IMG/VR virus record: IMGVR_UViG_3300006931_000002
Location: 1 to 64,000 of that record
DNA: 64,000 bases
Origin: a virus
Reading direction: 5' to 3' (one strand)
Shown here: positions 1 to 64,000 of the stretch, piece by piece
How the letters are laid out: each line of letters opens with the position of its first letter
Numbering within the stretch: position 1 is the first letter of the stretch
Made by a program: the position numbers and the translations under genes
The notes under the pieces: generated by a model
The model's database searches: none
What the model was told of the DNA's origin: nothing
The model's input: the letters and a program-made list of their open reading frames with translations, nothing else

Positions 1-1
1 A

Positions 2-88
2 GTCGACCAGTCCGTGGGCACCGACATGGCCGTCTTCCAACAGTCCGCGCGGACCATCCTCGACCGGTACCGCCGGGTCGCGATCTGA
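2..88 (+). CDS. C-terminal fragment of an upstream phage gene (partial)
   Basis: An open frame enters from the left edge and ends with TGA at 86-88, giving the last 28 residues (ends RRVAI). The tail is helical and charged, but too short to assign. Its position immediately before tail genes suggests a head or head-tail connector protein; this is inference from order only. Confidence 0.6.
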   Translation, partial: VDQSVGTDMAVFQQSARTILDRYRRVAI

Positions 89-112
89 CCTGCCCAGCAT
101 TCCGGAGGCGTC

Positions 113-655
113 ATGTCCCGGGCTGCGATCCGCGCCGCCACAGCCGCCTGGTTTGGCGGGCGACCGCAGCCGACCCGGCCGTCCATGTTCCGCGACTCCC
201 CCGTCCAGTTCCTGTCCACCCTGTGGACGTCCGGACCGCGTGAGGCGCAGGACGACGACTTCTGGCCACTTCCAGGCCAGATCTCCGGCGGTGTCGCCAC
301 CGTCCATCTGGTCCACTCGGCCGAAAAACGGGAAGCGTTCGGCGGCGGCGGCACGTTCGGTATCCCGCCTGCCGGCCAGAAACGGATCGACCACACGGTC
401 TACCTGGAGACCTATTTTCGGTCCCGCCAGCAACGCGTCGAGGATGCGATCGACGATTTCGACACCTTTCTCGACTCGCTGACCCAGCGGATACGCGCGG
501 ACCGCACCTGGGGTACGGGCGGCCGTGGTTTCGATGAGATCTGGCAGGCCGGTGAGGATGTCGAACTCACCCCCGGTGAGCCGGAGCTGAAAGACAACCG
601 GCTGTACGTCGAGGTTGCGGTTGTCACCACCGTCACCGAATGGGTTTTGTCCTAG
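113..655 (+). CDS. Tail completion/terminator-like protein (tentative)
   Basis: 180 residues, ATG preceded by a good GGAGG. Acidic, no membrane segment. The central part predicts strands and helix (VEDAIDDFDTFLDSLTQRIR) and the C-terminus ends in a beta-rich stretch (LYVEVAVVTTVTEWVL), as in small tail terminator or minor tail proteins that precede the tail tube gene in siphophages. The assignment rests on position, size and general make-up; no diagnostic motif was recognised. Confidence 0.55.
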   Translation: MSRAAIRAATAAWFGGRPQPTRPSMFRDSPVQFLSTLWTSGPREAQDDDFWPLPGQISGGVATVHLVHSAEKREAFGGGGTFGIPPAGQKRIDHTVYLETYFRSRQQRVEDAIDDFDTFLDSLTQRIRADRTWGTGGRGFDEIWQAGEDVELTPGEPELKDNRLYVEVAVVTTVTEWVLS

Positions 656-692
656 CCCACATTCTACCCGCCTTTCCGGCTGGGGGTTTTGC

Positions 693-884
693 ATGCCCGC
701 GTTTACTTTCTCCCCGGCCGACGGGCAGGCCCGCTACTACGCGGACCGGGCCGTCGAATTCCAGCCCGGCGACGTCGCCGACTGGGACGAGCCGCCCGAT
801 TCGCACTGGATGCCATCCGATTCCCCGCCCGTCACCACCGAGCCGGCCTCGGTGCGAAAGAAGTCAGGTGGTGACGCCCGATGA
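693..884 (+). CDS. Small hypothetical tail-region protein
   Basis: 63 residues starting at the ATG after a GGGGG stretch (MPAFTFSPADGQARYY). The stop overlaps the next ATG (ATGA at 881-884), so it is translationally coupled to the tail tube gene. The peptide is short, with a proline/acid-rich C-terminus. A small protein in this place often contributes to the head-tail joint, but nothing in the sequence proves this. Confidence 0.6.
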   Translation: MPAFTFSPADGQARYYADRAVEFQPGDVADWDEPPDSHWMPSDSPPVTTEPASVRKKSGGDAR

Positions 885-2104
885 CCGCCGCGCCGGCTCA
901 GGCAACCAATCTCTCCTATCTGGGTCTCGGCCTGGACAAGTACCGGGCGGTGTTGACCGCCAGCGCCTCGGCGTCGGCGACGTCGCTGACCGTCTCCGAC
1001 ACGACCTCATGGCCGGGCACCGGGTACATCACCATCTACGACGCCACGTCGGGTGGGACGACCACGGAGACGGTGGCCTACAGTGCCGCGTCCGGCGGGT
1101 CGATCACCTGCTCGGCGACCGCATCCGCCCACACGGCGGGCAATCTGGTTGTCGTCACCGCCGCCGCAGCGGCACCGACGGCGTACATCCCGGTGAAGAC
1201 CTTCGAGCCGTTCGACAACTTGACCATTTTGGAGGACACGGGCTACCGCGGCTCCGAGGTCACCCAGTACGGCGCGGTCGCGGGCGTCATTCACGGCGAA
1301 TACTCGACCTCGGGTGACGTGTTCCCCGAGTCGATCGGCTACTGGCTGGGCGCGATGCTCGGCGACTATGCGGTGACCGGCGGCAGCGCGCCGTACTCCC
1401 ACAAGTTCGCGATCAAGAACAATGCGGGGAACTACGGCGGAGGACAGCCCGAAAGCCTCACGATCGTCGACTTCTCCGGCCTCACCGGCACCTCGTCGAA
1501 CAAGGCGCGCGCCTACCCCGGCTGTGTCGTCTCCGAACTCACCATCACCTGGTCCAGCGAAGCGCTGCTCACCTACACGGCGAAGCTCACCGGCTGGCCG
1601 TCCGGCGTCATCGCCAAGCCCGCCTCGTCGTGGACCGGTGTTTCCGTTCCCACCCCCTCGTGGACCGGCACCACCTCCATCGGTGGCACCCCGGTTCTCT
1701 ACGTCGCCTCGGGCGAGTTGCAGCTCAAGCGCGACGTCAAGGTCCTGACCACCGTTGACGGTGTGCAGGTGCCCTACGGGGTGTGGCTCGGCCCGCTGAC
1801 CGCCACCGGCAAGATGACGTTCGTCGCTGCGGATGAAACCGAACTGCTGCGCTATTTGAACGTCACCAACCCGTCGTTGGCGGTCAATTTCGAGACCGGT
1901 TCGGGTGGCTCGCTCGTGGGCCTGGACATCGCCATGCATTCGGTCAACTACCACGGCACCAAGGTCACGCGCGGCCAGACCTACACCATGGTCGAAACCG
2001 ACTACACGGCGCTCGGAAACACCACAGATGTGGGCGCTTCGGGTGGATACGGCCTTGTGACCCTAACGGCGAAAAACAGCATCTCAAGCGCCACTTACCA
2101 GTGA
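881..2104 (+). CDS. Major tail (tube) protein
   Basis: 407 residues, Gly/Ser/Thr/Val-rich and almost entirely beta, without cysteine clusters or membrane segments. It lies just before the frameshifted chaperone pair and tape measure, the canonical place of the tail tube subunit in long-tailed phages. Residues about 25-95 (TASASASATSLTVSDTTSW) look like an extra N-terminal Ig-like or decoration domain; the remainder resembles a tube core (ELQLKRDVKVLT...GKMTFVAADETELLRYL). The length exceeds the usual 200-300 residues, consistent with the added domain. Assigned by order and composition. Confidence 0.75.
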   Translation: MTAAPAQATNLSYLGLGLDKYRAVLTASASASATSLTVSDTTSWPGTGYITIYDATSGGTTTETVAYSAASGGSITCSATASAHTAGNLVVVTAAAAAPTAYIPVKTFEPFDNLTILEDTGYRGSEVTQYGAVAGVIHGEYSTSGDVFPESIGYWLGAMLGDYAVTGGSAPYSHKFAIKNNAGNYGGGQPESLTIVDFSGLTGTSSNKARAYPGCVVSELTITWSSEALLTYTAKLTGWPSGVIAKPASSWTGVSVPTPSWTGTTSIGGTPVLYVASGELQLKRDVKVLTTVDGVQVPYGVWLGPLTATGKMTFVAADETELLRYLNVTNPSLAVNFETGSGGSLVGLDIAMHSVNYHGTKVTRGQTYTMVETDYTALGNTTDVGASGGYGLVTLTAKNSISSATYQ

Positions 2105-2181
2105 CCGTCCTCTGACTCCCGCCCCCGGTGTCGGCGGTCGCGCCGGGGGCGGGTCTCGACCGCCAGACCGCGAGGAGCCCC

Positions 2182-2616
2182 ATGTCCACCACCCCGAAAA
2201 CCCAGACCGTCCGCATAGACCTGCCCGACACTGACGACTACGGCCCCGGCCAGTGGGCCGAGATCCGCAACCCGACGAAGGTCACCAAGGGTGACCGGGA
2301 CGAGCTGCGGATCGCGAGCTTCAAGTCGATCGAACTCGACGACAACGGCAAGGTCGCCAACGTCGGTGTCGCGTCGGTCGCCTCGTTCGACGCGCTACTC
2401 CGCCACTGGGTGATCGCCTGGTCCCTGACCCGGCCCGACGGCACGCCACTCCCCGTCCCGGCCGATCTGCCCGAGGACGAGTTGGACGGCCTCGACATCG
2501 ACATCGTCGACGCGTTGGAAACCGCGCTGACCCCCGTACTCGACAAGATCAACGGCCGGCGGGATACCAAGCCGTCTGCCGACCCGCAGTCCCCTTCCGT
2601 GCCCTCAGCCGCCTGA
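2182..2616 (+). CDS. Tail assembly chaperone, short form (gpG-like)
   Basis: 144 residues from ATG 2182, preceded by GAGGAG. Acidic mixed alpha/beta protein located between tail tube and tape measure genes. This is the position of the short chaperone that coats the tape measure protein during tail assembly. Its 3' end overlaps a second open frame in the -1 register, the hallmark of the G/GT arrangement of siphophages. The function is inferred from this arrangement, since the chaperones diverge strongly in sequence. Confidence 0.75.
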   Translation: MSTTPKTQTVRIDLPDTDDYGPGQWAEIRNPTKVTKGDRDELRIASFKSIELDDNGKVANVGVASVASFDALLRHWVIAWSLTRPDGTPLPVPADLPEDELDGLDIDIVDALETALTPVLDKINGRRDTKPSADPQSPSVPSAA

Positions 2617-2861
2617 GTCAGATCGCTGAGGGCTACGAACTCCGCGACAGTCAGGCGCCGCTACCCGACTGGATCGCCGACGCCCAGCTCTATAGCTGGT
2701 ACGCGGAACGCTGGCACTGGCCCCCGGATGTCGTCGACGGGCTACCACTCCCTCTCGCCGATGACTGGCCGCTCATCATGAAGGCCGTCGACGACGGCCG
2801 GCAGCGCAGGCAGGACCGCGAGATCCGCGACGCGGAGCAGCGAGGCAAGGCGGGCCGGTAG
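2182..2861 (+). CDS. Tail assembly chaperone, -1 frameshifted long form (gpGT-like)
   Basis: Reading into the -1 frame near 2592-2598 extends the chaperone by about 85 residues to TAG at 2859-2861. The added part (for example IADAQLYSWYAERWHWPP and RRQDREIRDAEQRGKAGR) is Trp-rich and then basic/helical, typical of T-domains that contact the tape measure protein. The downstream frame has no start codon with a ribosome site of its own before 2861. The next gene begins directly after the stop (TAGATG). The exact slip point is inferred. Confidence 0.65.
2592..2598 (+). promoter_or_regulatory. Candidate -1 ribosomal slippery site
   Basis: CCCTTCC lies 16 bases before the short-form stop. In the zero frame it is read CCT-TCC and in the -1 frame CCC-TTC, so the proline tRNA can re-pair well. 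It is not a perfect X-XXY-YYZ heptamer, but it is the best candidate in the overlap of the two frames. Confidence 0.4.
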
Positions 2862-3290
2862 ATGGTCATCCGCTTCGAGATGGACATCGCCCTTCTCGTC
2901 GCCGCACTTGATGACCTGGCCGAACGGGGCCAAGCCGCGGCGCTGCTCGGCGCGCAGGCCGCCGCCGCGGTCGCCGAAACTTCCGTCAAACGGCAACTGT
3001 CGCTGTACAGCCACAAGAAGGGCACCCCGACACCGTCGCCCCGGGGATCACCTCCGGCGATCGTGTCAGGCACCCTGCGCCGGTCGGTCATCAAAGAGAC
3101 CGGCCCCGGCTATGTCGACGTCGGCCCGACGGCGGTCTACGCACGCATCCAGGAACTGGGCGGCGAGACCGGCCGGCGTGGAGCAACGACGCTGCCGCCG
3201 CGGCCCTATGTGCAGCCCGCCTATGAGATGTCGCTTCCCGCAATGCAGACGGCCGCGCTAGCGGCAATCAGGTATGCGCTCGGATTCTAA
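2862..3290 (+). CDS. HK97 gp10-like tail completion protein
   Basis: 142 residues. An N-terminal helix (LLGAQAAAAVAETSVKRQL) is followed by the family pattern of a short loop, SGTLRRSV, a VGPTAVYARIQELGG segment and the closing PRPYVQPAYE. This matches HK97 gp10-like minor proteins that act at the head-tail or tail interface. ATG follows the chaperone stop with no gap. The position after the chaperone rather than before the tail tube is unusual (see findings). Confidence 0.7.
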   Translation: MVIRFEMDIALLVAALDDLAERGQAAALLGAQAAAAVAETSVKRQLSLYSHKKGTPTPSPRGSPPAIVSGTLRRSVIKETGPGYVDVGPTAVYARIQELGGETGRRGATTLPPRPYVQPAYEMSLPAMQTAALAAIRYALGF

Positions 3291-3305
3291 CTTGCGGGGG
3301 CTGCG

Positions 3306-6300
3306 ATGGCTTCCGGCCTCCTACCGCCCGCAGTCATACGCCTCATAGCTGATGCGGCCGAGATGGCCGCTGGGCTGCGGGAAGCCACCACTCAGATCAA
3401 GGCGGCAGCCGAGCAGGGTGCCGCGGCGGTCAAGGCCGCAGACGACTCGATGGCCCTGTCCGGCGAAGAAGCGGCAGCCAAGTGGGGTGCGGCATGGAAT
3501 GCCGAATGGGCACGTCAGGGGGCCGCTGCTGAGAAGGCGGCGCTGTCCACGCAGGTCGCCCAGCAGCGGGCACTGACTGAGGGTACCGCCGAATATGACG
3601 CTGCGATGGCCGCCCGGGTCCGGGCGACCGAGGCGGCCGCCGAGAAGGAGAAGGCCGCGCAGAGAGCCGCCTTCTCCGACATGAACGACGCGGTGAGCGC
3701 GTTCGGCCGGAAAGCCGCAATTGGGTTGGCCGGCGTTGCCGCCGCCTCCATCTACATGGCGGCCAAGTTTGACGCCTCGATGGAGCAGGTTCACACCGCC
3801 GCTGGGGCATCACAGGGCGAGGTCGACAAGCTCAAGGGTTCTGTTCTCAACCTGGCCTCGCAGACCGGGCAGGGACCTGACGCGCTGGCCGCCGGCCTGT
3901 ACCACGTCGAGTCGGCCGGTTATCGCGGCGCGCAGGCGATGGACATCCTGTCGGCCGCGGCGAAGGTCGCGACGATCGGTAACGCGAACTTGGAGGACAC
4001 CGCCCAGGCAATGATCGCCACCGTTGCCTCGGGTATCGGCGGCGTGAGGGACATGAACGACGCCGCCGCGCTCCTCAACACCACCGTCGGTATCGGCGAC
4101 ATGCGGATGTCGCAGTTGGCCAAGGCCATGGCGACCGGCATCCTGCCGACCGCCGCGACCGCCGGCCTCAAGTTCACCGACGTCGCCGCAGCGCTGGCCA
4201 CGTTGACGGACAACGCCACACCAGCCGACCAGGTGGCCACCCACCTGCGGATGACGCTCACGTTGATGGCCGCGCCCACCGACAAGGCTGCGAAGGCGCT
4301 CGCCGGGATCGGCATGTCGCAGAACCAGTTGGCGATGGACATGCGGCAGCCCAACGGCCTACTTGTCGCCGTCGAAGACCTGCGAACCCATCTGGGGGCG
4401 ATGCAGACCGACGCGCAGAAGGCTGCCGCGATGCAAACCCTGGCGGACGCGTTCGGCGGTGGCAAGACCGCCGGCAGCATCATGACGCTGATCCAGGAAC
4501 TGCCGCGTCTTCAGGACAAGTACAAGGCGCTGGGCGACTCGACGTCACGGGCAGCCGGACTCCAGGAGTCATGGAGAGCCACCCAGGGCACCTTTAAGAA
4601 CTCGCTCGACCGGCTCAAGTCCAGTGCAGAAGTGCTCGGCATCGAACTCGGCAACAAGCTGATCCCACCCCTGGAAAAAGTCATCGAGTTTTTCGCGAAA
4701 CACAAGGCTGTCGCCGAGGGCCTCGTCATCACTCTTGGCGTGCTCATGGGCCTGTCGGTTGCGATGTGGATCGCCGGCATCGTCAGCGGGATCATCGCCG
4801 CCACGGCAGCGATGATCGGATTCGACGCTGCGGCCGACGCAAACCCGATCGGCGCGTTCGTGCTCCTCGCGGAAATCGCCATTGCCGCGCTCATCGCCGC
4901 ATTCTACGAGATCCGCAAGCACTGGAAGGGTATCTCCGAGGGCTTCATTACCGCCTGGCATGCGATCGAAATCGCCTGGTTCGCTACCTGGGATGCGCTG
5001 AAAACCGCGTGGTTCGCTGTCGTTGGCGCTCTCGAAACGGCGTGGCGTGCCGTGTCGGGTGCTTTCGTCACCGCCTGGGATGCGGTTGTCGGCGCGTTGA
5101 AGGCCGCGTGGGGTGGGATCGTCACTGCCTGGGATGCGGTTGGCTCGGCTCTGTCGACCGCGTGGCATGCGACCCTGTCGGCTTTGGAAACGGCGGCGCG
5201 GCCGTTCGTCGACGCCTGGCGGGCCACCGTCGGCGGGGTCGAAACATCCTGGCACGCCGTAACTCACGCTCTCGAAACCGCAGCCCGGGTCACCTGGAAC
5301 GCGATCAAGACGGCGGCGCTCGACGCCTGGCACTTCCTAGAGCCGATCCTCAAGGGCATCGCCACGGCGATCAACTATCTGCTGCTCCCGATCCGCCTTC
5401 AGGTACTTGCCTGGGAGATCGCCTACCGGGCCATCGAAAAGGCGGTCACATGGTTCTGGCACAGCGTCCTGGAGCCGTTCGGCAAGGGTGTTGCCTCGGT
5501 CGTCACCGGCACGATTGGAACGGCGATCCGCTGGCTCGAAACCGCTTGGCGAACCGTGTGGAATGCGCTCGGAACCGCGGTCAACTGGGTGTGGAACTCG
5601 GTGCTGCTGCCCGCCTTCCATGCGATTGTCTCAGGCGTCGAAACGTTCATCATCGGTAACCTTCGCCTAGCGCAGGCGATTTGGCACACGATCTGGTCGG
5701 CGCTCGGCACGGCCGTGTCGTTCGCGTGGAACTCGGTGCTGCTGCCGACGTTTCATGCGATTGCGACAGCGTTTGATGCGGTCATCGGCTTCGGGCTGCG
5801 TCTGCTTCAGGCGACCTGGAACGCTGTCTGGGGTGCTATCCGCACGGCTTTGTCCGCGATTTGGAATGGTTTCCTGTCGCCAACGTTTCATGCGATCGCC
5901 TCGGCGTTTGACGCTGTGATCGGGTTTGGGCTGCGCGCGTTGCAGGTTACCTGGAACACGATTTGGGGTGCGATCCACACGGCCGTGTCCACGGTGTGGA
6001 ACTCGTTCTTGTCGCCGACGTTCCATGCGATCAGCGGAGCGTTTGACGCGGTGATCGGCGCAGCGTTGCGCGGGCTGAAAACGACGTGGGACACGCTGTG
6101 GGGCGGGATCAAGTCGACGGTTACCACGATCTGGGGTGTCCTCAAGCCGATCTTCGATTCGATGGGCCGGGCGATCAAGGACATCACGGGTGGTATCACG
6201 GGTATCGCCAAGGGTGTCGGCGGGTTCGTCGGCAAACTGAACAAGATCGCCCCGTTCGCTGAGGGCGGTTCCCCACCAGTCGGCCAGGCCGTCCTTGTCG

Positions 6301-6575
6301 GTGAGCGTGGCCCCGAGCTGGCCGTGTTCGGCGCCCCGGCCTACATCCACCCTGCCAACGAGACCAAGTCGATCCTCGCGGGTGGGAAGGCGTCCGGCGG
6401 ATGGGTGGGGATGCAGCCGTCGGGCTCGTGGGGCGGCGGAGGGCAGACAACGATTGTCGTCGAGGTGCCGGTGAACCTCGACGGCCAGGTCCTGTTCAAG
6501 TCAACGCAGAAACAGGCCCTTCGGTACAACAGGCGGAATCCGAGTAATGGCCTGGCGCGTGTCGCTGGGCTCTGA
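3306..6575 (+). CDS. Tail tape measure protein
   Basis: 1089 residues, the largest gene of the early tail block, starting at ATG after a GGGGG site. The N-terminal 130 residues are Ala-rich coiled coil. Residues about 140-400 carry the TP901-type core (FDASMEQVHTAAGAS, LAAGLYHVESAGYRG, DNATPADQVATHLRM). A hydrophobic pair of membrane-like segments follows (about 470-530). After that come Trp-rich helical repeats, first with an 11-residue spacing and then as four 45-residue units. The C-terminus (FAEGGSPPVGQAVLVGERGPELAVF) is the common closing motif of actinophage tape measures. It sets tail length and is ejected with DNA. Confidence 0.93.
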   Translation: MASGLLPPAVIRLIADAAEMAAGLREATTQIKAAAEQGAAAVKAADDSMALSGEEAAAKWGAAWNAEWARQGAAAEKAALSTQVAQQRALTEGTAEYDAAMAARVRATEAAAEKEKAAQRAAFSDMNDAVSAFGRKAAIGLAGVAAASIYMAAKFDASMEQVHTAAGASQGEVDKLKGSVLNLASQTGQGPDALAAGLYHVESAGYRGAQAMDILSAAAKVATIGNANLEDTAQAMIATVASGIGGVRDMNDAAALLNTTVGIGDMRMSQLAKAMATGILPTAATAGLKFTDVAAALATLTDNATPADQVATHLRMTLTLMAAPTDKAAKALAGIGMSQNQLAMDMRQPNGLLVAVEDLRTHLGAMQTDAQKAAAMQTLADAFGGGKTAGSIMTLIQELPRLQDKYKALGDSTSRAAGLQESWRATQGTFKNSLDRLKSSAEVLGIELGNKLIPPLEKVIEFFAKHKAVAEGLVITLGVLMGLSVAMWIAGIVSGIIAATAAMIGFDAAADANPIGAFVLLAEIAIAALIAAFYEIRKHWKGISEGFITAWHAIEIAWFATWDALKTAWFAVVGALETAWRAVSGAFVTAWDAVVGALKAAWGGIVTAWDAVGSALSTAWHATLSALETAARPFVDAWRATVGGVETSWHAVTHALETAARVTWNAIKTAALDAWHFLEPILKGIATAINYLLLPIRLQVLAWEIAYRAIEKAVTWFWHSVLEPFGKGVASVVTGTIGTAIRWLETAWRTVWNALGTAVNWVWNSVLLPAFHAIVSGVETFIIGNLRLAQAIWHTIWSALGTAVSFAWNSVLLPTFHAIATAFDAVIGFGLRLLQATWNAVWGAIRTALSAIWNGFLSPTFHAIASAFDAVIGFGLRALQVTWNTIWGAIHTAVSTVWNSFLSPTFHAISGAFDAVIGAALRGLKTTWDTLWGGIKSTVTTIWGVLKPIFDSMGRAIKDITGGITGIAKGVGGFVGKLNKIAPFAEGGSPPVGQAVLVGERGPELAVFGAPAYIHPANETKSILAGGKASGGWVGMQPSGSWGGGGQTTIVVEVPVNLDGQVLFKSTQKQALRYNRRNPSNGLARVAGL
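5570..6110 (+). repeat. Four 135-bp tandem repeats inside the tape measure gene
   Basis: The codons for FHAI recur with exact 135-base spacing, with CATG at 5619, 5754, 5889 and 6024. Each unit encodes about 45 residues of the form WN-(S/G)-(V/F)-L-(L/S)-P-(A/T)-FHAI followed by a V(I/E)-(G/T)F hydrophobic stretch. Such units set tail length in steps. Confidence 0.85.
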
Positions 6576-6583
6576 ACGACTCT

Positions 6584-9500
6584 GTGCAAGGCGCGTCGGG
6601 GGCGGTGGTCGTTGTGGCCGTCGCCCTCGACTCGTCCAGCCCGTCTGCGGTCAGCGTGGCGACCGGCTCGGCGGTGCCCGCGTCGTTCACCGCCCCCGCA
6701 GGTGCGGTGATCGTCGTTGTTGCGGCGATGGCGGGGACCTCGACGGCGGCGGCGGTGGGCTCGTATGTCTACGACACGGCCGGGTCGAGTTGGCTGCGGC
6801 TCGGCTACCAGCCGCCGACTGCGACGACCGCGGAGACGGTCATGTGGGCGACGATTGCCAGGTCGCGGACCGCGCGGACGGTCACGGTTGTCGGAGCCGC
6901 GGACAACTCGCACGCCAAGTTTGTGCAGGTTCTTGTCTTTACCGGCGCGGATTTGTCGGCGACGTTTCCGCAGGTGGTCACAGGGGTTGGCAACCCGTCG
7001 TCGACTACCACGACTACGACCACGACCACTAGTAGTAGTGTCGGCAACTACTATGGCGGCGACACGGACGTCAACAACACGACCGCCTACCCGAATTCGG
7101 TCATCATGCCGTCGGCGTTGCCGATCCCCGCTGGAGCGGTCCGTATCCCAGCCGGCTCGAACATCGCCTCTGCCGCGTCGAGCCACGGCGCCGGGACTGT
7201 GTTCGTGTTGGATGCGGGCACCTATTCGGGCGGCTACACGGTCGTCCCCAATCCTGGCCAGCAGTTTTACGGCCAGGGCGCCGGTAAAACGATCCTGTCG
7301 AACATTCAGATTCACCGGGGAAGCTCTGCCACCACGAACATTGGCATCTTCAACCTGACGTTGCGCGATGTGGGCCCAAACACCTCGCAGCGCGGTGCGA
7401 TCGACTCGTGTTTCTCGGAGAACCAGACTGCCAGCGGCTGGCACGTGGCCAACTGTGAGATCACGAATAACTACATTGGGATTCAGCTCGGCCCGAACTT
7501 CTTGCTGGAGAACTGCACCCTGCACCACAACGGTGGCAAGGCGATTGGTGACGGCGAGCAGGGCTCGGTCATCCGGTACAACCAGTTTTTCAACAATTTG
7601 ACACCCGGGGCCAACAATTACTACGATTCGGGCGCCGACGACTCTAACGTCAAGATGGCACTCCAGACCGGTGCGACGTGGATCGGCAATCTGATCAGCC
7701 ACGGCAACCCGTCAGGACTGTCCAGTCGCACCTACGGCGGCATCGGCGGACACGGCGTCTGGCAGGACGTGAGCTGCGGCATCAACCCTGCCGACAGGAC
7801 CGGCAGCTATCCGTCGTTCGGAAACGTGTACGACAGCAACATCATCTATTCCAACTGCTCCGCCGGCATTTGTGACGAGACCGGCGGCAACAATGTTTTC
7901 AAAAACAACCTGATCGTCGGCAACGCGCACGGCGTCACCCTCGACGGATTCCGGATCTGCGGCCTCGCCATCCAAAGCTCGAACCACGACACGGTCCAGA
8001 ACAACTACATCTGGAACAACGGCGGCAACTCCGTCATCATCTACATGGATCAGTACGGTGGTGACCGTTCGGACGCCAACCGGTCGAAGAACAACTCGGT
8101 CATCGGCAACACCATCGACGTCGCCCCCATACAGCAGACAGGTCAGTGGTCCGGCGGCTCGGGAAACAACACGATCTCCGGGAACACCGTCGTCCCTGGA
8201 TTCTCCGGAGTGAAAGTTCCGACCCTGCTCGCCGGTCCCCAGGCAACCACTGGCACAGGTACCGGCGGTGGGGGTGGCACCCCGTCGGGGCCGACGGCGC
8301 TGATGGCCCAGTCGATGACCTGCACCCGCACCGGCTCCCAAATGTGGGCTGTCTACGCGGACACAGCCGGAGGCGCAGCGCCAACCCTCGACAATGGGGC
8401 GCGGTATTCGGCGATTCCCGGTGGGATGACCGGCGCGGTCCTTGACCGGACCGGCCCGTTCACCGCCGGGAACACGATGGCTATCTCGACGACCGCACCC
8501 TACGGCAACATTTCCTGGCTTGCCTTCGAGATCGTCCCCGCGGTTTCGACCGGCGGAGGCGGCGGCGGTACGGGTGGTAGTGGGATCGGCGGCGGCGGCA
8601 TCGGCGTTGTTGGGTCTACGACGTGGCCGCAGGTTGTTGTCGAGGCCGGGTTCGGCTTGGACCCGACGTCGCCCCTGACCTATCCGCCGATCATCGGCGA
8701 TTCGGCGACGTTCGCCAGGTCGATTGGCAAGTGGAAGAACTCGTCCAACGCCTATCTGATTCTTGGCCAGAATTTCGCGCCGGCGCCCTACCGGAACTGT
8801 CTGCTGGTCACCGCGCAGGCCGACGGCGACGTGACCGTCAACATGGACACCGGTGCGGGCACCATTGTGCCCGGCGTCGAGTACACGATCACGCTGCGGC
8901 TACGGTCGGGGCTCACTCCACGGTCGGGTCTTGTCGAGGCCGACTGGAAGGATGCCACCGGCTCGACGCTGATCAACTACACGCAGGTGGCGTTCACCGA
9001 TTCGGCGACCGGTTGGACGACGGTCACGGTCACGTCGACACCGGGGTCCACCGCGTCGCGGCTGGTGCTGCTCGTCGCATGGTCGGGGATGGTCGCCGGA
9101 GAACAGCACGAGGTGGCGGGTATCGAATCGTCAACGGCCTACCGCTGGACTGATATTTCCCGCTATGTGCGCGGCTTGGACTTGGCCCGGTCGTCGCGGC
9201 AGTACGAACTGGGCAGGTTCGAGGCCGGCACGGCGTCGATCGTCGTCGACAACACCGGCGGCCGGTTCGACTCGAACAACCCGGACGGCCCCTACTACCC
9301 GGATCTGGAGCCGATCGTACCAATCCGGGTCAAGGCCTTGTGGCTAGGTTCGACCTATCCGCTGTGGTCCGGGTTCGTCGAAAGGTGGCCGCAGACGTGG
9401 TCAGATCCGGCCCTGTCCGAGCCAACGATTACCTGTGTCGATTCGCTGGCAGCGCTGTCGCAGGGCACGTTGAGGACAACCTACGAGCAGGAGGTTCTGC

Positions 9501-10981
9501 TTGACGGGCCGGTCAGCTTCTACCCGCTGAACGAGCCGCAGTCGGCCAGCGGCGGCGGCGATGTGATCTCTGCCGGGTCGCTGGCCGTGGTGCAGTCACC
9601 GACCGCAGGCGGCGGATTCTCCCACTTCGGCGGGCAGTCGATCATCTTCGACGGGGCGGCGGCGCTGTACCTCAACCCGACGCCGGGGACGAGCCCGCCG
9701 TACACCACGGACATTCTGAACCTGTCCGCAGCGAACGATGCGAACTTCCTCGGCGGCCCGTACAGTTTCGACCTGTTCTTCGGCCAGGACGGGACGACGA
9801 CACCGTCCAACGCGCCACTGTTCTGCCAGTTGGACGCCTCCGGCGCTAAGACGGGGATCGAAATCGTGGTGGGTCGGACCGTCGCCCAACAGTTGACCCT
9901 CTACGTGGGCGGAACGAAAGTCTACGAGTCGACAGGTGGGATTCTGCTCGGCGGCAACTTCGGCAACTACGTCTGCGTCACCGTGTCAGTGTTTGGTGTT
10001 GTCACCCTGTATGCAGGCAACTATGCGAACTGGCTGACCGACGGCACCCATAACTATCTGTGGCAGGGCGCGGTGTCTGGTTTCGGCAACCAGGTCGCCC
10101 ATACTGTCCTCGGCGGCGATTGGATTGGTACGACTGCGACCGGAAACTTTTACAACGGCTACGTCTCCCATGTGGCGTTCTACAACAAGGAGCTGACCTA
10201 CGACCGGGTGAACGCCCACTGGGCGGTCGGGGTCCACGGCGGATACCCGTTGGAGACGACCGGCTCCCGGGTGCAGCGGCTGCTGAACTACTGGGGTTGG
10301 CCGGCGAACTATCGGTCGGTCATGTCCGGTTGGACGTACGCCGGGTCGGCCGGCACCTATGGACTGTCTGGGCTTTCCGGCCAGTCGGCGTTGGACGCCT
10401 TGCAGGATCAGGGTGAGGCCGAACATGGCCAGGTGTACAGCCTGGCCGACGGTACCCCGGTCTTTGAGGATCGGAAATATCGGCCGTCACAGGTGCTGCC
10501 GGTGAACGTGTTCGATCCCTATGGTGATCTGCCGTACCAGTTGGACGGGTTGGAGGTCGACAACGATCCGACCTATATTTACAACCAGGTGACGATCACT
10601 CGGGATGGTGGCGCGGTCGCCTCCGTGTCGGATGCCACGTCTGTGCGGAAACATTTCCCCCGCACCTACTCGGCGACGATCAAAACCCAGTTTGATGAGG
10701 ATGCGGCAGATCGAGCGCAGCTCATTCTGCGGCAGTATTCGACGCCCCGGTCGAGGTTGGCTGCGTTTACCGTCGAACCGTCGGCGAATCCGAATGTTCT
10801 GTTCGCGCCGACGCTGGCGATGGACATTTCGGATCTGAACCGGGTGTGGGTTCGCCCGGTGGGCGCGCCGGCTTGGAGTTTTGACGGCTACGTCGACGCG
10901 CTGAGCCACAGCATTGTTGTGGAGCCGGGGAGTCAGTCGTGGACGGTGACCTGCCAGCTTTCCCCTGTCCTACCCGACTAG
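6584..10981 (+). CDS. Multidomain tail tip/baseplate protein with embedded beta-helix and LamG-like domain
   Basis: 1465 residues from GTG 6584; an in-frame TAA at 6545-6547 excludes a longer start. Domains by eye: beta-sandwich (1-130); Thr9 linker (141-149); right-handed beta-helix of pectate-lyase type (about 155-550; GIFNLTLRDVG, NNYIGIQLG, GNLISHGNPSG); Gly linker; second beta-sandwich (566-650); poly-Gly; carbohydrate-binding-like jelly roll (682-850); a Dit-like tail protein segment (852-970; YELGRFEAGTASIVVDN); LamG/concanavalin-like domain (about 972-1212; DGPVSFYPLNE); and a C-terminal hub segment. It probably combines a tail tip hub with receptor-binding or polysaccharide-degrading modules. 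The beta-helix is a paralogue of the one at 12222-13700. Confidence 0.8.
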   Translation: MQGASGAVVVVAVALDSSSPSAVSVATGSAVPASFTAPAGAVIVVVAAMAGTSTAAAVGSYVYDTAGSSWLRLGYQPPTATTAETVMWATIARSRTARTVTVVGAADNSHAKFVQVLVFTGADLSATFPQVVTGVGNPSSTTTTTTTTTSSSVGNYYGGDTDVNNTTAYPNSVIMPSALPIPAGAVRIPAGSNIASAASSHGAGTVFVLDAGTYSGGYTVVPNPGQQFYGQGAGKTILSNIQIHRGSSATTNIGIFNLTLRDVGPNTSQRGAIDSCFSENQTASGWHVANCEITNNYIGIQLGPNFLLENCTLHHNGGKAIGDGEQGSVIRYNQFFNNLTPGANNYYDSGADDSNVKMALQTGATWIGNLISHGNPSGLSSRTYGGIGGHGVWQDVSCGINPADRTGSYPSFGNVYDSNIIYSNCSAGICDETGGNNVFKNNLIVGNAHGVTLDGFRICGLAIQSSNHDTVQNNYIWNNGGNSVIIYMDQYGGDRSDANRSKNNSVIGNTIDVAPIQQTGQWSGGSGNNTISGNTVVPGFSGVKVPTLLAGPQATTGTGTGGGGGTPSGPTALMAQSMTCTRTGSQMWAVYADTAGGAAPTLDNGARYSAIPGGMTGAVLDRTGPFTAGNTMAISTTAPYGNISWLAFEIVPAVSTGGGGGGTGGSGIGGGGIGVVGSTTWPQVVVEAGFGLDPTSPLTYPPIIGDSATFARSIGKWKNSSNAYLILGQNFAPAPYRNCLLVTAQADGDVTVNMDTGAGTIVPGVEYTITLRLRSGLTPRSGLVEADWKDATGSTLINYTQVAFTDSATGWTTVTVTSTPGSTASRLVLLVAWSGMVAGEQHEVAGIESSTAYRWTDISRYVRGLDLARSSRQYELGRFEAGTASIVVDNTGGRFDSNNPDGPYYPDLEPIVPIRVKALWLGSTYPLWSGFVERWPQTWSDPALSEPTITCVDSLAALSQGTLRTTYEQEVLLDGPVSFYPLNEPQSASGGGDVISAGSLAVVQSPTAGGGFSHFGGQSIIFDGAAALYLNPTPGTSPPYTTDILNLSAANDANFLGGPYSFDLFFGQDGTTTPSNAPLFCQLDASGAKTGIEIVVGRTVAQQLTLYVGGTKVYESTGGILLGGNFGNYVCVTVSVFGVVTLYAGNYANWLTDGTHNYLWQGAVSGFGNQVAHTVLGGDWIGTTATGNFYNGYVSHVAFYNKELTYDRVNAHWAVGVHGGYPLETTGSRVQRLLNYWGWPANYRSVMSGWTYAGSAGTYGLSGLSGQSALDALQDQGEAEHGQVYSLADGTPVFEDRKYRPSQVLPVNVFDPYGDLPYQLDGLEVDNDPTYIYNQVTITRDGGAVASVSDATSVRKHFPRTYSATIKTQFDEDAADRAQLILRQYSTPRSRLAAFTVEPSANPNVLFAPTLAMDISDLNRVWVRPVGAPAWSFDGYVDALSHSIVVEPGSQSWTVTCQLSPVLPD

Positions 10982-10999
10982 CGTCCGGATCGGCTGCCC

Positions 11000-11401
11000 A
11001 TGATTGCCGTCCTCGCCGCTGCGGCTGTGGCTGCGGACAGTCCTCCCGCGGATGTGCTGTCCCAGATTTTGGGCTACGGCGTTCTGGGGATCGTGGTTGT
11101 GCTGCTGCTGACGCGGATGCTGGTGCCCGGCTGGGTGGTGTCCCGGGAGGACTCCGCCCATCGGGACGAGTTGGACGCCCGCGACACGGCGCATCAGCGT
11201 GAGGTTGCGGCGCTCCAGCAGACGATCGCCCAGCAGGACTCGGAGATCGCCGCGCTGCGGTCAGGGCTTGACACCACGTCGGCGTTTGTACGCGACCAGG
11301 TTGTTCCCGCGCTGACCAGATCCACGGATGCGCTTGTCCGCTCCAACGATCTGGCCCGGGAGCATCTGCACGAGTTGGCGAGGCGGGCGGGCACCTCGTG
11401 A
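11000..11401 (+). CDS. Single-span membrane protein with coiled coil
   Basis: 133 residues. An N-terminal signal-like stretch and one strong transmembrane helix (about 24-45, ILGYGVLGIVVVLLLTRMLV) are followed by a long charged coiled coil (HQREVAALQQTIAQQDSEIA). Such proteins often sit between tail fibre and lysis genes in actinophages and may be a holin accessory or a membrane anchor. The ribosome site is weak. The function is not recognised. Confidence 0.7.
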   Translation: MIAVLAAAAVAADSPPADVLSQILGYGVLGIVVVLLLTRMLVPGWVVSREDSAHRDELDARDTAHQREVAALQQTIAQQDSEIAALRSGLDTTSAFVRDQVVPALTRSTDALVRSNDLAREHLHELARRAGTS

Positions 11402-11598
11402 GCGATGAGGCGGTGCGGATGCCGACAGCCGTGCTTCCGCCCGCCTCCGCACGCCGTTTGAGGGCGATTTCGTCGCTTTTGTCGGATGCCGGGGAGGTCT
11501 ACGAGGACCTTCTCGATCAGCTCGCGCTCCACGAGTCGGTGATCAGGGAACTGGTCGCCCGTGTCCATCCGGAGGGGGCGGACGATGCCGCAGGTTGA
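11398..11598 (+). CDS. Small helical hypothetical protein
   Basis: 66 residues from a GTG that overlaps the preceding stop (GTGA at 11398-11401). All-helical, with a leucine-rich stretch (ISSLLSDAGEVYEDLLDQLALHESVIREL). It is coupled on both sides and probably interacts with the flanking membrane/coiled-coil proteins. Function unknown. Confidence 0.6.
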   Translation: MSDEAVRMPTAVLPPASARRLRAISSLLSDAGEVYEDLLDQLALHESVIRELVARVHPEGADDAAG

Positions 11599-12157
11599 GG
11601 CGACACGGCAGCTCACTGCGGCGGTCGACCGGTTGTCCTCCGGGCAGCATGAGATCACCGAAACGCTGCGTGGGGTTCGGGCCGCGACGGAGGAACTGTC
11701 CCGCGAGGTGGCGGCGGACCGGGAGGAATACACCCGGCGGCTGTCGGAGGCGGCGCAGCGGACCGAGGTGGCCACACAGGTTCGGGGTACCCGTCGGCGG
11801 ATTGTCGCCGTGCTGGTGGTGCTGCTGGTCGTCCTTGGCGGTGTGGCGTCGACGGGCTATGTGCTGGTGACGCGGGCTCGGGATGCGGCGGCGACCCGCG
11901 CGCAGTTTGATGCGCTGGCCCGGGAGCGGGCCGCGAACTGCCAGGTGTCGCAGGCGCGTACCGCGGATGAGGTTGCGTTTGTGCGGGGTGAGCTTGCCGC
12001 TGATCAGGCGGCGTTGGCGTTGCTGACGGGCCCGGCGGCGTCGGACAACGCGAGGTCGTTTGCGCACACCGTGTTCGACGGGCGTATCGGCGCCGAGCAG
12101 ACGTTTCTGCGGACCTATCCGGCCGCGCCGCTGACCTGCACCGTTCCCACCCGATGA
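11585..12157 (+). CDS. Single-span membrane protein with N-terminal coiled coil
   Basis: 190 residues from ATG 11585, chosen because GGAGGG lies 8 bases upstream; the frame is open further but lacks a site. Residues 1-65 form a coiled coil (RQLTAAVDRLSSGQHEITE). One transmembrane helix is at about 72-95 (IVAVLVVLLVVLGGVASTGYVLV). The C-terminal part is extracytoplasmic with two cysteines. Its N-terminal overlap with the previous gene indicates coupling. Possibly a spanin- or holin-like accessory; unproven. Confidence 0.7.
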   Translation: MPQVEATRQLTAAVDRLSSGQHEITETLRGVRAATEELSREVAADREEYTRRLSEAAQRTEVATQVRGTRRRIVAVLVVLLVVLGGVASTGYVLVTRARDAAATRAQFDALARERAANCQVSQARTADEVAFVRGELAADQAALALLTGPAASDNARSFAHTVFDGRIGAEQTFLRTYPAAPLTCTVPTR

Positions 12158-12169
12158 TCTTTTCTCTCG

Positions 12170-12196
12170 CCCCGGCCGACCGCGCCGGGGTGTTTT
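12170..12196 (+). terminator. Intrinsic terminator-like hairpin
   Basis: CCCCGGC (12170-12176) pairs with GCCGGGG (12184-12190) and is followed by TGTTTT. It lies between the membrane-protein cluster and the spike gene. Confidence 0.5.
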
Positions 12197-12221
12197 GACG
12201 TGCCCAAAACCGGAGGGCTCG

Positions 12222-13700
12222 ATGACCGTCTTTCAAGGAACCGTTGCCGCTGTTGACAGTCAGGGTCGGCCGTCGGTGCAGCTCGGCCCGCTGACCGCGG
12301 TCGCCGCTGCGTCTGGGGTCACTCCTACTGTCGGCGATCTGGTGTGGGTGCTGATGGATGGGACATCGGTGTCGTGGCTGCCTGGGCCGCAGCCGGCGCC
12401 CACGAACCCTGGTCAGGGTGGCGGTTCAGGTGGGACCACTGATCCGGGCGGGTCGGGGGGGTCGGGTGGGACGGGCGGGTCGACGCCGCCGGCGGATGGC
12501 GTCTACTGGGGTGGCACCACCAACTTGGCGGACACGTCGGCGTGGCCGGATCGGGTGCTGATGCCCGCGCCGCTGGCGATCCCGTCGGGCGCTGTGCCGA
12601 TCCCCGCCGGGGCGAACATCAACAGCTACGCGCAGGGCAACCCTGCGGGGACTGTGTTCGCCTTGGCCGCAGGCACCTACACGGGCCCGTATGTGGTGTA
12701 CCCGAAGGCCGGGCAGCAGTTCTACGGCGCGGGCGCGGGCGTGACGATCACGAACAACGTGTGGTGGACGAACCCGGACTCGTCCGCCACTGGCGTCGGC
12801 ATCTTCAACATGACCATCGCGAACTGCTCCGGTAAGAGCCCGGTCGGCTACTACTACTCGGCCATCGAGACCAACGGCCGCGGCGCCCGCCCAGGCGCGT
12901 CCGGTTGGCATGTCGCGAACTGTGAGCTGACCGGGAGCTACACCGGTTTCGGGCTGGGCGACCGGTCGCTGATCGAGCACTCGACAGTGCATCACAACCA
13001 GGCCCACGGGATCATGGGCGGCGGCGCCGGGTCTGTCGTCCGCTACAACCAGTTCTACGCCAACTTCACTTCCGCGGCGGTCGACACCGGTCCCGGTGAC
13101 AATGGCGGGATCAAGATGGCGCTGATGACCGGCGCCACCTGGACCGGGAATCTGATCCACAAGGCGAACCCGGCCGGAATCTCGTATGGCGGTATCGGCG
13201 GCCCGGGGCTGTGGATGGATGTGTCCTGCGGGCTGACCGGCGACCATGTGTCCGCGTCTCCGGCCAGCGGGAACACGTTCACCGGGAACCTGATCTACTC
13301 GAACTACGGCTCGGGGATCTGCGACGAGACCGGCGGCAACAACACGTTCGTCGGGAACCTGATCGCCGGCAACGGCAAGGGCGCCAGGTTGGACCCGTGG
13401 CGGGCCGCCGGGCTCGTCATCCAGTCCAGCAACCACGACAGTGCGACGGGTAACTACCTCTGGGGCAACCCAGCTAGCGTGACGATCTACCTGGATCAGA
13501 ACGGCGGCGACAGGTCGGACGCGCGGCGGTCGATGTTCAACACCATCACCGGCAACTGGTGCGACGTCGCGCCCGGACAGCTCACCGGCACATGGTCCGG
13601 AGGGTCCGGGAACAACACCATCTCGGGCAACACGGTTACGGCCGGGCTTGCTGGGGTGACGATCCCGAAGGTCAAGGCGGGCCCGCAGACGCTCGCCTAA
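12222..13700 (+). CDS. Free-standing beta-helix tail spike
   Basis: 492 residues from ATG 12222 (GGAGGG site). Residues 1-55 form a small beta domain (GTVAAVDSQGRPSVQLGPL) resembling the N-terminal OB-like part of baseplate spike proteins. A Pro/Gly linker (about 60-95) follows, then a right-handed beta-helix of about 390 residues rich in GN(L/N)I, NN and GICDETGGNN repeats. The helix closely resembles residues 155-550 of the tail tip protein at 6584-10981, so both may act on the same or alternative surface polymers. Catalytic residues cannot be assigned by eye. Confidence 0.75.
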   Translation: MTVFQGTVAAVDSQGRPSVQLGPLTAVAAASGVTPTVGDLVWVLMDGTSVSWLPGPQPAPTNPGQGGGSGGTTDPGGSGGSGGTGGSTPPADGVYWGGTTNLADTSAWPDRVLMPAPLAIPSGAVPIPAGANINSYAQGNPAGTVFALAAGTYTGPYVVYPKAGQQFYGAGAGVTITNNVWWTNPDSSATGVGIFNMTIANCSGKSPVGYYYSAIETNGRGARPGASGWHVANCELTGSYTGFGLGDRSLIEHSTVHHNQAHGIMGGGAGSVVRYNQFYANFTSAAVDTGPGDNGGIKMALMTGATWTGNLIHKANPAGISYGGIGGPGLWMDVSCGLTGDHVSASPASGNTFTGNLIYSNYGSGICDETGGNNTFVGNLIAGNGKGARLDPWRAAGLVIQSSNHDSATGNYLWGNPASVTIYLDQNGGDRSDARRSMFNTITGNWCDVAPGQLTGTWSGGSGNNTISGNTVTAGLAGVTIPKVKAGPQTLA

Positions 13701-13714
13701 TCTAGTGGCCGACG

Positions 13715-13749
13715 AAAGGCCGGACCATCTTCGGATGGTCCGGCCTTTT
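13715..13749. terminator. Strong bidirectional terminator with UUCG loop
   Basis: A perfect 15-bp stem (AAAGGCCGGACCATC at 13715-13729 with its complement at 13734-13748) closes on a TTCG tetraloop. A-rich and T-rich flanks lie on both sides. It separates the + tail operon from the convergent gene at 13762-14307. Confidence 0.9.
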
Positions 13750-13761
13750 GCGTGCTTGTGG

Positions 13762-14307
13762 TCAGACCGACGCAGCCGTTAGTGGGCCGTCCCCCTCGGT
13801 CGGGTCAAGTACCAGCGCAACGTCGAGCAGTCGTCGGATGGCTTCGGCCCGGGTGACGCCGTACTTCGCCGCCTGTGCGTCGACCTGCGCAAGCCTCTCC
13901 TCGCCGAGCGCGGTCGTGACCCGGCCGCCGATCTCGGGCCGACCGATGACGGCCGGGCCAGCCTCCTCCTCATGCTCGCCGAAGAAGCGCGCTAGCTCCT
14001 CCTCCGACTCGTTTCGCATCAGCCAGTCGCGGGCCGCCTCGTCGGCGATGAACTCGTAGGTCTCGGCGACACCCTGCCACTGCGACCAGTGGTTGAGCAC
14101 CCACCGGCCCTTGGCGGTGCGGAACAGCGCCTCATGCTCGAACTTGCCTGTTACCAAGCTGACCATGTTGTTGCCGTCCCACCGCTCGTTCTCCACGATG
14201 CGGACGGCCTTGGAGTCGTCGAACCAGCCGGCCAGGCGCGGCTTCGCGTCACGGTCGAGGTCGTAGTCCTGTTCGGTGACGGGCTCGTAGACGTTGATGC
14301 GGGCCAT
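13762..14307 (-). CDS. RHH-type regulator with N-terminal sensor-like domain
   Basis: 181 residues; ATG at 14307 is preceded by GGGGGG. The N-terminal 115 residues (RINVYEP, LAGWFDDSKAVRI, GRWVLNHWSQWQG) match a conserved actinobacterial domain of unknown role with many aromatic residues. The C-terminal 40 residues (GGRVTTALGEERLAQVDAQA followed by GVTRAEAIRRLL) have the strand-helix-helix layout of CopG/Arc ribbon-helix-helix proteins. It is transcribed divergently from the lysis cassette, and a palindrome overlapping the lysin promoter lies between them, so it is a likely repressor of lysis (inference). Confidence 0.75.
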   Translation of the reverse strand: MARINVYEPVTEQDYDLDRDAKPRLAGWFDDSKAVRIVENERWDGNNMVSLVTGKFEHEALFRTAKGRWVLNHWSQWQGVAETYEFIADEAARDWLMRNESEEELARFFGEHEEEAGPAVIGRPEIGGRVTTALGEERLAQVDAQAAKYGVTRAEAIRRLLDVALVLDPTEGDGPLTAASV

Positions 14308-14323
14308 CTTGATCCCCCCTAAG

Positions 14324-14360
14324 TTGGTATTTCCGACATCGTCAATACTAAGCGATGTCG
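14324..14360 (+). promoter_or_regulatory. Lysis-cassette promoter with overlapping palindromic operator
   Basis: TTGGTA (14324-14329) and TACTAA (14346-14351) are spaced by 16 bp and point at the endolysin. Inverted half-sites CGACATCG (14334-14341) and CGATGTCG (14353-14360) lie in the spacer and just after the -10, 19 bp centre to centre. This suits a dimeric RHH repressor such as the divergent neighbour. A TTGACG on the minus strand overlaps the same site. Confidence 0.65.
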
Positions 14361-14385
14361 TCTCCGCGGGTCAAGGGGGCGCGAC

Positions 14386-15480
14386 TTGCCTCCCGACTTT
14401 GCTGACATAGCCAGCTACCAGGCTGGCGCCAACCTCGCCACCTACAGGGCGTCAGGCCCGGACCGCATCCTCATCAAGGCGTCGCAGGGTGTCAGCGGCA
14501 CGCCGAACCCCTACTTCCCCGACTGGTGGAACACGGCAGGCAGCGTCGGACTGGTCCGAGGTGCCTACCACTTCGCCACCACCGGCCACACCCCAGCCGA
14601 CGAGGCGTCCAACTTCCTCGCCAAGGTCCAAGCCGCGGGCGGTGTCGGCCCTACCGACTGGCTGTGTATCGACGCCGAGTCGCCGAGCAACCCGACGTTT
14701 GCCCACGGCGCCTACATCGCCGCCATCGTCACAGCCCTAGTCAGTGCTGGCCACACATCCGGGGTCATCTACTCCGGCACTTGGTGGCTACGCCCGGCCG
14801 GGCTCACCGCGGCGATGCTGCCCCCCGGCTGGCGCCAGCTTCACATCGCCGACTACTCAACGACCCCTGACGGTTCGATCGGCCTGCCGCCCGGGTGGAC
14901 GCGGGATCAGATCGTGGCCCGCCAGTACACGTCGGCCGCCACCCAGCCGGGGATTCCCGGCCCCTCGGACCGATCTCGCGTCCTGCACGAATGGCTACCC
15001 GTCTTTGGAGGTCTCGTGCTCGACGACCCCACGGCCAACCAGCTTGTCGGCCTCGTCCAGAAGGCGCTCAACACCGGCACTGGCGTCGGACAGCAGGACT
15101 GGGCGTCAACCAACCGGATGCTGCTGTCGCTGGCCCAGTCGCTGTTCAACCAGAACAACATGCTGATGCAGGCGCTGGGCTGGAACAAGGGCGACCTGTC
15201 ATTGGCCGCCCGGTCGGATGCGCTCGCCTCCGAACTCGGCCAGGTCGTCGACTACCTCGGCCCGACCGGTGAGGTAGTGACTGCGCTGAACGCGATCGCC
15301 CAGCAGCTTGTCGCCGTTCTGGGCGCCATCAAGGCGCTGCCCGTGTCGACCGCGGGTGGGGTGGACCTGACGCCTGTGCTGTCGCGTCTGGACGCGCTGG
15401 CGGGCGCGCTGACTGGGCTGACGTTGCGGGCCGTTCTGCCACCCGCGACCGCGACCGCGCTGGTTCGGCCGCAGGTCTGA
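14386..15480 (+). CDS. GH25-family endolysin (muramidase)
   Basis: 364 residues from TTG 14386, five bases after AAGGGGG. The N-terminal about 200 residues are a glycoside hydrolase 25 fold: an opening Asp in DFADIASYQ, ILIKASQGVSG, GAYHFA, the catalytic D-x-E in WLCIDAES (D96, E98), and a late ARQYTS strand. It would cleave N-acetylmuramyl bonds of peptidoglycan. There is no signal peptide, so it needs the holin. The C-terminal 150 residues are helical (DLTPVLSRLDALAGALTGL) and may bind the cell wall or oligomerise. Confidence 0.9.
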   Translation: MPPDFADIASYQAGANLATYRASGPDRILIKASQGVSGTPNPYFPDWWNTAGSVGLVRGAYHFATTGHTPADEASNFLAKVQAAGGVGPTDWLCIDAESPSNPTFAHGAYIAAIVTALVSAGHTSGVIYSGTWWLRPAGLTAAMLPPGWRQLHIADYSTTPDGSIGLPPGWTRDQIVARQYTSAATQPGIPGPSDRSRVLHEWLPVFGGLVLDDPTANQLVGLVQKALNTGTGVGQQDWASTNRMLLSLAQSLFNQNNMLMQALGWNKGDLSLAARSDALASELGQVVDYLGPTGEVVTALNAIAQQLVAVLGAIKALPVSTAGGVDLTPVLSRLDALAGALTGLTLRAVLPPATATALVRPQV

Positions 15481-15492
15481 CCCGTCTCTTTC

Positions 15493-15520
15493 AGCCCTCG
15501 GTCTCCGGCCGGGGGCTTTC
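15493..15520 (+). terminator. Terminator-like hairpin after endolysin
   Basis: AGCCCTCGG (15493-15501) pairs with CCGGGGGCT (15509-15517), one G-T wobble, followed by TTTC. It lies in the gap before the sedolisin gene and could give partial termination. Confidence 0.5.
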
Positions 15521-15548
15521 TCATGTGCTCTCACGGAGGCCGCAACCC

Positions 15549-16820
15549 ATGACCGCTCGCACGCCCTACCTCCGCCGCCCCCGCGCGTCCGCGTCTCCGC
15601 AGCCGCTGACCTTCGCCCAAGTTGCGAAGGCGTACCGGTTTCCGACCGTCAGGGCCGACGGTTCGCCGCTGACCGGCGCCGGGCAGAAGGTGGCGATCGT
15701 CGAACTCGGCGGCGCCTACTCGCCGACCGACCTGGCCGCGTTCTGCCGGGCGAACGGCATCCCGATACCGAAGGTGACTGCCACCGCGGTCGGCGGGGCG
15801 TCGATCGTTTCCGATCCGGGTGGCGCCAACGTCGAAGTGATGCTCGACGTCGAGGCGGTCGCCGCGGTCGCTCCTGGCGCCGAGATTCTGATCTTCTTCG
15901 GTGACAACTCCGATGCCGGGTTCCTCGCCGCGTTCAAGGCGGCGATCCAGTCGGGTGCCATCGCCGTGTCCTGCTCGTGGGGTGGTCCCGCCTCCCAGTG
16001 GGACCCGGCGACGATGCGGCAGTACGACGCCCTGTTCGCCCAGGCGCTGGCCGCGGGGACGATTGTCTGCTGCGCTGCGGGCGACGCCGGCATGGACGAC
16101 GGCACCAGTTCGCCGGTCGCCGACTTCCCCGCCGCGAGCCCTCATGTGCTGGCCTGCGGAGGGACCCGGCTGACGGTCAACCGGGATGGCACCCGCGCGT
16201 CTGAGACCGTGTGGGATGACGCGGCGAACGACGCGACCGGCGGCGGCGTGTCCACCCTGTTCCCCGCGCCTGCCTGGCAAACCGGCACTGGCACCACGAT
16301 GCGGGCGATCCCCGACGTGGCGGGCAACGCCGACCCCCAGTCCGGCTTCGAGATTGTCGCCGACGGCCAGTCGACCACGGTTGGTGGTACGAGCGGTGTC
16401 GCACCGATCTACGCCGCACTGTTCGCCCTGTTCGGCGAGCTGGGTGTCAGCGCTTCGGTGCTCGCCGAGTTCTTCGCGATCCTGTATGGCAACACGCGGG
16501 CGCTCACCGACATCACCGCGGGCGGTCAGGGCGATGTGTACCCGCCGTCGACCGGATACGACGAGTCGACCGGGCTTGGTGTGGTCATCGGGACGGCGCT
16601 CGCCGCGGTGCTTCTCGGCAGCACAACCCCGCCACCGGTTACCCCTCCGGCTCCAGTTCCCCCACCGGCTCCGGTGCCGCCGGCCGATGACGCCGATGTG
16701 GTGCTGTGGCGGCAGGTCCACACGTGGGCGCATGAACACCATGTCGGCCAGACCGCGGCTGTCGCCCATGCGCTGCGGACGTGGGCGGCTGTCCGGGGCT
16801 ACCACCGGGCCGCAGCCTGA
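15549..16820 (+). CDS. S53-family peptidase (sedolisin-like)
   Basis: 423 residues from ATG 15549 (GGAGGC site). The subtilisin-like catalytic domain has all S53 active-site residues: E96 and D100 in NVEVMLDVEAV, the oxyanion Asp D179 in AAGDAG, and nucleophile S282 in VGGTSGVAP. The usual inhibitory propeptide of about 170-200 residues is missing, since the domain starts almost directly (GAGQKVAIVELGGAY). There is no signal peptide. A Pro-rich linker (about 365-388) joins a 40-residue C-terminal helical tag. The gene stands between endolysin and lipoprotein nuclease genes, implying release with the lysis proteins. It may degrade host surface or released proteins; substrate unknown. Confidence 0.85.
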   Translation: MTARTPYLRRPRASASPQPLTFAQVAKAYRFPTVRADGSPLTGAGQKVAIVELGGAYSPTDLAAFCRANGIPIPKVTATAVGGASIVSDPGGANVEVMLDVEAVAAVAPGAEILIFFGDNSDAGFLAAFKAAIQSGAIAVSCSWGGPASQWDPATMRQYDALFAQALAAGTIVCCAAGDAGMDDGTSSPVADFPAASPHVLACGGTRLTVNRDGTRASETVWDDAANDATGGGVSTLFPAPAWQTGTGTTMRAIPDVAGNADPQSGFEIVADGQSTTVGGTSGVAPIYAALFALFGELGVSASVLAEFFAILYGNTRALTDITAGGQGDVYPPSTGYDESTGLGVVIGTALAAVLLGSTTPPPVTPPAPVPPPAPVPPADDADVVLWRQVHTWAHEHHVGQTAAVAHALRTWAAVRGYHRAAA

Positions 16821-17479
16821 TGGGCCGGCGGCTCGGGGTGCTTCTGGCCTGCGTACTGCTGGCCGTGCTCGCGGTCGGCTGTGGCAGCTCGCCGCAGCCG
16901 TCGGCGCTGCCCGTCCGGCCGATCCGTAGCCCGACCGCAACCCCGGCACCCTCCCCAACTGCCCCATCCGGGTCGATTCCGGTCGCCGGGCCGATCCCGG
17001 CCGAAGGGCCAGGTGGCTGGCAGGTCACCTATCCGGCGCACTGTGTTGCCCGTGACAGCGACGAGCTGCCCGATCCGGCCTGTACACCGGGTGCGATCAA
17101 CCCGGATGTCACCCAGGCCAACATCCACCAGACGATCTGCGTGTCCGGGTGGACGGCGACAGTCCGCCCACCGCTGGCCTACACGTCGAAGGTCAAGGGC
17201 CTCGCGATCAGGGCGTACGGCTCCTACGCCGGCTCGTCGTTCGGCGCCTACGAACTCGACCACCTCGTGCCCCTCGAACTCGGCGGGGCGCCATGGGACA
17301 TCCGAAACCTGTGGGCGTCCACCCCGGCGTCGCCAAATCAGAAGGACTCGGTCGAATACGCGGCCCGGCAGGCCGTCTGCGCCGGGCGGATGACACTCGT
17401 CGCCGCCCAGCAGGCCATCGCCGTCAACTGGGTCGCGTTGGGCCACCGGCTCGGCGTCGCCGGCATTCCCGCTTCCTGA
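16820..17479 (+). CDS. Lipoprotein with HNH-type nuclease domain
   Basis: 219 residues; ATG overlaps the sedolisin stop by one base. A lipoprotein signal peptide ends in the lipobox LAVGC (Cys21), followed by a Pro/Thr/Ser linker to about residue 70. The folded domain has four cysteines and the HNH core (YELDHLVPLELGGAPWDIRN, then LWASTP and QKDSVEYAARQAVC). D147-H148 would begin the active site. The protein should be anchored outside the membrane with a nuclease domain facing out. Possible roles are defence against incoming DNA or degradation of released DNA (inference). Confidence 0.8.
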   Translation: MGRRLGVLLACVLLAVLAVGCGSSPQPSALPVRPIRSPTATPAPSPTAPSGSIPVAGPIPAEGPGGWQVTYPAHCVARDSDELPDPACTPGAINPDVTQANIHQTICVSGWTATVRPPLAYTSKVKGLAIRAYGSYAGSSFGAYELDHLVPLELGGAPWDIRNLWASTPASPNQKDSVEYAARQAVCAGRMTLVAAQQAIAVNWVALGHRLGVAGIPAS

Positions 17480-17516
17480 CCTTCACCACGACCGCCCCGG
17501 AAAGGGGATCATCATC

Positions 17517-17777
17517 ATGTCCAAGACGTTCCTCGTCGACCTTGCCGAACGTGTCGCCTCCACGTTCGGCGTCGCGTTCTTCGGCCTGCTCGTCTCGTCG
17601 GGCTTCTTCTCGCTGCCGCACATCACCGACGTGTCGATCGTCGAGAAGGCGGCGATGGCCGGCGTCGCCGCCGTCCTGTCCCTGTTGAAGGGGCTCGTCG
17701 CCAAGTGGGTGTCGTCCCCGACGCTGGCGTCGTTCGCCGGCAAGACGATCAGCCTGGAACTGCGGAAGATGCAGTAG
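17517..17777 (+). CDS. Holin, r1t-like
   Basis: 86 residues with two transmembrane helices (about 12-32, TFGVAFFGLLVSSGFFSL, and 44-62, AMAGVAAVLSLLKGLVAKWV) and a short charged C-terminus. The layout and the KAAMAGVAAVLSLLKG segment fit the r1t/actinophage holin family, which permeabilises the membrane to release the endolysin. An AAGGGGA site precedes ATG. It is the last gene of the lysis cassette, followed by a strong terminator. Confidence 0.85.
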   Translation: MSKTFLVDLAERVASTFGVAFFGLLVSSGFFSLPHITDVSIVEKAAMAGVAAVLSLLKGLVAKWVSSPTLASFAGKTISLELRKMQ

Positions 17778-17820
17778 TCCGACCGGCGAGGCATTCCGCC
17801 TCAGACCTCAGCACTCACCG

Positions 17821-17873
17821 AACCGGCCCGCCACCTTCCCGCACTCTCGCGGCTGGGTGGCGGGCCGGTTTCG
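17821..17873. terminator. Strong terminator after the lysis cassette
   Basis: A perfect 15-bp stem (AACCGGCCCGCCACC at 17821-17835 with its complement at 17856-17870) surrounds a 20-base loop. A smaller GAGGC/GCCTC hairpin precedes it at about 17788-17802. It separates the + lysis operon from minus-strand genes. Confidence 0.8.
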
Positions 17874-17890
17874 TCATGCCCGAAAGTGGG

Positions 17891-18034
17891 TCAACGGCTG
17901 AGCATGCCCGGCCGGTAGGGGAAGGCGAAGTCTGCGGCCCAGAACGCCAGACCCAGCCAGACCAGGTTCACATCCCCGGCGTGGACGTTGAGTGCGGCGA
18001 GTAGGAAGCAGACTGCGGCGAAAACAGCGAACAT
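17891..18034 (-). CDS. Tiny two-span membrane protein
   Basis: 47 residues on the minus strand (begins MFAVFAAVCFLLAAL, ends RPGMLSR). Two hydrophobic stretches (3-16 and 23-39, with LVWLGLAFWAADFAF) make a hairpin membrane protein. Such minute proteins are common beside actinophage lysis genes. It converges on the holin terminator. The ribosome site is weak, so confidence rests on hydrophobicity and the clean frame. Confidence 0.55.
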   Translation of the reverse strand: MFAVFAAVCFLLAALNVHAGDVNLVWLGLAFWAADFAFPYRPGMLSR

Positions 18035-18089
18035 GCTGCCGGTCTACCCGGCTGGCCAGGCTGGCAATCTTGGTCCACACTGCCGGACC

Positions 18090-18326
18090 ATGCCCGAGAA
18101 CACCGCTGACGTGCCGTCCGAGGTTCGCGCCCAAGTCGAAGCAGATGTGCGCCGCATGCTGGTGGAGATGACCGCCGGTCCAAACCGCCGTCCGGAAGAC
18201 TCCCCGCTCGACGTGCCGGTTGACGTGCTGGTCGACGCGGAACTTCGTCTGCGGCGCCTTGCCGGGCGTCGGCTCACCGCGGCCGAAGCTGAAGCGATCG
18301 ACGGGCCGCCCTACGACGAGACCTGA
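18090..18326 (+). CDS. Small helical hypothetical protein
   Basis: 78 residues from ATG 18090 (MPENTADVPSEV). Charged helices, no cysteines. It is the only + gene in this stretch, divergent from the tiny membrane gene and overlapping the 3' end of the next minus gene by 16 bases. No strong ribosome site; function unknown. Confidence 0.45.
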   Translation: MPENTADVPSEVRAQVEADVRRMLVEMTAGPNRRPEDSPLDVPVDVLVDAELRLRRLAGRRLTAAEAEAIDGPPYDET

Positions 18327-18835
18327 GCGGCGAACACCTCCGGGTGGGCGGCCTTCCACACCTCCCACTCCGAGTTGGGCTGCGGCTTGTCCAGCGAGCT
18401 GTAGCCGCAGATCACCACGTCGAGCAGGGTCAGCAGGTCGACCTTCCGGCCGTTGCCGCTGGACGGCTGGGGGAAGAACCTAGGCCCCCTTGTGAAGGTG
18501 TTGCGCCGGTACGCCCAGTCGTCGTCGGCGCGCTTCAGGAATGTGACCGTGTTGTGGCCGGCGATCACCGGGTAGGGCTTCGCCTCTTCCGGTGTCCACC
18601 GGTCGACGAAGTCGTCGAACGAGTCGCGGCCGTAGAAGCCGGTGCAGACGAACTCGATGTAGCTGCGGATCATGTCGGCTTCGTGGGCGGTCAGCGGCGC
18701 CGAGTTCCACAGCGACCAGCCCTTGGCCTCGATGTCCTCGTCGTCGGAGCAGACCGAAGCGATGTACATCCAGCGAGGATGGGACGACGTTACTGGGATC
18801 TGCCGGGCCTCGCACAGTTCACGGGTCGACGGCAT
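18311..18835 (-). CDS. Hypothetical phage protein
   Basis: 174 residues, first reading from the left in a long minus-strand set of small genes. Acidic, mixed fold with aromatic residues (DEDIEAKGWSLWNSAPLTAH, FYGRDSFDDFVDRW). No recognised motif; no membrane segment. Confidence 0.7.
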   Translation of the reverse strand: MPSTRELCEARQIPVTSSHPRWMYIASVCSDDEDIEAKGWSLWNSAPLTAHEADMIRSYIEFVCTGFYGRDSFDDFVDRWTPEEAKPYPVIAGHNTVTFLKRADDDWAYRRNTFTRGPRFFPQPSSGNGRKVDLLTLLDVVICGYSSLDKPQPNSEWEVWKAAHPEVFAAQVSS

Positions 18836-18836
18836 G

Positions 18837-19037
18837 TCAGTCCTCTGTCCGGAGCAGTTGGAAGTTGCGGACGATCACGTTCCGGATGCCGACGTTCCGG
18901 CCGATCACGTCGGCCAGCGTCTTCACCTCGGCCATTGTGCTGATCTCCGCTGGGCAGAGCATGTCGACCATGCCCTCATACCCGCCACCCTGCGGAGTCG
19001 TCCCCTTGTAGTTGACGAAGTACACGTAGCGGGCCAT
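18837..19037 (-). CDS. Small hypothetical protein
   Basis: 66 residues (ARYVYFVNYKGTTPQGGGYEG). The opening strand with YVYFVNY and the short helix resemble small phage proteins of ferredoxin-like size, but no family was recognised. One base separates it from the preceding gene, and its start abuts the next stop. Confidence 0.65.
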   Translation of the reverse strand: MARYVYFVNYKGTTPQGGGYEGMVDMLCPAEISTMAEVKTLADVIGRNVGIRNVIVRNFQLLRTED

Positions 19038-19156
19038 CAGTTCTTCTCCCCCAGCGCCCGGTCAACTTCGGAGGCGACCGCGGCGAGCGCCAGAGCAGCA
19101 AGCGCGATGTTGATCGCGTGGTAGCTGGTGGCGGACAGGACGCGGCGGATGGTCAT
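19037..19156 (-). CDS. Tiny single-span membrane protein
   Basis: 39 residues from ATG 19156 (MTIRRVLSATSYHAINIALA). One hydrophobic helix (about 11-28) and a charged C-terminus (EVDRALGEKN). The start lies in the last codons of the upstream gene, showing coupling. Function unknown. Confidence 0.55.
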   Translation of the reverse strand: MTIRRVLSATSYHAINIALAALALAAVASEVDRALGEKN

Positions 19157-19401
19157 CGGTTTGTCTCCTTCTCGGGGTGGGCTTCCAGCCAGGCACGGCC
19201 GGCGTCGGTGAGATGGACTGCGCGCCAACCGCCGGAGTCGTCGTTGCCGACCCACAGCAGCCCTTCCGCCTCGGCTGCCTCAGCCTCGGGGGTCACATCA
19301 ACATCGATGCGTGGATAGCAGTCCTTCTCGAAGCCGTGGCCGTATCGGCGGACACGGCCACGCTGGACGGCCAGAAGCAGGCTCCGGGTCGTGGCGGTCA
19401 C
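19153..19401 (-). CDS. Small winged-helix-like protein
   Basis: 82 residues (TRSLLLAVQRGRVRRYGHG at the start, HLTDAGRAWLEAHPE at the end). The closing LTDAGRAWL pattern is the wing end of many small phage winged-helix proteins. The gene at 22426-22695 has the same ending, so the two are probably distant paralogues. Possibly DNA-binding. Confidence 0.65.
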   Translation of the reverse strand: MTATTRSLLLAVQRGRVRRYGHGFEKDCYPRIDVDVTPEAEAAEAEGLLWVGNDDSGGWRAVHLTDAGRAWLEAHPEKETNR

Positions 19402-19835
19402 GGCTTCTCCGTTCCGAGGATGTCCAGGAGGGCGCGGCCAGACGGGGTGACGGTGACGTCTCGGCGCAGCGCCTTCCGCCCGTCGGCCAGCATCTCCCCA
19501 CCCACCGTGACAAGGTCAAACTCGGCGATCGTGTCGTAGGGACGTCCGGCCAGTGGCTGCCACTGGCCGTCGACCATCCAGCGCCAGGGAATGCCCGGAG
19601 ACGAGTACAGGTGGACCCCGCCCGAGGCAACCATGCGTAGAGCGCGTTCCTGCGCCTCGGTCAGCCGGACGGCTTCGACCTCATCCCTGGCGATGAACTG
19701 CATCGGGTCGCGGCCGTCCGCGAACCGGAGGCGCACAAAGCCAGGTGTGTTCTCGGGGATGACCCCTCCTACAAGCCACCAGCCGGCGCCTGTCGGGCGG
19801 ACCAGCATCCCGGGCTTCACACGGTCAGCCCTCAT
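19398..19835 (-). CDS. Hypothetical protein with winged-helix-like C-terminus
   Basis: 145 residues. The N-terminal half is a beta barrel-like segment (VKPGMLVRPTGAGWWLVGG). The C-terminal half contains LTEAQERALRMVASGGVHLY and ends VTPSGRALLDILG, again like the small winged-helix set in this operon. It overlaps both neighbours by four bases. Confidence 0.65.
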   Translation of the reverse strand: MRADRVKPGMLVRPTGAGWWLVGGVIPENTPGFVRLRFADGRDPMQFIARDEVEAVRLTEAQERALRMVASGGVHLYSSPGIPWRWMVDGQWQPLAGRPYDTIAEFDLVTVGGEMLADGRKALRRDVTVTPSGRALLDILGTEKP

Positions 19836-20005
19836 CGCACAGACCTTCTGATCGCCTCATGGTCGAGCCGTACACCGGCCGTCGCGCTGGCGATGCGCTG
19901 GATCATCTCGGCCTTGGTGGCAGCGCTGAGCACCGTCACCCGGTTGGTTGCAACCCAGTCCCGGAGCTGGCGGACGGTCAGGATGTCGAGCATCGAATCG
20001 GCCAC
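19832..20005 (-). CDS. SAP/HeH-motif small protein
   Basis: 57 residues from a GTG start at 20005 (ADSMLDILTVRQLRDWVATN). The stretch LTVRQLRDWVATN followed by SAATKAEMIQRIA fits the SAP/HeH helix-extension-helix motif used by phage proteins to contact nucleic acid. It overlaps the next gene start by four bases (ATGA). Confidence 0.6.
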   Translation of the reverse strand: MADSMLDILTVRQLRDWVATNRVTVLSAATKAEMIQRIASATAGVRLDHEAIRRSVR

Positions 20006-20008
20006 CGG

Positions 20009-20263
20009 TCAGCCCTCCCCGGAAAGCTCTCGGAGTGCCACCGCGCGGACCGCGTCGCCGCACTCCTTCGCCAGCCGCGCCTCCTGACCCGACGAGCCGA
20101 ACTCGCCACGTCCGCACTCCCAGTCCCACGTCAACAGCAGCACCTGGGCCAGTGCGCGGCGCATCCGGAGGAAGTCTTCGTTGCCCTCGACAGCTGGGAT
20201 CGCCTTCTCAACTCGACGGGCCGCGATGACGGCCGCGTCAATCGTCTCGTGATACTCGGCCAC
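20009..20263 (-). CDS. Small helical hypothetical protein
   Basis: 84 residues, almost all helix (YHETIDAAVIAARRVEKAIP, FLRMRRALAQVLLLTWDWEC). Tightly spaced in the operon. No recognised family. Confidence 0.65.
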   Translation of the reverse strand: MAEYHETIDAAVIAARRVEKAIPAVEGNEDFLRMRRALAQVLLLTWDWECGRGEFGSSGQEARLAKECGDAVRAVALRELSGEG

Positions 20264-20267
20264 TGGG

Positions 20268-20507
20268 TCAGCCTTCCCATCCGAGTGCGGTCCGGATGTC
20301 CTCGGCGGTGTACAACGTCCTGGCCTTCGACGAGCCAGACCACATCCGACCCTCGATCAGCGTTCCGTCAGCCTCGTAGAAGACTTCCACCTTGCGGCCG
20401 TCGCGGGTACGGGACGCCTGCCAGCCCGGATGGGCGGTTGTCGGCTGGACCTGCCACCCGTGCTTTCGGGCGTCGGCCTGCAACCCGTCGCGGATGTCAG
20501 TGGGCAT
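20268..20507 (-). CDS. Small hypothetical protein
   Basis: 79 residues. Begins MPTDIRDGLQADARKHGW and continues with beta strands (RKVEVFYEADGTLIEGR) and a final helix. No recognised motif. Four bases separate it from the next gene. Confidence 0.65.
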   Translation of the reverse strand: MPTDIRDGLQADARKHGWQVQPTTAHPGWQASRTRDGRKVEVFYEADGTLIEGRMWSGSSKARTLYTAEDIRTALGWEG

Positions 20508-20510
20508 CGG

Positions 20511-20711
20511 TCAGCCCTCTCTTTCGATGCCGAGCTTGTCAGCGATGACGTTCCGGACCGCCTGGGCCTGCACCATCCGACCGGCAGCGTGGACGGCGAC
20601 CGCCTTGTTGTCGCAGTGCCACAGCACGGCCAACAGCGCGTCTCGGAGCTTCAGCGGATCGTCGTCGACCATCCGATCGACAGCGTTCGCGAGTGAGGCA
20701 TCGGTGGTCAT
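20511..20711 (-). CDS. Small helical hypothetical protein
   Basis: 66 residues, helical throughout (RMVDDDPLKLRDALLAVLWH, VRNVIADKLGIEREG). Similar in size and make-up to the protein at 20009-20263. Function unknown. Confidence 0.65.
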   Translation of the reverse strand: MTTDASLANAVDRMVDDDPLKLRDALLAVLWHCDNKAVAVHAAGRMVQAQAVRNVIADKLGIEREG

Positions 20712-20714
20712 CGG

Positions 20715-21071
20715 TCAGTCCTCTGCTGGTCGGACCCAGAACAGCGGCTCGCTGTGCGACATCGACAGCAGGCCGCCCCTCGACACCGACCAGCGGCCCC
20801 GAGACAGCCGCACCGGTCTCCCGAGCACGCTGGCCGCCCGCTCGGCGAGGACCTTGACTGCGGTGTGCCGGCTGCCATCCCAATCCCACCCGTCCTGCGG
20901 CGAGCCGCCCGCGCGGAACATGTCGACGGTCAGCAGTTCCCACCAGCCCGGCCGGGTCAGCCGATCCTTCACGTTCCCGTAGAGCGACGGCGGAAGGAAC
21001 ACGAGAACATGCGTCGTTCCGGCGGGAATCTTCTTGGCGTCCAACAGGGCGCCATCTGCACGGTCCGGCAC
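20715..21071 (-). CDS. Hypothetical phage protein
   Basis: 118 residues, beta-rich start (THVLVFLPPSLYGNVKDRL) and a Gly/Trp-containing centre (GSPQDGWDWDGSRHTAVKVL). No membrane segment or zinc cluster. Function unknown. Confidence 0.65.
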   Translation of the reverse strand: MPDRADGALLDAKKIPAGTTHVLVFLPPSLYGNVKDRLTRPGWWELLTVDMFRAGGSPQDGWDWDGSRHTAVKVLAERAASVLGRPVRLSRGRWSVSRGGLLSMSHSEPLFWVRPAED

Positions 21072-21074
21072 CGG

Positions 21075-21266
21075 TCAGCCCTCCACGATTTCGGTGTCGA
21101 TGTCGACGATCTCCCGGCGGTACGCCTCAACCGCCGTGTCGATCTCCGCGTGCCGCTCGTCGTCGGACATGTCGTCCCAGTCCTCACGGTCGATGTGGAG
21201 ATCCACGGTTCGGGTGGCCGAGAACCGGACGGAGGCTGGCGACGACGCCGTCAGCTTGACCTTCAT
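21075..21266 (-). CDS. Small acidic hypothetical protein
   Basis: 63 residues from ATG 21266, preceded by AAGGGGGA. Strands first (KVKLTASSPASVRFSATRTV), then acidic helix (REDWDDMSDDERHAEIDTAV). Function unknown. Confidence 0.65.
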   Translation of the reverse strand: MKVKLTASSPASVRFSATRTVDLHIDREDWDDMSDDERHAEIDTAVEAYRREIVDIDTEIVEG

Positions 21267-21354
21267 CACTCCCCCTTAGTCGTTCCTGTTGTCTACGTGC
21301 CTCTGCCTGCCTTCGCGGCGTACACCCAGACCTCGGTGCGGCAGAGACTTCCGG

Positions 21355-21615
21355 TCAGGCCGGCCAGATGGTGATGGCGTTCGCTTCGCTGTCGTCATCC
21401 AGCGCCGACACGTCGACGAAGTCACCGGTGAACCCGGACCTGTGAGCCGTCCACCGGCCTTCGGTTACCCGGTAGGACACGTCTGCCGACATGGGTCGGA
21501 ACTTGCTGCCCTCGGCGTCCGAGGCGAGGATCACCAGGGCGTCCTGGGGCAGTTCAGCCAGCCGGGCGATCAACTGGTTCACGGTGATCGGCCGGGGCTT
21601 CTCGTATTCGATCAT
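21355..21615 (-). CDS. Small hypothetical protein (operon-leading)
   Basis: 86 residues. ITVNQLIARLAELPQDALVIL followed by SDAEGSKFRPMSADVSY recalls the common phage small protein with a leading helix and a DAEG turn. The start is preceded by AAGGAATGTA, the same stretch seen before the leader frame at 42935-42994. Function unknown. Confidence 0.7.
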   Translation of the reverse strand: MIEYEKPRPITVNQLIARLAELPQDALVILASDAEGSKFRPMSADVSYRVTEGRWTAHRSGFTGDFVDVSALDDDSEANAITIWPA

Positions 21616-21708
21616 TACATTCCTTGATCTTCATGTGTTGCGGACCTGTTCCGCGCGCCTTCGCCGGGTTTCACACCCCACGCTCACGGCGGGGCGAAGG
21701 CTCCTTGC

Positions 21709-22098
21709 TCAGAACGGAGCTTCGGCGTTCGGGTCGACAACGACCTCGGCGCCGCATTCCTTGCACTCGAAGGACTGGACGCCATCCCGTTCGCCGATGA
21801 GGCGCAACGTGTGGTCGTAGGAGATCCCACAGCCCTCATCCCATCCGGGCGTGCCAACCGGCGGCTCGTCGATCCCCGGGCCGGACGTCGGCTCGTCGTC
21901 GGCGTCCGGCTCATCCAGGCCCGTGTACGGCCCCGAGGTGACCTCGTCGCCCGCGTACTCGTCACCGGCGAAGAACATGCCCTCCCCCATCTGGTCGTCT
22001 ACTGCTTGCCGTGTCTGTGCGGCCCGGGACGCCAACCGGCCACGGAACCTGCTGGCCGAGTAGTCGGAGACGTCGCCGATACGGCCGCCACGCTGCAT
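21709..22098 (-). CDS. Protein with C-terminal zinc ribbon
   Basis: 129 residues. The middle is acidic and disordered (EPDADDEPTSGPGIDEPP). The C-terminus has FECKECGAEVV, a C-x2-C half ribbon with a further upstream Cys (GCGISYDHTLRLIG). Probably a small metal-binding adaptor. Function unknown. Confidence 0.65.
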   Translation of the reverse strand: MQRGGRIGDVSDYSASRFRGRLASRAAQTRQAVDDQMGEGMFFAGDEYAGDEVTSGPYTGLDEPDADDEPTSGPGIDEPPVGTPGWDEGCGISYDHTLRLIGERDGVQSFECKECGAEVVVDPNAEAPF

Positions 22099-22424
22099 CA
22101 GCGCTTCAGCCTTTCCAGAACCGCTCGAGCCGCCCCCGGGTCAAGCAGGACACCATCTGCCGACGCGGTGATGCCAACGCTGCGCAGATCATCGCCCAGG
22201 CTGTCCTTCAACTGGGCGGCAAGCCGCCGGGCGTCCGCTGATGCGGTGAAGCGGGCCTCTATGTCGGCCTTGATCCGGGCATCGGTGGCGTCGCGCCGCT
22301 TCTTGGCCGCAAGGTGCCGGCCGCAAAGACTGGCGTCCCGCTGCTCGTCGGTCTTGAATGGACGCCCGCAGACGCTTCGACTCCAGGTGTCCCCAGTGCT
22401 CTCCTGGCAGGTCTTCTCGGCCAT
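22098..22424 (-). CDS. Cys/His zinc-binding hypothetical protein
   Basis: 108 residues from ATG 22424 (MAEKTCQESTGDTWSRSVCG). Spacing of Cys...Cys...Cys-x2-His (ASLCGRHLAAKKRR) indicates one structural zinc site, followed by helices. Its stop overlaps the next gene start. This pattern is common among small actinophage proteins of unknown role. Confidence 0.65.
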   Translation of the reverse strand: MAEKTCQESTGDTWSRSVCGRPFKTDEQRDASLCGRHLAAKKRRDATDARIKADIEARFTASADARRLAAQLKDSLGDDLRSVGITASADGVLLDPGAARAVLERLKR

Positions 22425-22425
22425 C

Positions 22426-22695
22426 TCAGCTCTCCTTCGGGTTGGCGTCCAACCAGTCCCGGCCCGCCGGAGTGAGGGTGACCGGCACCCGGTATGCCGG
22501 CTCGCTGGTGTCATAGGACACCAGGCCGACGCGGACTAGCCAGTCGACTTGCGCGGTGCAGGTCTTCCACTGGCTCCTGACGCCACTGTCGACCCACGAG
22601 ATGTGGGTCAGGCTCAGGTTGTCATGGAAGACCCGGCCCCGGTCGACCTCACGGAGCACGTTCTCCCGTGTCGCGGTCAGCTTTATGACTGTCAC
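22426..22695 (-). CDS. Small winged-helix-like protein
   Basis: 89 residues from GTG 22695 (GGGGGA site). A helical core (TRENVLREVDRGRVFHD, CTAQVDWLVRVGLVSYD) and closing LTPAGRDWLDANP give a compact winged-helix impression. Distant paralogue of 19153-19401. First gene of the minus operon facing the + HTH gene at 22828, so it may help regulate the divergent promoters. Confidence 0.65.
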   Translation of the reverse strand: MTVIKLTATRENVLREVDRGRVFHDNLSLTHISWVDSGVRSQWKTCTAQVDWLVRVGLVSYDTSEPAYRVPVTLTPAGRDWLDANPKES

Positions 22696-22784
22696 CGCTC
22701 CCCCTTTCTCGGCGCGACCTCGTCGAGGCGCACCCTGCCGCCTCCCCGGATGCCGGTGCTCGCCCATGCGTCCACTCTACCGCA

Positions 22785-22820
22785 AGGCAAGCCGATTTGC
22801 CTAGTCGGTTCCGCTATCAT
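22785..22820 (+). promoter_or_regulatory. Candidate operator and -10 for a leaderless HTH gene
   Basis: An inverted repeat AGGCAA-N6-TTGCCT (22785-22802) is followed by TATCAT (22815-22820), seven bases before GTG 22828. That spacing suits a leaderless transcript with the palindrome near the -35. No convincing -35 hexamer is visible. Confidence 0.45.
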
Positions 22821-22827
22821 TGAGAAT

Positions 22828-23067
22828 GTGACGACCACTCCCCCGCCGGACCCGAAGACAGCGACCCGCGAACGCCTCCAACGCATCGCGGAAACCCGGG
22901 CACGTCTCGACGCCGAACAGACCGAAGCCGTCCTTGATGCCGTCCGGGCAGGTTGGCTGCACCGCGAGGTTGCCAGCTTCCTGGGGGTGAGCCGGCAACG
23001 TGTCGGCCAGATCGTCACTGATGCACACGAGGCCATGGCGCCTCCCGACGTTGACCACGGAGCGTGA
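22828..23067 (+). CDS. Small HTH DNA-binding protein
   Basis: 79 residues from GTG 22828; the longer frame lacks a site. A charged helix is followed by a sigma-region-4/RNA-polymerase-factor type helix-turn-helix: HREVASFLGVSRQRVGQIVT (about residues 46-65). Divergent from the small-gene operon and likely a local regulator. Many actinophages and plasmids carry this small HTH type. Confidence 0.7.
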   Translation: MTTTPPPDPKTATRERLQRIAETRARLDAEQTEAVLDAVRAGWLHREVASFLGVSRQRVGQIVTDAHEAMAPPDVDHGA

Positions 23068-23079
23068 CGAACAGCCCCT

Positions 23080-23180
23080 TCCGTGATCTGCCGCTGCCAT
23101 GCTGCCGTGGTGCTGCCGCACGCCCCCGTACGCGCGCGCGTGCGCGAGACGGTAGATCAACGGCAGCATCGCGGCAGAAG
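23080..23180. repeat. Structured intergenic DNA with CTGCCG repeats
   Basis: Between 23085 and 23130 the pentamer CTGCC recurs four times, followed by a tract of alternating G and C with CGCGCGCG. An inverted copy (CGGCAGCAT at about 23160) allows a large imperfect hairpin. No coding frame fits. Could be a regulatory RNA, a replication or recombination site, or simply a long terminator stem. Confidence 0.35.
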
Positions 23181-23194
23181 CACGCAGCGTCACA

Positions 23195-23215
23195 CCCCTC
23201 CCGGTGGGGGAGGGG
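23195..23215. terminator. Hairpin between converging genes
   Basis: CCCCTCCC (23195-23202) pairs perfectly with GGGAGGGG (23208-23215). It lies between the stops of the + HTH gene and the minus translocase gene, the place for a shared terminator. It lacks a T tract. Confidence 0.45.
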
Positions 23216-23222
23216 ACGACGA

Positions 23223-25154
23223 TCATGCCGAGGGGAGGGCTGCGGTCCACACATAGCGCGTATCCCGACCCTGCCCAACCGACTCGGCCAGGCCGGCGCG
23301 CATCCACGGATGAACCAGGTCCTTCATCACCTTCGACCGGCCCCAGCCGGTCATTTCCTCCAACGCCTGCCGGGCCATACCCCCAGAAGGTGCTGCCTTT
23401 CGCATTGCCTCGCGGCACACTTCCTCCGCACGACTACCGGACAGCACAGGGCCCTTCGGAGCGTCCGGTACGACCACCGGCAGGATGATCCCCGGCCGTA
23501 CCGTCGGCAGGTCACGAACCTGCGCGATTTCGCCCTCAACGGTGGTATCCGAGACCATTGTTGGCGTAGGGTGGGCGATGGCCGCCTTCTGCTGGTCGAG
23601 GGCCTTTTCGGCTTCCGCCCATTCGGCATCCGGCCGGGCGTTGCACTCGGCCATCGCCTCGGCGATCACTGGCCTGTTGTCCTTCTCGACCCGGCGAGAT
23701 ACGACCGGTATTCCGCGCCGATGGCCGGGGGTTTCCGCGACGAACTGGCCCTTGTCGTCCATCGTCAGGAGTTCCACGCCGCCGCCGTTCAGCACCGATT
23801 CGGCGGCGCCCTCGCCCATCGCGAACTGGATACGGTCCTGAAGCATGCGGCGGAACCGCCACGACCACACCCCAGGGCCGTTCGTCACCTGCGCGATCAG
23901 AATTATTTTGATGCCCGCGGCGCCGGTCCGTAGCGCCATCTTCTGCAACCATTCGCCCAGTTCCTCGCCCTGGTTCGACGAGGCGAAGCGGGGGCCTTCC
24001 TCGATGAGCAGCACATACACTGGTTCGTCGGCGGACGGCTCCCACACCTGCCAGTCCCGGTCGGCCATCAGCCGTTCGCGGCGTAGCAGCAGATGCCAGA
24101 ACGTTTCCAGAAGACGCAGGAAGTCGGCTGGCTGGTCGATGTAGCGGAATACCGAGCCGGAGAAGAACCGGAAGTCGCGGCCCTGGGCGCCGTCAGCAAC
24201 AAGCCAGGCCAGGTCGGGGGCCTGCTGGTACAGCTCCATCAGGCGAAGCATCAGCTCGGACTTTCCGATCCGGGAAGCGCCCGCGACCAGCAGGTTTGTC
24301 GCCCCAACCTCCTGGTCATACATGACCAGGCCGTAAGGTTCGCTGTCCCGGTAGGGGCCGACCTTGCCCGGTTCACAGATCGACTCTGCGGGCTGCTGGG
24401 CGAGCAGGTCGAACGCCTTTCGGGGGTCCATTTCCTGGACGTGGAGTTCCCCGAGCCACAGGTAGCCGTCAGGGTCTGCGGTGAAGGTGACTTCGCCGGC
24501 TCGCCGTTCGAGCCGTGACGTCAGGTTGTTGAGCTGCTGGCTATCGAGGTTGAGCGTGTACCCGTGGGGGACTCGCAGACGGTAGGTGTGGCCGACTCCG
24601 CGGTCGTCGCGGATCGCATAGCAGTCGACATGAGGCATGCCCTGGGCCTCGGCCACCGCAGGCCATGCCGCCTTCCTTGCGGAGAGGAAGGCCTCCCGCT
24701 CCGCAGCCCTGCGGAGGTCGTCGCGGCGGGTCCGCAACGCCGGATGCGTAGCCAGGCGTACCGTGCCGGCGGCTGCGGCGACCGCGGTAAGCAGGCCCAC
24801 GCCTGCGAAGCCGAGTGCGGAGCCGGCTGCGGAGGCTGCTGCGAAGGCCGCCCAGATGACCAGCTCATTGCGGAGGGGGCTGTTGCGGACCGCAAAGTCG
24901 ACCGCAACCCAGCCCGCAACCGCAAGGAGGATCGCAACCCACCACAGTCCGGCGATGCGGAGCACCGCACCGCCCGCAACCGTGGTCACCGCAATCGCTG
25001 CGGGGATCGCAAAGGGCTTGCGGGACGGTGCGGAAGGGTTGCGGAGTGCGGTGCGGGGTTGCGGAGTGCGGTGCGGGGTTGCGGAGCCCGTCGCGGAGCT
25101 GGGTGCGGAGATGCGGACCAGCTCCGCACGTCCAGTCGAGCGGGCGGCGGCCAT
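23223..25154 (-). CDS. FtsK/SpoIIIE-type DNA translocase, TraB-like
   Basis: 643 residues, AAAGGA site before ATG. Residues about 45-130 contain membrane helices (AGLWWVAILLAVAGWVAVDF, ASAAGSALGFAGVGLLTAVA). The motor domain has Walker A GASRIGKSE (about 292-299) and Walker B VYVLLIEEG (about 385). The C-terminal 70 residues (RQALEEMTGWGRSKVMKDL) look like a winged-helix DNA reader as in FtsK-gamma. Size and layout match the TraB proteins that move double-stranded DNA between Streptomyces hyphae without a relaxase. The adjoining wall hydrolase and Spd-like proteins support a transfer role. Part of the N-terminal linker is coded by TGCGGA-type repeats. Confidence 0.85.
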   Translation of the reverse strand: MAAARSTGRAELVRISAPSSATGSATPHRTPQPRTALRNPSAPSRKPFAIPAAIAVTTVAGGAVLRIAGLWWVAILLAVAGWVAVDFAVRNSPLRNELVIWAAFAAASAAGSALGFAGVGLLTAVAAAAGTVRLATHPALRTRRDDLRRAAEREAFLSARKAAWPAVAEAQGMPHVDCYAIRDDRGVGHTYRLRVPHGYTLNLDSQQLNNLTSRLERRAGEVTFTADPDGYLWLGELHVQEMDPRKAFDLLAQQPAESICEPGKVGPYRDSEPYGLVMYDQEVGATNLLVAGASRIGKSELMLRLMELYQQAPDLAWLVADGAQGRDFRFFSGSVFRYIDQPADFLRLLETFWHLLLRRERLMADRDWQVWEPSADEPVYVLLIEEGPRFASSNQGEELGEWLQKMALRTGAAGIKIILIAQVTNGPGVWSWRFRRMLQDRIQFAMGEGAAESVLNGGGVELLTMDDKGQFVAETPGHRRGIPVVSRRVEKDNRPVIAEAMAECNARPDAEWAEAEKALDQQKAAIAHPTPTMVSDTTVEGEIAQVRDLPTVRPGIILPVVVPDAPKGPVLSGSRAEEVCREAMRKAAPSGGMARQALEEMTGWGRSKVMKDLVHPWMRAGLAESVGQGRDTRYVWTAALPSA

Positions 25155-26440
25155 GGGGGTCCTTTCGTTACGGAGTGCGGAGGGGTGCGGACCGGCAGTG
25201 CGGAGGTTGCGGACCCTGTTGCGAGGTCAGGTGCCGATCCGCTGGGTGTCCTTCGAAAGGTCGGTGGTGAAGAACGTGTCGTGCAGCTCGAACAGGTTCT
25301 TCTCGGCGCGAAGGGCACTGGTGGCTGCGTTGGTGATCAGGTCGGCGCTCAGGCTGACCGCGCTGTGAACAGGCTTGGCGAGCCCGCGGCGGGCCGCTTC
25401 ATCGGCCGCGTATCCGATGCCGTCGGCGACCACGGTCAGAAACTCGGTGGTCCACATGTAGAGGGCGGCGACCTTCTCGCCCTTCGACAGGTCGACGTCT
25501 TGGATGCCCTTGGCTGCCTTGAGTAGCGCCTCGAAGCCGGGGTCCTGGAGGTGTTCACGCCAGTTCAGGTTGTAGGGGTGTGCGACGGCCATTGCGGTGC
25601 TCCTTGCGGGGTTCGATGCGGGCTGCGGACTGGTTGCGGAGGTGGTTGCGGACCCTGCTGCGGGATGCGGTGCGGAGGGCGCGGAGTCCGCAACCGGTGC
25701 GGAGGGGGGCGGTGCGTACGCATGCGGACGGCCCCACGTTGCGGAGCCTGTTGCGGAGTGCGGTGCGGAGGGCTCCGCAACGATGCGGGGCGTTGCGGAG
25801 CCGAACAGCCGGGTCCGCAGCATCCGCAGCAGGTCCGCAATCACGGCGACCGCCTCGACGGTGAACGGCGCTGCGGATGCGGGCGTCGGCCCGGTGGGGC
25901 GGCTGTACGTTGCGGACCCGGTTGCGGAGCCTGCGGGCTTGACGAATCTCAGTGCGGACCCGGGTGCGGGCCTGCGTCGGTTGCGTGCGGATACCGCAAC
26001 GGTGGTGCGGACGAACGCGGTCCCGCGGCGGGTGTTGCGGATGTTCGCACGGGCACGTCGCAGCGACGGCCGGGCCCGGTCCGCATGCCGCTCCGCAGCC
26101 TGCACGGTGGGCCGTAGCCGTGCGGAGCCGGCGACCTTGCTGCGGACCGCGGTTGCGGCCCTGCGACTCCGGCTGCGGACCCTTGCGGTCCACGCGGTGT
26201 AGATGGCGGGAGCAAACAGGCGGAGCAGCCACAAACCGAGGGCGACGGTTGCGGCGCCGACCGCGAGATCATGCACCCAGTCGGTGGGGGTGCGCGGCAG
26301 CGCGGGGATTGCGACGACGTCCACGGCTGCGGCGGCGATCTGGGTGCTGATCGGCGGGGCAGGTGCCGGGGCTGGGTGCAGGTCGATGTGACTGTCGCGG
26401 AGGGCAGCGGAGGCGAGGATGTTGCGGACGTAGTTCTGTG
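24670..26440. repeat. Array of TGCGGA hexamers across translocase and hydrolase genes
   Basis: By eye about 38 copies of TGCGGA occur on the + strand, against about 10 of its complement, usually as GTTGCGGA or GGTGCGGA. Dense clusters lie at 25020-25220 (including the 72-base gap between genes) and 25620-26190. Copies occur in several codon phases and in non-coding DNA, so the DNA sequence itself seems selected. Candidate recognition sites for the translocase. Confidence 0.75.
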
Positions 26441-27242
26441 TCTCCGGGAAGGGCGGGACGCCGTGATACCGGTTGACCGCCCCCTGTCCGGCGTTGTAGC
26501 CGGCCAACGCCAGGCCGATGTCGCCGCCGTTGGCACGGATCAGGTCGGCGATCATGTCGGCCATGGCGGGGATCGCGTCCGCCGGGTCGAGTGGATCTTT
26601 CCGCCCGTCGTTGTCGCCGTCCTCGCCGCGGGTTGCCCACGTCGTCGGCATGAACTGGGCGATGCCCACAGCGCCAGCAGGGGAGCTGATCGTCGGATCG
26701 AAACCCGACTCCTGCCATAGCAGGGCGCGCAGCAGATCCCGGGGGACACCGGTCCGCGTCGCCGCACGGTCGATGTAGTCGTTGACGCCGGGCGTGCCGG
26801 GGCGGATCGCCGTCTGGGCATGCCACTGGGCGAGCGGGGTGACGATCGTGCCCCAGGCGGCGCCTTTCGCCTCGACGACCTGCCCGCCGCCGACATACAT
26901 GCCGACGTGGCCCGGCTTCTCAGCTTCCGACCCGGAACGGAACACAAGATCGCCCGGTTGGAGGGCGGACGGAGACACCCAGCCGGCGGCGCCGATCTGG
27001 TCGGTGGTGACCCTCGGCAAGGCGATGCCCGCAGCCGCGTAGGCGTGCTGGACGAGGCTGGAGCAGTCCCACGAACTGGGTCCATTCGACCCGTATATGT
27101 AGGGTTTGCCGACCTGCGCCTGCGCGAACGCGACCACAGGTGCAACGTTCGGCGTGCCTGCGGAGGCGGGCGGCGTACATATGCCGGCAGTGGCGGTGGC
27201 CGCAACGACCACCGCCACCATGCGGGCGGGCAGACGGCTCAC
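25227..27242 (-). CDS. NlpC/P60 + lytic transglycosylase membrane protein
   Basis: 671 residues. Signal peptide (1-28). NlpC/P60 domain with Cys in SSWDCSSLVQHAY and His in KPGHVGMYVGGG. SLT domain (about 155-280) with catalytic Glu in LLWQESGFDP and GIAQFMPTTW, GYNAGQGAV. One transmembrane helix follows (VAIPALPRTPTDWVHDLAVG then ATVALGLWLLRLF). A long basic, disordered cytoplasmic segment coded by the TGCGGA array comes next, then a C-terminal helical domain (REHLQDPGFEALLKAAKGIQ). Such two-enzyme hydrolases open the wall in Gram-positive conjugation systems. Its position directly upstream of the translocase gene in the same orientation fits a transfer complex; a virion or lysis role is less likely. 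Confidence 0.85.
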   Translation of the reverse strand: MSRLPARMVAVVVAATATAGICTPPASAGTPNVAPVVAFAQAQVGKPYIYGSNGPSSWDCSSLVQHAYAAAGIALPRVTTDQIGAAGWVSPSALQPGDLVFRSGSEAEKPGHVGMYVGGGQVVEAKGAAWGTIVTPLAQWHAQTAIRPGTPGVNDYIDRAATRTGVPRDLLRALLWQESGFDPTISSPAGAVGIAQFMPTTWATRGEDGDNDGRKDPLDPADAIPAMADMIADLIRANGGDIGLALAGYNAGQGAVNRYHGVPPFPETQNYVRNILASAALRDSHIDLHPAPAPAPPISTQIAAAAVDVVAIPALPRTPTDWVHDLAVGAATVALGLWLLRLFAPAIYTAWTARVRSRSRRAATAVRSKVAGSARLRPTVQAAERHADRARPSLRRARANIRNTRRGTAFVRTTVAVSARNRRRPAPGSALRFVKPAGSATGSATYSRPTGPTPASAAPFTVEAVAVIADLLRMLRTRLFGSATPRIVAEPSAPHSATGSATWGRPHAYAPPPSAPVADSAPSAPHPAAGSATTSATSPQPASNPARSTAMAVAHPYNLNWREHLQDPGFEALLKAAKGIQDVDLSKGEKVAALYMWTTEFLTVVADGIGYAADEAARRGLAKPVHSAVSLSADLITNAATSALRAEKNLFELHDTFFTTDLSKDTQRIGT

Positions 27243-28312
27243 CCTGCCAGCTCCCGCGCTGCCTGTTCCATTTCCTCGCGGACTTCACGCTTCCGGCTGT
27301 CGATCGTCCGCGGCGACACCCCAAGCGCCTCAGCGGCGCGTTTGGTGAAACCTGGCTCCGACAGCGACCGGCCGGAGTTGACTTCCCGGCGAATCCACTC
27401 CCGCTGCGCTTCCCGTCGCACCTCGTCCGGGTCCTCTTTGACTGGGCCGGAGGCCAGTGGCGCGGGCACCTCCGCCGGGAGGGGTTCCAGCGCGGCGATC
27501 TGCGGCTGAGATTCGACTGCCCTCAGCGGGGTTGGGGCTGGAACCTCCTGTGGTGTTGAGGGCTGCGGCTCATCGAGGTCGACAGTCGCCCGGATGGGTG
27601 CCGTCGGCGCTGTGACCGCGTCCAGGGGTGGAAGGCCAGCAGTCGGCGCCGTCTTCTCGGCCACGCCTCCGAACAGTTCCGTGCCGGCCGGGGGTCTCCG
27701 CGACGCCTCCAACGCGAGCAACTGTACGGTCGCCTGATCCTCAACCCGGGCGACCTGACGGCGGACCGCGGCAACGGCCAACTGCGCGGACGCCCTCGAC
27801 GTCTCGGCCTCAACCCACTGGGCGTCCTCCGGGGACAGGGTTGGGCGGATCGCCCGGTTCAACGTCCACCACAGGGTTTTCGCGACGATCGAAACTGTTG
27901 ACCCGACGATGGCCATCGCCACACCGCCGACGCGGAGCCCTTCCAGGAGGATCGCGGTGACGGTGACGGCGAGCAGCGCCCAGCCGACACAGTCGACAAC
28001 CAGGCGCCGATTAGGCCGGTACCGGACGATGAACGACATGCCGAGCACAGCCAGCCAGGCAAGATCGAACACCGCGCCAGCGAGGTAGGCCGTCCATGTG
28101 CTTTCCAGCAGGTGCGCGATCGACACGGTCGACCAAGTGACCGAGATGAGAGTGAGGACCAGTACGAGGCCGCCCACCCCCTGGACTGCAATCGCGTCCA
28201 CGTCGCGGGGCAGCTTCGGAACAGCCACCTTGCGGACGCGGGTGATCGGGGCGGTGACCCCGTCGACCGTGTGAGTGGACTCGTACTTTTCGGTCTGGAT
28301 GCGGAACTTCAC
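27239..28312 (-). CDS. DUF2637/Spd-like membrane protein with C-terminal HTH
   Basis: 357 residues. Four transmembrane helices (about 42-140; GLVLVLTLISVTWSTVSIAH, LAGAVFDLAWLAVLGMSFIV, CVGWALLAVTVTAILLEG). A coiled coil and a Pro-rich cytoplasmic linker follow, then a C-terminal helix-turn-helix (TKRAAEALGVSPRTIDSRKR). This layout is typical of plasmid-borne DUF2637 proteins next to Streptomyces transfer genes, thought to help intramycelial spread. Its stop overlaps the hydrolase start. Confidence 0.75.
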   Translation of the reverse strand: MKFRIQTEKYESTHTVDGVTAPITRVRKVAVPKLPRDVDAIAVQGVGGLVLVLTLISVTWSTVSIAHLLESTWTAYLAGAVFDLAWLAVLGMSFIVRYRPNRRLVVDCVGWALLAVTVTAILLEGLRVGGVAMAIVGSTVSIVAKTLWWTLNRAIRPTLSPEDAQWVEAETSRASAQLAVAAVRRQVARVEDQATVQLLALEASRRPPAGTELFGGVAEKTAPTAGLPPLDAVTAPTAPIRATVDLDEPQPSTPQEVPAPTPLRAVESQPQIAALEPLPAEVPAPLASGPVKEDPDEVRREAQREWIRREVNSGRSLSEPGFTKRAAEALGVSPRTIDSRKREVREEMEQAARELAG

Positions 28313-28530
28313 CGTCCACCATCCGAACCGGCCTGACGGCTCTCCTGGTCAGCCCAGTGGTTGAGCTGCCCCTTCCAAGTGTCGAGATGGCCATCGGCGC
28401 CGACCGCCATACAGAAGAAGGTGCCGGCAAGCGCGCAGGCGATCATCCACCGCAGGCCGACCCTGCGGGCGGCGAAGGCGAGGATGGCCACAGAACCGAC
28501 GGCGATCACGCCCACGATCAGCAGGGCCAT
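28309..28530 (-). CDS. Small two-span membrane protein
   Basis: 73 residues from ATG 28530 (GGAG site). Two hydrophobic helices (ALLIVGVIAVGSVAILAFAA and MIACALAGTFFCMAVGA), then a charged tail. Overlaps the Spd-like gene by four bases. Likely a spread or transfer accessory protein by context. Confidence 0.7.
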   Translation of the reverse strand: MALLIVGVIAVGSVAILAFAARRVGLRWMIACALAGTFFCMAVGADGHLDTWKGQLNHWADQESRQAGSDGGR

Positions 28531-28546
28531 GGCTGGGTCTCCTCTC

Positions 28547-29062
28547 TCAGTGCAGGTGGGGGGCGACGACGTGGGTGAGGACAAACCAGAAGCCGGTTCC
28601 GGTTGTCGCCGTGCCGATGGCGACGGCTAGCAGGTGCTTCCACGAGTGCGACGCGGCGAGCGCGACATGCCCTGCGGTCCACAGGGCCAGAAGCAACGTG
28701 AACAGCGGCAGCGCTGCGACCAGCGCGACAATCAGGAAGATCGCCCACGCACCGAGGTGCGCGGGGACCTCGCCGGATGGCGCCTTCCACGGTGCCGGCG
28801 GTGGGGTAGCGAACTCCGGCCATGCCGGTGGGACGCTGTTCGCGACACTGCGGGACATCACCCGCAGTACCAAGTCACCTGGTTCGCGGCCACGTTCGAC
28901 GGTGACCGACAGGTCAACCGGGTAGACGGGTCGCGGGGCGACCGTCGTGGACGACTTCTTTCCCGCCGGGGCCTTGTCGCCCTTGCCGCTCGGGGTGGGT
29001 GCGGGCGGCGCCGACGGTCCCCGCATTCCAGGGATTACCACGGTGTCCGTGTCCGAGGCCAT
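28547..29062 (-). CDS. Membrane protein with disordered N-terminus
   Basis: 171 residues from ATG 29062. The N-terminal 45 residues are Pro/Lys-rich. A short beta segment (YPVDLSVTVERGREPGDLVL) follows, then two transmembrane helices (WAIFLIVALVAALPLFTLLL; AVAIGTATTGTGFWFVLTHV). Part of the tiny membrane protein run that precedes the transfer genes. Confidence 0.7.
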   Translation of the reverse strand: MASDTDTVVIPGMRGPSAPPAPTPSGKGDKAPAGKKSSTTVAPRPVYPVDLSVTVERGREPGDLVLRVMSRSVANSVPPAWPEFATPPPAPWKAPSGEVPAHLGAWAIFLIVALVAALPLFTLLLALWTAGHVALAASHSWKHLLAVAIGTATTGTGFWFVLTHVVAPHLH

Positions 29063-29346
29063 CAGCCGAGCACCCCCGCGGTGACGAACGCGGCGACGAA
29101 CAGGCCGAACGCAAGCACCGTCTGGCGCTTCCACCAGCCGGCGGGCTTGTCGCGGCGGAATCCGAGCGCGACAAGGCGGACGGTCGCCCAGCCTGCGGCG
29201 ATGAGCAGCAGGGAGACGAACATGCCGCCGTGGAGACGGTGGAAGACGGTCGCCAGGCCGATGACGGTCAGCGCGGCGGCGAACGCGAGAACGGACGGAG
29301 ACAGCCTGCGAGGGGTCGTGTTGGGGACGTTCGACGGCGGCTTCAT
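29062..29346 (-). CDS. Small three-span membrane protein
   Basis: 94 residues from ATG 29346 (MKPPSNVPNTTPRRL). Three hydrophobic segments (VLAFAAALTVIGLATVF, GMFVSLLLIAAGWATVRLV, VLAFGLFVAAFVTAGVLG). Its stop overlaps the next start (TGATG). Function unknown; context suggests a transfer/spread role. Confidence 0.7.
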   Translation of the reverse strand: MKPPSNVPNTTPRRLSPSVLAFAAALTVIGLATVFHRLHGGMFVSLLLIAAGWATVRLVALGFRRDKPAGWWKRQTVLAFGLFVAAFVTAGVLG

Positions 29347-29759
29347 CGGGCGACCACCAGGACGGTGAGAAGCAGCATGGCCAGCGCTCCGGCGAGCGGC
29401 CGGGCGAACCAGAACCGGCCGACCCGCTGGGCCTTGACGAGCTGGACGCCGTAGAGAACGGCGGTCAGGGCGAGGCCGGCAGCGACGCCACGGTGCAAAC
29501 CCCAGTGGGCCATGGCGAACAGAAGGGCGAAGGCGAGGACGATCCGCGGCGTCCACCCCTCGACAGTGGCGCCGTGGAAACGGGCGACCACCCTGTCCTT
29601 CACGGTGCTGGTCGTGGACTGCGGTTCGACCGGGATGCCGTAGGGCGGGGTGCGGTCGGAGTCGGTGTAGGACGACATGCGGCCAGCGGGGTTGGTGCAG
29701 GCCGGCTCGTCGACGTAGTCGGAGCCGTCCCACACGTCGGGGTCAGCGGGAATGGACAT
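29343..29759 (-). CDS. Small membrane protein
   Basis: 138 residues from ATG 29759 (MSIPADPDVWDGSDYVDEP). A polar, acidic N-terminal half and three hydrophobic stretches after about residue 68 (IVLAFALLFAMAHWGLH, GLALTAVLYGVQLV, AGALAMLLLTVLVVA). Overlaps both neighbours by four or fewer bases. Confidence 0.7.
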   Translation of the reverse strand: MSIPADPDVWDGSDYVDEPACTNPAGRMSSYTDSDRTPPYGIPVEPQSTTSTVKDRVVARFHGATVEGWTPRIVLAFALLFAMAHWGLHRGVAAGLALTAVLYGVQLVKAQRVGRFWFARPLAGALAMLLLTVLVVAR

Positions 29760-29881
29760 CAACGCACCTTGAGGTAGATGAGGATCGCGACAGCGAGCGC
29801 GACGAGAACGGCGATGACGAGGTGGAAGGCCCAGCCATGAGGCTGTGGCTGGCGGGGATAGCCGTTCTGAGCGCTGGTCAC
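29759..29881 (-). CDS. Tiny single-span membrane protein
   Basis: 40 residues from GTG 29881 (TSAQNGYPRQPQPHGWAFHL). One transmembrane helix (HLVIAVLVALAVAILIYL). Start and stop both overlap neighbouring genes, a strong sign that it is translated. Confidence 0.65.
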   Translation of the reverse strand: MTSAQNGYPRQPQPHGWAFHLVIAVLVALAVAILIYLKVR

Positions 29882-29964
29882 GAGCCGCCACCCTTAGAGC
29901 AGATCGAGTCGTGGTCGCCGAGAATCCGGCCACACTCGGAGCAGGCAAGATCGTCGTGGTTCAT
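29878..29964 (-). CDS. Minute Cys-rich peptide
   Basis: 28 residues from ATG 29964 (MNHDDLACSECGRILGDHDS). A C-x2-C pair plus a later Cys suggest a half zinc ribbon. Both ends overlap the neighbours by four bases. Very short, so uncertain. Confidence 0.45.
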   Translation of the reverse strand: MNHDDLACSECGRILGDHDSICSKGGGS

Positions 29965-30194
29965 GGGGCGCCGTCCCGGCCGAAGTACTGGTCCGGGGTG
30001 ATCAGCTCGAACGGCTTGACGTGCCACGCCTCGCCGCTCTGACCGGTCACCTTGACGGTCTTCCGGTAGCGGGTACTGCCTTCGGGTTCGCACCGCCAGC
30101 AGTGGCATGCCGTGATGGTCAGCGGTCCGCCGATCGACGGGTTCCGGCCGTCGTAGTAGACCGTCTCGGCGACGGTGAGCGCGGGGCCGGTCAT
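29961..30194 (-). CDS. Small hypothetical protein
   Basis: 77 residues, beta-rich (ALTVAETVYYDGRNPSIGGP). One CHCWRC cluster suggests metal binding. Follows WhiB with a four-base overlap. Function unknown. Confidence 0.65.
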   Translation of the reverse strand: MTGPALTVAETVYYDGRNPSIGGPLTITACHCWRCEPEGSTRYRKTVKVTGQSGEAWHVKPFELITPDQYFGRDGAP

Positions 30195-30562
30195 GCTGCT
30201 ACCGCCGTCCGGGGAGACGGCTGGTGCTCGCGGAGCAGGGCGCTGCGTTCCCGGTAGGTCAACCCGCCATAGACGCCCCGCTTCTCACCGGTTCTCAGCG
30301 CCCATCTCAGGCAGGGCAGCCGAACCGGGCAGCCATAGCAGACAGCTTTGGCGCGGCGGCTCTCGGCGGCCGAGCCGGATCGGGCGGGGACCATGTTGAC
30401 GGCATCGGCGACCTGGCAGGCGGCACGCTGCCGCCAGTGCGGGTCGAACGGCCGTTCGGACACGGTCAACGTTCGGACTCTGGGCGCACTGACGGCGCCC
30501 ATCTTCGAGGCTGCGGCCTCGTCGGGCGCGCGCAACGGCGCGCCCGGTGGCACGATCGCCAC
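30191..30562 (-). CDS. WhiB-family iron-sulfur transcription regulator
   Basis: 123 residues from GTG 30562 after AGGAGG. The four cluster-binding cysteines are present (C49, C75, C78, C84, in AAC and AVCYGCPVRLPCLRWAL), followed by the G(V)YGG turn (RGVYGGLT, usually GxWGG) and a basic C-terminal tail for DNA contact. WhiB proteins bind the sigma subunit of RNA polymerase; phage versions can block or redirect host promoters. It is the first gene of the minus transfer operon and likely controls it. Confidence 0.9.
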   Translation of the reverse strand: MAIVPPGAPLRAPDEAAASKMGAVSAPRVRTLTVSERPFDPHWRQRAACQVADAVNMVPARSGSAAESRRAKAVCYGCPVRLPCLRWALRTGEKRGVYGGLTYRERSALLREHQPSPRTAVAA

Positions 30563-30685
30563 TGGGTCTACCTCCTGCTAGCTCAGGGGGTTGGGCCAAG
30601 TCCTCTCGGGCATGGCTGGCAGGCCGTGTCCGAGGGGCACCCACCTGGCAGGGCGGGTGTGACCCGTATTTGGTTGTCGACCCTC

Positions 30686-30713
30686 ACAATAGCCGGGAAA
30701 TCCCTGCTGTCAA
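30686..30713 (-). promoter_or_regulatory. Promoter of the WhiB/transfer operon
   Basis: On the minus strand TTGACA (30713-30708) and TATTGT (30691-30686) are spaced by 16 bp. It is the best consensus promoter seen in the window. It leaves a leader of about 115 bases before GTG 30562. GGGA/TCCC arms lie in the spacer. The rest of 30563-30825 holds no coding frame. Confidence 0.75.
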
Positions 30714-30825
30714 AACACATTTCACCCGACACGCCGTAGCACCCTGTTTTCCCAGCTAGACTCGCGTGATCACTATCCCCACTGTTTCGCCACACACACC
30801 ACCCACCACACCGGAAGGGCAGGGC

Positions 30826-31131
30826 ATGGCCCGAGGCAAGCACCACGTCTACGTCGACGACACCGCCTGGGACGGCGCCAAGGCCCGAGACCGGGAGGAC
30901 GGCCTGTCGCTGTCCCGCGCCGTGGAGACGTGGATCTGGGCCCGATGGAAGGCCCCCAAGGGGCTGTTCCGCCGGCTGCAACGCCAAGCCGAAGATGAGG
31001 GCTGCCATCCCGGGGAGGTGGTGCTACGGGCGTTGCGCCGCGAACTCGGCGACCCGCGGCCGGTCGCCGCGGAACCAGGGCCGGAACGTGGAGAAGCCGC
31101 CGACCCGAAGGCCGACGGCTCAGACGTGTAG
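30826..31131 (+). CDS. Small basic DNA-binding-like protein
   Basis: 101 residues from ATG 30826 (GGAAGGG site), divergent from WhiB. An initial strand (KHHVYVDDTAW) and two helices (SLSRAVETWIWARW; HPGEVVLRALRREL) give a ribbon-helix-helix-like pattern. Probably a small regulator of the divergent promoters. The family is not certain. Confidence 0.6.
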   Translation: MARGKHHVYVDDTAWDGAKARDREDGLSLSRAVETWIWARWKAPKGLFRRLQRQAEDEGCHPGEVVLRALRRELGDPRPVAAEPGPERGEAADPKADGSDV

Positions 31132-31134
31132 GAG

Positions 31135-31527
31135 TCAGAACGCGGCGACTACTGCTTTGGCCGCGTCTTCAAGCGACGACCCGTCGTAGAGGAAACTCCC
31201 GTCCTCGCCTTGGACAACCCAGCGGCTATGGTCCGCGCTGACGATCACCCGGATCGTGTCGACCTCGAAGACGCCCATCCGGGGCTGGCCGATCAGATGG
31301 TCGTTGTCCGGGTTCCATCCGGCCGCGTGCAGCGCTGCGACGAGCTGGGCGTGGAGGGCGAGGTCAGCGGTCCGCCAGGCGTCGGCGACGGCGAGCCGGC
31401 GGAGGTGGAACGGGATAGTTGACCCGCAGTCTGGGTGGCTGCACTCCCACTTCACCATCGACGGCAGCGAGCCAGACTTCTTCACAGTCCAGCCGGGCGG
31501 AGGGTTACGGCGAGGGTCGGCGGCCAC
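31135..31527 (-). CDS. Zinc-ribbon hypothetical protein
   Basis: 130 residues from GTG 31527 (GAAGGAG site, six bases upstream). WECSHPDCGSTIPFHLRR is a C-x4-C site with following His. The C-terminal part is beta-rich (DTIRVIVSADHSRWVVQGED). Two bases follow the DUF3560 stop. Function unknown. Confidence 0.65.
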   Translation of the reverse strand: MAADPRRNPPPGWTVKKSGSLPSMVKWECSHPDCGSTIPFHLRRLAVADAWRTADLALHAQLVAALHAAGWNPDNDHLIGQPRMGVFEVDTIRVIVSADHSRWVVQGEDGSFLYDGSSLEDAAKAVVAAF

Positions 31528-31529
31528 GT

Positions 31530-32783
31530 CTACTCCTTCGTCTCGGTGGTGGCGGGCTGGTCGGGGGTAGCTGGGCCGCGCAGTACGTAGGAGATCAGGC
31601 CGTGGTCGATCACCCACCGGTCTCCGTGGTCGATGAGCCGGGCGTCGCGGTCACGGTCGTACAGGGCCCATGCTTCGGCCGGGTCGCAGGGTTTCGGCTC
31701 TTGCCGCAGGTGGTGGTGCTGTTCGCAGGTGGCGGTGGCGGCGCGGAGTTCGGCGGCTCGTTTGGTGCCCCGGCGGATTGCCTTCGGCCCAGTGGTGGCA
31801 ACCTTCCGTCCGCCGGAGGGACGGAGGATGGCTGTGGTTTCGTCTGGGGCGCGGCGGCCGGTCACCTCGCCATAGGGCAGGGTGCGGGTCGACCCGGGCA
31901 GGTTGCCGACGGCCATCTCGATGGCCTTGGCCATACCAGAATTGCGGATGTTGATCGGGCAGGGCACCGTCAGCGTCTTCGCGTTGACCCGGAGGACGGG
32001 CATCCAGCCAAGGCCGCCGCCCACCCAGTCGCCCGGGGTGAAATCGTCCGGTCCCCACACCTTCACGCCGCTGGCCTTGGCCGCTTCGATCTGGCCGCGC
32101 CAGTAGCCGATCTGGTCGTCGAGTTGTGCGGCCATGCCGGTCAGCCGGTCGTGGTAGTCGCCGCCTTCGCTGGCGCCGGCCAGACGGCGGCCGATGTCGC
32201 GGCGTTCCGCTTCGAGGCGTTCGACACGCCGAATCGTGGTGTGCAGGTTTTCGCGGTGCGACTGGGTAGCTTCTGCGGCGTGGGCCCGGTTCTGCCAATG
32301 CTCGGCTTTGCGCACTTCGGTGGCCGACCGGTCGAGGGCGGCGCTGAGGCGTTCCCGGTCGCGTCGGGCGCGCCGCTCCGAATGGTGTCCGACGAGGATG
32401 GGCTGCCCGAACGGGATGCCGTCGCTGATGAGCTGGGCCCGGTTGTAGGCCGCATCGGCACGGGTCGCAGCGTTGGTGGCGTAACCCTCGTACCGGTCGG
32501 CCCGGTCGGCGGCGCGTTCGGCGCGTTCGGCCTCGACGGTGGCGGTGTCGCGGGGCGTGTCGTCGATGATGACTGTGACGTCGAAACCGGCGGCGCGTAG
32601 CGCGTCGGCGGCCTGGTTGATGATGTGCCGGTCGGCCATCCGGTCGCGTGAGCCGCGGATACGCCACGCGCCGTAGCGCCAGGTGAACCGGTGGGCTTTG
32701 AGAATGTCACCCGATCCGTCGCCCTTGCGGGTGCCGGCTACTTCCGTGCCGTCGGCATGCGTGTGGGTGATCGTGAGCGTCAT
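31530..32783 (-). CDS. DUF3560-family protein
   Basis: 417 residues from ATG 32783, chosen because the family begins at this methionine (MTLTITHTHADGTEVAGTRK). The N-terminal domain (GDILKAHRFTWRYGAWRIRG, HIINQAADALRAAGFDVTVI) is followed by a long coiled coil (ADRADRYEGYATNAATRADA) with the family signature ILVGHHSERRARRDRERL. The C-terminal part has PGDWVGGGLGWMPVLRVN. DUF3560 proteins are common on actinobacterial plasmids and phages; their activity is not established. The interrupted gene at 36495-38522 starts with the same MTFTITHA-type residues. Confidence 0.8.
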   Translation of the reverse strand: MTLTITHTHADGTEVAGTRKGDGSGDILKAHRFTWRYGAWRIRGSRDRMADRHIINQAADALRAAGFDVTVIIDDTPRDTATVEAERAERAADRADRYEGYATNAATRADAAYNRAQLISDGIPFGQPILVGHHSERRARRDRERLSAALDRSATEVRKAEHWQNRAHAAEATQSHRENLHTTIRRVERLEAERRDIGRRLAGASEGGDYHDRLTGMAAQLDDQIGYWRGQIEAAKASGVKVWGPDDFTPGDWVGGGLGWMPVLRVNAKTLTVPCPINIRNSGMAKAIEMAVGNLPGSTRTLPYGEVTGRRAPDETTAILRPSGGRKVATTGPKAIRRGTKRAAELRAATATCEQHHHLRQEPKPCDPAEAWALYDRDRDARLIDHGDRWVIDHGLISYVLRGPATPDQPATTETKE

Positions 32784-32835
32784 GGCGCTCCTTTCGGGTG
32801 GTGCTGGCCCGGGTCGGGGGGCCGGCGACGGAGAG

Positions 32836-33099
32836 TCAGATCGGGCGGCGGATACGCGCGTCATAGCCGTGCCACCAGACCTCGCGGGCGGGCAACGAGG
32901 TGACGTGCGAGACGAGTCGCATGAGCGGGGCGCCACCGTGGAGCCGAGTCCCGGTTGGCTCTGACGCGACCGTGGCGACGGTGACGCCGTTGCGGGTGCG
33001 CTCGGCGTCACGGCCGGCGGTGAACCGCTGGCCGTCCGGGGTGAGGGAGAAGACCGTGCCGCACACGATTTCGCGGGCCGGCATCTTGCTGTGGGTCAT
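32836..33099 (-). CDS. Small basic hypothetical protein
   Basis: 87 residues, beta-rich (REIVCGTVFSLTPDGQRFTA) with many Arg. No recognised family. Lies between the DUF3560 and SWIM/DUF6011 genes. Confidence 0.6.
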   Translation of the reverse strand: MTHSKMPAREIVCGTVFSLTPDGQRFTAGRDAERTRNGVTVATVASEPTGTRLHGGAPLMRLVSHVTSLPAREVWWHGYDARIRRPI

Positions 33100-33123
33100 G
33101 ACGATTCCCTTCTGGTGGACTGG

Positions 33124-33624
33124 TCAGGCGGCGACAGCGAACACGCCCGGGAGGGCAATGGCGGTCCGGGTGGTCGACTCGACACCGGCAACCAAGGTCA
33201 CGGCCGCCGAGTGGAAGCACGGCTTCCCGGCGAGTCCGCGGGCGCAGTTGCAGGTGCGGGTGGTGGTCCGGTAGGTGTCGCCGCGGTGGCCGACGGTCAG
33301 GAACACCTGTCCGCGCAGGTGGATGACGCCGCCGTCCTCGACCAGCTCGACCGCGTCGTCGATCTGGCGGTCGGTGTAGTCGGCGGTCAGTGCGGCGAGC
33401 CGGGCGCGGCGGTGGGCCTTGCGCCAGCAGCCAGCGCCGTAGCCGCGGGCGATCGCCTTCGCGGAACGGACGGGCCGGTCGCAGCCGATGCAGCGGACGA
33501 CTGGGGCGGGCTCGACGGGGGCGGGGATTCCGGCCGCGGCCTGGAAGTCAGCCCACATGCGGTCGCCGTCCTCGACTTCGTTGCCGAAGATCGCGAACGG
33601 GTCGTAGTCGGTTGTCGTGGTCAT
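33124..33624 (-). CDS. DUF6011 + SWIM zinc-finger protein
   Basis: 166 residues from ATG 33624. The first metal site is VRCIGCDRPVRSAKAIARGY followed by GAGCWRK (C-x2-C...C), the DUF6011 pattern. The second is TCNCARGLAGKPCFHSAA (C-x-C...C-x-H), a SWIM finger. Both families bind nucleic acid or protein partners; SWIM domains often accompany helicases or recombination factors. A promoter with a palindrome in its spacer lies upstream (33658-33686). Confidence 0.75.
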   Translation of the reverse strand: MTTTTDYDPFAIFGNEVEDGDRMWADFQAAAGIPAPVEPAPVVRCIGCDRPVRSAKAIARGYGAGCWRKAHRRARLAALTADYTDRQIDDAVELVEDGGVIHLRGQVFLTVGHRGDTYRTTTRTCNCARGLAGKPCFHSAAVTLVAGVESTTRTAIALPGVFAVAA

Positions 33625-33657
33625 TCTGGTTGCCCCCTCGCCTTGCCCCATGTCCAT

Positions 33658-33686
33658 ACTGTACCCACACTGTGGGAACAGAGCAA
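33658..33686 (-). promoter_or_regulatory. Promoter with spacer palindrome
   Basis: Minus-strand -35 TTGCTC (33686-33681) and -10 TACAGT (33663-33658) are spaced by 17 bp and drive the DUF6011/SWIM gene. The perfect palindrome CCCACACTGTGGG fills 33664-33676 inside the spacer, a likely operator. The divergent RHH gene starts at 33739. Confidence 0.6.
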
Positions 33687-33738
33687 GGGGTGGACGCGGA
33701 CGGGTGGCTAGCGGGGACCTGTAGGTACAGTGGGGCCC

Positions 33739-33915
33739 ATGGCAGAGACCCCGCTTCGCCGGTTCCGCGCCGACGACGAGCTGTGGAACGCATTCAAGGC
33801 CGCCGTAGAGCACAGCCCAGACCCAGAGGCCAACACCAACGCCGTCATCCGGCAGATGCTCCGCTGGTACGTCCGCCAACCAGGCGCGAAGCTCCCCGAA
33901 CGCCCACCGGCATGA
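33739..33915 (+). CDS. RHH-like small DNA-binding protein
   Basis: 58 residues from ATG 33739. LRRFRADDELWNAFKAAVEH followed by NTNAVIRQMLRWYVRQPG is a strand-helix-helix pattern of the ribbon-helix-helix class. TACAGT at 33726-33731 stands seven bases before ATG, suggesting a leaderless transcript. Divergent from the SWIM gene; it may bind the palindrome at 33664-33676. Confidence 0.7.
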   Translation: MAETPLRRFRADDELWNAFKAAVEHSPDPEANTNAVIRQMLRWYVRQPGAKLPERPPA

Positions 33916-33924
33916 CCTTCGCCG

Positions 33925-34278
33925 TCACAGGGCATTCGCTCTCGCTGCGAGCACATCCCCGTGGCAGGCAAGCGGCGCGCAGTAACAGCCGAGTGCCTTG
34001 CCGCGTAGTTCGGGGAGAGCTGCCAGCAGGTTGGGACGGCTGTCGAGGTACCGCTCGAAGGCGGCGATGACCTGGGCCCGGTCGAACTCGTCGGCGCTCG
34101 GGGGAAGCGGGAACGGGTTGCCCCACGGTCCTGGGCGGGAGACGCGGACGAGTAGACCGCGGCGCTTCAAGTCCCGCAGGAACGGGGTGTAGGGCTTACG
34201 GAACGGGGGCAGGCGGACGACGACGGCAAGGCCGGAGTCGAGCTGGGCCAGGATCTCCGCCTCGTTCAACGACTCCAT
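33925..34278 (-). CDS. DUF4326-family protein
   Basis: 117 residues from ATG 34278; an alternative start at 34341 is possible. Family landmarks are VRVSRPGPWGNPFPL, VIAAFERYLDSRP and the C-terminal LRGKALGCYCAPLACHGDVL with three cysteines and a histidine. DUF4326 is frequent in phages; its biochemical activity is not known. Overlaps the upstream gene by a few codons. Confidence 0.8.
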   Translation of the reverse strand: MESLNEAEILAQLDSGLAVVVRLPPFRKPYTPFLRDLKRRGLLVRVSRPGPWGNPFPLPPSADEFDRAQVIAAFERYLDSRPNLLAALPELRGKALGCYCAPLACHGDVLAARANAL

Positions 34279-34490
34279 GACGAACCCCTTCGGTGCCCGA
34301 CGTGGAACGCCGAGCACCTGTCGCAGCGGTACGCGGACCATAGGCCCGCCGCGGCACCCATCCGTCGATGCCAGCGGACCACTGCCAGCGCCTCAGCCTT
34401 CGTCTGCTTCTTCTTCCGCTCGCACTTCTGCTTGGCGGTGTGCTTCTCCCGGGGCATCTTGTGCTGACGGGAGCGAGTACGACGGCTCAT
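34266..34490 (-). CDS. Basic protein with C-terminal zinc site
   Basis: 74 residues from ATG 34490. A highly basic N-terminal half (SRQHKMPREKHTAKQKCERK) and YRCDRCSAFHVGHRRG, a C-x2-C...H site typical of a small phage/plasmid family. Likely nucleic-acid binding. Start overlaps the stop of the next gene (TGATG). Confidence 0.7.
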   Translation of the reverse strand: MSRRTRSRQHKMPREKHTAKQKCERKKKQTKAEALAVVRWHRRMGAAAGLWSAYRCDRCSAFHVGHRRGSSWSR

Positions 34491-34807
34491 CAGTCGTCGT
34501 CGTGTTCGTTGGCCGGGTGGTCGCAGCCCGCACAGTCGTCGCCGCGCTGCCCGCCTTCGGGGATCTCGTAGTCCGAGTATCGGGAGCAGCAGCCGCACAG
34601 TTTGACCCCGTGGTCGGCGAACGCGGCGACGATCGCCGGGTCGTCTTTGAACCGGTCGAGTGAGTCCCGGGCCGTGTCCCAGTCTTCTTCCAACAGGCGG
34701 CCGACCAGACCGCCGAGCACCGTTTCCTTCATCTCGTCCGGCGCGCCGCAGTCGATCAAGGCCTGTGCGATCGGGTCGAAGATGTCGCCGGCAGAGGCCC
34801 AGCCCAT
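34490..34807 (-). CDS. Cys-rich acidic protein, copy 1 of a duplicated pair
   Basis: 105 residues from ATG 34807 (MGWASAGDIFDPIAQALIDC). Helical N-terminal half, DWDT turn, then CGCCSRYSDYEIPEGGQRGD and CAGCDHPANEH, forming a possible zinc site. It aligns along its length with 35217-35522; the intervening gene 34807-35217 is unrelated. Function unknown. Confidence 0.7.
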   Translation of the reverse strand: MGWASAGDIFDPIAQALIDCGAPDEMKETVLGGLVGRLLEEDWDTARDSLDRFKDDPAIVAAFADHGVKLCGCCSRYSDYEIPEGGQRGDDCAGCDHPANEHDDD

Positions 34808-35217
34808 CAGACAGCCTCTCCGCCGAAGTCGCCATGCGCCCAGTCCCACAGACACTCCGGAGCAGTATCACCGGATTCGATGCACTCCCACAGATCCACG
34901 GCGATCTCCTGGAGCTTTTGCGGCGCCACGACCTTGGCCAGTTCGAGCAGCAGGAAGATCGTGGAGAACTCGCCGATGAAGCCGACCACGCGGGAGTGGT
35001 AGAGCGGCCAGCGGGGATCGTCCTTGTCCGGCTCACCCTTGAGAAGGTCGTCGATCAGTTCCTGGCTTCGACCGACCCGTTCGCTGCCAGTTTTCGCCAG
35101 CCGGGCGATGAGACGGTCCGCAGTGACGTGCTCCCTGTAGTGGGGCCAGTCGCCGGGCTCGTAGGGCGGGGGTGCCCACGGCATCCCTGGCAGGGCTTCC
35201 TGGTCGAGGGTCGTCAT
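34807..35217 (-). CDS. Hypothetical phage protein
   Basis: 136 residues from ATG 35217 (MTTLDQEALPGMPWAPPPYE). Helical; VVGFIGEFSTIFLLLELAKV is hydrophobic but reads as a buried helix. GDWPHYREHVTADRLIARLA recalls small phage proteins of unknown role. Lies between the two duplicated Cys-rich genes with one-base overlaps. Confidence 0.65.
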   Translation of the reverse strand: MTTLDQEALPGMPWAPPPYEPGDWPHYREHVTADRLIARLAKTGSERVGRSQELIDDLLKGEPDKDDPRWPLYHSRVVGFIGEFSTIFLLLELAKVVAPQKLQEIAVDLWECIESGDTAPECLWDWAHGDFGGEAV

Positions 35218-35522
35218 CAGGAGTCGCTCCCGTCGTGGTTCGCAAGCGTGTGCCCGCAGTTCTCGCACCCACCCGCGTCGTCCTCGGGCTGCTCATAGTC
35301 GTTCCAGATGTGGCAGCACCTACAGGCGGCCCTGAACGCGGCCACAACGGCCGGGTGGTCCTTGTACTTCTCCTCGGACTCGTCTTCCGTATCCCAGTCG
35401 CCGTCCATCAACGCTCGGATTAGAACCGTCAGGACCGGCGTGACGATCTCAGCGGGCGCGCCCAGATTGATGAAGGCGTCCGCCACCGGGTCGAAGTACT
35501 CGTTGGCAGAGTTCCAGCCCAT
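35217..35522 (-). CDS. Cys-rich acidic protein, copy 2 of a duplicated pair
   Basis: 101 residues (MGWNSANEYFDPVADAFINL). Shares with 34490-34807 the MGW start, FDP, GAP(A/D)E, DWDT, (Y/F)KD-PA-VVAAF, CC..-DYE-PE and final C-x2-C-x-H segments. The duplication seems old because many positions differ. Function unknown. Confidence 0.7.
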   Translation of the reverse strand: MGWNSANEYFDPVADAFINLGAPAEIVTPVLTVLIRALMDGDWDTEDESEEKYKDHPAVVAAFRAACRCCHIWNDYEQPEDDAGGCENCGHTLANHDGSDS

Positions 35523-35875
35523 CAGTCGCCATCCTCCGTGATCAGGACCAGGTGGGTGCCGTCGGGAACCTCAACGACCAGTTCAGCGCTGTAACTTGTC
35601 GCGGCACACTGGCGGATACTCACAGCCCAGCCCGGCCACGGGAACGTCTCGTCCGCGCCGAGGGGAACGTCGTAGAGGGGGCGCCAGGCCGGTGATGCGC
35701 CGACCGCCCAGGCGCCGTCATGCGTAGCCCAGACCCTGAGTCTTGCGCCGTCGGGTGCGTGGAGTTCGGCCGTCCACGGGCTGTTGCCGTAGTGGTCGTG
35801 TTCGTCTTCGACGCCGCCGAGATTGGTTTCGATCAGGTCGTCGGAGGCGCCTGACAGGGTGAAGGTGATGGGCAT
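35522..35875 (-). CDS. Beta-rich hypothetical protein
   Basis: 117 residues with alternating strands (PITFTLSGASDDLIETNLGG, ARLRVWATHDGAWAVGASPA, YSAELVVEVPDGTHLVLITE). Stop meets the start of 35217-35522. No recognised family. Confidence 0.65.
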   Translation of the reverse strand: MPITFTLSGASDDLIETNLGGVEDEHDHYGNSPWTAELHAPDGARLRVWATHDGAWAVGASPAWRPLYDVPLGADETFPWPGWAVSIRQCAATSYSAELVVEVPDGTHLVLITEDGD

Positions 35876-35903
35876 CAGACACCGGCCTTACGGATCTCGT
35901 GAC

Positions 35904-36260
35904 TCATCGGGTGACCTTCTCGATTCGCCGGGGCAACTGGTTGCGTGAGAAGTAACGGCGGTAGAGCTTGTCCGCCGTCGCAACTACGGCGATGAACGGC
36001 GTGTCGGTTGTCGAGTCCGGGAGGAACCAGTACCGCTCGCCGCCGGGCTCGTCGGCGTCTCGATAGGCGGCGCCGATCTCGAAGATCGGGTCATCGTCTG
36101 GCGGTATCCAGGAGACCAGCATCGTCGGCACGGTGTAGGTGACGTGGTCGTCGCCGTCGAGGACCGTGACCACAAGGTTCGACGACCTTACGGTGCCGGA
36201 CACGCTGGCCTCGTAGATGGCGGCCCGGCCGCCGGGCTGGAGTTCACGGTGGTCAGACAT
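35904..36260 (-). CDS. Beta-rich hypothetical protein
   Basis: 118 residues from ATG 36260, with TTGAGG six bases upstream. Strands (SNLVVTVLDGDDHVTYTVPT) and a short basic C-terminus (RRYFSRNQLPRRIEKVTR). Similar general style to 35522-35875. Function unknown. Confidence 0.65.
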   Translation of the reverse strand: MSDHRELQPGGRAAIYEASVSGTVRSSNLVVTVLDGDDHVTYTVPTMLVSWIPPDDDPIFEIGAAYRDADEPGGERYWFLPDSTTDTPFIAVVATADKLYRRYFSRNQLPRRIEKVTR

Positions 36261-36498
36261 CGACATCCTCAAGGGCTGCGGTCGCAGGGACGATCTGGAC
36301 TCGAACTTCGCCGCCGGCAGCGATGTGCAGCGCGGTCCCCAGGTCGCGGTGAAGCCGCTCCGCCCGGCGCGGGTCGCAGAGTGCCATGAGCGTCAGCGCA
36401 TGCTCGATACCGACTGCATCACCCGCGCTGAGGGCCGCATGGAAGATGCGCTCCAGGGTGTCGGCGTCGGCCGCCCAGGCAGGAAGCGCGGTCGTCAC
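36253..36498 (-). CDS. Small helical hypothetical protein
   Basis: 81 residues from GTG 36498 (TTALPAWAADADTLERIFHA). Helical repeat-like core (ALTLMALCDPRRAERLHRDL). Its start overlaps the stop of the IS-interrupted gene (GTGA). Confidence 0.65.
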   Translation of the reverse strand: MTTALPAWAADADTLERIFHAALSAGDAVGIEHALTLMALCDPRRAERLHRDLGTALHIAAGGEVRVQIVPATAALEDVDV

Positions 36499-36710
36499 CG
36501 CTCTCCGACCTTCAGGGCGATGGCATCCGCAGCGTCCTCGAAGTCGTCTGCGGTCTCCGTCACGGTCTGCACCGTGACGTCGTCGACGCACGCCACCCGC
36601 AGCAGATTCTGAATGAACGCGATCAGGCCGAGTCGGCTGACCGTGTGGTCCTCCGGGCAGTCGTGCTGGATGTTCAAGCTGCCGACCATCATGCCGTCGT
36701 GGCGGACTTG

Positions 36711-36900
36711 ACATCCTCTCCGCCCTGAAGGGCGAAGATTCCCGCCTGCTACGCCGCTGTCGGCGTCAGCTTCGGGTGGGTTCCCGCTTCGCCGCGCTGT
36801 GCCGGCACGGATGCCGGTCTTACCTGCGCTCCACGGGCAGACACCGCCAGTCCGGCGGCCAAAGCGACGTTGACCGCCGCGTTCACATCCCGGTCGTGCA
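36711..36900 (-). ncRNA. Candidate guide (omega) RNA region of TnpB
   Basis: In this family the guide RNA overlaps the 3' end of tnpB and runs to the element end, with host flank as guide. Here it would end around 36711 and take its guide from the interrupted gene at 36710-36690 (minus strand). The hairpin CGCCCTGAAGGGCG (36721-36734) lies inside. Extent is inferred, not seen. Confidence 0.4.
36721..36734. repeat. IS end hairpin (tnpB side)
   Basis: CGCCC-TGAA-GGGCG, a perfect 5-bp stem 10 bases inside the element end. Such hairpins are the TnpA recognition structures. Confidence 0.75.
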
Positions 36901-37954
36901 CCGACCCGCAGGCCGCACACGTCCACTCGCGGACGGCCAGCGGTTTCGGACCGTCCTTCACCCCGCAGGCCGAACAGGTCTGCGAGGTCGGCTCGAACCG
37001 GCCGATCTTCACGAAACGGCGCCCATACAACGCCGCCTTGTACTCCAACATGGCGACGAACGCTGACCATCCGGCGTCGTGCACTGACTTGGCCAGCCGG
37101 GTACGCGCGAGCCCCTTCACCGCCAGATCCTCCACAGCGACCGCTTGGTTCTCGCGGATCAGCCTCGTGGACAACTGGTGATGAAACTCGCGCCGCGCGT
37201 CGGCGACCTTGGCGTGCGCACGGGCCACCTTCACCCGAGCCTTGGCCCGGTTCGCCGAGCCCTTCTGTTTGCGGGACAGGTCCCGCTGTGCCTTCTTGAG
37301 CTTCTTCTCCGCTCGGCGTAGGAACTTCGGCGACTCGACCTTCGTGCCGTCTGACAGGACCGCGAAGTGCGTCAGCCCCAGGTCGATACCCACCTCGGAT
37401 GCGGCCGCCGGCAACGCCTCCGGGTCGGTCTCCACGACGAAGCTCGCGAAGTACCGACCCGCACTGTCCTTGACCACCGTCACCGATGACGGGACCGACG
37501 GCAGGCGCCGCGACCAGCGCACCTCCACATAGCCGATCTTCGGCAGGCGCAGTTTTCCATCCCTGACCGACCATCCGGCGTTCGCCGTGAACCGGACCGC
37601 CTGTCGCGTGTCCCGCTTCGACTTGAACCGGGGAGCGCCCATCCGGGGCCGCTTCCCCTTCAGTCCGTCGAAGAAGTTCCGGTAGGCCACATCCAAATCC
37701 CGGAGCGACTGTTGCAGCACCACCGCTGACACGTCGCCGAGCCAGGCTCGCTCGGGCGTCTTCTTCGCCTCGGTGATGACCAGCTTCGACAGGTCGCCGG
37801 ACTTCGGAAACGGCAGCCCATCCGCGCGGGCGGTCTCGCGGACGCGAAGCGCGTCGTTGTAGACCACCCGCGCACACCCGAACGTCCGGGCCAACGCCTT
37901 CTGCTGGCCGACGGTCGGGTACAGGCGGAAGCTGTACCGAAGCTGCACGATCAC
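36749..37954 (-). CDS. tnpB: TnpB, RNA-guided nuclease of IS605 family
   Basis: 401 residues. N-terminal RNA-binding region (YSFRLYPTVGQQKALARTFG), then a RuvC-like core with all three acids: Asp in GIDLGLTHFAV (about 190), Glu in AVEDLAVKGL (about 273), Asp in HDRDVNAAVN (about 354). The zinc ribbon TCSACG ... WTCAACG lies between the last two. TnpB uses a guide RNA from the element end to cut the empty donor site and keep the element. The 3' end stops 38 bases before the element end, where the guide RNA should form. Probably active. Confidence 0.93.
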   Translation of the reverse strand: MIVQLRYSFRLYPTVGQQKALARTFGCARVVYNDALRVRETARADGLPFPKSGDLSKLVITEAKKTPERAWLGDVSAVVLQQSLRDLDVAYRNFFDGLKGKRPRMGAPRFKSKRDTRQAVRFTANAGWSVRDGKLRLPKIGYVEVRWSRRLPSVPSSVTVVKDSAGRYFASFVVETDPEALPAAASEVGIDLGLTHFAVLSDGTKVESPKFLRRAEKKLKKAQRDLSRKQKGSANRAKARVKVARAHAKVADARREFHHQLSTRLIRENQAVAVEDLAVKGLARTRLAKSVHDAGWSAFVAMLEYKAALYGRRFVKIGRFEPTSQTCSACGVKDGPKPLAVREWTCAACGSVHDRDVNAAVNVALAAGLAVSARGAQVRPASVPAQRGEAGTHPKLTPTAA

Positions 37955-37970
37955 AGTCTAGCATTGGCTT

Positions 37971-38387
37971 ATGGCCAAAGATCCCGACATTCGCACTGGC
38001 AGGCACTGCGTTTTCGCGCTGCACGCGCACTTGGTCTTCGTCACCAAGTACCGGCACCGCATCTTCGACGACCAGCACCTGACCCGCCTGGAAGAAATCA
38101 TGCAGGCGGTGTGCGCCGACTTCGAGGCCGAGTTGATCGAGTTCAACGGCGAACGCGACCACGTCCATCTGCTGGTCAACTTCCCGCCAAAGGTCGCACT
38201 GTCCCGACTGGTCAACAGCCTGAAAGGCGTCTCCTCCCGACGGCTGCGCCAGGAGTACCCCGAGCTGGTCCGGCACTACTGGCGCACCCAGCGACTCTGG
38301 GCCGGGTCCTACTTCGCGGGCTCTGTTGGTGGCGCCCCGCTTGACGTCCTCCGCCGGTACATCGAGGAGCAGACCCGTCCGGTCTAG
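37971..38387 (+). CDS. tnpA: TnpA, Y1 transposase of IS200/IS605 family
   Basis: 138 residues, standard family length. HUH metal site H64-x-H66 in DHVHLLVNFPP and nucleophile Tyr130 in VLRRYIEEQ. HLVFVTKYRHRIFDD is the usual opening motif. It cuts and joins single-stranded DNA at the end hairpins. The start lies 16 bases from the divergent tnpB start, so both share one promoter region. Looks complete. Confidence 0.95.
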   Translation: MAKDPDIRTGRHCVFALHAHLVFVTKYRHRIFDDQHLTRLEEIMQAVCADFEAELIEFNGERDHVHLLVNFPPKVALSRLVNSLKGVSSRRLRQEYPELVRHYWRTQRLWAGSYFAGSVGGAPLDVLRRYIEEQTRPV

Positions 38388-38430
38388 AGCACGCTCGGGC
38401 CTGGCGGCCCTCCCGCGCGGGCCTTCACCC

Positions 38431-38446
38431 CCGGCCTGAAGGCCGG
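38431..38446. repeat. IS end hairpin (tnpA side)
   Basis: CCGGCC-TGAA-GGCCGG, a perfect 6-bp stem with the same TGAA loop as the hairpin at the other end. Confidence 0.75.
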
Positions 38447-38546
38447 AGCACTGGCCCGCACCTTGGTAGACGTTCTCGATGTCGCCGTCGGCGTTGGTCG
38501 CATGGGTAATCGTGAAGGTCATCTCTCTCCTTGATCGGGGGGGCCG

Positions 38547-38831
38547 TTACCGTTGGTCGACCGGGCAGACGACGACCGCTGACGAACCGAGGCCGTAGGC
38601 GTAGCCCAGCCAGGCGCCCGCGGATACCAAGGCGGCCAGGAACACGACTGCCGACAGGGTGAGGCAGACAGCTCCGAACGTCCGGCGTAGACGTGAACGG
38701 GTGGGCGCCAGGACGACGGGCTCCGTCTCCGGCTCGGCGACCGAGGTGAGCCGGCGGAGTGCCAGCGTGTCCGGTTCGATGCGGTGCAGGTCCGTGGTCG
38801 TCTCGAACCGGCGGGCGGCATGACGGCTCAT
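38547..38831 (-). CDS. Single-span membrane protein
   Basis: 94 residues from ATG 38831 (MSRHAARRFETTTDLHRIEP). One transmembrane helix (about 58-80, FGAVCLTLSAVVFLAALVSA). Cytoplasmic basic N-terminus. Overlaps the next gene stop (ATGA). Function unknown. Confidence 0.65.
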   Translation of the reverse strand: MSRHAARRFETTTDLHRIEPDTLALRRLTSVAEPETEPVVLAPTRSRLRRTFGAVCLTLSAVVFLAALVSAGAWLGYAYGLGSSAVVVCPVDQR

Positions 38832-38962
38832 GCGGCCGCCTCCGGGTTGGGCTCTCCCCGAGCCGCGGAGTCCCGGTCGCACGGCTCGGGGAGAGGTGTA
38901 GCCCCGTCGACGACGGAAGGGGGGCCGCCGCCGACGGGGAGCTTGAGACGAGGGTCAGCCAT
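38828..38962 (-). CDS. Tiny disordered hypothetical protein
   Basis: 44 residues from ATG 38962 (MADPRLKLPVGGGPPSVVDG). Pro/Gly-rich with no secondary structure evident. Supported mainly by four-to-eight-base overlaps at both ends. Confidence 0.45.
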   Translation of the reverse strand: MADPRLKLPVGGGPPSVVDGATPLPEPCDRDSAARGEPNPEAAA

Positions 38963-39332
38963 CACGGACCCCCAAGTGGGAAAGCTGTTCGGCCGCCTGG
39001 TCGAGGGCGCCCGCCAGGTGGCCTGCAAGGGAGATGGCGTCGATCAGCTCGGCGGCTGCCCATTGCGCGCAGCCCGCCCCGGCGCCCGGTGTTTCAGGAA
39101 GCCGGTCGTCGTACAGGCCACCTCGGGTCGACGTTGTTTCGGCGATCCGGGCGAACTGGCGGAGCGCCTGGGGCAGCTTGTGGGCCATCGCAGCGAGGCT
39201 GCGTACGGCCCGTTCCAGGTCGGATGGCCAGGTGATGCCGCCGTCGCCGGCGATCGTTGCATGGTTGATCTGGCGGATGAGCTGGTCGGCTCCGGCGGCG
39301 AGACGCACCACTTCGGGGGTGTCGTCAGCCAC
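38955..39332 (-). CDS. Helical hypothetical protein
   Basis: 125 residues from GTG 39332 (ADDTPEVVRLAAGADQLIRQ). Four-helix impression (ERAVRSLAAMAHKLPQALRQ; AAELIDAISLAGHLAGALDQ). Overlaps both neighbours by eight bases. Function unknown. Confidence 0.65.
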   Translation of the reverse strand: MADDTPEVVRLAAGADQLIRQINHATIAGDGGITWPSDLERAVRSLAAMAHKLPQALRQFARIAETTSTRGGLYDDRLPETPGAGAGCAQWAAAELIDAISLAGHLAGALDQAAEQLSHLGVRDG

Positions 39333-39648
39333 GACGGCCCTCGCCGAGCAAGTCCAGGAGGGCGTCGAGAGAATCAACTCCGCCATAGACCCGGATCGTG
39401 TTGTCGCCCTTGCGGATGTCCTCCAACACCCAGGCGGCGAAGGGCTTGCCTTCCGGACAGCGGGCGCGGATGAAGTGGCTCTCGCCGTGCTGTTCGGCGC
39501 TGGCCTCCCAGCGGGGGGCGCAGCAGGGGCCGAGGGCTTTCGACTGGAACAGGATGCCGCCGGTGTCCGGGCTGGCGGTGTAGTCCTTCGAGCAGTCGTC
39601 GCAGAGAACAGCGGCACCGAAGTCGTAGGTTTCGATCGGCTCGGACAT
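39325..39648 (-). CDS. Hypothetical protein with Cys cluster
   Basis: 107 residues from ATG 39648 (MSEPIETYDFGAAVLCDDCS). C-x2-C near the start and CC pair plus Cys later (ALGPCCAPRW, ARCPEGKPF) suggest a metal-stabilised small domain. Function unknown. Confidence 0.65.
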   Translation of the reverse strand: MSEPIETYDFGAAVLCDDCSKDYTASPDTGGILFQSKALGPCCAPRWEASAEQHGESHFIRARCPEGKPFAAWVLEDIRKGDNTIRVYGGVDSLDALLDLLGEGRRG

Positions 39649-39758
39649 CAGTGGTTGCCTTTCGGCTGGCCGCACAAGGCGCAGGTGTCAGGTGATGGCC
39701 TGTCCGGGTTGACCGGGTCGACGGCCCATTCAGGGTCGAAGTCGTGGTCGACGGCCAT
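39648..39758 (-). CDS. Minute protein with CxxC
   Basis: 36 residues from ATG 39758 (MAVDHDFDPEWAVDPVNPDR), ending CALCGQPKGNH. A single C-x2-C with a terminal His. Both ends overlap neighbours by one base. Confidence 0.5.
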   Translation of the reverse strand: MAVDHDFDPEWAVDPVNPDRPSPDTCALCGQPKGNH

Positions 39759-40249
39759 CAACGGTTCGCCTCCAATGCGACCGCTTCGGCCAGCGATGGC
39801 CGCTGGGTGAGCACGGCTGGTACGACCAGTGCGATGCCGCAGGATTCCGGGTCGACGTCGCACAGCGACATCTGCCGTGTTGCAGGGGCCACCGCCTCGG
39901 CGGGGCGGGTCGACGGGCCGGCATCCGCATGTGGCAGGTGCAGGAATACTGGGCCGACCGCGGCGGCCAGGCCCACGGTGAGGACGACGCCGAACAGGAT
40001 GCCGCCGCCGTCGGCACGCCTGGCCGGATGCCGGGCGGCAAGCGGCTCGTCGTCGACGTCGGGCTCCGGGTCGGTGTTCTCGTCGGGCTCGTCGCCATCC
40101 GGCAGGTCGGGCACGGGTCGCAGCGCCGACACGGTGACTACGGGCGGGGCGAGTGGGGGCAGGAGCGGAAACGCGACGATCTGTTTCGAGCTGAGGACCA
40201 CCGTTCTGTCGAGGTCCGGGCCGGTGTAGCGGACAGCGGTAACCGTCAT
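39758..40249 (-). CDS. Single-span membrane protein
   Basis: 163 residues. Cytoplasmic, acidic first half (DLPDGDEPDENTDPEPDVDD), one transmembrane helix (about 84-104, ILFGVVLTVGLAAAVGPVFL), then an outer part with two cysteines (LCDVDPESCGIAL). Function unknown. Confidence 0.65.
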   Translation of the reverse strand: MTVTAVRYTGPDLDRTVVLSSKQIVAFPLLPPLAPPVVTVSALRPVPDLPDGDEPDENTDPEPDVDDEPLAARHPARRADGGGILFGVVLTVGLAAAVGPVFLHLPHADAGPSTRPAEAVAPATRQMSLCDVDPESCGIALVVPAVLTQRPSLAEAVALEANR

Positions 40250-40752
40250 CGGGCGGTCTCCCTGTAGACGTGAAGCTCTAGGCCGGCGCCCACCGCACGG
40301 GTGATGCAGTCATGGGTGCCGTGGGTGAAATGGCCCGGTGGAAGTAGGCGGCCGTCGTGACGGCAGGGGCCGGGCTTGGTGCAGCAGTGGGCGAACGCCA
40401 AAACCACGTCCTCACCCGGCACCATCAGCGTGACCATTTCGCCGTTGCGGATTTGGCCAGCGCCCGGGTTGAACCTGCCCCTGCCGTCTGGCCCGTTCCA
40501 GGCTGCGGGATGGGGATCGTGTACTACATCCCGCCGCGGATTCGGGCCGTAGATCAGAGCCATCGCCCAGTTGCGGGCGATCCGGTCGGCGCCCGGGGTG
40601 CCGTCCTTGCGGGGCGGGCAGTCGCCGTGGACCACGACCAGTTCGGACGTGCGGTTGGCGACGGCGAGCGGGCCGGGCAGATAGTCACCGAGCCGGGCGG
40701 AGATCAGAGCGAGGTTGGTCCACGAACGGCTGCCGGTCACTAGCACCCTCAT
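40246..40752 (-). CDS. SLOG-superfamily protein (YspA/DUF2493-like)
   Basis: 168 residues. MRVLVTGSRSWTNLALI is the nucleotide-binding first strand and loop; ELVVVHGDCPPRKDGTPGAD followed by RIARNWA is the second signature of the cpYpsA/DUF2493 branch of the SLOG fold (DprA relatives). These proteins are widespread in phages and bind nucleotides or derivatives. The C-terminal half with several Cys/His is not recognised. Confidence 0.75.
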   Translation of the reverse strand: MRVLVTGSRSWTNLALISARLGDYLPGPLAVANRTSELVVVHGDCPPRKDGTPGADRIARNWAMALIYGPNPRRDVVHDPHPAAWNGPDGRGRFNPGAGQIRNGEMVTLMVPGEDVVLAFAHCCTKPGPCRHDGRLLPPGHFTHGTHDCITRAVGAGLELHVYRETAR

Positions 40753-41081
40753 GCCGCACCACCGATCATGACGACAGGCAGCCAGCGGGTGTCATCCGGC
40801 GACACGAACCCGTGATGTGCCTGCGGCTGGTAGGTCTTACCGGCTGGCGGCCACACCTCGAAACCGTCGTCGGCGCGCCGAACACGCATCCCGACAGTTC
40901 CGCCGGGCATCCGCTTTGCCGGGTAGTCCGGGTGCAGCCAGCACAGCCGGTCACTGTCACACCACATGGCCCAGGGCAGGGTCCAAGCTTCTTCGCCTGG
41001 CAGCATGCCGGCCAACGTGCGGGGCTCCAGCGTTTCCGGAAGCCGCTGCCGGGTCCGCGGCTGCCTTGTGAACAGGCTCAT
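40749..41081 (-). CDS. Hypothetical phage protein
   Basis: 110 residues from ATG 41081 (MSLFTRQPRTRQRLPETLEP). WAMWCDSDRLCWLHPDYPAK contains two Cys and several Trp. Starts with the same MSLF as its neighbour 41078-41431. Function unknown. Confidence 0.65.
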   Translation of the reverse strand: MSLFTRQPRTRQRLPETLEPRTLAGMLPGEEAWTLPWAMWCDSDRLCWLHPDYPAKRMPGGTVGMRVRRADDGFEVWPPAGKTYQPQAHHGFVSPDDTRWLPVVMIGGAA

Positions 41082-41431
41082 GCCGCCACCGGCTCTCGGA
41101 GCGTGGCGACCTGCACCCATGGCATCCAGATCGGCACCGCGTTGGCGTCCAGCTTCCAGGCGATATCCCACAAACCCGGTGTCAAGGCGCCGGCCGTGTA
41201 GCCGTCGGCTAGCCAGTCACCCGGCGGATCGGACCACCAGTGGTCGAACGCGCACCATGACGCCGGGTCCAACGTGGAACGCAACAGTCCGCCGTAGGTC
41301 TGTGGCACCCGGCACCACGGCGTTGCCCCGTCGGCAAGTCCCGGGCAGTACGGGGTGATCTCCAGGTCGCCGTGCGGGTCCTCGGCGACAAGGACCCTGT
41401 GATCGTCGAACTGCCAGGCGAACAGGCTCAT
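41078..41431 (-). CDS. Hypothetical phage protein
   Basis: 117 residues, unusually Trp-rich (DPASWCAFDHWWSDPPGDWL, GLWDIAWKLDANAVPIWMPW). Overlaps its neighbours by four bases. Function unknown. Confidence 0.65.
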   Translation of the reverse strand: MSLFAWQFDDHRVLVAEDPHGDLEITPYCPGLADGATPWCRVPQTYGGLLRSTLDPASWCAFDHWWSDPPGDWLADGYTAGALTPGLWDIAWKLDANAVPIWMPWVQVATLREPVAA

Positions 41432-41664
41432 GCGGCCACCGCCGTCTCGATGACGAAGCGGGCCACCGTCCGCCTGCCTGAGACCACCCGGCCTGTGCCG
41501 GTGACGGGGTCGAGTAGCACCTCAATGTCGCCGAGCACCGACGGCCAGACGTGGTTGCGGATCGCGTCCTCAATCTCGCGCGGGCTGTCTCCAATCGAGA
41601 CCATCAGCGGGAGGATCGGACGGCGGGAACCGGTGAACGTCACCATCGCGGGGTAGGCGCCCAT
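41428..41664 (-). CDS. Small beta-rich hypothetical protein
   Basis: 78 residues from ATG 41664 (MGAYPAMVTFTGSRRPILPL). Ferredoxin-like size with helix DSPREIEDAIRNHVWP and closing strands. Function unknown. Confidence 0.6.
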   Translation of the reverse strand: MGAYPAMVTFTGSRRPILPLMVSIGDSPREIEDAIRNHVWPSVLGDIEVLLDPVTGTGRVVSGRRTVARFVIETAVAA

Positions 41665-41855
41665 CAGGCACTCCGCCGGGCGTCGTCGAGTTCGCAGGCC
41701 CTGACCCACAGGGCTGTGGCCCGGTCGCCGCCGGCCTCGTCGAACAGGGCATCACACAGGTCGTCGCGCAGTGTGCCGGGGCTCATCGCCGCGAAGTCGA
41801 CGGCCAGCGCGGCGACGATCGCCTCATCGGACAGCCGCTCCAGGAAGGCGCTCAC
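41664..41855 (-). CDS. Small helical hypothetical protein
   Basis: 63 residues from GTG 41855 (SAFLERLSDEAIVAALAVDF). All helix, acidic. Stop overlaps the next start; its own start overlaps the previous stop (GTGA). Confidence 0.6.
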   Translation of the reverse strand: MSAFLERLSDEAIVAALAVDFAAMSPGTLRDDLCDALFDEAGGDRATALWVRACELDDARRSA

Positions 41856-42271
41856 GCCGCCACCGCCCCACGGCGCAGCAGGCAGGAGTCCTCCAGATGC
41901 CACCGCCACACGAGGTCGGCCTTCTCCCGGCTCCAGCCGCGCGAGAACGCGCCACAGGGACAGACGACCATCCACAGGCCGTCCGAGTCGGGCAGCAGAC
42001 CGCCGGTCGACTCCTCGATGACCCGTTCGTGCCGGTGGCCCCGTCCCCACGCCTCAACCTGCTGACGGTCAGCCGCGACTGGGGTCAGCGCACCGCAGGC
42101 GCAGCGGGCCTGCCACAGAGATGACGGCTGTTCGTACACGTCGATGATTCGGCCTGAGTCCGGGTCGATCTCGATGCCGACCTTGACCGGGGCCGCTTCC
42201 AACGGCCAGTAGTGAAACCGGTGGGCGCGGCGAACCTCGTCTGGTGTGGGGGCGACGACGGTGGCGCCCAT
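41852..42271 (-). CDS. Hypothetical protein with Cys pairs
   Basis: 139 residues from ATG 42271 (MGATVVAPTPDEVRRAHRFH). Two CxC pairs (QARCACGALTP, MVVCPCGAFSRG) suggest a zinc ribbon. VWRWHLEDSC near the end. Function unknown. Confidence 0.65.
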   Translation of the reverse strand: MGATVVAPTPDEVRRAHRFHYWPLEAAPVKVGIEIDPDSGRIIDVYEQPSSLWQARCACGALTPVAADRQQVEAWGRGHRHERVIEESTGGLLPDSDGLWMVVCPCGAFSRGWSREKADLVWRWHLEDSCLLRRGAVAA

Positions 42272-42615
42272 CAGGCCACCCCCGCCGGGTCGCTGTCGAG
42301 CCGCCCGCCGGGCGCAGCATTCCGGGCCTCGGTCTCTGCGCACAGCAGCGGCCAGTTGTGCGCGAGCCCCAGCATGTTGATGCTGTCCGCTTTCCAGTAG
42401 GCAGCCATCAGCAGCGCGCTGGCCGTCGCCTCGGGCATCGACGCGGCCTCCCGGTGGTCGAACCCGTAATCGTCTGGGAACTCGAAGAAGCGGTGCCACG
42501 TCTCGTCGATGCGGTCCGCGTCGTCGGCGTGGGAACGCTGGTGAGCGGCGATGATCAGACTGGCGAAGGATTCGTTACGCAACGCCTTCGACGCCTGGAA
42601 GTCGGCGAGGCTCAC
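42271..42615 (-). CDS. Helical hypothetical protein
   Basis: 114 residues from GTG 42615. Helical and acidic (SLADFQASKALRNESFASLI, TASALLMAAYWKADSINMLG). Function unknown. Confidence 0.6.
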   Translation of the reverse strand: MSLADFQASKALRNESFASLIIAAHQRSHADDADRIDETWHRFFEFPDDYGFDHREAASMPEATASALLMAAYWKADSINMLGLAHNWPLLCAETEARNAAPGGRLDSDPAGVA

Positions 42616-42938
42616 CGGGCCACCTCGACGGGCTCGTAGTCCTCGGTGACCCCGTACGGGGCGATCGGGAACACGTCCTCAGCCGGGGCCGGCGGCCAGA
42701 ACACGACGGTCAGCCGATCGATGACGGCCAGCAACTCGTCGTTGCCGTGAGCCAGGTCCCGGGCCCGTTCCGGCAGATCCCAGCGGTAGCCGTCCAAGTC
42801 CACGCCGTCCGGGCAGGTCGCCTCGGTGTAGATCGCGAACGGGTCGACCCCGCCCGAGATGACGGCGATCAGCGCCGCGTCGTGCGGGTCAACGGCGGCC
42901 AGGCCGGCGAGTGCTGGTTGGTCGGTGGTGACGGTCAC
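42612..42938 (-). CDS. Hypothetical protein leading the minus operon
   Basis: 108 residues from GTG 42938 (GGGGG site). Acidic, mixed fold (DLPERARDLAHGNDELLAVI). Its start overlaps the stop of a 19-codon upstream frame. First sizeable gene of the long minus operon that runs to 31.1 kb. Confidence 0.65.
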   Translation of the reverse strand: MTVTTDQPALAGLAAVDPHDAALIAVISGGVDPFAIYTEATCPDGVDLDGYRWDLPERARDLAHGNDELLAVIDRLTVVFWPPAPAEDVFPIAPYGVTEDYEPVEVAR

Positions 42939-42994
42939 AAAGCCCCCCTCTGCTCACGGCCCGTTCGGTCCGGGCCATGGCAGCATGTTCCCAT
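42935..42994 (-). CDS. Possible 19-residue leader peptide
   Basis: ATG at 42994 is preceded by AAGGAATGT, identical to the site before the gene starting at 21615. The frame (MGTCCHGPDRTGREQRGAL) ends in TGA overlapping the next GTG. Could be a translated leader for the operon. Too short to prove by eye. Confidence 0.4.
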   Translation of the reverse strand: MGTCCHGPDRTGREQRGAL

Positions 42995-43062
42995 ACATTC
43001 CTTGATCGATCAAGTCAGCTCTAGGTAGCGGCCCGTCCGTGTGGCATGCTTGCCATACTGTA
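42995..43062. promoter_or_regulatory. Divergent control region of the early operon
   Basis: A perfect 14-bp palindrome CTTGATCGATCAAG (43001-43014) stands next to the minus leader start. CATACTGTA (43054-43062), also present at 33655-33663, lies before the + HNH gene. Two GGAACA repeats follow. This stretch separates the minus accessory operon from the + early/replication operon and is a plausible switch point; no full -35/-10 pair could be fixed. Confidence 0.5.
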
Positions 43063-43101
43063 GGAACATAGAGGAACATGCCGCAGCGAGAGGGGGAAGC
43101 G

Positions 43102-43620
43102 ATGGCACTCCAGCGACGCACCCCCATGCCTCGCGGCGGCCCACTACGGCAGATCTCCGCCAGGCGCGAGGCACAGCACGACGGGCCGCTCTGGTCGACG
43201 CTCACCCGGTCCGAACTGCACCGATGCGCCGAACCTAGGCGCCTCACGGCACCTAGGTGGAAGACCGCCAAGCCCACGCCCGACCCGGTCACCACCGACG
43301 TGCGGGCCATCGTCCGCCGCCGCTCAGGTGGCCGCTGCGAACTGTGCGGAACCGTCCTACAGCCCGGCCACAGTTCGATACAGCACCGGCAGCGCCGAGG
43401 CCATGGCGACCACACCGTCACGAACCTGCTCGACGTCTGCGGCAGGGATGCGGGCGAAGGCTGCCACGCACTTTGTGATCGTTCGCCGCGTCGTTTCGAC
43501 GAGGGCTGGTCGGTCCGCTCGTGGCTGGACCCGGCCTCACAGCCTGTGCTGCTCGTGGGTGGCCGGCGGGTGCTGCTGACCACGGACGGCGGCTACGAGG
43601 CGGTGTCGATGCCGCCCTGA
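43102..43620 (+). CDS. HNH endonuclease-like protein
   Basis: 172 residues from ATG 43102 (GAGAGGGGGA site). A basic N-terminus (ALQRRTPMPRGGPLRQISAR) precedes RCELCGTVL and SIQHRQRRGHGDHTVTNLLD with a later CGRDAGEGCHALCD: zinc cysteines around an HNH-like His/Asn core. First gene of the early operon but followed by a strong terminator, so it is perhaps expressed on its own. Probable nicking or homing-type nuclease. Confidence 0.75.
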   Translation: MALQRRTPMPRGGPLRQISARREAQHDGPLWSTLTRSELHRCAEPRRLTAPRWKTAKPTPDPVTTDVRAIVRRRSGGRCELCGTVLQPGHSSIQHRQRRGHGDHTVTNLLDVCGRDAGEGCHALCDRSPRRFDEGWSVRSWLDPASQPVLLVGGRRVLLTTDGGYEAVSMPP

Positions 43621-43626
43621 ACAGCA

Positions 43627-43664
43627 AGAAGCCCGGCCACTCGGGGGGAAGCGGCCGGGCTTCT
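43627..43664 (+). terminator. Strong terminator
   Basis: A perfect 12-bp stem (AGAAGCCCGGCC at 43627-43638 with its complement at 43653-43664). It separates the HNH gene from the replication genes. Confidence 0.8.
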
Positions 43665-43723
43665 GCGGGACGTCAACCCGGTTCCCGCCGGGCCAACTAC
43701 TCACACGCTATGGAGACAATACC

Positions 43724-44158
43724 ATGGCACGACCCGATTTGGGCCCAGAAAGCTGGGATCCGCCATCACGCCGCGACGCCGAGAAGGTTGCCGCAGCCCT
43801 GCACAGGTGGCGTGAGCGCGAGAAGTCCTTCTCGCGCAGCGCAGAAGAAATCCTCCACATCTGGGAGTCCGCCGACCTCATCGGGAACGACCTAGACCGC
43901 TATCGCGCACGGCCGTGGGAAGTGCTCGACGACCGCGGCGGAGAGTTCTGGCCGCCACTTCCGGACGATGACCGCGCCCACTCGATCATCTGGGGTTGGT
44001 TGCGAGCGGGCCTCGACGAAGACTTCCTCAAGCGAATCATGCTGCCACTCCGTAAGTCGACGGAGATCGACGACGCAGACAAGTGGGCCCACTACACCAC
44101 CGTTGTCGAGTCCGCCCTTTCCGCCTTTCGGCAGGAAGCGGCCGGCGAGGACCGGTGA
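43724..44158 (+). CDS. Helical early protein
   Basis: 144 residues, acidic, helical (ARPDLGPESWDPPSRRDAEK; LRAGLDEDFLKRIMLPLRKS). Stop overlaps the initiator start (GTGA). It may be a partner of the replication initiator by position. No family recognised. Confidence 0.65.
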   Translation: MARPDLGPESWDPPSRRDAEKVAAALHRWREREKSFSRSAEEILHIWESADLIGNDLDRYRARPWEVLDDRGGEFWPPLPDDDRAHSIIWGWLRAGLDEDFLKRIMLPLRKSTEIDDADKWAHYTTVVESALSAFRQEAAGEDR

Positions 44159-45312
44159 GCGAGTGGAAATGGGTGATCGAGCGGGCGGTGACCTGCCGCC
44201 CGAACCGCGAGGACCCGCCACTTCCCGAGCCGCTTCCCAGCACGTGTCGGCTAGTGATGCTCGCGCTGTTGTCGCTCACTGTTTCTGATGCCGTGATCCG
44301 CGAGGACCGTCAGCCGTCACTGGGCGAGCTGGCAGGCATGGTGGGGATGAGTAAGGACGCCGTCAGCAGTGCCCTGAACTACTTGGAGGGCCGGCGCCCG
44401 CGGAAGGACGAGAAGGGTCGGCAGCGATGGACCGACACGGCCGGCAGGTCGATGCCAGTTGTCGCTGGCATGGACGTGTGGATCGTGCGGCATCGGCCTG
44501 CTACGGCAAAGTCGCTCGGCGAAGGGGAGACGACCCGCTACGAGCTTCTGCACCCGTGCGCCAAGTCTCCTGCCGGCACGGTCAGTAGTCCGGGAGCCGG
44601 ACAGGGTGTAGTCTGGGAGCCGGACAGGGTTGCCGACCCGGCAGTAGCCCGGGAGCCGGACACCCCTAGTCCGATTCCCGGACAGGGTGAACGGTCCAAC
44701 ACCCCGTCCGGTTCCCCGGTGCCCCTAGTCCGGGGAACGGACACCCCTAGTCCGGGAAACGGACACATTCCTTATCCAGACTGTAAAGACCTTCTAGACC
44801 AGGACAGCGCGACTTCGCGCGCCCCCATCCCGGCAGATGATCAGAATCAAGAAGCGCAGGCCACACTGCCCTTCGGACTGGCCGCCGTCGCCGCCACGGC
44901 TCAGACGCCACCCGCGTCCAAGACGGCAGCGCCGAGGAAGAAGTCTGGATCAAGGTCCGCGAAACCCCTCAGCGAACAAGGTTTGATCGCCAAGGGCATC
45001 GTGGACGAGTGGTGGGCTCGCCAGAGTCCGCGACCGGCATCACAGAAGTTCTGGCCAATCCTGAGAATCGTTGAAGGTCATCTCAAGGCGGGATGGACGG
45101 CCGAACAGACTTCACGGGCTCTCGACGACTGCATCACCGCCGGCTTTGCGATCACCATCAACACTTTCGAGCGTGCCCTACGGCAGCCCGGCAAGGTCAT
45201 CCAGATGCCGGCTCGTAACGCGGCTGGCTACCAGCCGTACCGCGACCCCGAAGACGAGTCGATCTACAACTACAGCTCGACGCCTGCTACCCGGGAGGCG
45301 AGCGGCCAGTGA
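44155..45312 (+). CDS. Phage replication initiator with internal origin iterons
   Basis: 385 residues from GTG 44155. N-terminal winged-helix domain (SLGELAGMVGMSKDAVSSAL, about 60-80). The middle (about 145-205) is Pro/Gly-rich and disordered, coded by six clear iterons. The C-terminal domain (QGLIAKGIVDEWWARQSP, KAGWTAEQTSRALDDCITAG) resembles loader-contact domains of phage initiators. The layout parallels lambda O: DNA-binding domain, origin inside the gene, helicase-loader contact. Next genes are a DnaC-like ATPase and DnaB. It is expected to bind the iterons and recruit the loader. Confidence 0.8.
   Translation: MSEWKWVIERAVTCRPNREDPPLPEPLPSTCRLVMLALLSLTVSDAVIREDRQPSLGELAGMVGMSKDAVSSALNYLEGRRPRKDEKGRQRWTDTAGRSMPVVAGMDVWIVRHRPATAKSLGEGETTRYELLHPCAKSPAGTVSSPGAGQGVVWEPDRVADPAVAREPDTPSPIPGQGERSNTPSGSPVPLVRGTDTPSPGNGHIPYPDCKDLLDQDSATSRAPIPADDQNQEAQATLPFGLAAVAATAQTPPASKTAAPRKKSGSRSAKPLSEQGLIAKGIVDEWWARQSPRPASQKFWPILRIVEGHLKAGWTAEQTSRALDDCITAGFAITINTFERALRQPGKVIQMPARNAAGYQPYRDPEDESIYNYSSTPATREASGQ
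44586..44768 (+). repeat. Replication-origin iterons inside the initiator gene
   Basis: Six 21-bp copies related to TAGTCCGGGAGCCGGACA start at 44586, 44609, 44645, 44667, 44726 and 44748; a degenerate one lies near 44705. Each has GTCCG...CGGAC dyad symmetry. The spacing is close to two helical turns. An A/T-richer stretch (44765-44805) follows, a possible unwinding element. Confidence 0.85.
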
Positions 45313-45983
45313 ACACCTCCGACGCTCTCACCGCGGCCCTTGGTGCCCTGCCTGCTGGCATCACCGTCCCGGACGTCGCCGACTCGGCGCGGCTCGTCGA
45401 CCCGGCCGAGATCCGCGCCGACCAGATCGCCGAACGCCTCTCCGAACTGATCCCGCCGCTGTGGACGGACGCCACAGCCAGCCACCCAGACATTGCCGCA
45501 TGGGCCGATCGTGTGGCCGCCGGTGACACCTGCTCGCTGCTGCTCGTCGGGCTCGTGGGTCGCGGTAAGAGCCACCAGGCGTATGGAGCGCTTCGCCGAA
45601 TCGTGGAGCGGTCATGGCCCCGCTCCTTGTCGATCGTCGCCGGCCCAGCGCCGGATCTTCTCGACGATGCCCGCCCGTCTCCGGGTGTAGATGGCCGCGA
45701 GGTGATCCGCCGCTACCGGGAAGCCGACGTTCTGATGTTGGACGACGTCGGCGCCGAGAAGGGCTCCGACTGGGTTGGCGAACAACTCTACCGGATCTTG
45801 GACTACCGGTATCGCTACCTGCGGCCCACGCTCGTCGTGTCGAACCTTCCCCCGGAGGCACCCCGGGAAGCGAACATCCACACGCTGGCGGCTCATCTCG
45901 GCGACCGGCTGTTCTCGCGGCTCTGCCAGATGTGTCAGACGGTCGTCATCACCGGCCCAGACCGCCGCCGGGCGGCCCGGTGA
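45309..45983 (+). CDS. DnaC/IstB-like helicase loader ATPase
   Basis: 224 residues from GTG 45309 overlapping the initiator stop. AAA+ motifs: Walker A GLVGRGKSH, Walker B VLMLDDVGAEK, and LVVSNLPPE with LGDRLFSRL as the sensor/arginine-finger region. The short form fits phage helicase loaders, which place DnaB on single-stranded DNA at the origin. Stop overlaps the DnaB start. Confidence 0.88.
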   Translation: MNTSDALTAALGALPAGITVPDVADSARLVDPAEIRADQIAERLSELIPPLWTDATASHPDIAAWADRVAAGDTCSLLLVGLVGRGKSHQAYGALRRIVERSWPRSLSIVAGPAPDLLDDARPSPGVDGREVIRRYREADVLMLDDVGAEKGSDWVGEQLYRILDYRYRYLRPTLVVSNLPPEAPREANIHTLAAHLGDRLFSRLCQMCQTVVITGPDRRRAAR

Positions 45984-47299
45984 CTGACACGCTGCCGCAC
46001 GACATTCCCGCGGAACAGGCCCTACTCGGCGGCATGCTGGCGTTCCCTGCTGCGATGGCTGATGCGGTTGAGCTGGTCAAGGGCGAGCACTTCTACCGGC
46101 CGGCACACCAGACCGTGTTCGACGTCCTCGTCGACATGTTCACCGAAGGGCAGCCGACCGGCACAGTTGCCGCCGCCGCTGAACTGGCCACCCGGGATTT
46201 GCTCGGCAAGGTCGGCGGCCATGACTACCTCCACACCTTGGAAGCATCGGCAACGACCGCGGCGAACACCACGCACTTCGCGCGAATCGTCGTCGACCGG
46301 GCAACCCGTCGACGCCTCGCCGAGGCCGGTGTCGCCGTCCAACAACTCGCCCTCGGCCCCGGCGCGGACGCCGACGAACTAGTCGACCGCGCGCAGACGG
46401 CCGTCTTCGCCGTCTCAGAAAGCCGTCAGGACGAGACAGCCCGGACGGTGGGGGATCTGCTTCCTGACACGCTGGCGGCGCTGGAAACGCCGCTTGACGG
46501 GCCGCAGGGTGTCATGACGGGCATCGCCGACTTGGACGAGGCCACGCAGGGTCTGCGCCCCGGGCAGGTCTGGGTGATCGGCGCGCGGCCGTCGGTCGGG
46601 AAGTCAACACTGGCACTCGGCATCGCTGCGCATGCGGCCATCCGCCAGAAGATCCCCACCGTCTACTTCTCGCTGGAGATGCCCGCCGCGGACCTCATGC
46701 AACGCCTACTGGCAGCCGAGGCCGGCGTGTCGCTGACTGCTTTGCAGAAGCACACCCTGTCAGAAGCCGACTGGGATCGGGTCGCCCACCGGATCGGCCC
46801 CATCACCCAGGCGCCGCTTGTCATCGACGATGCGAGCGCGGTCACGGTCGCCGAGATTCGGGCGAAGGCCCGGCGGATGTGCCAGCGCGACGGGCTCGGT
46901 CTGCTGGTCCTCGACTACCTCCAACTGGTCACGCCCGATGGCAGGTCGGAGAACCGGCAGCAGGCGGTAGCGGCGATGTCGATCGCCATGAGGACTCTGG
47001 CGAAGGATCTCGGCATCGTCGTGGTCGAGGTGGTCCAGTTGAACCGGGCCGTCGAGGGTCGTGCTGAGCGTCACCCGCAGTCGTCGGACATCCGGGAGAC
47101 GGGGCAGATCGAACAGGATGCCTACGGGATTGTGCTGCTGCATCGCGAGGACATGCACAATTCGATGTCGCCGCGGGCCGGGGAAATCGACCTGATCGTC
47201 GACAAGAACCGTGGCGGTGTCCGGGGAACCGTGTCGGCGGTCTATCAGGGTCACTATGCGCGGATTGTTGGAATGGCCCCCGATTGGGCGGATGGTTAG
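45980..47299 (+). CDS. dnaB: DnaB-family replicative helicase
   Basis: 439 residues from GTG 45980. N-terminal domain opens with PHDIPAEQALLGGMLAF and HFYRPAHQTVFDVL. RecA-like motor: GARPSVGKSTLALG (Walker A), YFSLEMPAADLMQRLLA, LLVLDYLQLV (Walker B) and SDIRETGQIEQDAYGIVLLH. Normal family length. With loader and initiator it forms the element's own replisome entry, so replication should not need the host DnaB. Confidence 0.95.
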   Translation: MTDTLPHDIPAEQALLGGMLAFPAAMADAVELVKGEHFYRPAHQTVFDVLVDMFTEGQPTGTVAAAAELATRDLLGKVGGHDYLHTLEASATTAANTTHFARIVVDRATRRRLAEAGVAVQQLALGPGADADELVDRAQTAVFAVSESRQDETARTVGDLLPDTLAALETPLDGPQGVMTGIADLDEATQGLRPGQVWVIGARPSVGKSTLALGIAAHAAIRQKIPTVYFSLEMPAADLMQRLLAAEAGVSLTALQKHTLSEADWDRVAHRIGPITQAPLVIDDASAVTVAEIRAKARRMCQRDGLGLLVLDYLQLVTPDGRSENRQQAVAAMSIAMRTLAKDLGIVVVEVVQLNRAVEGRAERHPQSSDIRETGQIEQDAYGIVLLHREDMHNSMSPRAGEIDLIVDKNRGGVRGTVSAVYQGHYARIVGMAPDWADG

Positions 47300-47301
47300 A
47301 T

Positions 47302-48960
47302 ATGATAGGGACTATGGGGGCCACGCTTTTCGGGTCCGAAGGCTGGGGTGAGTCGTCCAGCCTCCTGGCGCTGAGGGACTACCAAGAGGCGGCGATCGAC
47401 GCCGTCACGTCCACATGGGATCGGGGCGTGCTGCGGCCCGCGGTTGTGCTTGCCACCGGTGGAGGCAAGACCGTAATTTTCTCCCATCTGACGGCACGGC
47501 AGCCGGAGCGGACGCTTATCCTTGCGCACCGCCAGGAGTTGGTGTTCCAAGCCGCAGGGAAGCTCTCCGATGTCGCGCCGCATATGCATGTGGGCGTGGA
47601 GATGGCGGAGAGTAGCGCCCACGGCGCCCATGCTGTTGTGGCCTCGGTGCAGACGTTGGCGTCGGAGAAGCGCCGTGCGGCATGGTCGCGGAACGCCTTC
47701 GGCCAGGTGATTGTCGACGAAGCGCACCATGCCGTGGCGCCGACGTATCGGCAGGTGCTCGACTACTTCGGTTGCTTTGACCGCACTCGGGCGGTGGGGT
47801 TCACGGCGACGCTGGCGCGTGGTGATGGCGCCGGGCTTGGCGAGGTGTGGCAGGAGGTTGCCTTCGAGCGCGGCATCGAACCGATGATCGCCGATGGCTG
47901 GCTTGTCCGGCCATGCGGCAAGGTGATTCCGCTCGAAGGTCTCGATTTCTCGAAGGTCACACAGTCCCGCGGGGATCTGGCAGCTGGTTCGCTCGGCGAC
48001 CATCTGATGGAGATCGGGTTTGCGGAGCATGTAGCAGCGGCTTACCGGGAGCACGGTGGCGAGCGGCAGGGCATCGTCTTTACTCCGACCGTTGCGACTG
48101 CGCAGGCGGCGGCTGGCGCGCTGAACGCGGCTGGCGTCACCGCCGAGGCGGTGTGGGGCGAGATGGACCCGGATGACCGGCGTCGGGTCATCGCCAAGTT
48201 CAAGGCGGGAGACCTCCAGACTCTGGTCAATTGCATGATCTTGACCGAGGGCTTCGACGCGCCGCAGGCGTCATGCTTGGTAGTGGCCCGGCCAACCAAG
48301 TCTGCGCCGCTCTACCAGCAGATGCTGGGAAGGGTCCTTCGCCCGTCTCCGGGTAAGACTGATGCGCTGGTCCTTGACATCGTTGGCATCTCGAAGAACA
48401 TCAAGATTCGCACGCTCAAGGACCTGTCGTTGCGCCCGGCGAAGAAGTTTGGGGAAGTCGGCGAACGGGGCGAAGGTGGCGGCGCGGAGGCCGAAGACGT
48501 CGAGACGCTGACCCATGGCGTTGTCGAGGAAGTCTCGCTGTTCGAGGAATCGAACCGGCTCTGGCTGCGGACGAAGGGCGGCCACTGGTTCATCCCTGCC
48601 GGCGGCGGGTTCGTCTTCCTGCGCCCGTGGCCGAACGGGGCGGGCTATTCGGTGGGCTGGTTCGGCCGGTACGACGACCAGCCGAAGCTGATCCAGAAGG
48701 TGACCGACTTGGGCTATGCGATGGCCCGCGGCGAGTCGGCGGCCGAGGAAGCGGACCGCATGTCGGGTCAGTTCCGGTCGTCGATGCGGGATGCCCGGTG
48801 GCGGGGCGAGTTGGCGCCGTCGAACAGGCAGTTGGAGACGGCGGCGAAGATGCGGATCAAGGTTCCGCGCGGCGCGACGGCGGGTCAGGTCTCGGATCTG
48901 ATCACGGTGAAGCTCGCTTCGTCGCGGGTGGATGGCTATTTCAGAACGCGCGCGGCGTGA
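47302..48960 (+). CDS. SF2 DEAD/DEAH-box helicase
   Basis: 552 residues from ATG 47302 (ATG 47314 is an alternative). Motifs: Q-like RDYQEAAIDAV, I LATGGGKT, II VDEAHH, III FTATL, V LTEGFDAPQASCLVVA, VI QMLGRVLRP. The C-terminal 150 residues are a separate domain (HWFIPAGGGFVFLRPWPNGA; NRQLETAAKMRIKVPRGATA). This type is common in actinophage early regions and may aid recombination or fork restart. Confidence 0.9.
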   Translation: MIGTMGATLFGSEGWGESSSLLALRDYQEAAIDAVTSTWDRGVLRPAVVLATGGGKTVIFSHLTARQPERTLILAHRQELVFQAAGKLSDVAPHMHVGVEMAESSAHGAHAVVASVQTLASEKRRAAWSRNAFGQVIVDEAHHAVAPTYRQVLDYFGCFDRTRAVGFTATLARGDGAGLGEVWQEVAFERGIEPMIADGWLVRPCGKVIPLEGLDFSKVTQSRGDLAAGSLGDHLMEIGFAEHVAAAYREHGGERQGIVFTPTVATAQAAAGALNAAGVTAEAVWGEMDPDDRRRVIAKFKAGDLQTLVNCMILTEGFDAPQASCLVVARPTKSAPLYQQMLGRVLRPSPGKTDALVLDIVGISKNIKIRTLKDLSLRPAKKFGEVGERGEGGGAEAEDVETLTHGVVEEVSLFEESNRLWLRTKGGHWFIPAGGGFVFLRPWPNGAGYSVGWFGRYDDQPKLIQKVTDLGYAMARGESAAEEADRMSGQFRSSMRDARWRGELAPSNRQLETAAKMRIKVPRGATAGQVSDLITVKLASSRVDGYFRTRAA

Positions 48961-49003
48961 GTTCTGCGTCGGCCAGACGAGTAGACGAGAAGGGTAGTGG
49001 ACG

Positions 49004-49531
49004 ATGGCCGGAGAAACGAGCATCACTGTGGTTGGCACGCTAACCGCCGATCCGGAGGTTCGGTTTCTGCCGAACGGAAACGCGGTGTGCAACTTCACGA
49101 TCGCGTCGAACGCGCGGACGTTCGACCGACAGGCGAACCAGTGGAAGGACGAGCCTCCGCTGTTCCTTCGCTGCTCGGTATGGCGTGACCTTGCCGAACA
49201 CTGCGCGGAGAGCTTGGCCAAGGGCGTTCGTGTGATCGCGCAGGGGAATTTGAAGATGCGCCCGTACGAGAAGGACGGGCAGAAGCGGTCGTCGACCGAG
49301 TTGGATGTGCAGGCGATCGGTCCTGAGCTTCGGTTTGCGACGGCGCGGGTACAGAAGGCGGACCGTGGCGGTCCGGGGCAGAACTCGGGCTACGACGGGC
49401 AGGCGCCGCAGCAGGGTTATGGCCAGCAGTCGCAGCGTCCGGCGCAGGGCTACGGCCAGCAGGGTCCGGCACCCGCGGACGACCCGTGGTCGCAGCCTGC
49501 GGGCGGCTATTCTGATCAGCCTCCCTTCTAG
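49004..49531 (+). CDS. ssb: Single-stranded DNA-binding protein
   Basis: 175 residues. OB fold: [60 protein letters not shown]. Gln/Gly-rich linker ([20 protein letters not shown]) and an acidic tip ending SDQPPF, the partner-binding tail. Standard bacterial-type SSB that coats DNA during replication. ATG has an upstream AGGG site. Confidence 0.95.
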
Positions 49532-49539
49532 GTCAGCCC

Positions 49540-49866
49540 ATGGCCGAGAACATCGAAATCCCCATCTACCATCGGGGCGAGTGGTCTGGATCTACAACGA
49601 TCACCAGCCTCGGCTTCCGTAGCGGAGCGGAGACACCCCACTCGCTCGACTGGGATCTGGTCCTGTTTTTGGACAGCGAGCACAATGGAATGTGCCTGTC
49701 GATTTACGGTCGAAGCGGCTCCCCGGAGTACGTCATCACCCTTGGCGACTCCGGGGAGCGTGCGAACGAAAGTGCGACACCTGTTGCAGCAGGTGTGGAT
49801 ATGGCCGACGCGCTTGACCTGATCGTCCGGTGGGCGCCAGCCGTTCCCCCGGGTGGGAGGTCATGA
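49540..49866 (+). CDS. Beta-rich hypothetical protein
   Basis: 108 residues (AENIEIPIYHRGEWSGSTTI). Strand-rich, acidic. Stop meets the next start (ATGA). Function unknown. Confidence 0.65.
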   Translation: MAENIEIPIYHRGEWSGSTTITSLGFRSGAETPHSLDWDLVLFLDSEHNGMCLSIYGRSGSPEYVITLGDSGERANESATPVAAGVDMADALDLIVRWAPAVPPGGRS

Positions 49867-50306
49867 TGGCTGGGGTCACGCCACGCATCTGCCTAGACTG
49901 TGGCGTGGACAAGCCGTACGACGAATTCTGGATCGCGCACCCATTGCCAGGCGGACCGGAGTTTTGGGAACGGTGCCGTGACTGCCGCCAAAAGGTGTGG
50001 TTCGCGTCCAGTTTGGCCTATGTACTCGCACACCGCTGCCCGGCCTGCCATGCCGAGCCCGGCAACGACTGCCACTCGCCAGGCAAGCGGGCGAGGCAAC
50101 GCAGACTGGCGGAACTGCTTGCCCACGCGGGTCGTGAGTTTCACGAAGACCCGGACGTGGTCCGGATGGGCCTACAGCACGCGAGCCGGCAAAGCGCGGG
50201 AGGCAGACACCACAATCGCGACGTGATGGCCGCCCCGTGGCCGGAGCAGCGCGACCCGGACCGGTGCTACAGCACGATTGATCTGGCGATTGGTGATGCC
50301 CGGTGA
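49863..50306 (+). CDS. Protein with two zinc ribbons
   Basis: 147 residues from ATG 49863 (GGGAGG site). CLDCGVDKPYDEFW and CRDCRQKVWF form one site; CPACHAEPGNDCHSPGKRAR is the zf-like motif seen at the end of many actinobacterial phage and transcription-factor proteins. Likely nucleic-acid binding. Confidence 0.7.
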   Translation: MMAGVTPRICLDCGVDKPYDEFWIAHPLPGGPEFWERCRDCRQKVWFASSLAYVLAHRCPACHAEPGNDCHSPGKRARQRRLAELLAHAGREFHEDPDVVRMGLQHASRQSAGGRHHNRDVMAAPWPEQRDPDRCYSTIDLAIGDAR

Positions 50307-50530
50307 GAACTCCCGAGCCTTTCAGGCGAGAGCACTACTGCCCGATGACTGAGGTTGCTCCGCCTAGGGAACTTCGGTTGCGGCATCACGAGCACTGTGC
50401 CGTGTTTACCGCTCCGACCGGGCTGAAGATCACTGTTATTGCCGAAGGCGGCTCCGGCTCCGGCAAGTCGGTGACTCTCGGCGCGATCACCGACCTGCTG
50501 ACCTCACTCCCAGAAGGTTTCTTCCTATGA
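50303..50530 (+). CDS. Small protein with P-loop-like motif
   Basis: 75 residues from GTG 50303 (or ATG 50345). The C-terminal half contains VIAEGGSGSGKSVTLGAITD, a perfect Walker A in sequence, but the protein is too short for a normal ATPase. It may be a remnant or a small nucleotide-binding fragment. Start and stop overlap neighbours. Confidence 0.6.
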   Translation: MRTPEPFRREHYCPMTEVAPPRELRLRHHEHCAVFTAPTGLKITVIAEGGSGSGKSVTLGAITDLLTSLPEGFFL

Positions 50531-50796
50531 CCGTCGAACCCGAACGCGCGTCGGAGCGGAGCGCACCGATCTCCAGCGGCCTACGCGACATCCTCGCCGC
50601 GTCAGTAGGCCAGAAGATTCCCGGCGGTTGCGAAACCTGCGACGCCTACCAGCGGATGGAAGGCGTCGACGGAGTATGGCTCCTCCGCGTCTACCACGAC
50701 GACTGGTGCTCGGAGCTTGCCCGGCGCGAGTCGTCTACCTGTGCAGGGAACCGCTCGGGTGACCCGCGTAAGCGCCACCCGAAGGGCCCCCGATGA
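50527..50796 (+). CDS. Small Cys-containing hypothetical protein
   Basis: 89 residues (GLRDILAASVGQKIPGGCET). GGCETCDAYQRM and a later Cys pair suggest metal binding; the C-terminus is basic (SGDPRKRHPKGPR). Overlaps both neighbours by four bases. Confidence 0.65.
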   Translation: MTVEPERASERSAPISSGLRDILAASVGQKIPGGCETCDAYQRMEGVDGVWLLRVYHDDWCSELARRESSTCAGNRSGDPRKRHPKGPR

Positions 50797-51290
50797 CCTG
50801 GCATGGGGTGGAGCCGCCCCGTCCGGGCGAGCGCCGGACCATTCACCACGGGGCGATCCGAGTAGACGGGCTACCCCGGAAGTACACGGGTCACGATCGC
50901 ATCGTGTCTCACGGCTACGTGGCCAGCGTCTCCGCAGTCGGCGGCGACATCTGCATGTTCTTCAACGACCTCGAAACCGCCCTCGTGTTCGGACGCGCTG
51001 CCCGCATGTCGCCTGACTGTTCAGCGGGGTACGGGGTCTATCGGGGCGCGCGGGAACAGCGCGACTCGTACGGGCGTCCGCCGATCGACGTCCTCTACGT
51101 CACTGGTCCGAGCCTCGATCGTGAACCCGGCGAGCGGGAGCACTTGCAACGCTGGGTTGACGGCGTTACGCCGATCAGCTCGCATTGGCACCACCCGGAC
51201 TGCATCGCTCACAAGGTCGATCCCTCGATCGCCAAGGGCGTCCCCTGCACATGCGAGAAGGTCCGCCGCCGCGCGGCTGGTGTCCGATGA
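50793..51290 (+). CDS. Hypothetical early protein
   Basis: 165 residues. A beta-rich first half (HDRIVSHGYVASVSAVGGDI) and a C-terminal Cys/His cluster (ISSHWHHPDCIAHKVDP, VPCTCEKVRRR) that may bind zinc. Function unknown. Confidence 0.65.
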   Translation: MTWHGVEPPRPGERRTIHHGAIRVDGLPRKYTGHDRIVSHGYVASVSAVGGDICMFFNDLETALVFGRAARMSPDCSAGYGVYRGAREQRDSYGRPPIDVLYVTGPSLDREPGEREHLQRWVDGVTPISSHWHHPDCIAHKVDPSIAKGVPCTCEKVRRRAAGVR

Positions 51291-51652
51291 ACGACTGCGC
51301 GCCATGCGCTCGGGGCAAGCGTCCCGCTTTCCACTGCGGCGCGTGTGGGCGGCATATCGCCATCGGAAGCTCCCACTGGCTGCTGTTTGCCGACGAGTCC
51401 AGGGAGCCGTACGGCCATGTTCGGGGCGGTAGCGGTGGGAGTGCCCAGCGGCATGCCGCCGAGATGGCTTCCCATCTCACCACACAGGACGTCATCTGCG
51501 CCCACTGCACGATCGACACAAGGTCGTTGCACGCCAAGTACTACCCCGGCTGCGATGTCAGGTGGCATGACCTGCACGACCACCGCATGTCTTCGGCGAC
51601 CCACGCCGCGGCGGTGCGCATTCTCCGCGCTGCAAGGGTGGCGGCTCGGTGA
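51287..51652 (+). CDS. Zinc-binding hypothetical protein
   Basis: 121 residues from ATG 51287. NDCAPCARGKRPAFHCGACG and VICAHCTIDTRSLHAK give two ribbons; HWLLFADESREPYGHVRGG between. Possibly HNH-related without a clear active site. Overlaps the preceding stop. Confidence 0.65.
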   Translation: MNDCAPCARGKRPAFHCGACGRHIAIGSSHWLLFADESREPYGHVRGGSGGSAQRHAAEMASHLTTQDVICAHCTIDTRSLHAKYYPGCDVRWHDLHDHRMSSATHAAAVRILRAARVAAR

Positions 51653-51674
51653 ACCACTCCCGAAAGGATCAGCG

Positions 51675-52583
51675 TTGAGTACGGCCAATGCAACCCAACC
51701 CCTCTTCCCCGTCAACGGGGACATCACCCTCAGCCCGGTTCCCCAGGTCCACATCGTCGACGTCACCCCGGCGATGGCGGCCGAGTGGCTGACGAACCGT
51801 AACAACCACAACCGGAAAATGTCCGCGAGCCGGGTCGCAACCTACATCGCCGAGATGCGGCGCGGCGACTGGCAGTACAACGGCGATCCGATCCGCTTCG
51901 ACATCAACGGAACTCTCCTTGACGGCCAGCACCGGCTGTCCGCAGTAGTCGGTGCTGCGGTCACCGCCCGGTTCGTGCTCGCGACCGGCCTGCCGACCGA
52001 GTCCCAGGACACGATGGACCAGGGCGGCAAGCGCAACGTGAACAACATGCTCGACCTGCGGGGCGTTGCAAACCCGAACCATGTCGCAGCAGTCGGCCAG
52101 ATGTGCTGGGGCTACGCGAACGACCGGCTATCTGGTGCCGCAACGTGGAAACGCGGCACACCCGCGCAGGTGCTCCCGTTCATCGAGGAGCATTTGGAGT
52201 CGTTGCGGGCGGCGGTCGGACAGTCACGGTCACTCCGGAGGATGGTCACAACGAGCCTGGCGGCGGCGGGTACCGCCTACTGGGTATTTGCCCGGGCCGA
52301 TGCGGACGCTGCGCGAGAATTCTGGAGTCCTCTGCTCGATGGGGTTGGGCTGGCCGAGTCGTCGCCGATTCTGCTGCTACGTTCGCGGCTGATCCGGGAG
52401 GCGGGCGCGTCCCGCAAGCTCCCCGCTAGAGATCTTCTCGCCGTGTACATCAAGGCGTGGAACGCTTGGTTGGCGGACCAGACGATTTCACTGCTGGTGT
52501 GGAAGGACAGTCAGCCTTTCCCGAAGGCGATGACTCCGGCAGCAGCTGCCGCACTCGCTGCCGCCTTGAACGAGGACAACTAA
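51675..52583 (+). CDS. ParB-like/DNA-modification-type phage protein
   Basis: 302 residues from TTG 51675 after AAAGGA. Residues about 20-100 have the ParB-like nuclease-domain pattern (KMSASRVATYIAEMRRGDWQ, INGTLLDGQHRLSAVV). The MDQGGKRNVNNML and C-terminal helices match a widespread phage family of unknown activity. A partition role would need a ParA partner, and none was seen. More likely a nucleotide- or DNA-processing protein. Confidence 0.7.
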   Translation: MSTANATQPLFPVNGDITLSPVPQVHIVDVTPAMAAEWLTNRNNHNRKMSASRVATYIAEMRRGDWQYNGDPIRFDINGTLLDGQHRLSAVVGAAVTARFVLATGLPTESQDTMDQGGKRNVNNMLDLRGVANPNHVAAVGQMCWGYANDRLSGAATWKRGTPAQVLPFIEEHLESLRAAVGQSRSLRRMVTTSLAAAGTAYWVFARADADAAREFWSPLLDGVGLAESSPILLLRSRLIREAGASRKLPARDLLAVYIKAWNAWLADQTISLLVWKDSQPFPKAMTPAAAAALAAALNEDN

Positions 52584-52612
52584 GTCAAGGTAGGAGAGAA
52601 AAGGAGACCCCC

Positions 52613-53062
52613 ATGACTGATCACCCTGACGTGACCCGCTCTGCGGAACTGCTCCGCATGAAGGCCGGCCTCGTCGCCACTCTGATCGGTGAGATCGGCG
52701 ACCTGGCCGGCACGATCAGCGAAGCGTCCCGCACGCCGGCCTCCGAGGACCCGGTGTTGGACGACCGGATCGGCCACCTTGTTGCCGGTCTGCGGAAGCT
52801 GAACGCCGAGCGGGCGAAGCAGATCATCGACTCGGTGCTCCGTGACATCGACATCACGGGGACCGTTGACATTGCCCGCCAGGCGAAGGTCGAGATGCAG
52901 TCGTCCGGTTCGAAGGTGAACCAGACGACGTTGACCGATGAGCTTCGCCGCCGCGGGGTCGAGTTGGGGAACTACAAGGCCGGCGTGTTGTGGGATGCGG
53001 TCAAGGCCGACCCGGTGCCGTCGTTGAACGGCCGCCGCCCGCTGTCGGCGCTACCGCTCTGA
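52613..53062 (+). CDS. Helical early protein
   Basis: 149 residues from ATG 52613 (AAGGAG site). All-helical with a C-terminal SKVNQTTLTDELRRRGVELG segment of winged-helix look. Stop overlaps the next ATG. Function unknown. Confidence 0.65.
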   Translation: MTDHPDVTRSAELLRMKAGLVATLIGEIGDLAGTISEASRTPASEDPVLDDRIGHLVAGLRKLNAERAKQIIDSVLRDIDITGTVDIARQAKVEMQSSGSKVNQTTLTDELRRRGVELGNYKAGVLWDAVKADPVPSLNGRRPLSALPL

Positions 53063-53532
53063 TGACCGCCAAGGAAGCTCCGGACTACTTCGCCATTCCG
53101 GACCCGCTCGACGAGTCGAAGGTGTCCTACTGGTATCGGCCGAAGAACAGTGCCACGTTGAAGCCGTGGCCGCCGCGCCGCTCGAAGTGGGGGGTGCTCT
53201 GGTCGAAGGATGTTCCGTCCGATCTGCGGAAGGGCACGCCGGAGCGTCGGGCGTTTGTCAACGCCCACTACGCCCGGGTGGCGGCAGCGCGGCGGACGGC
53301 GAATGAGGTCATCCGTGCCGATCCCGCGCGGGCTGCTGCCCGATTCGCCGGGCTGGCCATTCGCTGCGCCTTCTGCGGCAAAGCGTTGACCGACGAACGG
53401 AGCAAGACATATGGCGTCGGACCCGAGTGTCGCAGTGGCACGCCGCGTGAAGTGGTCGACGCGATTGCCGAGCTGGTGCGCGAGGTCTACGGCGAGGGTC
53501 TGACCCGCAACAGTTCGGAGGTGGCATGCTGA
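53062..53532 (+). CDS. DUF6011-domain protein
   Basis: 156 residues from ATG 53062. The N-terminal part is Trp/basic (VSYWYRPKNSATLKPWPPRR). The C-terminal IRCAFCGKALTDERSKTYGV followed by GPECR is the DUF6011 zinc motif also present at 33124-33624. Probably contacts nucleic acid. Function unknown. Confidence 0.75.
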   Translation: MTAKEAPDYFAIPDPLDESKVSYWYRPKNSATLKPWPPRRSKWGVLWSKDVPSDLRKGTPERRAFVNAHYARVAAARRTANEVIRADPARAAARFAGLAIRCAFCGKALTDERSKTYGVGPECRSGTPREVVDAIAELVREVYGEGLTRNSSEVAC

Positions 53533-54125
53533 TGGCTGAGGTCGCGCGATCGGATGCGGCCGAGTTTTACGGCAACGGCAACCCGAAGACTGACGCAGAT
53601 GGCAACAGGCTCTGTCCCCATGGCGCCGGCGCAGATCCGGAGCGCTTCCGTTCATCAACATGTAACGACTGCCAGATCGCGGAGGAAACCCGGAAGAAGT
53701 GGCAGCGCGAGCACGGCGACCCCCGCGAGCGCCGCCGTCGTACAGCCGATGCAAAAGCTAGGGCCAGAGCCGAGGGCACTGTCTACATCGCAGAGAACGT
53801 GACACACGGATCTGTGAGCTCCGCGAGGTTTGGATGCGAATGCGAACCCTGCGCGAAGCTCCGGACATACATCAAGAGGTTCCGAAGAAAGGGACTCACG
53901 GCGTCAATGGCGGCAGCCGAATGGCGGCGTGCTGAGGCCGCGCTGGCTTTGGCTCAGCGCGAGTACCAGCGAACGAGGACTGAAACTGCCGCCCGCATGG
54001 TGGCGAACCGCTTGGCGGAACTTCGGGCACTCGACTTTCTGATGCGTCAAGCGCCCGGGGCATCAGGGTCGATGCACTCCGGCCGGGGATCGGTTCGCAA
54101 TCCAATCAAGGGGAAGGTCCTGTGA
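53526..54125 (+). CDS. Basic helical protein with Cys clusters
   Basis: 199 residues (start 53526 or 53532, GGAGG upstream). RLCPHGAGADP...STCNDCQIAEETRKKWQREH and RFGCECEPCAKLRTYIKRFR suggest two metal sites in a basic, helical protein. Likely nucleic-acid binding. Function unknown. Confidence 0.7.
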   Translation: MLMAEVARSDAAEFYGNGNPKTDADGNRLCPHGAGADPERFRSSTCNDCQIAEETRKKWQREHGDPRERRRRTADAKARARAEGTVYIAENVTHGSVSSARFGCECEPCAKLRTYIKRFRRKGLTASMAAAEWRRAEAALALAQREYQRTRTETAARMVANRLAELRALDFLMRQAPGASGSMHSGRGSVRNPIKGKVL

Positions 54126-54184
54126 AGGGTCCTGAGGACAAGCCGCTCAAGCTCACGGAGAAGGTGTACTCATGGCAGCGTTGA
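54122..54184 (+). CDS. Possible 20-residue micro-ORF
   Basis: GTG at 54122 overlaps the preceding stop (GTGA). The frame (KGPEDKPLKLTEKVYSWQR after the start) ends just inside the next gene. Coupling on both sides makes it plausible; no other support. Confidence 0.3.
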   Translation: MKGPEDKPLKLTEKVYSWQR

Positions 54185-54432
54185 GCAACGGGCCAGTCGG
54201 CGAGATGGCGCCGATTGACGTTGACGCGATTGCCCGGGGGCCCGTGCGCAAGACTGCACCGCCCGTCAGGCCGATCGGCCCGAAGCTGCTGACCCACAAC
54301 TTCCCGATCCGCCCGGATTTGGTGGTGCCGTTGACACTGCCCGCCGAACTGACGGCGGCGGACGCCCACAGGATCGCCGAGTTCGTGGCCGCCCTCGCAT
54401 TCCCGGAGAGGCCGGCGACGTCCGGTGTCTGA
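54172..54432 (+). CDS. Small hypothetical protein
   Basis: 86 residues, Pro-rich (VRKTAPPVRPIGPKLLTHNF) with a C-terminal helix (ELTAADAHRIAEFVAALAFP). Overlaps the next start by eight bases. Function unknown. Confidence 0.6.
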   Translation: MAALSNGPVGEMAPIDVDAIARGPVRKTAPPVRPIGPKLLTHNFPIRPDLVVPLTLPAELTAADAHRIAEFVAALAFPERPATSGV

Positions 54433-54718
54433 CCGTCTGTCGGCGTCGATCCGCCGCACCCACACCGTGTTCGAGGTGGGACGTCGGATCGGTCGTCTGA
54501 TCGTCGCTTCGGTGCGTCTTGGCTGGCGTGCCGAGAAAGGTTCGACGGTGACCGGGGTGACGGTCGTCGCGTCGTCGTCGCAGGCGGAGACGCTTCTCTA
54601 CAGCCTGGACTTGGCGCCGCGGCCGATTTCCAGGGCTGTGGAGATCGAGACTGAACGCGGCTGGGAAATGATCGGCCTGGACGCCCCGGACACGGCCGAC
54701 GGGGTGTGGGATGTCTGA
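54425..54718 (+). CDS. Small beta-rich hypothetical protein
   Basis: 97 residues from GTG 54425. RIGRLIVASVRLGWRAEKGS and strands to the end. Function unknown. Confidence 0.6.
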   Translation: MSDRLSASIRRTHTVFEVGRRIGRLIVASVRLGWRAEKGSTVTGVTVVASSSQAETLLYSLDLAPRPISRAVEIETERGWEMIGLDAPDTADGVWDV

Positions 54719-54935
54719 CGGCCCGCGCATCGAGTGGGGTCACCGTCTCGCCGCGGACTTCCCGGGCCGGGAGCGGATGCGGGACCGCGACCGGATTCAC
54801 GCCTGCCTCGACGAGCATGGCCGTCCGAATCGAGTGCCGTGCGCCAACCCGGATGTGATGGGCTATCCCATGGATCATGTCTGGCGTCTGGTCACCGGCT
54901 GGCAGACCGGGCCGGTTCCGGAATGGAGACCCTGA
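54711..54935 (+). CDS. Small hypothetical protein (EWGH motif, copy 1)
   Basis: 74 residues. RIEWGHRLAADFPG resembles RVEWGHRNPDGSV of the next gene, and both continue with PxxHVWR-type residues, so the pair may be related. Function unknown. Confidence 0.6.
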   Translation: MSDGPRIEWGHRLAADFPGRERMRDRDRIHACLDEHGRPNRVPCANPDVMGYPMDHVWRLVTGWQTGPVPEWRP

Positions 54936-55348
54936 TGGCCGAGTGGGAGCCGAGTCCGGTGGACCGTGTCGAGTGGGGTCATCGGAACCCGGACGGGTCG
55001 GTGTCGGGCTGCTGGTCCTACCACGCCAACGGCGCGGCTTTTCTGTCCAGCGAGCCATGTGGCCGGCCGATGTGGAACGGCGCGCCGACAGTGCATGTCT
55101 GGCGCCGCCGCCAGATCGGCGAGTGGAAGGCCGAAGGCTTCGTCGACCCGGACACCGTTGCCGGAACACCGGAGAACCTTCGGGCGCTCGCCCGGTTCCT
55201 GGCTCCGTACCGCTGCTGCGGGAATGTCGATCCCGCCGGCTGCGACTCCCGGTGCGGGTGGGACCGTCTGGGGCTGTCTTGGGATCTGTCGGTGATGGAA
55301 CGCCGCGTCCGCGAGGAACTGGAGCGGCTGGAGAAGGTCGATGGCTGA
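54935..55348 (+). CDS. Hypothetical protein (EWGH motif, copy 2)
   Basis: 137 residues from ATG 54935 overlapping the previous stop. VEWGHRNPDGSVSGCWSYHA, then a Cys-rich turn (RCCGNVDPAGCDSRCGWDRL) likely to bind metal, and a C-terminal helix. Function unknown. Confidence 0.65.
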   Translation: MAEWEPSPVDRVEWGHRNPDGSVSGCWSYHANGAAFLSSEPCGRPMWNGAPTVHVWRRRQIGEWKAEGFVDPDTVAGTPENLRALARFLAPYRCCGNVDPAGCDSRCGWDRLGLSWDLSVMERRVREELERLEKVDG

Positions 55349-55565
55349 CCCCCGCCTGAGTGCGAACAGGCAGGCGGTGACGATGGCGCCATCGGAGTCG
55401 GCTCTCCGCTCGGAACTGATCGCCCTTGTCGAGGCTCTTGAAACCGAAGCGTCGGAGGCCCGCGGCACGTCGAATCTGGCCATGGCCATGGAGGCGTCTG
55501 GCCGGCTGGTGGCCGCCTACCGGCTGCGCCGCGTCTTGAACGGGGAGGACTGGCGCGATGGATGA
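55341..55565 (+). CDS. Small helical protein
   Basis: 74 residues of helix (SALRSELIALVEALETEASE). Overlaps both neighbours by eight bases. Function unknown. Confidence 0.6.
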   Translation: MADPRLSANRQAVTMAPSESALRSELIALVEALETEASEARGTSNLAMAMEASGRLVAAYRLRRVLNGEDWRDG

Positions 55566-56154
55566 TCCTCGCCGCCGGGTGCTGGCCCGTGTCGAAACCG
55601 AGCCGATCCCGGCTGGCCTGTGGGACTCGTTGTCGGACGCGCTGATGGAGACGGCCGCCGGCTTCGGGGTGATGTGCGGCGGCCACGTCGTCGACTGCGC
55701 GGAGGACGGCTGGGAGCCGGCGCCGAGCGTCGAACCTGAGTCGTGGCGTCCGACCGGCGAGATCGAGCGGCTGCGCGCCGCGCTGGCCGAGACTGAAGGC
55801 GACCTTCTTCGACTCGTGCGGTCGATGACTGTTCCGTGGGAGCGGATACCGGAGGCCCGCAGGGAGAAGATCCGCCAGCGGTGCCGCCAGCTTGAAGCGG
55901 AGATCGCGGCCGGGGACCGTCCGGAGCCGATCGGCATGGAAGACCTGACGGTTTGGCTGTGGAAGTTGCTCGCCGCGGTCTTTCCGAACGCGCCAGCGAA
56001 GCCGATCAGCGCCGAGACGATCGCGACCGCTGTGGAGCATCTTGCGGTGCTGCATGATCTAGCCCGGGAGGCCGACCGGCCGTCCACGTTCAAGGAAGAC
56101 GGGCAAACCTTGAACGCAGACGGCGGCCGTTCAACTTTCGACCGTCAAGGTTGA
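55558..56154 (+). CDS. Helical early protein
   Basis: 198 residues; last gene of the + early operon. Coiled-coil segments (IERLRAALAETEGDLLRLVR; REKIRQRCRQLEAEIAAGDR). One GVMCGGHVVDC cluster. Its 3' end carries two hairpins with GTTCAA arms. Function unknown. Confidence 0.65.
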   Translation: MDDPRRRVLARVETEPIPAGLWDSLSDALMETAAGFGVMCGGHVVDCAEDGWEPAPSVEPESWRPTGEIERLRAALAETEGDLLRLVRSMTVPWERIPEARREKIRQRCRQLEAEIAAGDRPEPIGMEDLTVWLWKLLAAVFPNAPAKPISAETIATAVEHLAVLHDLAREADRPSTFKEDGQTLNADGGRSTFDRQG

Positions 56155-56157
56155 ACG
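56087..56157. repeat. Two consecutive CGTTCAA inverted repeats
   Basis: CGTTCAAGG (56087-56095) with CCTTGAACG (56108-56116), then CGTTCAAC (56128-56135) with GTTGAACG (56150-56157). They span the end of the + operon, right before the stop of the convergent lipoprotein gene. They could terminate both or act as protein-binding sites. Confidence 0.65.
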
Positions 56158-56583
56158 TCAGGCCGCGTACCGGGTGATGTCCCCAACCCGGCAGGTGTAG
56201 GGGCCGTTCGCGGTTTGCAGGCTGGAGGCGTCCTGCGGGGAGGATGCCTGTCCGGGTGCGAGGCCGTTGACGGAGACGAGTCCGGTGCCGATCTGGGTTT
56301 TGCCGTCGGGCGATTCCATCACGATGTTGACGATGTAGTTCGACGCCTTCGACGAGTGGTTGGTGACGACCACCTTTGCCGCCGCGAACCCTGCATCGTC
56401 GGGCGCGCAGGCGGTGATGGCGACGTCCTCCGAGTGCGCCGGTCCGGCGCTGGCCTTCGCGGTCGCCCCACCGGTTGAGGTGGAGGCGCTGGCCCCGGTG
56501 GAGGTCTTGCAGGCTGCGAGACTGGCAGCGGCGAGCCCGGCGGCGGCGAGCATCACCCAGCGTCTGTGGTCGTTGCGTGGCAT
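56158..56583 (-). CDS. Secreted lipoprotein
   Basis: 141 residues from ATG 56583, eight bases after AAGGGGGA. Signal peptide with lipobox LAAC (MLAAAGLAAASLAACKTSTG). The mature part begins Ser/Thr/Ala-rich, then a beta-sandwich (AKVVVTNHSSKASNYIVNIV; PYTCRVGDITRYAA) with a cysteine pair, recalling FxLYD-type lipoproteins. Such lipoprotein genes at the rim of early operons are often expressed in the prophage state and can block superinfection (inference). Confidence 0.75.
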   Translation of the reverse strand: MPRNDHRRWVMLAAAGLAAASLAACKTSTGASASTSTGGATAKASAGPAHSEDVAITACAPDDAGFAAAKVVVTNHSSKASNYIVNIVMESPDGKTQIGTGLVSVNGLAPGQASSPQDASSLQTANGPYTCRVGDITRYAA

Positions 56584-56710
56584 GTGCATTCCCCCTTGCG
56601 ATGTTGGCGGGGGGACGGTAGCGCACGTTTGCTCACAAGACAGCCACCGGGGGTGACCGATCGAACACAGGTTCGATGGAGGCGGGTGAACGCCCTCCAT
56701 CCGGAGGACG

Positions 56711-56899
56711 CTAGACGTGCGAGCCGGTCCCCGGGCAGGTCCGCCGGGTCTTCGGATGCTGGTGATCTGAAATGACCCCAGCAGTTGCCCACACCGTCGA
56801 ATCGCATGCGCCACACGTCGCCCACTGACCCTTGGCGCGTCCATCGTCATACTCCGGATCGGCATCATCCTGATCTGGCTGCCTACCCCACTTGGCCAA
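56711..56899 (-). CDS. Small zinc-binding hypothetical protein
   Basis: 62 residues from TTG 56899 with GGAAAGGA upstream (start uncertain). WATCGACDSTVWATAG and a final Cys/His (HQHPKTRRTCPG) form a probable zinc site. Follows the gene at 56905-57417. Confidence 0.5.
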   Translation of the reverse strand: MAKWGRQPDQDDADPEYDDGRAKGQWATCGACDSTVWATAGVISDHQHPKTRRTCPGTGSHV

Positions 56900-56904
56900 G
56901 ACGA

Positions 56905-57417
56905 TCAGATCCTTTCCGTGGTGATGTACTCGCGATCTGCCCGTAGAGGCTGACCCGCAGACAGCGTATAGACGAAAAGCAGGCAAATCTCCGCACCCGA
57001 GTGGAAATCCACGCTGATGCCAGGCCGCCGGACCGAGGTCTTCCCTTCACCGAGCGAGTGGCGGCGCACCCGTGCGATCTCCCGAGAGCCGCCATTGGTG
57101 ACAACCGCGGCGAGCCAGCCTTCAAAGGCCGCCACATCGACCTTGCCTGACGTCACGTCGAGGCGGGGCAGCGTCACAGGGGGCAACGCGGCGGCACCTT
57201 CGACGATCCGCTCGCCACCCACATCGCCGCCGGGCGGGCTGGCCCGCACGGTCTGAACGTAGATCTGCGCCCCTGTTGTGAACCGGAACCGGACCCCAGC
57301 AGGCTTGTCGTGGAACTGGTCGGTGTCGTCGGCGAACGTGACCGCCAGGTCGATTGCCGGGTCAGCGGCCTCGGCGATCTGCCCCATCAGGTAGGTGGTG
57401 AAGCGTGGCAATCGCAT
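56905..57417 (-). CDS. Hypothetical protein
   Basis: 170 residues from ATG 57417 (GGAGG site). Beta-rich with LAVTFADDTDQFHDKPAGVR and a helix IARVRRHSLGEGKTSVRR. No recognised family; no membrane segment. Confidence 0.65.
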   Translation of the reverse strand: MRLPRFTTYLMGQIAEAADPAIDLAVTFADDTDQFHDKPAGVRFRFTTGAQIYVQTVRASPPGGDVGGERIVEGAAALPPVTLPRLDVTSGKVDVAAFEGWLAAVVTNGGSREIARVRRHSLGEGKTSVRRPGISVDFHSGAEICLLFVYTLSAGQPLRADREYITTERI

Positions 57418-57495
57418 GCGTCCTCCGGGTTGCTGGTTGTCCCTGACGGTAGGGCGGGCAACCCGGAACAACACAAACCGAAAGTGCGTGTCGCG

Positions 57496-57756
57496 TCACG
57501 AGATGTCCGTGTTGTCCCGTTCCGCACGCCACCCGGGTCTGTTGCGGTCGAGCCATGGCTCCACATCTCGCCGGCGCCATACCCTCACGCGCCCGTCCAC
57601 GGACGTCCACCACGGCGCCGGGAAGTCCCGATAGCGCGAGAAGTGGTAGGCGCGGGTCTTCGCCACGCCCAGCCACAGCCGAATCTCGGCAATGGTGATC
57701 AGCTCGCCTGGGGCTGCCCGGCCGTCGTCTGCCCCCTGCCCGTCGGTGCTGTCCAC
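57496..57756 (-). CDS. AlpA/excisionase-type HTH protein
   Basis: 86 residues from GTG 57756. ITIAEIRLWLGVAKTRAYHF is a MerR-type helix-turn-helix and RVRVWRRRDVEPWLDRNRPG the recognition wing of small excisionase (Xis/AlpA) proteins of actinobacterial elements. It may direct excision or regulate integration genes, although serine integrases usually use unrelated directionality factors. Divergent from 57934. Confidence 0.75.
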   Translation of the reverse strand: MDSTDGQGADDGRAAPGELITIAEIRLWLGVAKTRAYHFSRYRDFPAPWWTSVDGRVRVWRRRDVEPWLDRNRPGWRAERDNTDIS

Positions 57757-57878
57757 AGGTTCACACGCTGGGGCTGACCGTGCGGTTCCCCCGTACGTAC
57801 TTCCGACATGGTCCTCGACGCGCTAACCTGACGTCCCAGTCGCGCGCCGCAACGGTCGCGTTGCTTTGAGACAGAAAA

Positions 57879-57910
57879 GCCCCGGGCAGGCTGGCGGGCC
57901 GACCCGGGGC
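57879..57910 (+). promoter_or_regulatory. Leader hairpin before 57934
   Basis: GCCCCGGG (57879-57886) pairs with CCCGGGGC (57903-57910), 24 bases before the start and just upstream of its ribosome site. Possible attenuator or terminator. The remaining gap from 57757 holds no coding frame. Confidence 0.4.
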
Positions 57911-57933
57911 ACGACGCCATCGGAGGGCGCCGT

Positions 57934-58362
57934 ATGTCCACATCATCCCCGACGGACCCTGCGCCGGACCAGTCCACGCCCAGACCACAGCGAACGTCCC
58001 GCGACGGCGGATTCTCGATCTGGCACAGCCACGTGACCGATGGCTGGGAAGCCCGAATCGCGATCGGCACATCAGTGTTGGACCTGGTCCGCGGCCTGTC
58101 CATGTACCTACCCGGCGGGGTGCGGCTCGTCGACACCCGACCTGATGACGGCTCTGGAATGGCGCTACTGGTGTTTGAGCCGGACGAGCCGGACGGCGTC
58201 GTTGACCGGATGCTCGCCGCGGACCGCGCGGAGCTGGGTGCAGACCTGGCCACGCTGAACCTTGAGGCCGGGCTCGCCGCGATCGTCGGCACACAGCCGG
58301 ATGGCGAGACGACGCCGGACGCTGCCGGCTCACAGCCGGACCTGCATGGGGCGTCGTCGTGA
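57934..58362 (+). CDS. Hypothetical protein, paralogous pair member 1
   Basis: 142 residues, CGGAGGG site. The core HVTDGWEARIAIGTSVLDLV followed by RGLSMYLPGGVRLVD matches the next gene in order and spacing. Disordered C-terminus. Function unknown. Confidence 0.65.
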   Translation: MSTSSPTDPAPDQSTPRPQRTSRDGGFSIWHSHVTDGWEARIAIGTSVLDLVRGLSMYLPGGVRLVDTRPDDGSGMALLVFEPDEPDGVVDRMLAADRAELGADLATLNLEAGLAAIVGTQPDGETTPDAAGSQPDLHGASS

Positions 58363-58583
58363 ACGGCCCGTCGGTCGTCGTCATAACCCACACCGCCGGC
58401 TCCGACGACTGGGAGGTCCGTGTCCCCGTCCGTATCCCGTCGGCTGCGCTGATCTGGGGTCTTCGGACGCTTCCGTCCGGGCTGGGGCTGAACACTGCCG
58501 GCCCGGACGTCGAGGACGAAGAGGCGTTGCTGTTCCAGTTCACCCGGCTCAACCCGGCCACTGCCCGCGATTCCAAGGACTAG
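58359..58583 (+). CDS. Hypothetical protein, paralogous pair member 2
   Basis: 74 residues from GTG 58359 (overlap GTGA). THTAGSDDWEVRVPVRIPSA and WGLRTLPSGLGLNTAGPD parallel member 1; EEALLFQF parallels its ALLVFE. Function unknown. Confidence 0.65.
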   Translation: MNGPSVVVITHTAGSDDWEVRVPVRIPSAALIWGLRTLPSGLGLNTAGPDVEDEEALLFQFTRLNPATARDSKD

Positions 58584-58623
58584 CGTCCCGCCGATCCCAC
58601 ACGCTTCACGGGGAGACACACGT

Positions 58624-59610
58624 GTGCCACCGTCCGCCCGCACCGGACAGGAGATGTCCTTGGACCACACCGACCGCCGCCGCATCCTCACCGCTGGGAT
58701 TCTCCTCCCGGTGGGCCTCTTGACCGCCGGAGGAACAGTCGGCGCCAGCACGACCAGCGTCCGCACCGACATCGACACGGGTGTTGCCGGCATAGTCGCC
58801 CGCTGGGAGTCGACGAACCTCGTCGACGTCCTCAACGCCACCCACCACTGGGCGTACCTGTGCCGCCAGCTCGGCAGCAGGGGCCGAGACTGGCAGTTGA
58901 CCACAGGGCGGGTGGCGCTGCTCTCAGCCCGCGCACATGCCGACCTGGGCGAAACAACCATGGCGCTTGCCGAAGCGCAGAAAGCCCGGGTTTTGGGCCG
59001 GGCCTGCGGCGACACGGCCACCGAAGCCGAAGCGACACTCGTCGCAGCAGAGGTTCATGACGCGGCCACCCCAACGTCGGCGATCCCCCTACAGATGACA
59101 CGGGCCGCACGGCGCCGCGCCGGCACATCGTGGCTGGGTGTAGCCGCCGCGTCGATCGAAGCGGCGATCCTCGCACGGGGAGGACCGGGCTCCGCATCCG
59201 ACGTGATCGACGTGCTGCGGGACGCGGACACAGCAGCCCGGCTGCTGCCCGAACCGCGACCCGGCGAGTTCAGCCCCGGCCAGCTTGCCGCGTTCGGCGG
59301 CTGTGCTCTGATCCGAGCGGGAAGGCCTGACGAGGCGACGGACCGTCTCTCTGACGCCGTGTTCGACGAGCACGCTGCTCCGGGGATGGCGTCGGCGGTG
59401 CTTGTCTACCGGGCTTCGGCGGCGGTCGCCGGCCGCCGGTTCGATGAGGGTGCGGCGCTTGCCGGGCGGGCGTTGGACGTGTCCGCCCAGAGGCCCACTG
59501 CATGGCTGGCCGCGTCGGTACGGGGTCAGGCGCAGACGGCAGGCGGTAAGGGCGGGTATGACGCCCTGGTCGGCCGACTCGGTGGTTGGCCTGCGGCGGC
59601 AACGGTCTGA
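58624..59610 (+). CDS. TPR-like protein resembling a regulator without its HTH
   Basis: 328 residues from GTG 58624 (GGGGAGA site; ATG 58654 possible). RRRILTAGILLPVGLLTAGG resembles the linker of Streptomyces XRE-TPR regulators, and the remainder (VDVLNATHHWAYLCRQLGSR, ALLSARAHADLGETTMALAE) is their TPR-rich half. The N-terminal HTH is absent. It may have lost DNA binding or act as a signal-sensing partner. Confidence 0.65.
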   Translation: MPPSARTGQEMSLDHTDRRRILTAGILLPVGLLTAGGTVGASTTSVRTDIDTGVAGIVARWESTNLVDVLNATHHWAYLCRQLGSRGRDWQLTTGRVALLSARAHADLGETTMALAEAQKARVLGRACGDTATEAEATLVAAEVHDAATPTSAIPLQMTRAARRRAGTSWLGVAAASIEAAILARGGPGSASDVIDVLRDADTAARLLPEPRPGEFSPGQLAAFGGCALIRAGRPDEATDRLSDAVFDEHAAPGMASAVLVYRASAAVAGRRFDEGAALAGRALDVSAQRPTAWLAASVRGQAQTAGGKGGYDALVGRLGGWPAAATV

Positions 59611-59962
59611 GGGGGCGGCGGATGGTCAACTCCTGCGGGACCTGCACTGGGCGGCAGAATTGAGTGCCTACGGCGAGCCGTCACCACCCAGACAGCCGTG
59701 CATCCGGTTCGCCGCGATCCCCTGTCCGACCTGTCGGGTGGAGCGGGAAGCGGTCGCGAAGGAACAGGCGGCAGGCACGTTCGTCGCCACCCGCTCCCGG
59801 CCGGGGGCGAAGAACAACCTGCGGCCCCTAGGTGCGCGGCCTGCGGGCTGCACCTGTCGGACCGTCTGGAAGGCGGGTGAGGGGCCGGAGGCCGCCCGGG
59901 AGCGGCAGGGGTGGGGCGAGACCCGACCGTCGACACCCCAGGACGCCGGACCGCCTGTTTGA
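59582..59962 (+). CDS. Cys-containing hypothetical protein
   Basis: 126 residues if GTG 59582 is used (start uncertain; it overlaps the previous gene). CIRFAAIPCPTCRVEREAVA and PAGCTCRTVWKAGEG carry Cys pairs; basic centre (TRSRPGAKNNLRPL). Convergent with the next gene, five bases apart. Confidence 0.55.
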   Translation: MVGLRRQRSEGAADGQLLRDLHWAAELSAYGEPSPPRQPCIRFAAIPCPTCRVEREAVAKEQAAGTFVATRSRPGAKNNLRPLGARPAGCTCRTVWKAGEGPEAARERQGWGETRPSTPQDAGPPV

Positions 59963-59966
59963 GCGC

Positions 59967-60911
59967 TCACGCGGCTTTGGTCGGGTAGACCGAGCCGGTG
60001 CGTTCCAAACGTTCCAGCCGCGTGAGTACCACGGCGGCAGGGTCGGTGACGCACGCCAACATGCCGGCGAACGCCGGATCGAGGAACAGATCGTTGAGGA
60101 TGTCGAACCAGCCGTAGCGACACATCCGCGCCAACCGTTCGAGCAATGATCGGCGGGTGCGCGAGTCGCATTCGGGGATGTCGAGATCGGCAGGCCAAAG
60201 CAGGTCGAGTAGCCAGTCGGCGTCGTCGTACGAGTCGTCCCGGTCGGCCGCGGGCAGCGGTGGGGTGGCCTCTTCGGTGCGCTGTTCGCCTCGGGTCGCG
60301 GGTGGTGGGGTGGCCTCGCGCGCACGCGCCCGCGCGGTCTGTGGTTGCGCTGGTTCAACTGCGGCGTGCTCCTTCGTCGCCCGCGACGCGAGGGGATCAT
60401 CGTTGGCGTCGCCGCCGACGAAGGAGGTGGCCGCAGTTCCCGCGCTGGCAACTGCTACGTGGTCGCCTTCGGCTCCCCATATCTCTTCTGAGTGCGCAAC
60501 CAACTTGCCGACAACTTCGGCCATTTTGTCGGTTGCTGGTTGCCGACAACTCTGCGGGACGGTGGGCAGCCGGTTGCCTGCTACCTCCGGCACGGACGCC
60601 CGGTAGAGCGCCTTCCGGCCGTTGCCTCCGCGCCGAACATGGACTAGCCATCCGGTCTTGACCAGTTGCGCCTTGTGATAGCCAACGGTCCGGTCGGGCA
60701 TGCCGGTGGCGGAAGCGATCGCGGCGTTCGACGCGGAGAGGACGCCGTCTGGCGTCATCAGTTCGGCGAGGTCGCGGGCGGTTGCTCGGAACACGCGGGC
60801 GGACGCTGGCCACTCGGCGGCACGGATGGCCCGTAGCCAGCCTGAGCGGTCTGTGGTGGGCGTGGTCTCAGTCGCCGCATGTGAGGGCTCGGAACAGCTA
60901 GAATTGGGCAC
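59967..60911 (-). CDS. Second initiator-like HTH protein
   Basis: 314 residues from GTG 60911. N-terminal winged helix (SASNAAIASATGMPDRTVGY HKAQLVKTGW; about 60-92), a disordered Ala/Pro/Thr-rich middle (about 150-220), and a C-terminal helical domain (DWLLDLLWPADLDIPE; RRSLLERLARMCRYGWFDIL). This resembles plasmid/phage replication-initiation or helix-turn-helix proteins and parallels the layout of 44155-45312. The coding DNA holds two exact TTGCCGACAACT repeats and an inverted relative. Function as initiator is inference. Confidence 0.6.
   Translation of the reverse strand: MPNSSCSEPSHAATETTPTTDRSGWLRAIRAAEWPASARVFRATARDLAELMTPDGVLSASNAAIASATGMPDRTVGYHKAQLVKTGWLVHVRRGGNGRKALYRASVPEVAGNRLPTVPQSCRQPATDKMAEVVGKLVAHSEEIWGAEGDHVAVASAGTAATSFVGGDANDDPLASRATKEHAAVEPAQPQTARARAREATPPPATRGEQRTEEATPPLPAADRDDSYDDADWLLDLLWPADLDIPECDSRTRRSLLERLARMCRYGWFDILNDLFLDPAFAGMLACVTDPAAVVLTRLERLERTGSVYPTKAA
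60505..60551. repeat. Iteron-like repeats inside the second initiator-like gene
   Basis: TTGCCGACAACT occurs at 60505-60516 and 60540-60551, 35 bp apart, with the inverted TTGTCGG at 60526-60532 between them. Confidence 0.6.
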
Positions 60912-61095
60912 GTCGGCCTCGTAGTCCTCTTCGTCGGTGGTGCAGGTCGGCCCGACCCCGGCAGGCGCGCCAACGCCTCCGGGGTCATACTTTTGTCCCG
61001 ATTCTACTGGTAGCCGAACAGATGTGCGGTTCGCCTACCTGGGCGGGGTCACTCCTTTCCGCCGCCAGGTGACAGTCACGTTTCGAACGCATGTA

Positions 61096-61105
61096 CGTGA
61101 TCACG
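61096..61105. promoter_or_regulatory. Palindrome in the divergent control region
   Basis: CGTGATCACG, a perfect 10-bp palindrome, with further CACGACGTG and ACGTGACGTG direct repeats at 61104-61125. It lies in the 297-base gap between the second initiator-like gene (-) and the GntR gene (+). No coding frame in the gap. Confidence 0.45.
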
Positions 61106-61185
61106 ACGTGCCGCTACGTGACGTGTCCGTGAGAACACCTACTGACCGCTCCAGGCGGCTAGGCTGGGGGCACTGTACCGGTAAA

Positions 61186-61197
61186 CCCGTTAACGGG
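61186..61197 (+). promoter_or_regulatory. Operator-like palindrome before the GntR gene
   Basis: CCCGTTAACGGG, a perfect 12-bp palindrome, ends 12 bases before GTG 61209 and touches its ribosome site GGGAGG. A possible -10 TAGGCT is at 61170-61175. Typical of a self-repressed regulator. Confidence 0.6.
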
Positions 61198-61208
61198 AGG
61201 ACCACATC

Positions 61209-61967
61209 GTGATCAGCCGCCAAGACTCCCGCCCGGCCTACCTTCAGATCGCGGACGACCTCCGCGAGGACATCGAGTCGCGCCGACTGGCAGCCGGCGC
61301 GCAACTGCCTACCATCGCCGAGCTTGTCGAGCGGTACGACGTCGGCACGAACACTGTCGTGCGCGCCATTGGCCATCTCCGCTCGCTCGGCCTAGTGGAA
61401 TCCCGCCAGGGGATGGGCAGCTACGTGCGCGAGGTTCAGCCCTGGATCGCGATCTCGTCGGAGTGGTGGTCGCCTCCCGGCAACGGAGAGTCGGACCACT
61501 GGACGCGGGTCAACCGGGAGCACGGCCACACGGGCTCCCAGGACGTCATCTTCGTTGGCACCCGCGTGCCGCCCGAGCGGATTCGCGACGAGATGGGCCT
61601 TGGCGACGATGGCACGGCGGTTCTTCGGGACAGGGTCCTGTTCCAGGACGGCTTGCCGATGCAGCTCGCCCGTAGCTGGTTCCCGCACGCGGTGGCCGAT
61701 GGAACCCCGCTTGCCGAAAGCCGGAAGATCAAGGGTGGGACGCCGCGGATTCTCGCCGAGCTGGCCGAGCCCCCAGTGGAAGTGCGGAAGGAGACTGTCG
61801 CCCGACCGCCGACGCAGGCCGAGCGTACGGCCCTCAACCTCCCGGAGGGCATCCCGGTCCTGGACATATTGATGACCGTGGTCAACGGGTCGGGCGAGGT
61901 GATCGAGGTCGGGGAGGTCGTCGCCCGTGGCGACCGACACCGACTTCGGGATCGCCATCCCGCCTGA
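61209..61967 (+). CDS. GntR/HutC-type regulator (KorSA/TraR-like)
   Basis: 252 residues from GTG 61209 (GGGAGG site). N-terminal winged helix (RPAYLQIADDLREDIESRRL, LPTIAELVERYDVGTNTVVR, GLVESRQGMGSYV) and a UTRA-like effector domain (VLRDRVLFQDGLPMQLARSW; TQAERTALNLPEGIPVLDIL). Regulators of this type control transfer and kill genes on Streptomyces conjugative plasmids and pSAM2-like elements. Here it may repress the WhiB/transfer operon or its own promoter. Confidence 0.85.
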   Translation: MISRQDSRPAYLQIADDLREDIESRRLAAGAQLPTIAELVERYDVGTNTVVRAIGHLRSLGLVESRQGMGSYVREVQPWIAISSEWWSPPGNGESDHWTRVNREHGHTGSQDVIFVGTRVPPERIRDEMGLGDDGTAVLRDRVLFQDGLPMQLARSWFPHAVADGTPLAESRKIKGGTPRILAELAEPPVEVRKETVARPPTQAERTALNLPEGIPVLDILMTVVNGSGEVIEVGEVVARGDRHRLRDRHPA

Positions 61968-62057
61968 GCCGGAGTCGGCTGCGCGGAGCGCAACTGGCTC
62001 GTATGGGGTCTTGTGGCTTTGTGGGGTAACGGGGTAAAGTCGCGATCACGGCCTAGC

Positions 62058-62099
62058 GGACCCTCGGCGTCAGCCGGCAAGCATCAACGCCGAGGGTCC
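62058..62099 (+). terminator. Long hairpin after the GntR gene
   Basis: GGACCCTCGGCGT (62058-62070) pairs perfectly over 13 bp with its complement at 62087-62099, loop 16 bases. No T tract follows. It could be a terminator or a leader structure of the micro-gene operon starting at 62139. Confidence 0.6.
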
Positions 62100-62138
62100 T
62101 AGGTCGGCCCGTTCCTGCTGTCACAGGAGGCCCGACCC

Positions 62139-62273
62139 GTGTCCCATCATCCCCTTTCCTTCGTCCCCAACCCGCCGTCCGGTCCCGCGTCCGATCCGTC
62201 CAGCCCCGACGAGGAGGCCGCCGCCGCGACCCTCGCCGAGATGCTTGGCACCGCCGAGGACACCGACCAGTGA
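62139..62273 (+). CDS. Micro-gene 1 of the integrase-proximal train
   Basis: 44 residues from GTG 62139 after ACAGGAGG (SHHPLSFVPNPPSGPASDPS). Acidic, Ala-rich C-terminus (EEAAAATLAEMLGTAEDTDQ). Overlaps the next start (GTGA). Function unknown. Confidence 0.55.
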   Translation: MSHHPLSFVPNPPSGPASDPSSPDEEAAAATLAEMLGTAEDTDQ

Positions 62274-62416
62274 GCGCCGACAAGAAGGCGACCACCCCGC
62301 CCCCCGACCCGAACACGCTTCTCCGCGAGCTGGACACCGACGGCCGGATGGGCCAGCAGGTCCGCGACCGCTTCTTCGGCCAGTCGCTCCGCGGCGGGGA
62401 AGGCGGCACCCGGTGA
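62270..62416 (+). CDS. Micro-gene 2 of the integrase-proximal train
   Basis: 48 residues from GTG 62270 (SADKKATTPPPDPNTLLREL). One helix, charged. Overlaps both neighbours by four bases. Function unknown. Confidence 0.55.
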   Translation: MSADKKATTPPPDPNTLLRELDTDGRMGQQVRDRFFGQSLRGGEGGTR

Positions 62417-62583
62417 GCGGCCTCGAAGGCTCGGTGGGCACCTGCTCCAACGACGGCTGCAACGGCACCGTCTGGATCGGCCCGTCGGGCTCGGAGGTTC
62501 ACGCCAACAACCAGCCCTGCCCGGCGACCGGCCAGTGGGCTGTCAACCCGAAGCTCACCGCAGCACAGGCGGCGGGCCGGTGA
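62413..62583 (+). CDS. Micro-gene 3, Cys-containing
   Basis: 56 residues from GTG 62413 (SGLEGSVGTCSNDGCNGTVW). TCSNDGCNGTVWIG and a later Cys give a small zinc-ribbon-like fold. Overlaps both neighbours by four bases. Confidence 0.55.
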   Translation: MSGLEGSVGTCSNDGCNGTVWIGPSGSEVHANNQPCPATGQWAVNPKLTAAQAAGR

Positions 62584-62729
62584 CCGTCAACGACGACAAC
62601 TCACGTGAGGCTGTCGACCTCGACCCGCGGGTTCAGGTCGAAACACTGAAGGAACGGCTTGACCCGCTGGCGGCCATCCAGGAGCGGGTCGCCGAGGGTG
62701 AGAAGCGCGGGAAGGGCGGCAAGCGGTGA
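62580..62729 (+). CDS. Micro-gene 4, basic tail
   Basis: 49 residues from GTG 62580 (TVNDDNSREAVDLDPRVQVE). Helix plus basic C-terminus (GEKRGKGGKR). Overlaps both neighbours by four bases. Confidence 0.55.
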   Translation: MTVNDDNSREAVDLDPRVQVETLKERLDPLAAIQERVAEGEKRGKGGKR

Positions 62730-63046
62730 CCGCCGTCTTCCCCGAGGCGGGTACCGGCTGGGACCCGTGGGCCGACTTCGACGCCTTCGAGGAACTGTTG
62801 ACCGCCACTTCCGATCCCGTCCCACCGATGCGCACCGTCGACGTTGACGGGGTGCCGATGGTCCCAGCAGCCCGGCTGGAGGCGGCGTACGCGATGGTCG
62901 CCCGGCTGGCCGACGAGAACCGCCGCCGCGTCGGTGATCTGACCATCGCCAGGTCCACGCGGCTGGTCGACGTCGAGGCCGACGCGATGGTCCTCGCGCT
63001 GGACCTGATCCGCGGGTATCTAGCCGAACCCGATGGCGACTCGTAG
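62726..63046 (+). CDS. Helical hypothetical protein
   Basis: 106 residues from GTG 62726. TVDVDGVPMVPAARLEAAYA and helix RLADENRRRVGDLTIARSTR. Overlaps the HNH gene start by 14 bases. Function unknown. Confidence 0.6.
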   Translation: MTAVFPEAGTGWDPWADFDAFEELLTATSDPVPPMRTVDVDGVPMVPAARLEAAYAMVARLADENRRRVGDLTIARSTRLVDVEADAMVLALDLIRGYLAEPDGDS

Positions 63047-63383
63047 TAGGGCGACGAAAGAGCGGATGATCGCTCAGGCTGGCGGGCTGTGCTCCTACTG
63101 TCGAGTGCAGCCCGCCGACCATCTTGACCACATCGTCCCCAGGTCCCGGGGTGGGTCGAACGCGATGTCGAACCTGACCCCGGCGTGCCACGAGTGCGGC
63201 CAGTCGAAGGCTGATCTGACCGTCCACGACTGGGCGCTGGTCCTGGCCGCTGAGATCGTCGCGGCAAGGCCGCCGACACGGCCCGCCTGGCGCTGGAACC
63301 CGCGGCGACTACGACATCTGCGGGCAAGCCACCGTGCAGCGAACCTGTCAGTGCAATCTTCGGCAAGACGAAGATGGATCTAA
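63033..63383 (+). CDS. HNH endonuclease
   Basis: 116 residues. CSYCRVQPADHLDHIVPRSR followed by GGSNAMSNLTPACHECGQSK: two zinc C-x2-C pairs around the HNH core (DHI, N, then the late residue usually Asn is Gly-Gln). Basic C-terminus. In phages such proteins act as nickases in packaging or as homing enzymes. It lies immediately before the integrase; if the genome circularises, the packaging genes may be near. Confidence 0.85.
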   Translation: MATRSRATKERMIAQAGGLCSYCRVQPADHLDHIVPRSRGGSNAMSNLTPACHECGQSKADLTVHDWALVLAAEIVAARPPTRPAWRWNPRRLRHLRASHRAANLSVQSSARRRWI

Positions 63384-63412
63384 CAGGTTGGGGCGCGGCA
63401 TGATGTAGGGCC

Positions 63413-64000
63413 GTGCAGCCCAAGACCAACCGCGCCCTGAAACGCATCGTCATCTACTGCCGCATCTCCCAGGACCGCACAGGCGCGGGACTGGGCGTCG
63501 AACGGCAAGACGCCGCATGCAGGGAACTGCTCGCCCGGCTCGGCTTCACAGAGGCAGAGATCGCCGCCGCCGTGGTACTCATCGACAACGACATGTCTGC
63601 GACCAGGCGTCGCAAACCCCGGCCTGGCTATCGGCGCCTGCTCGAAGGGCTGCGGCAGCGCCAGTGGGATGTCCTCGCCACCTTGCACAACGACCGGCTG
63701 CTTCGGAACAACCGGGAGCTGGAAGACTTCATCGCCGTCGTCGAAGCGAACCCGCTGCGGATCGTCACCGTCCTTGCCGGCGAGTATGACCTGGCGACGG
63801 CGACGGGCAGGATGACAGCCCGCATCGTGGGCGCGGTCGCACAGAAGGAAGCCGAGCAGGAAGCCGAACGGCTTCGGGAGCAGAGAAGGCAGGCAGCCGA
63901 GATGGGGCGGCTACATGGCGGCCGGCGACCGTTCGGCTGGGGTGCAGAAGTCGGCAAAGGTACAGACGGGGCGCCGCTGATTGACCGGTCGCGGCCACAT
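63413..64000 (+). CDS. Large serine integrase (N-terminal part, cut by window end)
   Basis: GTG 63413, 196 codons to the edge with no stop. Catalytic domain of serine recombinases: IVIYCRISQDRTGAGLGVER with the active serine in YCRIS, DNDMSATRRRKPRPGY, LATLHNDRLLRN, ATATGRMTARIVGAVAQKEA, then the start of the recombinase domain (GGRRPFGWG). It integrates the element at an attachment site. The DNA-binding zinc and coiled-coil parts lie outside. Confidence 0.92.
   Translation, partial: MQPKTNRALKRIVIYCRISQDRTGAGLGVERQDAACRELLARLGFTEAEIAAAVVLIDNDMSATRRRKPRPGYRRLLEGLRQRQWDVLATLHNDRLLRNNRELEDFIAVVEANPLRIVTVLAGEYDLATATGRMTARIVGAVAQKEAEQEAERLREQRRQAAEMGRLHGGRRPFGWGAEVGKGTDGAPLIDRSRPH

Follow-up and report, generated by a model that had tools for sequence, protein, structure and literature searches.

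A putative TraB-type transfer cassette with an adjoining TGCGGA repeat array in the genome of a temperate tailed phage

Why does a tailed phage genome carry an operon that resembles the transfer genes of Streptomyces plasmids, and what might this operon do? The question was raised by an earlier reading of this DNA made from its letters alone (the sequence-only reading), which described a conjugation-type module inside a phage genome. The window, that is, the whole stretch analysed here, comprises bases 1–64000 (64,000 nucleotides) of the 115,477-bp IMG/VR virus record IMGVR_UViG_3300006931_000002, which comes from a metagenome-scale assembly. The remainder of the record was included where the context of the module was concerned.

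The phage genome and the ten-gene operon

The first and last 110 bases of the contig were identical, and because of this terminal repeat the contig was taken to be effectively complete. With a simple codon-based method, 181 genes were called on the whole contig; the WhiB gene was missed by this method but was confirmed with Pfam. Terminase, portal, head-tail adaptor, tape measure, endolysin, DnaB, Rad52, a serine recombinase and a tyrosine integrase were all encoded, and the virion gene set (terminase, portal, tape measure, head-tail adaptor and endolysin) was judged complete. The virion, lysis, DnaB, Rad52 and recombinase/integrase genes together thus identify the contig as a temperate tailed phage. 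A plasmid-like SSB homolog (g080) was present in addition to DnaB. There was no match to the ParA-type family PF13614 on the contig. The relaxase families PF03432 and PF08751, the two that were searched, were both absent from the whole contig, in agreement with the relaxase-free character claimed earlier. A 38-kb contig of a close strain (G001), 99.7% identical over 21 kb, ended short of the module, and the module was not recovered on any second contig.

As shown in Table 1, ten minus-strand genes, from WhiB to g035, formed one tight operon. From the 5' side, the gaps were -4 (WhiB to g043), +79 (g043 to g042), -1 (g042 to g041), -4 (g041 to g040), -1 (g040 to g039), +16 (g039 to g038), -4 (g038 to g037), -4 (g037 to g036) and +72 bases (g036 to g035). 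The sequence-only reading had proposed a single minus-strand operon with five tiny membrane proteins and a WhiB regulator, lying between tail/lysis and replication genes, and it was right on each of these points. All of the ORFs were found at its coordinates, intact and tightly coupled; the five membrane proteins correspond to g038–g042; the tape measure and endolysin genes lie on the left and DnaB on the right. Extension beyond the window located the terminase and portal genes in the rest of the contig. Family searches with g043 gave no match.

Table 1. Features of the module and its surroundings, in positions of the window
Feature	Position	Strand	Evidence or remark
Tape measure protein	3363..6575	+	PHROG 7.8e-49; virion context, left flank of module
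Endolysin	14386..15480	+	PHROG 2.2e-19; lysis context, left flank of module
g035, TraB/FtsK-like dsDNA translocase, 643 aa	23223..25154	-	TraB HMM, AF2 and PDB matches
TGCGGA array, 47 repeats, candidate clt/TRS-like cis-acting site	24678..26179	both (37 +, 10 -)	Repeat and 6-mer cluster search
g036, NlpC/P60 and SLT wall hydrolase, 671 aa	25227..27242	-	Pfam, hydropathy
g037, four-TM protein with C-terminal HTH	27239..28312	-	Hydropathy; family members directly precede TraB in other phages
g038, tiny membrane protein, 73 aa	28309..28530	-	Hydropathy
g039, membrane protein, 171 aa	28547..29062	-	Hydropathy
g040, membrane protein, 94 aa	29062..29346	-	Hydropathy
g041, membrane protein, 138 aa	29343..29759	-	Hydropathy
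g042, single-TM peptide, 40 aa	29759..29881	-	Hydropathy
g043, small soluble protein, 77 aa	29961..30194	-	No TM predicted
WhiB-family regulator, 123 aa, first gene of the operon	30191..30562	-	PF02467, 71 bits
DnaB-type replicative helicase	45980..47299	+	Pfam 1.8e-79; right flank of module
g101, GntR/UTRA regulator, KorSA-like candidate	61209..61967	+	Domain matches

The wall hydrolase named in the earlier reading was recovered as g036, which was matched in Pfam by SLT (1.6e-21) and NLPC_P60 (1.9e-19). The order along the protein was an N-terminal hydrophobic/signal segment, NlpC/P60, SLT, one TM segment, a long repeat-bearing linker and a helical-looking C-terminal domain. The surroundings of 61 other viral TraB genes showed no g036-like domain, so the hydrolase lies outside the usual TraB module. 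Two NlpC relatives of g036 (L011 and L012) were considered as module members and rejected, being Rpf-like+NlpC+LysM proteins.

The description of g037 as DUF2637/Spd-like held for its architecture but not for its family profile. Hydropathy and domain comparison gave an arrangement of TM helices and HTH that agrees with plasmid DUF2637 proteins. There was no match to Pfam DUF2637 (PF10935), 3 of the 15 members of the g037 family matched it weakly (best 0.008), and the hhalign probability was 42%; the resemblance is distant. A GntR gene had also been expected at 61.2 kb, and g101 was found there. It was ~31% identical to the GntR protein adjoining the TraB operon of an S. mobaraensis plasmid and had a homolog (2e-20) on a TraB-bearing phage contig (G012). 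An 11-mer comparison and a palindrome scan gave no usable motif common to the sequence upstream of GntR and to the WhiB operon, so control of the operon by GntR is unproven.

The translocase and the TGCGGA array

Single-sequence searches of phages, plasmids, IMG/VR and genomes with g035 returned no relative at threshold (tblastn against phages and plasmids gave nothing at 1e-5), so distant alignments were needed. The match to Pfam FtsK_SpoIIIE was sub-threshold only, and 13 of 15 sub-threshold plasmid matches were to actinobacterial plasmids, mostly annotated as FtsK/SpoIIIE or TraB. An HMM of six actinobacterial plasmid TraB/FtsK proteins matched g035 alone among the 181 phage proteins (76 bits, 1.4e-23); since the six members had been picked as weak matches to g035, this result is supportive and not independent. 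Identity to any known TraB was only ~20%, and the divergence of alignment A1 was too high for pattern scans.

The Walker A motif of g035, GASRIGKS, was intact, and four hydrophobic segments at residues 47–132 were helices in the AF2 model. This model was built from 44 sequences, and a single-sequence model (pLDDT 41) was discarded. The motor core had a pLDDT of ~90 and a C-terminal winged helix at residues ~575–638 had 75–88, with helices at 575–590, 595–602 and 606–619 and strands at 623–626 and 633–636. The 17 best matches of the model in the PDB were all FtsK motor domains; the conjugation protein TcpA and EccC ranked lower down. The TraB/FtsK-like translocase of the sequence-only reading is in line with these results, and homology of g035 to actinobacterial plasmid TraB, the Streptomyces TraB family, is supported by sequence comparison.

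The strongest evidence for a transfer module was a feature that the sequence-only reading did not contain. TGCGGA, with the extended consensus GNTGCGGAS, occurred 47 times in ~1.5 kb at the 5' end of the translocase gene. The 37 plus-strand copies compare with 0.53 expected, and this was the strongest 6-mer cluster in the 115-kb genome (nominal P near 1e-53, uncorrected for the choice of word and place). Sites were located in the N-terminal part of g035, in the 72-bp spacer (four copies) and in the g036 linker, and they occupied all three coding frames. On the coding strand, g035 had 13 copies and g036 had 22, compared with means of 1.2 and 1.6 and maxima of 5 and 7, respectively, in 1,000 synonymous-codon simulations. 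The three frames, the spacer copies and the codon simulation indicate that selection on the array acts at the DNA level, and on the same grounds a peptide-level artefact was rejected.

The clt sites are short direct repeats inside or adjoining tra, bound by the Tra protein (PMC3583192). The clt of pWTY27 contains four TGACACC and is bound by the plasmid's own TraA, that of pJV1 contains nine CCGCACA[C/G][C/G], and pSVH1 TraB reads 8-bp repeats via its C-terminal winged helix (PMC3583192). The TGCGGA array is likewise a cluster of short direct repeats in and beside a traB-type gene. Its position, its composition and its partner protein agree well with those of a clt/TRS loading site, and we regard it as a candidate for such a site, to which g035 would bind.

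We propose, with a probability of roughly 0.6, that the contig is the complete genome of a temperate tailed phage whose host is probably a mycelial actinobacterium, and that its accessory TraB-type transfer cassette works as follows. The g035 protein would assemble in the membrane into an FtsK-like hexamer that pumps dsDNA, and its C-terminal winged helix would bind the TGCGGA repeats next to the g035 gene. Phage DNA, still double-stranded and unprocessed, may then be driven through the envelope to reach an adjacent hypha, or past the cross-walls within the mycelium. The g036 protein would be anchored so that its NlpC and SLT domains face outwards and open the peptidoglycan locally. The g037 protein and the tiny membrane proteins are predicted to be spread/pore accessories, and WhiB and the GntR protein may restrict expression. 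If functional, such a cassette would free these phages from the barriers set by receptors and particles and let them spread through filamentous colonies.

The pump could also serve spreading or segregation only, moving phage DNA through the cross-walls of one mycelium into all compartments, with no donor-recipient mating. Septum-crossing DNA movement is normal for FtsK/SpoIIIE motors, the tiny membrane proteins are like Spd spread genes in size and position, and virions already serve cell-to-cell spread. However, plasmid TraB homologs have been linked to intermycelial transfer (PMC3583192), and a wall hydrolase suits crossing between cells. We consider an exclusively intramycelial function rather unlikely, and the two roles are not mutually exclusive.

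The best PHROG for g035 belongs to the moron/host takeover category, and the module is accessory, as would suit host takeover or counter-defence. The FtsK-like ATPase and the hydrolase would then alter the envelope or division or block superinfection, and the array would be regulatory or nucleoid-like. We judge this improbable, because the conserved pairing with the g037 family, the winged helix and the array adjacent to the pump's own gene fit DNA loading better, and g035 homologs sit in plasmid transfer operons.

Cassette character and recurrence

A complete relative (G004; 92,425 bp with a 123-bp terminal repeat) had a virion block with ~35–85% amino-acid identity to that of the window phage, mostly 50–72%, and lacked both TraB and g037. 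The same virion genes without the module mark it as an accessory cassette that is dispensable for virions. Its accessory position and the atypical extra hydrolase might also be expected of a decayed plasmid or AICE remnant that was caught by recombination and lost its function, but the intact, coupled ORFs, the kept Walker A motif and the maintenance of the array at the DNA level make this very improbable. An action of g035 and g036 in DNA packaging or ejection, suggested by the likeness of the NlpC/SLT domains of g036 to tape-measure and internal virion hydrolases, was rejected as hardly credible through G004, which has the virion set without the module and so answers the concern of the sequence-only reading about a context of virion assembly only, and because the phage encodes a terminase, portal and tape measure of its own and the fold of g035 is that of FtsK, not of terminase.

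The terminase clade comprised 431 relatives in IMG/VR, of which 80 were kept, and 23 hits in genomes. Among the latter, Streptomyces gave the best matches (56–57%), and further ones came from groups such as Streptosporangiaceae, Paractinoplanes and Micromonospora; a few were Chloroflexi or Alphaproteobacteria MAGs. The terminase relatives were mainly in mycelial actinobacteria, and the host is probably a mycelial (thread-forming soil) actinobacterium. TraB was present in 7 of 23 terminase-clade contigs tested and a TraB-like gene in all seven plasmids tested after a terminase match (one from S. pogona and six from Streptomyces). A scan of IMG/VR gave 61 TraB loci; the g037 family lay upstream of TraB on the same strand in 28 of them, some being near-duplicates.

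Among the 61 TraB loci, 7 had a top 6-mer cluster of at least 12.5 log units, as did 2 of 41 control windows, so the presence of a dense array alone does not separate TraB loci from controls. Six of the seven dense arrays lay at the start of TraB or immediately before it (~4e-4 if random over a fifth of the locus, a post-hoc estimate). Motifs at TraB loci included 53 CGGACC in three frames (L194), TGCCAG/CTGGCA in three frames (L176), CGAACA in two frames (L201), GATGCG on both strands (L210) and CGAAGC in two frames (L199); the last encodes a coiled-coil-like peptide and may be a peptide-level artefact. Differing motifs at the same TraB site fit co-evolving loading sites. Such motif-specific arrays would provide an in-silico signature for TraB loading sites and make it testable which DNA each pump loads.

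We tentatively suggest that actinobacterial tailed phages with their own TraB-type transfer, each with its own coding-embedded loading array at the translocase, are widespread, spread independently by virions and by mycelial contact and are scored as non-mobilizable by plasmid-mobility software. Related actinobacterial plasmids were typed "non-mobilizable", so relaxase-free TraB modules would go unnoticed.

Relation to known systems

The sequence-only reading had assigned this gene set to Streptomyces plasmids and integrative elements. The nearest characterised context is indeed that of conjugative actinobacterial plasmids and plasmid-phages, but the hydrolase is atypical there. The Streptomyces TraB/clt systems (pSVH1, pIJ101, pJV1 and pWTY27) have in common with the phage module an FtsK-like membrane translocase with a C-terminal wHTH, short direct repeats inside the tra gene or next to it, a GntR regulator, a DUF2637/Spd-type protein (g037 by architecture), small membrane proteins and the lack of a relaxase. 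Their TraB proteins share ~20% identity with g035, and their clt sites are short, with ~4–9 repeats, whereas the phage array runs with 47 copies through coding linkers. The phage module also differs in having an NlpC+SLT hydrolase in the operon and in lying inside a complete phage genome. FtsK/SpoIIIE chromosome translocases have the motor fold in common with g035 but differ in the N-terminal and linker regions, and g035-type proteins are plasmid- or phage-borne.

Plasmid-phages with tra genes are already known. The elements pZL12/PhiZL12 of Streptomyces and PhiNon1 of Nonomuraea (NZ_LT559120.1) combine phage structural genes with actinobacterial tra genes (PMC5431353, PMC3583192). DUF2637, small ORFs and an FtsK-like gene were located in one run adjoining phage-type genes in PhiNon1. 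The window phage differs from these in belonging to another phage lineage and in its two recombinase genes, lack of a ParA match, hydrolase and repeat array. What is new in the present case is the hydrolase, the dense array embedded in coding sequence, a genome with recombinases but no ParA match, and the recurrence in viral contigs. The phage part of the phage-plasmid hybrid proposed earlier is borne out by the complete virion genes, but the plasmid label is not established, given the lack of a PF13614 match and the two recombinases. For comparison with AICEs, the contig has integrases and TraB, and the genome is that of a phage. With a serine recombinase, a tyrosine integrase and no ParA match, the phage may be one that integrates and bears an AICE-like cassette for transfer.

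The ~130-kb Streptomyces plasmids of MBT27, NBC_01278, NBC_00536, NBC_01220 and 11x1 carry phage genes, a terminase relative and one TraB-like gene each; portal, major capsid and ParAB are annotated on the MBT27 plasmid. Their terminase is just ~30% identical to that of the phage, and in the three that were sampled TraB lacked a dense array. The 86-kb plasmid of Saccharopolyspora pogona (NZ_CP031143.1) has a terminase 40% and a g159 homolog 53% identical to those of the phage. It has ParA, in contrast to the window phage with no ParA match. On this plasmid, GntR, four small ORFs, DUF2637 and a TraB-like gene stand in a row, and a dense array of ~40 TCGATCGA in three frames adjoins TraB in the linker of the DUF2637 gene.

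Counterparts on TraB-bearing plasmids, and an RNA ligase match

On MBT27 and NBC_01278, which are Streptomyces phage-plasmids, the counterpart of g085 lies near traB, whereas g085 itself is more than 20 kb from the TraB-type transfer operon. The SSB related to g080 is encoded on a Streptomyces plasmid that also bears TraB. An RNA ligase match such as that of g131 is uncommon for this type of phage.

Features of the phage contig (bare coordinates, window positions; L002 and L003, local numbering)
Feature	Position	Description
g080	49004-49531	50% identity to SSB of NZ_CP109424.1
g085	51675-52583	~32% identical to gene near traB of MBT27 and NBC_01278
g131	L002:17851-18423	RNA ligase 1 (RLIG1) match, Pfam 8.8e-9
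g168	L003:18318-19589	Single protein; three HNH-type repeats, then endonuclease VII domain
TnpB-like and TnpA/Y1-like genes, adjacent	36749-38387	TnpB-like minus, TnpA/Y1-like plus
Tyrosine integrase block	L003:1-3500	Contig 80.0-83.5 kb

Integrase block and transposase-like pair

The phage contig and its close strain G001 shared 21 kb at 99.7% identity, but the integrase block was only 48% identical, an apparent swap of the integrase cassette. The TnpB-like/TnpA-Y1-like pair reads like an IS200/IS605-type insertion within the phage genome.

Short repeated motifs

Successive tiny minus-strand genes at 19659-21080 bear repeated GGTCAGCC at their junctions. On the coding strand this is GGCTGACC, overlapping the stop codon, a recurring stop/ribosome-site motif. 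Among controls for the short-repeat array at TraB, the chief outlier was a strong GCCGCA cluster (L174, ~8859-9800) in the relative G005, where TraB was undetected; it probably reflects coding repeats.

Follow-up and report, generated by a model that had tools for sequence, protein, structure and literature searches.

TraB of Streptomyces assembles at the clt locus, recognizes TRS repeats of 8 bp and transports double-stranded DNA; subsequently, the plasmid spreads across the septal cross walls with the involvement of spd genes, and SpdB2 of pSVH1 is a DNA-binding membrane protein that interacts with TraB (accessible part of PMC4170104). TraB of pSVH1 reads its 8-bp repeats via helix alpha3 of the winged helix, the clt of pJV1 consists of nine 9-bp repeats CCGCACA[C/G][C/G], and the clt of pWTY27 contains direct repeats of TGACACC, overlaps traA by 16 bp and was footprinted by TraA (accessible part of PMC3583192). 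As a kind, the TraB address of direct repeats is therefore already known. The locus described here, an array of the hexamer TGCGGA in a virus record, shares with the clt/TRS loci of pSVH1, pIJ101, pJV1 and pWTY27, as far as the accessible texts describe them, short direct repeats beside or overlapping a gene of the TraB/FtsK type, with a word that differs per element. Within the same accessible texts, further common traits are a predicted double-stranded DNA translocase with an N-terminal membrane part and a C-terminal winged helix (here a putative one), and SpdB2/spread-type genes nearby. Unlike the plasmid loci, with approximately 3-9 repeats in 50-175 bp (accessible part of PMC3583192), the phage loci contain 24-58 copies in their linkers. 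The phage arrays also differ in their extent of about 1.5 kb, located 5' of traB and mostly within coding sequence, in favouring one strand by about 3-5 to 1, and in being carried by phages. In the direction of the genes, the form TCCGCA(A/C) of this phage resembles the pJV1 repeat.

KOPS occur all over the chromosome and are oriented towards the terminus, and the SRS of SpoIIIE are a comparable polar motif; the gamma/winged-helix domain of the related motor reads such motifs. KOPS are short polar motifs read by the gamma domain of FtsK (accessible part of PMC2680272).

The virus record and its operon

The window comprises the first 64 kb of the virus record IMGVR_UViG_3300006931_000002 (115,477 bases), for which genes of the whole record were predicted by a simple script. 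Terminase (5.7e-32) and tape measure (1.5e-50) were matched in the record itself and, judged by its predicted proteins, it represents a large phage of soil actinobacteria (an actinophage). A ParB-like protein at 97257-97655 had a weak match (8.5e-6), and a GntR-like protein was assigned by eye at 61209-61967. The closest relative found, IMG/VR 3300010397_000066, had 91-99.8% identity over most of 56-95 kb of the record; it covers only 56.1-94.6 kb and thus has no bearing on the array. In combining a phage genome with plasmid-type genes the record is similar to phage-plasmids (accessible part of PMC10879196). The accessible parts of the literature searched did not describe any phage that combines a TraB/SpdB module with a recognition array.

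All genes around the array are located on the minus strand. The gene for a TraB/FtsK-like DNA translocase of 643 aa (23223..25154) is preceded by a non-coding gap of 72 bases (25155..25226). Upstream of the gap follow a compact domain segment of 121 aa (25227..25592), probably helical by eye and free of array copies, and a predicted NlpC/P60 and SLT transglycosylase protein (25593..27242) with a hydrophobic segment at residues 325-347, an array-coded linker and a frame open to 25227. The compact segment is still in frame with this preceding hydrolase gene; an ATG at 25592 with AAGGAG 7 bases upstream suggests that it perhaps has its own start too. The next gene encodes a SpdB2-like membrane protein (27239..28312), of the spread-protein type by resemblance and with a putative C-terminal helix-turn-helix (HTH) seen by eye, and small ORFs at 28309..29759, to which no families were assigned, are the probable remainder of the operon. 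Altogether, the predicted proteins let the operon look like the spread/transfer genes of actinobacterial (Streptomyces) plasmids.

The SpdB2-like protein had no family match in Pfam or NCBIfam, and its name rests on resemblance and gene order: it shares 59% identity over 312 aa with a plasmid protein of Candidatus Protofrankia datiscae and 57-71% identity with homologues at eight loci of Frankia-type genomes. The integrative conjugative elements of Frankia (actinobacterial type, AICEs) likewise have SpdB2-like and TraB-like genes side by side, including this homologous SpdB2; unlike the phage operon, the AICE loci seen have no hydrolase between the two genes. The initial annotation had mentioned neither the phage nature of the genome nor the SpdB2-like gene.

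The translocase has an array-coded N-terminal tail, the Walker A motif GASRIGKS and a C-terminal winged-helix-like end. It matched phrog_1358 (FtsK/SpoIIIE-like, 1.4e-8) and a Frankia TraB profile (hhalign 90.1%, E 1.6e-6, over 173 columns), and profile A3, which includes this translocase, matched the solved FtsK 2iuu with 2.9e-17. Matches to TraB-like proteins of other actinobacteria were obtained in 5 of 393 genomes at E 1e-6. Searched alone, the protein had no match in Pfam or NCBIfam and none among PDB sequences at E 1. In an alignment with five TraB homologues the Walker A motif lined up, and so did the winged-helix-like end where the C-terminus was complete. Hydropathy placed hydrophobic segments within residues 47-134, in agreement with the N-terminal transmembrane part of the TraB/FtsK type. 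HTH matches at the C-terminus were obtained for two homologues, both sub-threshold (HTH_20 in L208, 0.0057; HTH_IclR in L168, 0.0098). The AlphaFold model of the translocase was poor (pLDDT 46), so that the winged-helix assignment rests on the sequence alignment. Family matches and alignment thus support the assignment to TraB/FtsK-type translocases with a winged-helix-like C-terminus, in line with the initial annotation. Tblastn of the translocase against plasmids and phages, of its motor part against phages at E 5 and of the L208 TraB against plasmids gave no match, and no relatives were obtained when genomes and viruses were scanned with individual proteins or the A3 alignment.

The TGCGGA array

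By eye, about 38 copies of TGCGGA on the plus strand and about 10 of the complement had been reported within 1.8 kb, with less than one expected. The exact count in 24670-26440 confirmed 38 and 10 copies, for an expectation of about 0.6 per strand in 1.77 kb calculated from the density in the rest of the record (48+/35- in 113,706 bases). The densest 1.5 kb contained 37 copies on the plus strand alone; windows of 1.77 kb in the rest of the record held 6 copies at most. Over the whole 64-kb window, 102 copies (72+/30-) were counted versus 55.4 (maximum 75) in 100 dinucleotide shuffles. Equal density was not encountered in the rest of the record, nor was a comparable array present in 35 Frankiales genomes, where a triple of the word matched in 8 genomes and the 3-kb neighbourhoods inspected at 12 of the 16 listed places had at most 8 copies each.

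The array had been annotated as extending over 24670-26440. The density is indeed located there, but the run is not even: the array (24678..26428, plus strand) forms two dense blocks (24678-25213, 25624-26179) and has a single outlier at 26423, and the 410 bases of 25214-25623, which mostly code for the compact segment, are empty. The core of the copies is exact, with a flank preference for G at -2 (35 of 48), T/G at -1 and G/C after the A; the 8-bp form GTTGCGGA occurs 14 times on the plus strand. Of the 29 spacings below 60 bases, 16 are divisible by three; the most frequent spacing is 12. As the core is exact while the spacing varies, the array is not a simple tandem repeat, except for its only perfect tandem stretch, 2.5 copies of a 20-bp unit at 25036..25086 on the plus strand. 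With 48 copies of a 6-bp core, a repeated short motif adjoins a tra gene as in a clt/TRS locus, whose motifs measure about 7-9 bp. The suggested likeness to KOPS/SRS was not upheld. Unlike those motifs, TGCGGA is confined to one locus; the copies outside the array have no significant polarity (17+/10- to the left, 31+/25- to the right, 48:35 overall, p=0.19), and there is no strand switch around the array, hence a KOPS-like genome-wide polarity was ruled out.

The array is DNA-driven, and the hexamer dictates the linker peptides. When the peptides were kept and their codons redrawn at the frequencies seen in the remaining predicted genes of the record, 2.5 plus-strand copies resulted on average and never more than 8 in 2000 runs, versus 38 observed. 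A local shuffle of synonymous codons, which keeps the odd codon choice of the region, yielded a mean of 9.0 and a maximum of 17. Within the array region 36% of the alanine codons are GCA, versus 7% in the other predicted genes of the record. Copies occupy all three codon phases in both genes, and four, all on the plus strand, crowd the 72-base gap, which places the signal at the DNA level. Phases, gap copies, codon nulls and the GCA excess together indicate that the word writes the linkers and not the reverse, and the initial annotation, which had put forward the phases, the crowded gap and a DNA that drives the protein, proved correct on these points.

A cause at the protein level, by which Ser-Ala-Thr/Pro or Arg-Ala linkers are selected and the DNA word merely follows, is highly improbable. 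The phase TCC GCA does encode Ser-Ala and is used by 14 of the 21 plus-strand copies within the hydrolase frame, and the tails of three related translocases, described below, are about as conserved as the motor. Synonymous shuffles nevertheless fall short of the counts, the other phases code for unrelated residues, four copies are non-coding and GCA is otherwise a rare alanine codon. These codon nulls largely refute the explanation, and as the origin of the repeats it was ruled out by the two nulls given above and by linker-restricted nulls in four loci.

Related loci with the word TGCGCG

A profile search over 35 Frankiales genomes identified the loci L208 and L209, and a viral scan using these two identified L222 and L223, whose contigs measure 80.9 and 83.1 kb. 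L209 and L223 represent one and the same element. The two viral contigs (G395 and G396) contain terminase, portal and tape measure genes and G395 also an integrase; by gene content they are real phages. L208 is situated at the start of a 67.6-kb contig whose first 28 kb are matched by 21 predicted proteins of these two phages, some of these proteins being counterparts of each other, which makes L208 probably a prophage.

The layout of the phage locus is conserved in these relatives with a changed hexamer: location and polarity are kept. At L208, 46 copies of TGCGCG on the plus strand lie within 3032-4531, at the 5' end of a minus-strand traB, with totals of 59 versus 19 in 8 kb. In the linkers, CGCGCA (TGCGCG on the template strand of traB) was counted 48/10 times in sense/antisense direction at L208, 25/7 at L222 and 20/4 at L223, where synonymous permutations gave 13.8 (maximum 23), 9.3 (maximum 17) and 9.8 (maximum 18); the corresponding count of TCCGCA in the phage of the window was 32/10. 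None of 2000 permutations reached the observed sense count at any of the four loci. L223 is the weakest case, as its strongest hexamers are the palindromes CGCGCG/GCGCGC. Word density was 17.6-65 sites/kb in the occupied segments, the linkers of membrane proteins and the N-terminal tail of TraB, and 0-4 sites/kb in the TraB motor and 0-14 per kb in the compact segment, into which the frame of the membrane gene continues without a stop at all four loci. The hydrolase linker of the phage in the window holds 27 sites and its SpdB2 tail none; in the relatives the SpdB tail is filled. Relative to traB, the favoured strand is identical at all four loci, and for L222 and L223 this also holds over their complete records. 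The two words hardly ever occur together, with one CGCGCA in the linkers of the phage in the window and 0-1 TCCGCA in those of each relative.

Among the three relatives, TraB identity to L208 was 53-64%, with tails (50-64%) about equally conserved as the motor (56-64%). TraB of the phage in the window shared 28% identity with L208 and 21% with L209, and its tail did not align. The relatives are kin with tails as conserved as their motors, and are therefore counted as one lineage with one word, the phage in the window being the second. The expectation of conserved repeats in diverged linkers, raised earlier, was thus borne out between this phage and the relatives and failed among the three relatives. 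After a conserved GW, judged by eye from alignments, the winged-helix-like end reads GRSKVMKDL in the phage of the window and xxxxT(L/M)Y(D/E)HL at the three loci with TGCGCG; this stretch differs between the word classes as expected, for n=2 classes only.

Low-complexity drift, the spread of a functionless word through disordered linkers by slippage and in-frame duplication, is quite unlikely. It could account for the 20-bp tandem unit, for the many spacings in multiples of three and for the position of most copies where the protein looks disordered. Against drift, the core is exact in spite of varying flanks and spacings, all phases are occupied, and one word fills separate genes and the gap and skips the compact segment between; slippage within one gene cannot carry a word into the next. 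Moreover, the four loci have location and polarity in common but not the word.

A putative address of the translocase

A cis-acting address that the translocase of the same element reads would be expected to keep its location and polarity while its hexamer changes. The array agrees with the clt/TRS scheme in its kind, its position and its partner genes, which suggests reading it as a TraB address. By this analogy, we consider it probable that the array is an expanded, polar clt/TRS-type recognition locus for the phage's own TraB/FtsK-like translocase. The C-terminal winged helix of TraB would bind the repeated hexamer, and many copies, mainly on one strand, would give the TraB hexamers that load onto the phage genome a single orientation. 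Anchored in the membrane, TraB would then, together with SpdB2 and the wall hydrolase, pump phage double-stranded DNA across a septum or into an adjacent hypha during a prophage or plasmid-like state of the phage. Copies would accumulate where proteins tolerate them, in disordered tails and linkers of the membrane proteins encoded alongside, which may explain their position in coding DNA. Binding, loading direction, transfer across septa and a benefit for the phage are what we infer by analogy with the plasmid systems.

Several observations speak against a TraB address. The copies are far more numerous than the repeats of the described clt loci. The array is located 5' of and inside traB, and the short repeat clusters of other TraB-like loci, where present, lie just 3'. 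The polarity is strong yet incomplete. Only two motif classes are available, which leaves n=2 for a covariation with the winged helix; the palindromic hexamers of L223, the conserved tails of the three relatives and the SpdB2 tail without copies belong here as well.

A DNA-level site could also be read by a protein other than TraB and serve as membrane anchor, centromere or operator; candidate readers are the SpdB2-like protein, through its C-terminal HTH, and phage proteins of the ParB-like or GntR-like kind. This alternative is rather unlikely. The SpdB2-like proteins of this phage and its relatives end in putative HTH segments (by eye), and the description of pSVH1 SpdB2 as DNA-binding agrees with such a role (accessible part of PMC4170104). 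The record also has the GntR-like and ParB-like proteins, and a homologue of the GntR-like gene comes after traB in L222, but in this phage both genes are located at a great distance from the array. An operator or centromere requires no fixed strand, whereas all four arrays share their polarity relative to traB, and each of them drops off at the TraB motor. Strand bias would be equally expected from an element of the RNA, with UCCGCA repeats on the operon mRNA affecting its translation, its stability or antitermination, and the array presumably lies within the transcript. This explanation has very little probability: 10 of the 48 copies are inverted, and the location tracks traB and the partner membrane proteins. 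Counted against it as well, we know of no protein or precedent for such a messenger element.

Taking the array as a TraB address, a wider scenario can tentatively be outlined. A phage lineage of Frankia and kin, at least some of its members temperate, might have captured plasmid spread machinery and might travel as naked double-stranded DNA between hyphal compartments or cells via its own TraB pump. The one-directional, phage-specific hexamer array would be the address for loading and direction, and the word would change together with the winged helix so that only the phage's own DNA is moved. If true, viruses of filamentous bacteria own a second, non-lytic route of spread borrowed from plasmids, and the boundary between phage and conjugative plasmid is blurred beyond shared genes. 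The arrays would provide a set of TraB-type pumps that naturally differ in their address words, by which the choice and orientation of the TraB winged helix on DNA becomes directly testable. The array also demonstrates that a signal in the DNA can be strong enough to dictate the linkers of neighbouring membrane proteins. As far as the literature searched was accessible, three aspects appear to be new: a TraB-type address array carried by phages, tens of copies mainly on one strand inside coding DNA, and a word that differs between phage lineages with conserved place and polarity.

Other loci and genomes were also searched. A 5' array was absent from all 14 other TraB-like loci examined, and L205, the next closest TraB by profile, had no clear array in a locus that holds masked bases. 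A host-wide word was ruled out, as triple clusters of TGCGGA in five Frankia-type genomes were no commoner than those of a reversed control. Viral contigs contained at least 120 stretches with a TGCGGA triple, and the densest 1.5 kb among the matches listed had 20 copies. Three further arrays were set aside: TGGCATGA at L142 is located inside a long ORF resembling a tape measure, CGGTGACA at L140 about 7 kb from traB, and GAGGGTGC at L133 in non-coding plasmid DNA. On the 3' side of traB, unlike the 5' array of the phage, 5-6 copies of an 8-mer within 300 bases were present in 4 of the 14 loci (L201, L204, L206 and L133), and these clusters resemble ordinary clt sites.

Repeat clusters at TraB-like and plasmid loci

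Directly 3' of the TraB-like genes at three loci of Frankiales genomes, an 8-mer occurred in five or six copies (L206, 6761-6836; L204, 7737-7993; L201, 6942-7077). These clusters are candidate clt sites of AICEs. A strand-biased array of the word CGGTGACA was found in a Parafrankia genome (L140, 2133-2505), with 12 copies on one strand versus none on the opposite strand; it adjoins a gene for a predicted NTP-binding protein. The non-coding region 4919-5707 of the Protofrankia plasmid locus L133 contained 17-18-bp tandem repeats with CGAGGGTG inside and a second array of the word GTTCGGAAC, and is a candidate for the origin or the clt of this plasmid.

Tandem repeats in the phage

Two pairs of 22-23-bp tandem repeats sharing a TAGTCCGGGA-like core were located at 44585-44766 of the window, and could be an origin or a regulatory site near the replication genes. 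Confident genes are absent at this position.

Further genes of the phage and of a relative

The transfer-like operon of the phage is adjoined by a gene for a WhiB-family regulator (window 30191-30562; PF02467, 1.2e-19). Inspection of the predicted proteins by eye revealed, within the phage, divergent genes for a TnpB-like (window 36749-37954, minus strand) and a TnpA-like protein (37971-38387, plus strand); the pair (36749-38387) looks like an IS200/IS605 element. In the relative phage L222, an intein apparently splits a helicase-like protein (346-2631) that by eye is of the UvrD type.

Follow-up and report, generated by a model that had tools for sequence, protein, structure and literature searches.

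A probable lambda-like replication origin inside the initiator gene of a large uncultured phage

Our goal was to understand whether a replication initiator gene, in a large uncultured phage, also holds the phage origin. The DNA analysed, called the window throughout, is bases 1-64,000 of an IMG/VR virus record of 115,477 bp. Within the initiator gene, a palindrome of 15 bp, GTCCG-N5-CGGAC, occurs six times with no more than one mismatch (positions 44588-44764). Exact cores start at 44588, 44669, 44728 and 44750, and cores with one mismatch at 44611 and 44647. The elements are listed here in window coordinates.

44588-44602, no strand assigned: iteron 1, GTCCGGGAGCCGGAC, exact core
44611-44625, no strand assigned: iteron 2, GTCTGGGAGCCGGAC, one mismatch
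44647-44661, no strand assigned: iteron 3, GCCCGGGAGCCGGAC, one mismatch
44669-44683, no strand assigned: iteron 4, GTCCGATTCCCGGAC, exact core
44706-44720, no strand assigned: degenerate seventh site, GTCCGGTTCCCCGGT, one half-site intact, read from sequence
44728-44742, no strand assigned: iteron 5, GTCCGGGGAACGGAC, exact core
44750-44764, no strand assigned: iteron 6, GTCCGGGAAACGGAC, exact core
44765-44810, plus strand: A/T-richer unstable segment, candidate unwinding element, directly 3' of iteron 6

Six units with GTCCG/CGGAC symmetry had been described in the original prediction, and all were found in place. Their length, given there as 21 bp, was too loose; the core extends to only 18 bp when the flanking TA...A is counted, and spacing is irregular. 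Core-to-core distances are 23, 36, 22, 59 and 22 bp. With the half-site at 44706 included, which is in 22 bp register with iterons 5 and 6, they become 23, 36, 22, 37, 22 and 22 bp.

No further exact copy of the palindrome is present in the 64 kb window, where only five one-mismatch copies lie outside the array. Across the entire record, the looser pattern GTCYGN5CGGAC has five plus strand matches in the cluster and one at 91787, plus a single match found on the minus strand only, at 114789. The reversed pattern, used as a control, has no match in the whole record. When the initiator gene was subjected to 1000 synonymous codon shuffles, the maximum was 5 copies (2 exact), compared with the 6 (4 exact) observed. 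Logically, similar units could arise if a low-complexity linker repeated the same peptide, and the linker is indeed disordered and Pro/Gly/Ser-rich. However, the copies occupy two of the three reading frames and encode different peptides, and the codon shuffles did not reproduce the array. The frame shifts between copies thus contradict a peptide repeat, which we find scarcely credible. Since the iterons fall in two frames, and code for a disordered linker, selection acts on the DNA. We conclude that the iteron array is selected at the DNA level.

The initiator gene is the first in a series of overlapping or closely placed genes.

44155-45312, plus strand: initiator gene, 385 aa, begins with GTG at 44155 and overlaps the preceding gene by GTGA
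44239-44547, plus strand: winged helix-turn-helix domain, residues ~28-130 (model, pLDDT up to ~94 by block)
45220-45270, plus strand: C-terminal tail motif, AAGYQPYRDPEDESIYN, common to the L003 initiator, with similar tails in L014, L141 and L080
45309-45983, plus strand: DnaC-like AAA+ helicase loader, 224 aa (phrog_50, E 3.5e-33), GTGA overlap with the initiator
45980-47299, plus strand: DnaB-like replicative helicase (PF03796, E 1.8e-79; PF00772, E 1.6e-24), GTGA overlap with the loader
47314-48960, plus strand: DEAD/ResIII helicase, same gene cluster
49004-49531, plus strand: single-strand DNA-binding protein, SSB (PF00436, E 8.9e-29)

A structure model predicts that the initiator has an N-terminal winged helix-turn-helix, a disordered linker and a helical C-terminal part, the last modelled at low confidence. 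The linker covers residues ~136-270, and its coding DNA contains the iterons. Hence, the claim that the repeats code for a disordered linker agrees with the model. We propose, from the same model, that the winged helix-turn-helix is the iteron-binding domain. The initiator gives weak MarR_2/HTH matches, and its winged helix-turn-helix is conserved in relatives. As expected from the original prediction, a DnaC-like loader and DnaB follow at once. Because loader, DnaB, DEAD/ResIII helicase and SSB come next, we consider genes and iterons to be a compact replication cassette. A similar tail, GYQPYRxPxDxSxY, ends initiators with differing N-domains (window 45220-45270, L003:5828-5878, and the L014, L141 and L080 proteins). 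It may dock the loader.

The array is followed by A/T-richer DNA, as had also been claimed. Thus, G+C is 0.40, then 0.45, in the first two 20 bp blocks past the last iteron, compared with 0.65 for the gene. Scanned with segments of 30 bp, the site at 44767 is the third least stable of the 115 kb record; scanned with 50 bp, the site at 44757 is the second. Segment 42977-43080, close to where the rightward genes begin on the left, is also among the least stable of the record. Divergent promoters could be located there.

Our data suggest that the array is, very probably, a phage replication origin that resembles ori-lambda and lies inside its own initiator gene. This reading is favoured because the array, whose exact core is found nowhere else in the window, exceeds codon shuffles and uses two frames, and because an unstable segment adjoins its 3' side, with loader, DnaB and SSB genes following. 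In the mechanism we propose, a dimer of the N-terminal winged-helix domain would bind each palindrome, with one monomer per 5 bp half-site. Note that half-site centres are 10 bp apart, approximately one helical turn. Spaced by 22-23 bp, several such dimers would wrap the DNA, leading the unstable segment (~44765-44810) to melt. The C-terminal part of the initiator would then hand the DnaC-type loader, and phage DnaB, to the open strand. From the sequence, we infer binding, dimerisation, melting, helicase loading and the start of replication at the array. Three results count against an origin: the initiator has no significant family match, the loader is not lambda P, and no switch in GC skew is seen. 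Such a change had been anticipated near 44.7 kb; the cumulative curve shows no more than a slight local minimum at ~46.5-47 kb.

Initiator gene origins are already known in lambda, Stx phages and RepA_N plasmids, and the window probably joins that kind. In lambda, four inverted repeats that bind dimers precede the DNA that opens, an A+T-rich region of 40 bp (PMC5043065). The number of iterons is six in Stx phages (PMC7466680). Intragenic origins were earlier suggested for RepA-like mycobacteriophage prophages (PMC7157519). The similar plan of the lambda origin is a further argument for our reading. In both cases, palindromic iterons, ~20-24 bp apart in lambda, occupy linker-coding DNA in mid-gene. 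In both, an easily melted A/T-rich segment lies directly downstream, and a loader gene, DnaC-like (phrog_50) in the window, is next to the initiator. Hence, the predicted likeness to lambda ori within O extends to array, flank and adjoining loader. Lambda iterons, CCCTC-N5-GAGGG, also share the form of 5 bp half-site, 5 bp gap and 5 bp half-site. The claim that the repeats are unrelated therefore holds for sequence, since the half-site is GTCCG rather than CCCTC, and not for geometry. Other differences are the less regular spacing in the window (22-23 and 36-37), an initiator not directly matched by Phage_rep_O, a DnaC-like AAA+ loader in place of P, and a DnaB encoded by the phage itself. The window loader matches DnaC-like PHROGs only, and we rejected a lambda O/P module proper on this basis.

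We searched for the family of the initiator in several ways. Neither Phage_rep_O (PF04492) nor RepA_N (PF06970) gave a Pfam match up to E 1, so membership of either was discarded, and the best O-like PHROG match reached only E 0.15. No initiator family was matched significantly. A direct homolog search with the initiator found nothing in phages or viral contigs, and a PDB sequence search gave no match. With DnaB as the query, no related locus was found in viral contigs, and phage matches were distant only. Megablast with the first 50 kb of the window identified no phage relative. Foldseek and VIA-align returned common winged-helix matches only (best E 0.28; Z under 8) and, because of this, we claim no family from the fold. 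RepA_N plasmid initiators 4pt7 and 4pql were near the top of the fold search, without significance, and MarR-type regulators also matched.

The RepA_N matches, although not significant, raise the possibility of a role in a prophage state, where the array would serve as a plasmid-type maintenance origin or incompatibility site and not as the lytic origin. RepA_N origins too are inside rep; in pSK41, origin boxes fall in the linker-coding part of the gene, between N-domain and C-domain (PMC5703833), as the iterons do in the window. However, the window initiator has no RepA_N Pfam match, and DnaC loader, DnaB and SSB lie alongside, as in phage replication modules. The pSK41 Rep interacts with DnaG primase, with no loader gene mentioned (PMC5703833). 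We judge a maintenance role quite unlikely. This, and operator use, discussed below, are the main rivals to a lytic origin.

To find related loci, viral sequences were scanned for pairs of GTCCG-N5-CGGAC separated by 5-25 bp. Tandem pairs of this kind are present in at least 120 viral stretches, compared with 21 for an anagram control, and no control stretch is inside a related initiator. Most sampled pairs are mid-gene, within winged helix-turn-helix initiators. Where a locus had a candidate gene, 84 of 111 included one whose homologs were present in five or more other loci. We sampled 41 initiators (39 from palindrome carriers, plus the window and L003). HTH_36 was matched by 28 of the 41, and replication-initiation or O-like PHROGs by 30-31. 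Two carriers, L083 and L045, pass the Pfam cut-off for Phage_rep_O itself. Hence, describing the window protein as unrelated to lambda O was too strong; there is no direct Phage_rep_O match, but relatives with the same iterons match O-like PHROGs. Conversely, the O-like initiators of MD8, JBD68, SfIV, D195 and Alderaan are without the palindrome, which is common and not universal. We define a GTCCG-N5-CGGAC iteron class by at least three palindromes (no more than one mismatch) in the linker of a winged helix-turn-helix initiator, with an A/T-rich 3' flank; by this definition of our own, the window belongs to it. The number of pairs, relative to control, and the matches to HTH_36 and replication-initiation PHROGs argue for an origin.

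The closest relative found is L141. Its initiator is 31% identical to that of the window over the aligned part (E 2e-11) and its loader 41% identical (E 4e-40). L141 has six iterons, each identical to window iteron 1. That iteron and cassette are kept at such low identity again points to an origin. For the listed stretch of L141, no DnaB gene was seen beside the loader. Relatives of the window initiator, with the same iterons, also occur in L063, L034, L051 and L106. These IMG/VR loci, together with L141 and L189, share a homologous winged-helix N-domain, the palindrome and its in-gene position with the window, and differ in copy number and spacing. L034-type proteins are without the window's C-terminal part. 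L189, retrieved by protein motif rather than palindrome, has five exact copies; it is closely related to L034 and so is not independent evidence.

Half-site arms are nearly invariant in 181 copies, from carriers with a gene G+C of 28-74%; the carriers were retrieved by the same pattern, so this constancy comes partly from their selection. The arms bear on whether the repeats act in RNA, as hairpins, by attenuation or by coupling translation to the loader. Each unit could form a 5 bp stem with a 5 nt loop, and the GTGA overlap couples loader translation. However, compensatory change would be permitted in an RNA stem, which need not keep its arms near-constant as these pattern-selected carriers do, and the same arms are present in L189, which came from unbiased, protein-based retrieval. 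An RNA role is, in our view, highly improbable. Spacings of 22-23 bp are the main cluster among carriers, and those of 17-18 and 33-35 bp form additional peaks. A sharp, single helical period was rejected, since spacings of 17, 22-23 and 33-35 bp are all present.

Across 36 initiator genes, including that of the window, G+C drops by ~18 points in the 40 bp past the last iteron, with no comparable drop ahead of the first. In 36 relatives analysed, the coding strand after the last iteron is A-rich (0.36 versus 0.21) and G-poor (0.16 versus 0.31). The fall in G+C, in 36 carriers, is another reason to favour an origin. Alternatively, the sites might be operators, where the initiator represses or roadblocks transcription of its own gene, with replication starting elsewhere. 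The sites of dimeric winged-helix regulators are typically 15 bp palindromes, and the fold matches include those of MarR type. Against this, the sites are mid-gene, 430 bp past the start, and the A/T-rich segment is conserved on the 3' side only. Furthermore, carriers that match replication-initiation families have the same layout. Hence, we consider operator use unlikely. Many relatives have phased 10-11 bp repeats of AAGAACCRTCA type in the A/T-rich segment (lag-10 autocorrelation, z 6.3); in L127, L104, L117, L072 and L096 these follow the last iteron. Similarly, Arthrobacter phages Galaxy and Renna12 (L181 and L170) have GAACCGTCC repeats, 11 bp apart, past iterons of their own.

A more distant relative, L003/L002 (IMG/VR), was reached through homology of the window loader. 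It too has a winged-helix initiator, with O-like PHROG matches in L003, linker iterons, the tail motif and a homologous loader. Conversely, its half-site is GGGGC-N5-GCCCC, though of the same 5-5-5 form. Very different linker iterons accompany other N-domains at L004:3732-3840, L023:4463-4509, L024:4337-4563 and L182:2264-2319. In Gordonia phage Goib, the linker iteron is GGACCGGCGAA, every 11 bp. Comparison of the sequences suggests that N-domain and iterons are exchanged as a module.

We found no description of the palindrome, in phage origins, in the open-licence papers searched. Its recurrence over many phages, apparently with at least two winged-helix initiator subfamilies, looks new. GTCCG-N5-CGGAC might be a widely shared phage origin word, read by HTH_36-like and Phage_rep_O initiators at ~28-74% G+C, with mutual origin recognition possible; we hold this tentatively, and think it somewhat less probable than its opposite. 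If true, phages with no other relationship could have initiators that recognise each other's origins, and interference or exploitation at those origins would perhaps be possible. This raises the question of why one 10 bp recognition word is used across subfamilies, yet others in closely related cassettes (L003 and the Arthrobacter phages). The window itself provides a concrete candidate origin in a large uncultured phage, one whose DNA matches nothing in the phage collection. One short pattern also locates likely origins, and the surrounding initiator gene, in many unannotated phages.

Two other repeats occur in the window. Positions 25036-25086 are a perfect 20 bp tandem repeat, with 2.5 copies of GGGTTGCGGAGTGCGGTGCG. 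Positions 5673-6110 hold ~2.9 copies of a 135 bp repeat, within a long ORF (3306-6575) that is possibly a tape-measure gene.
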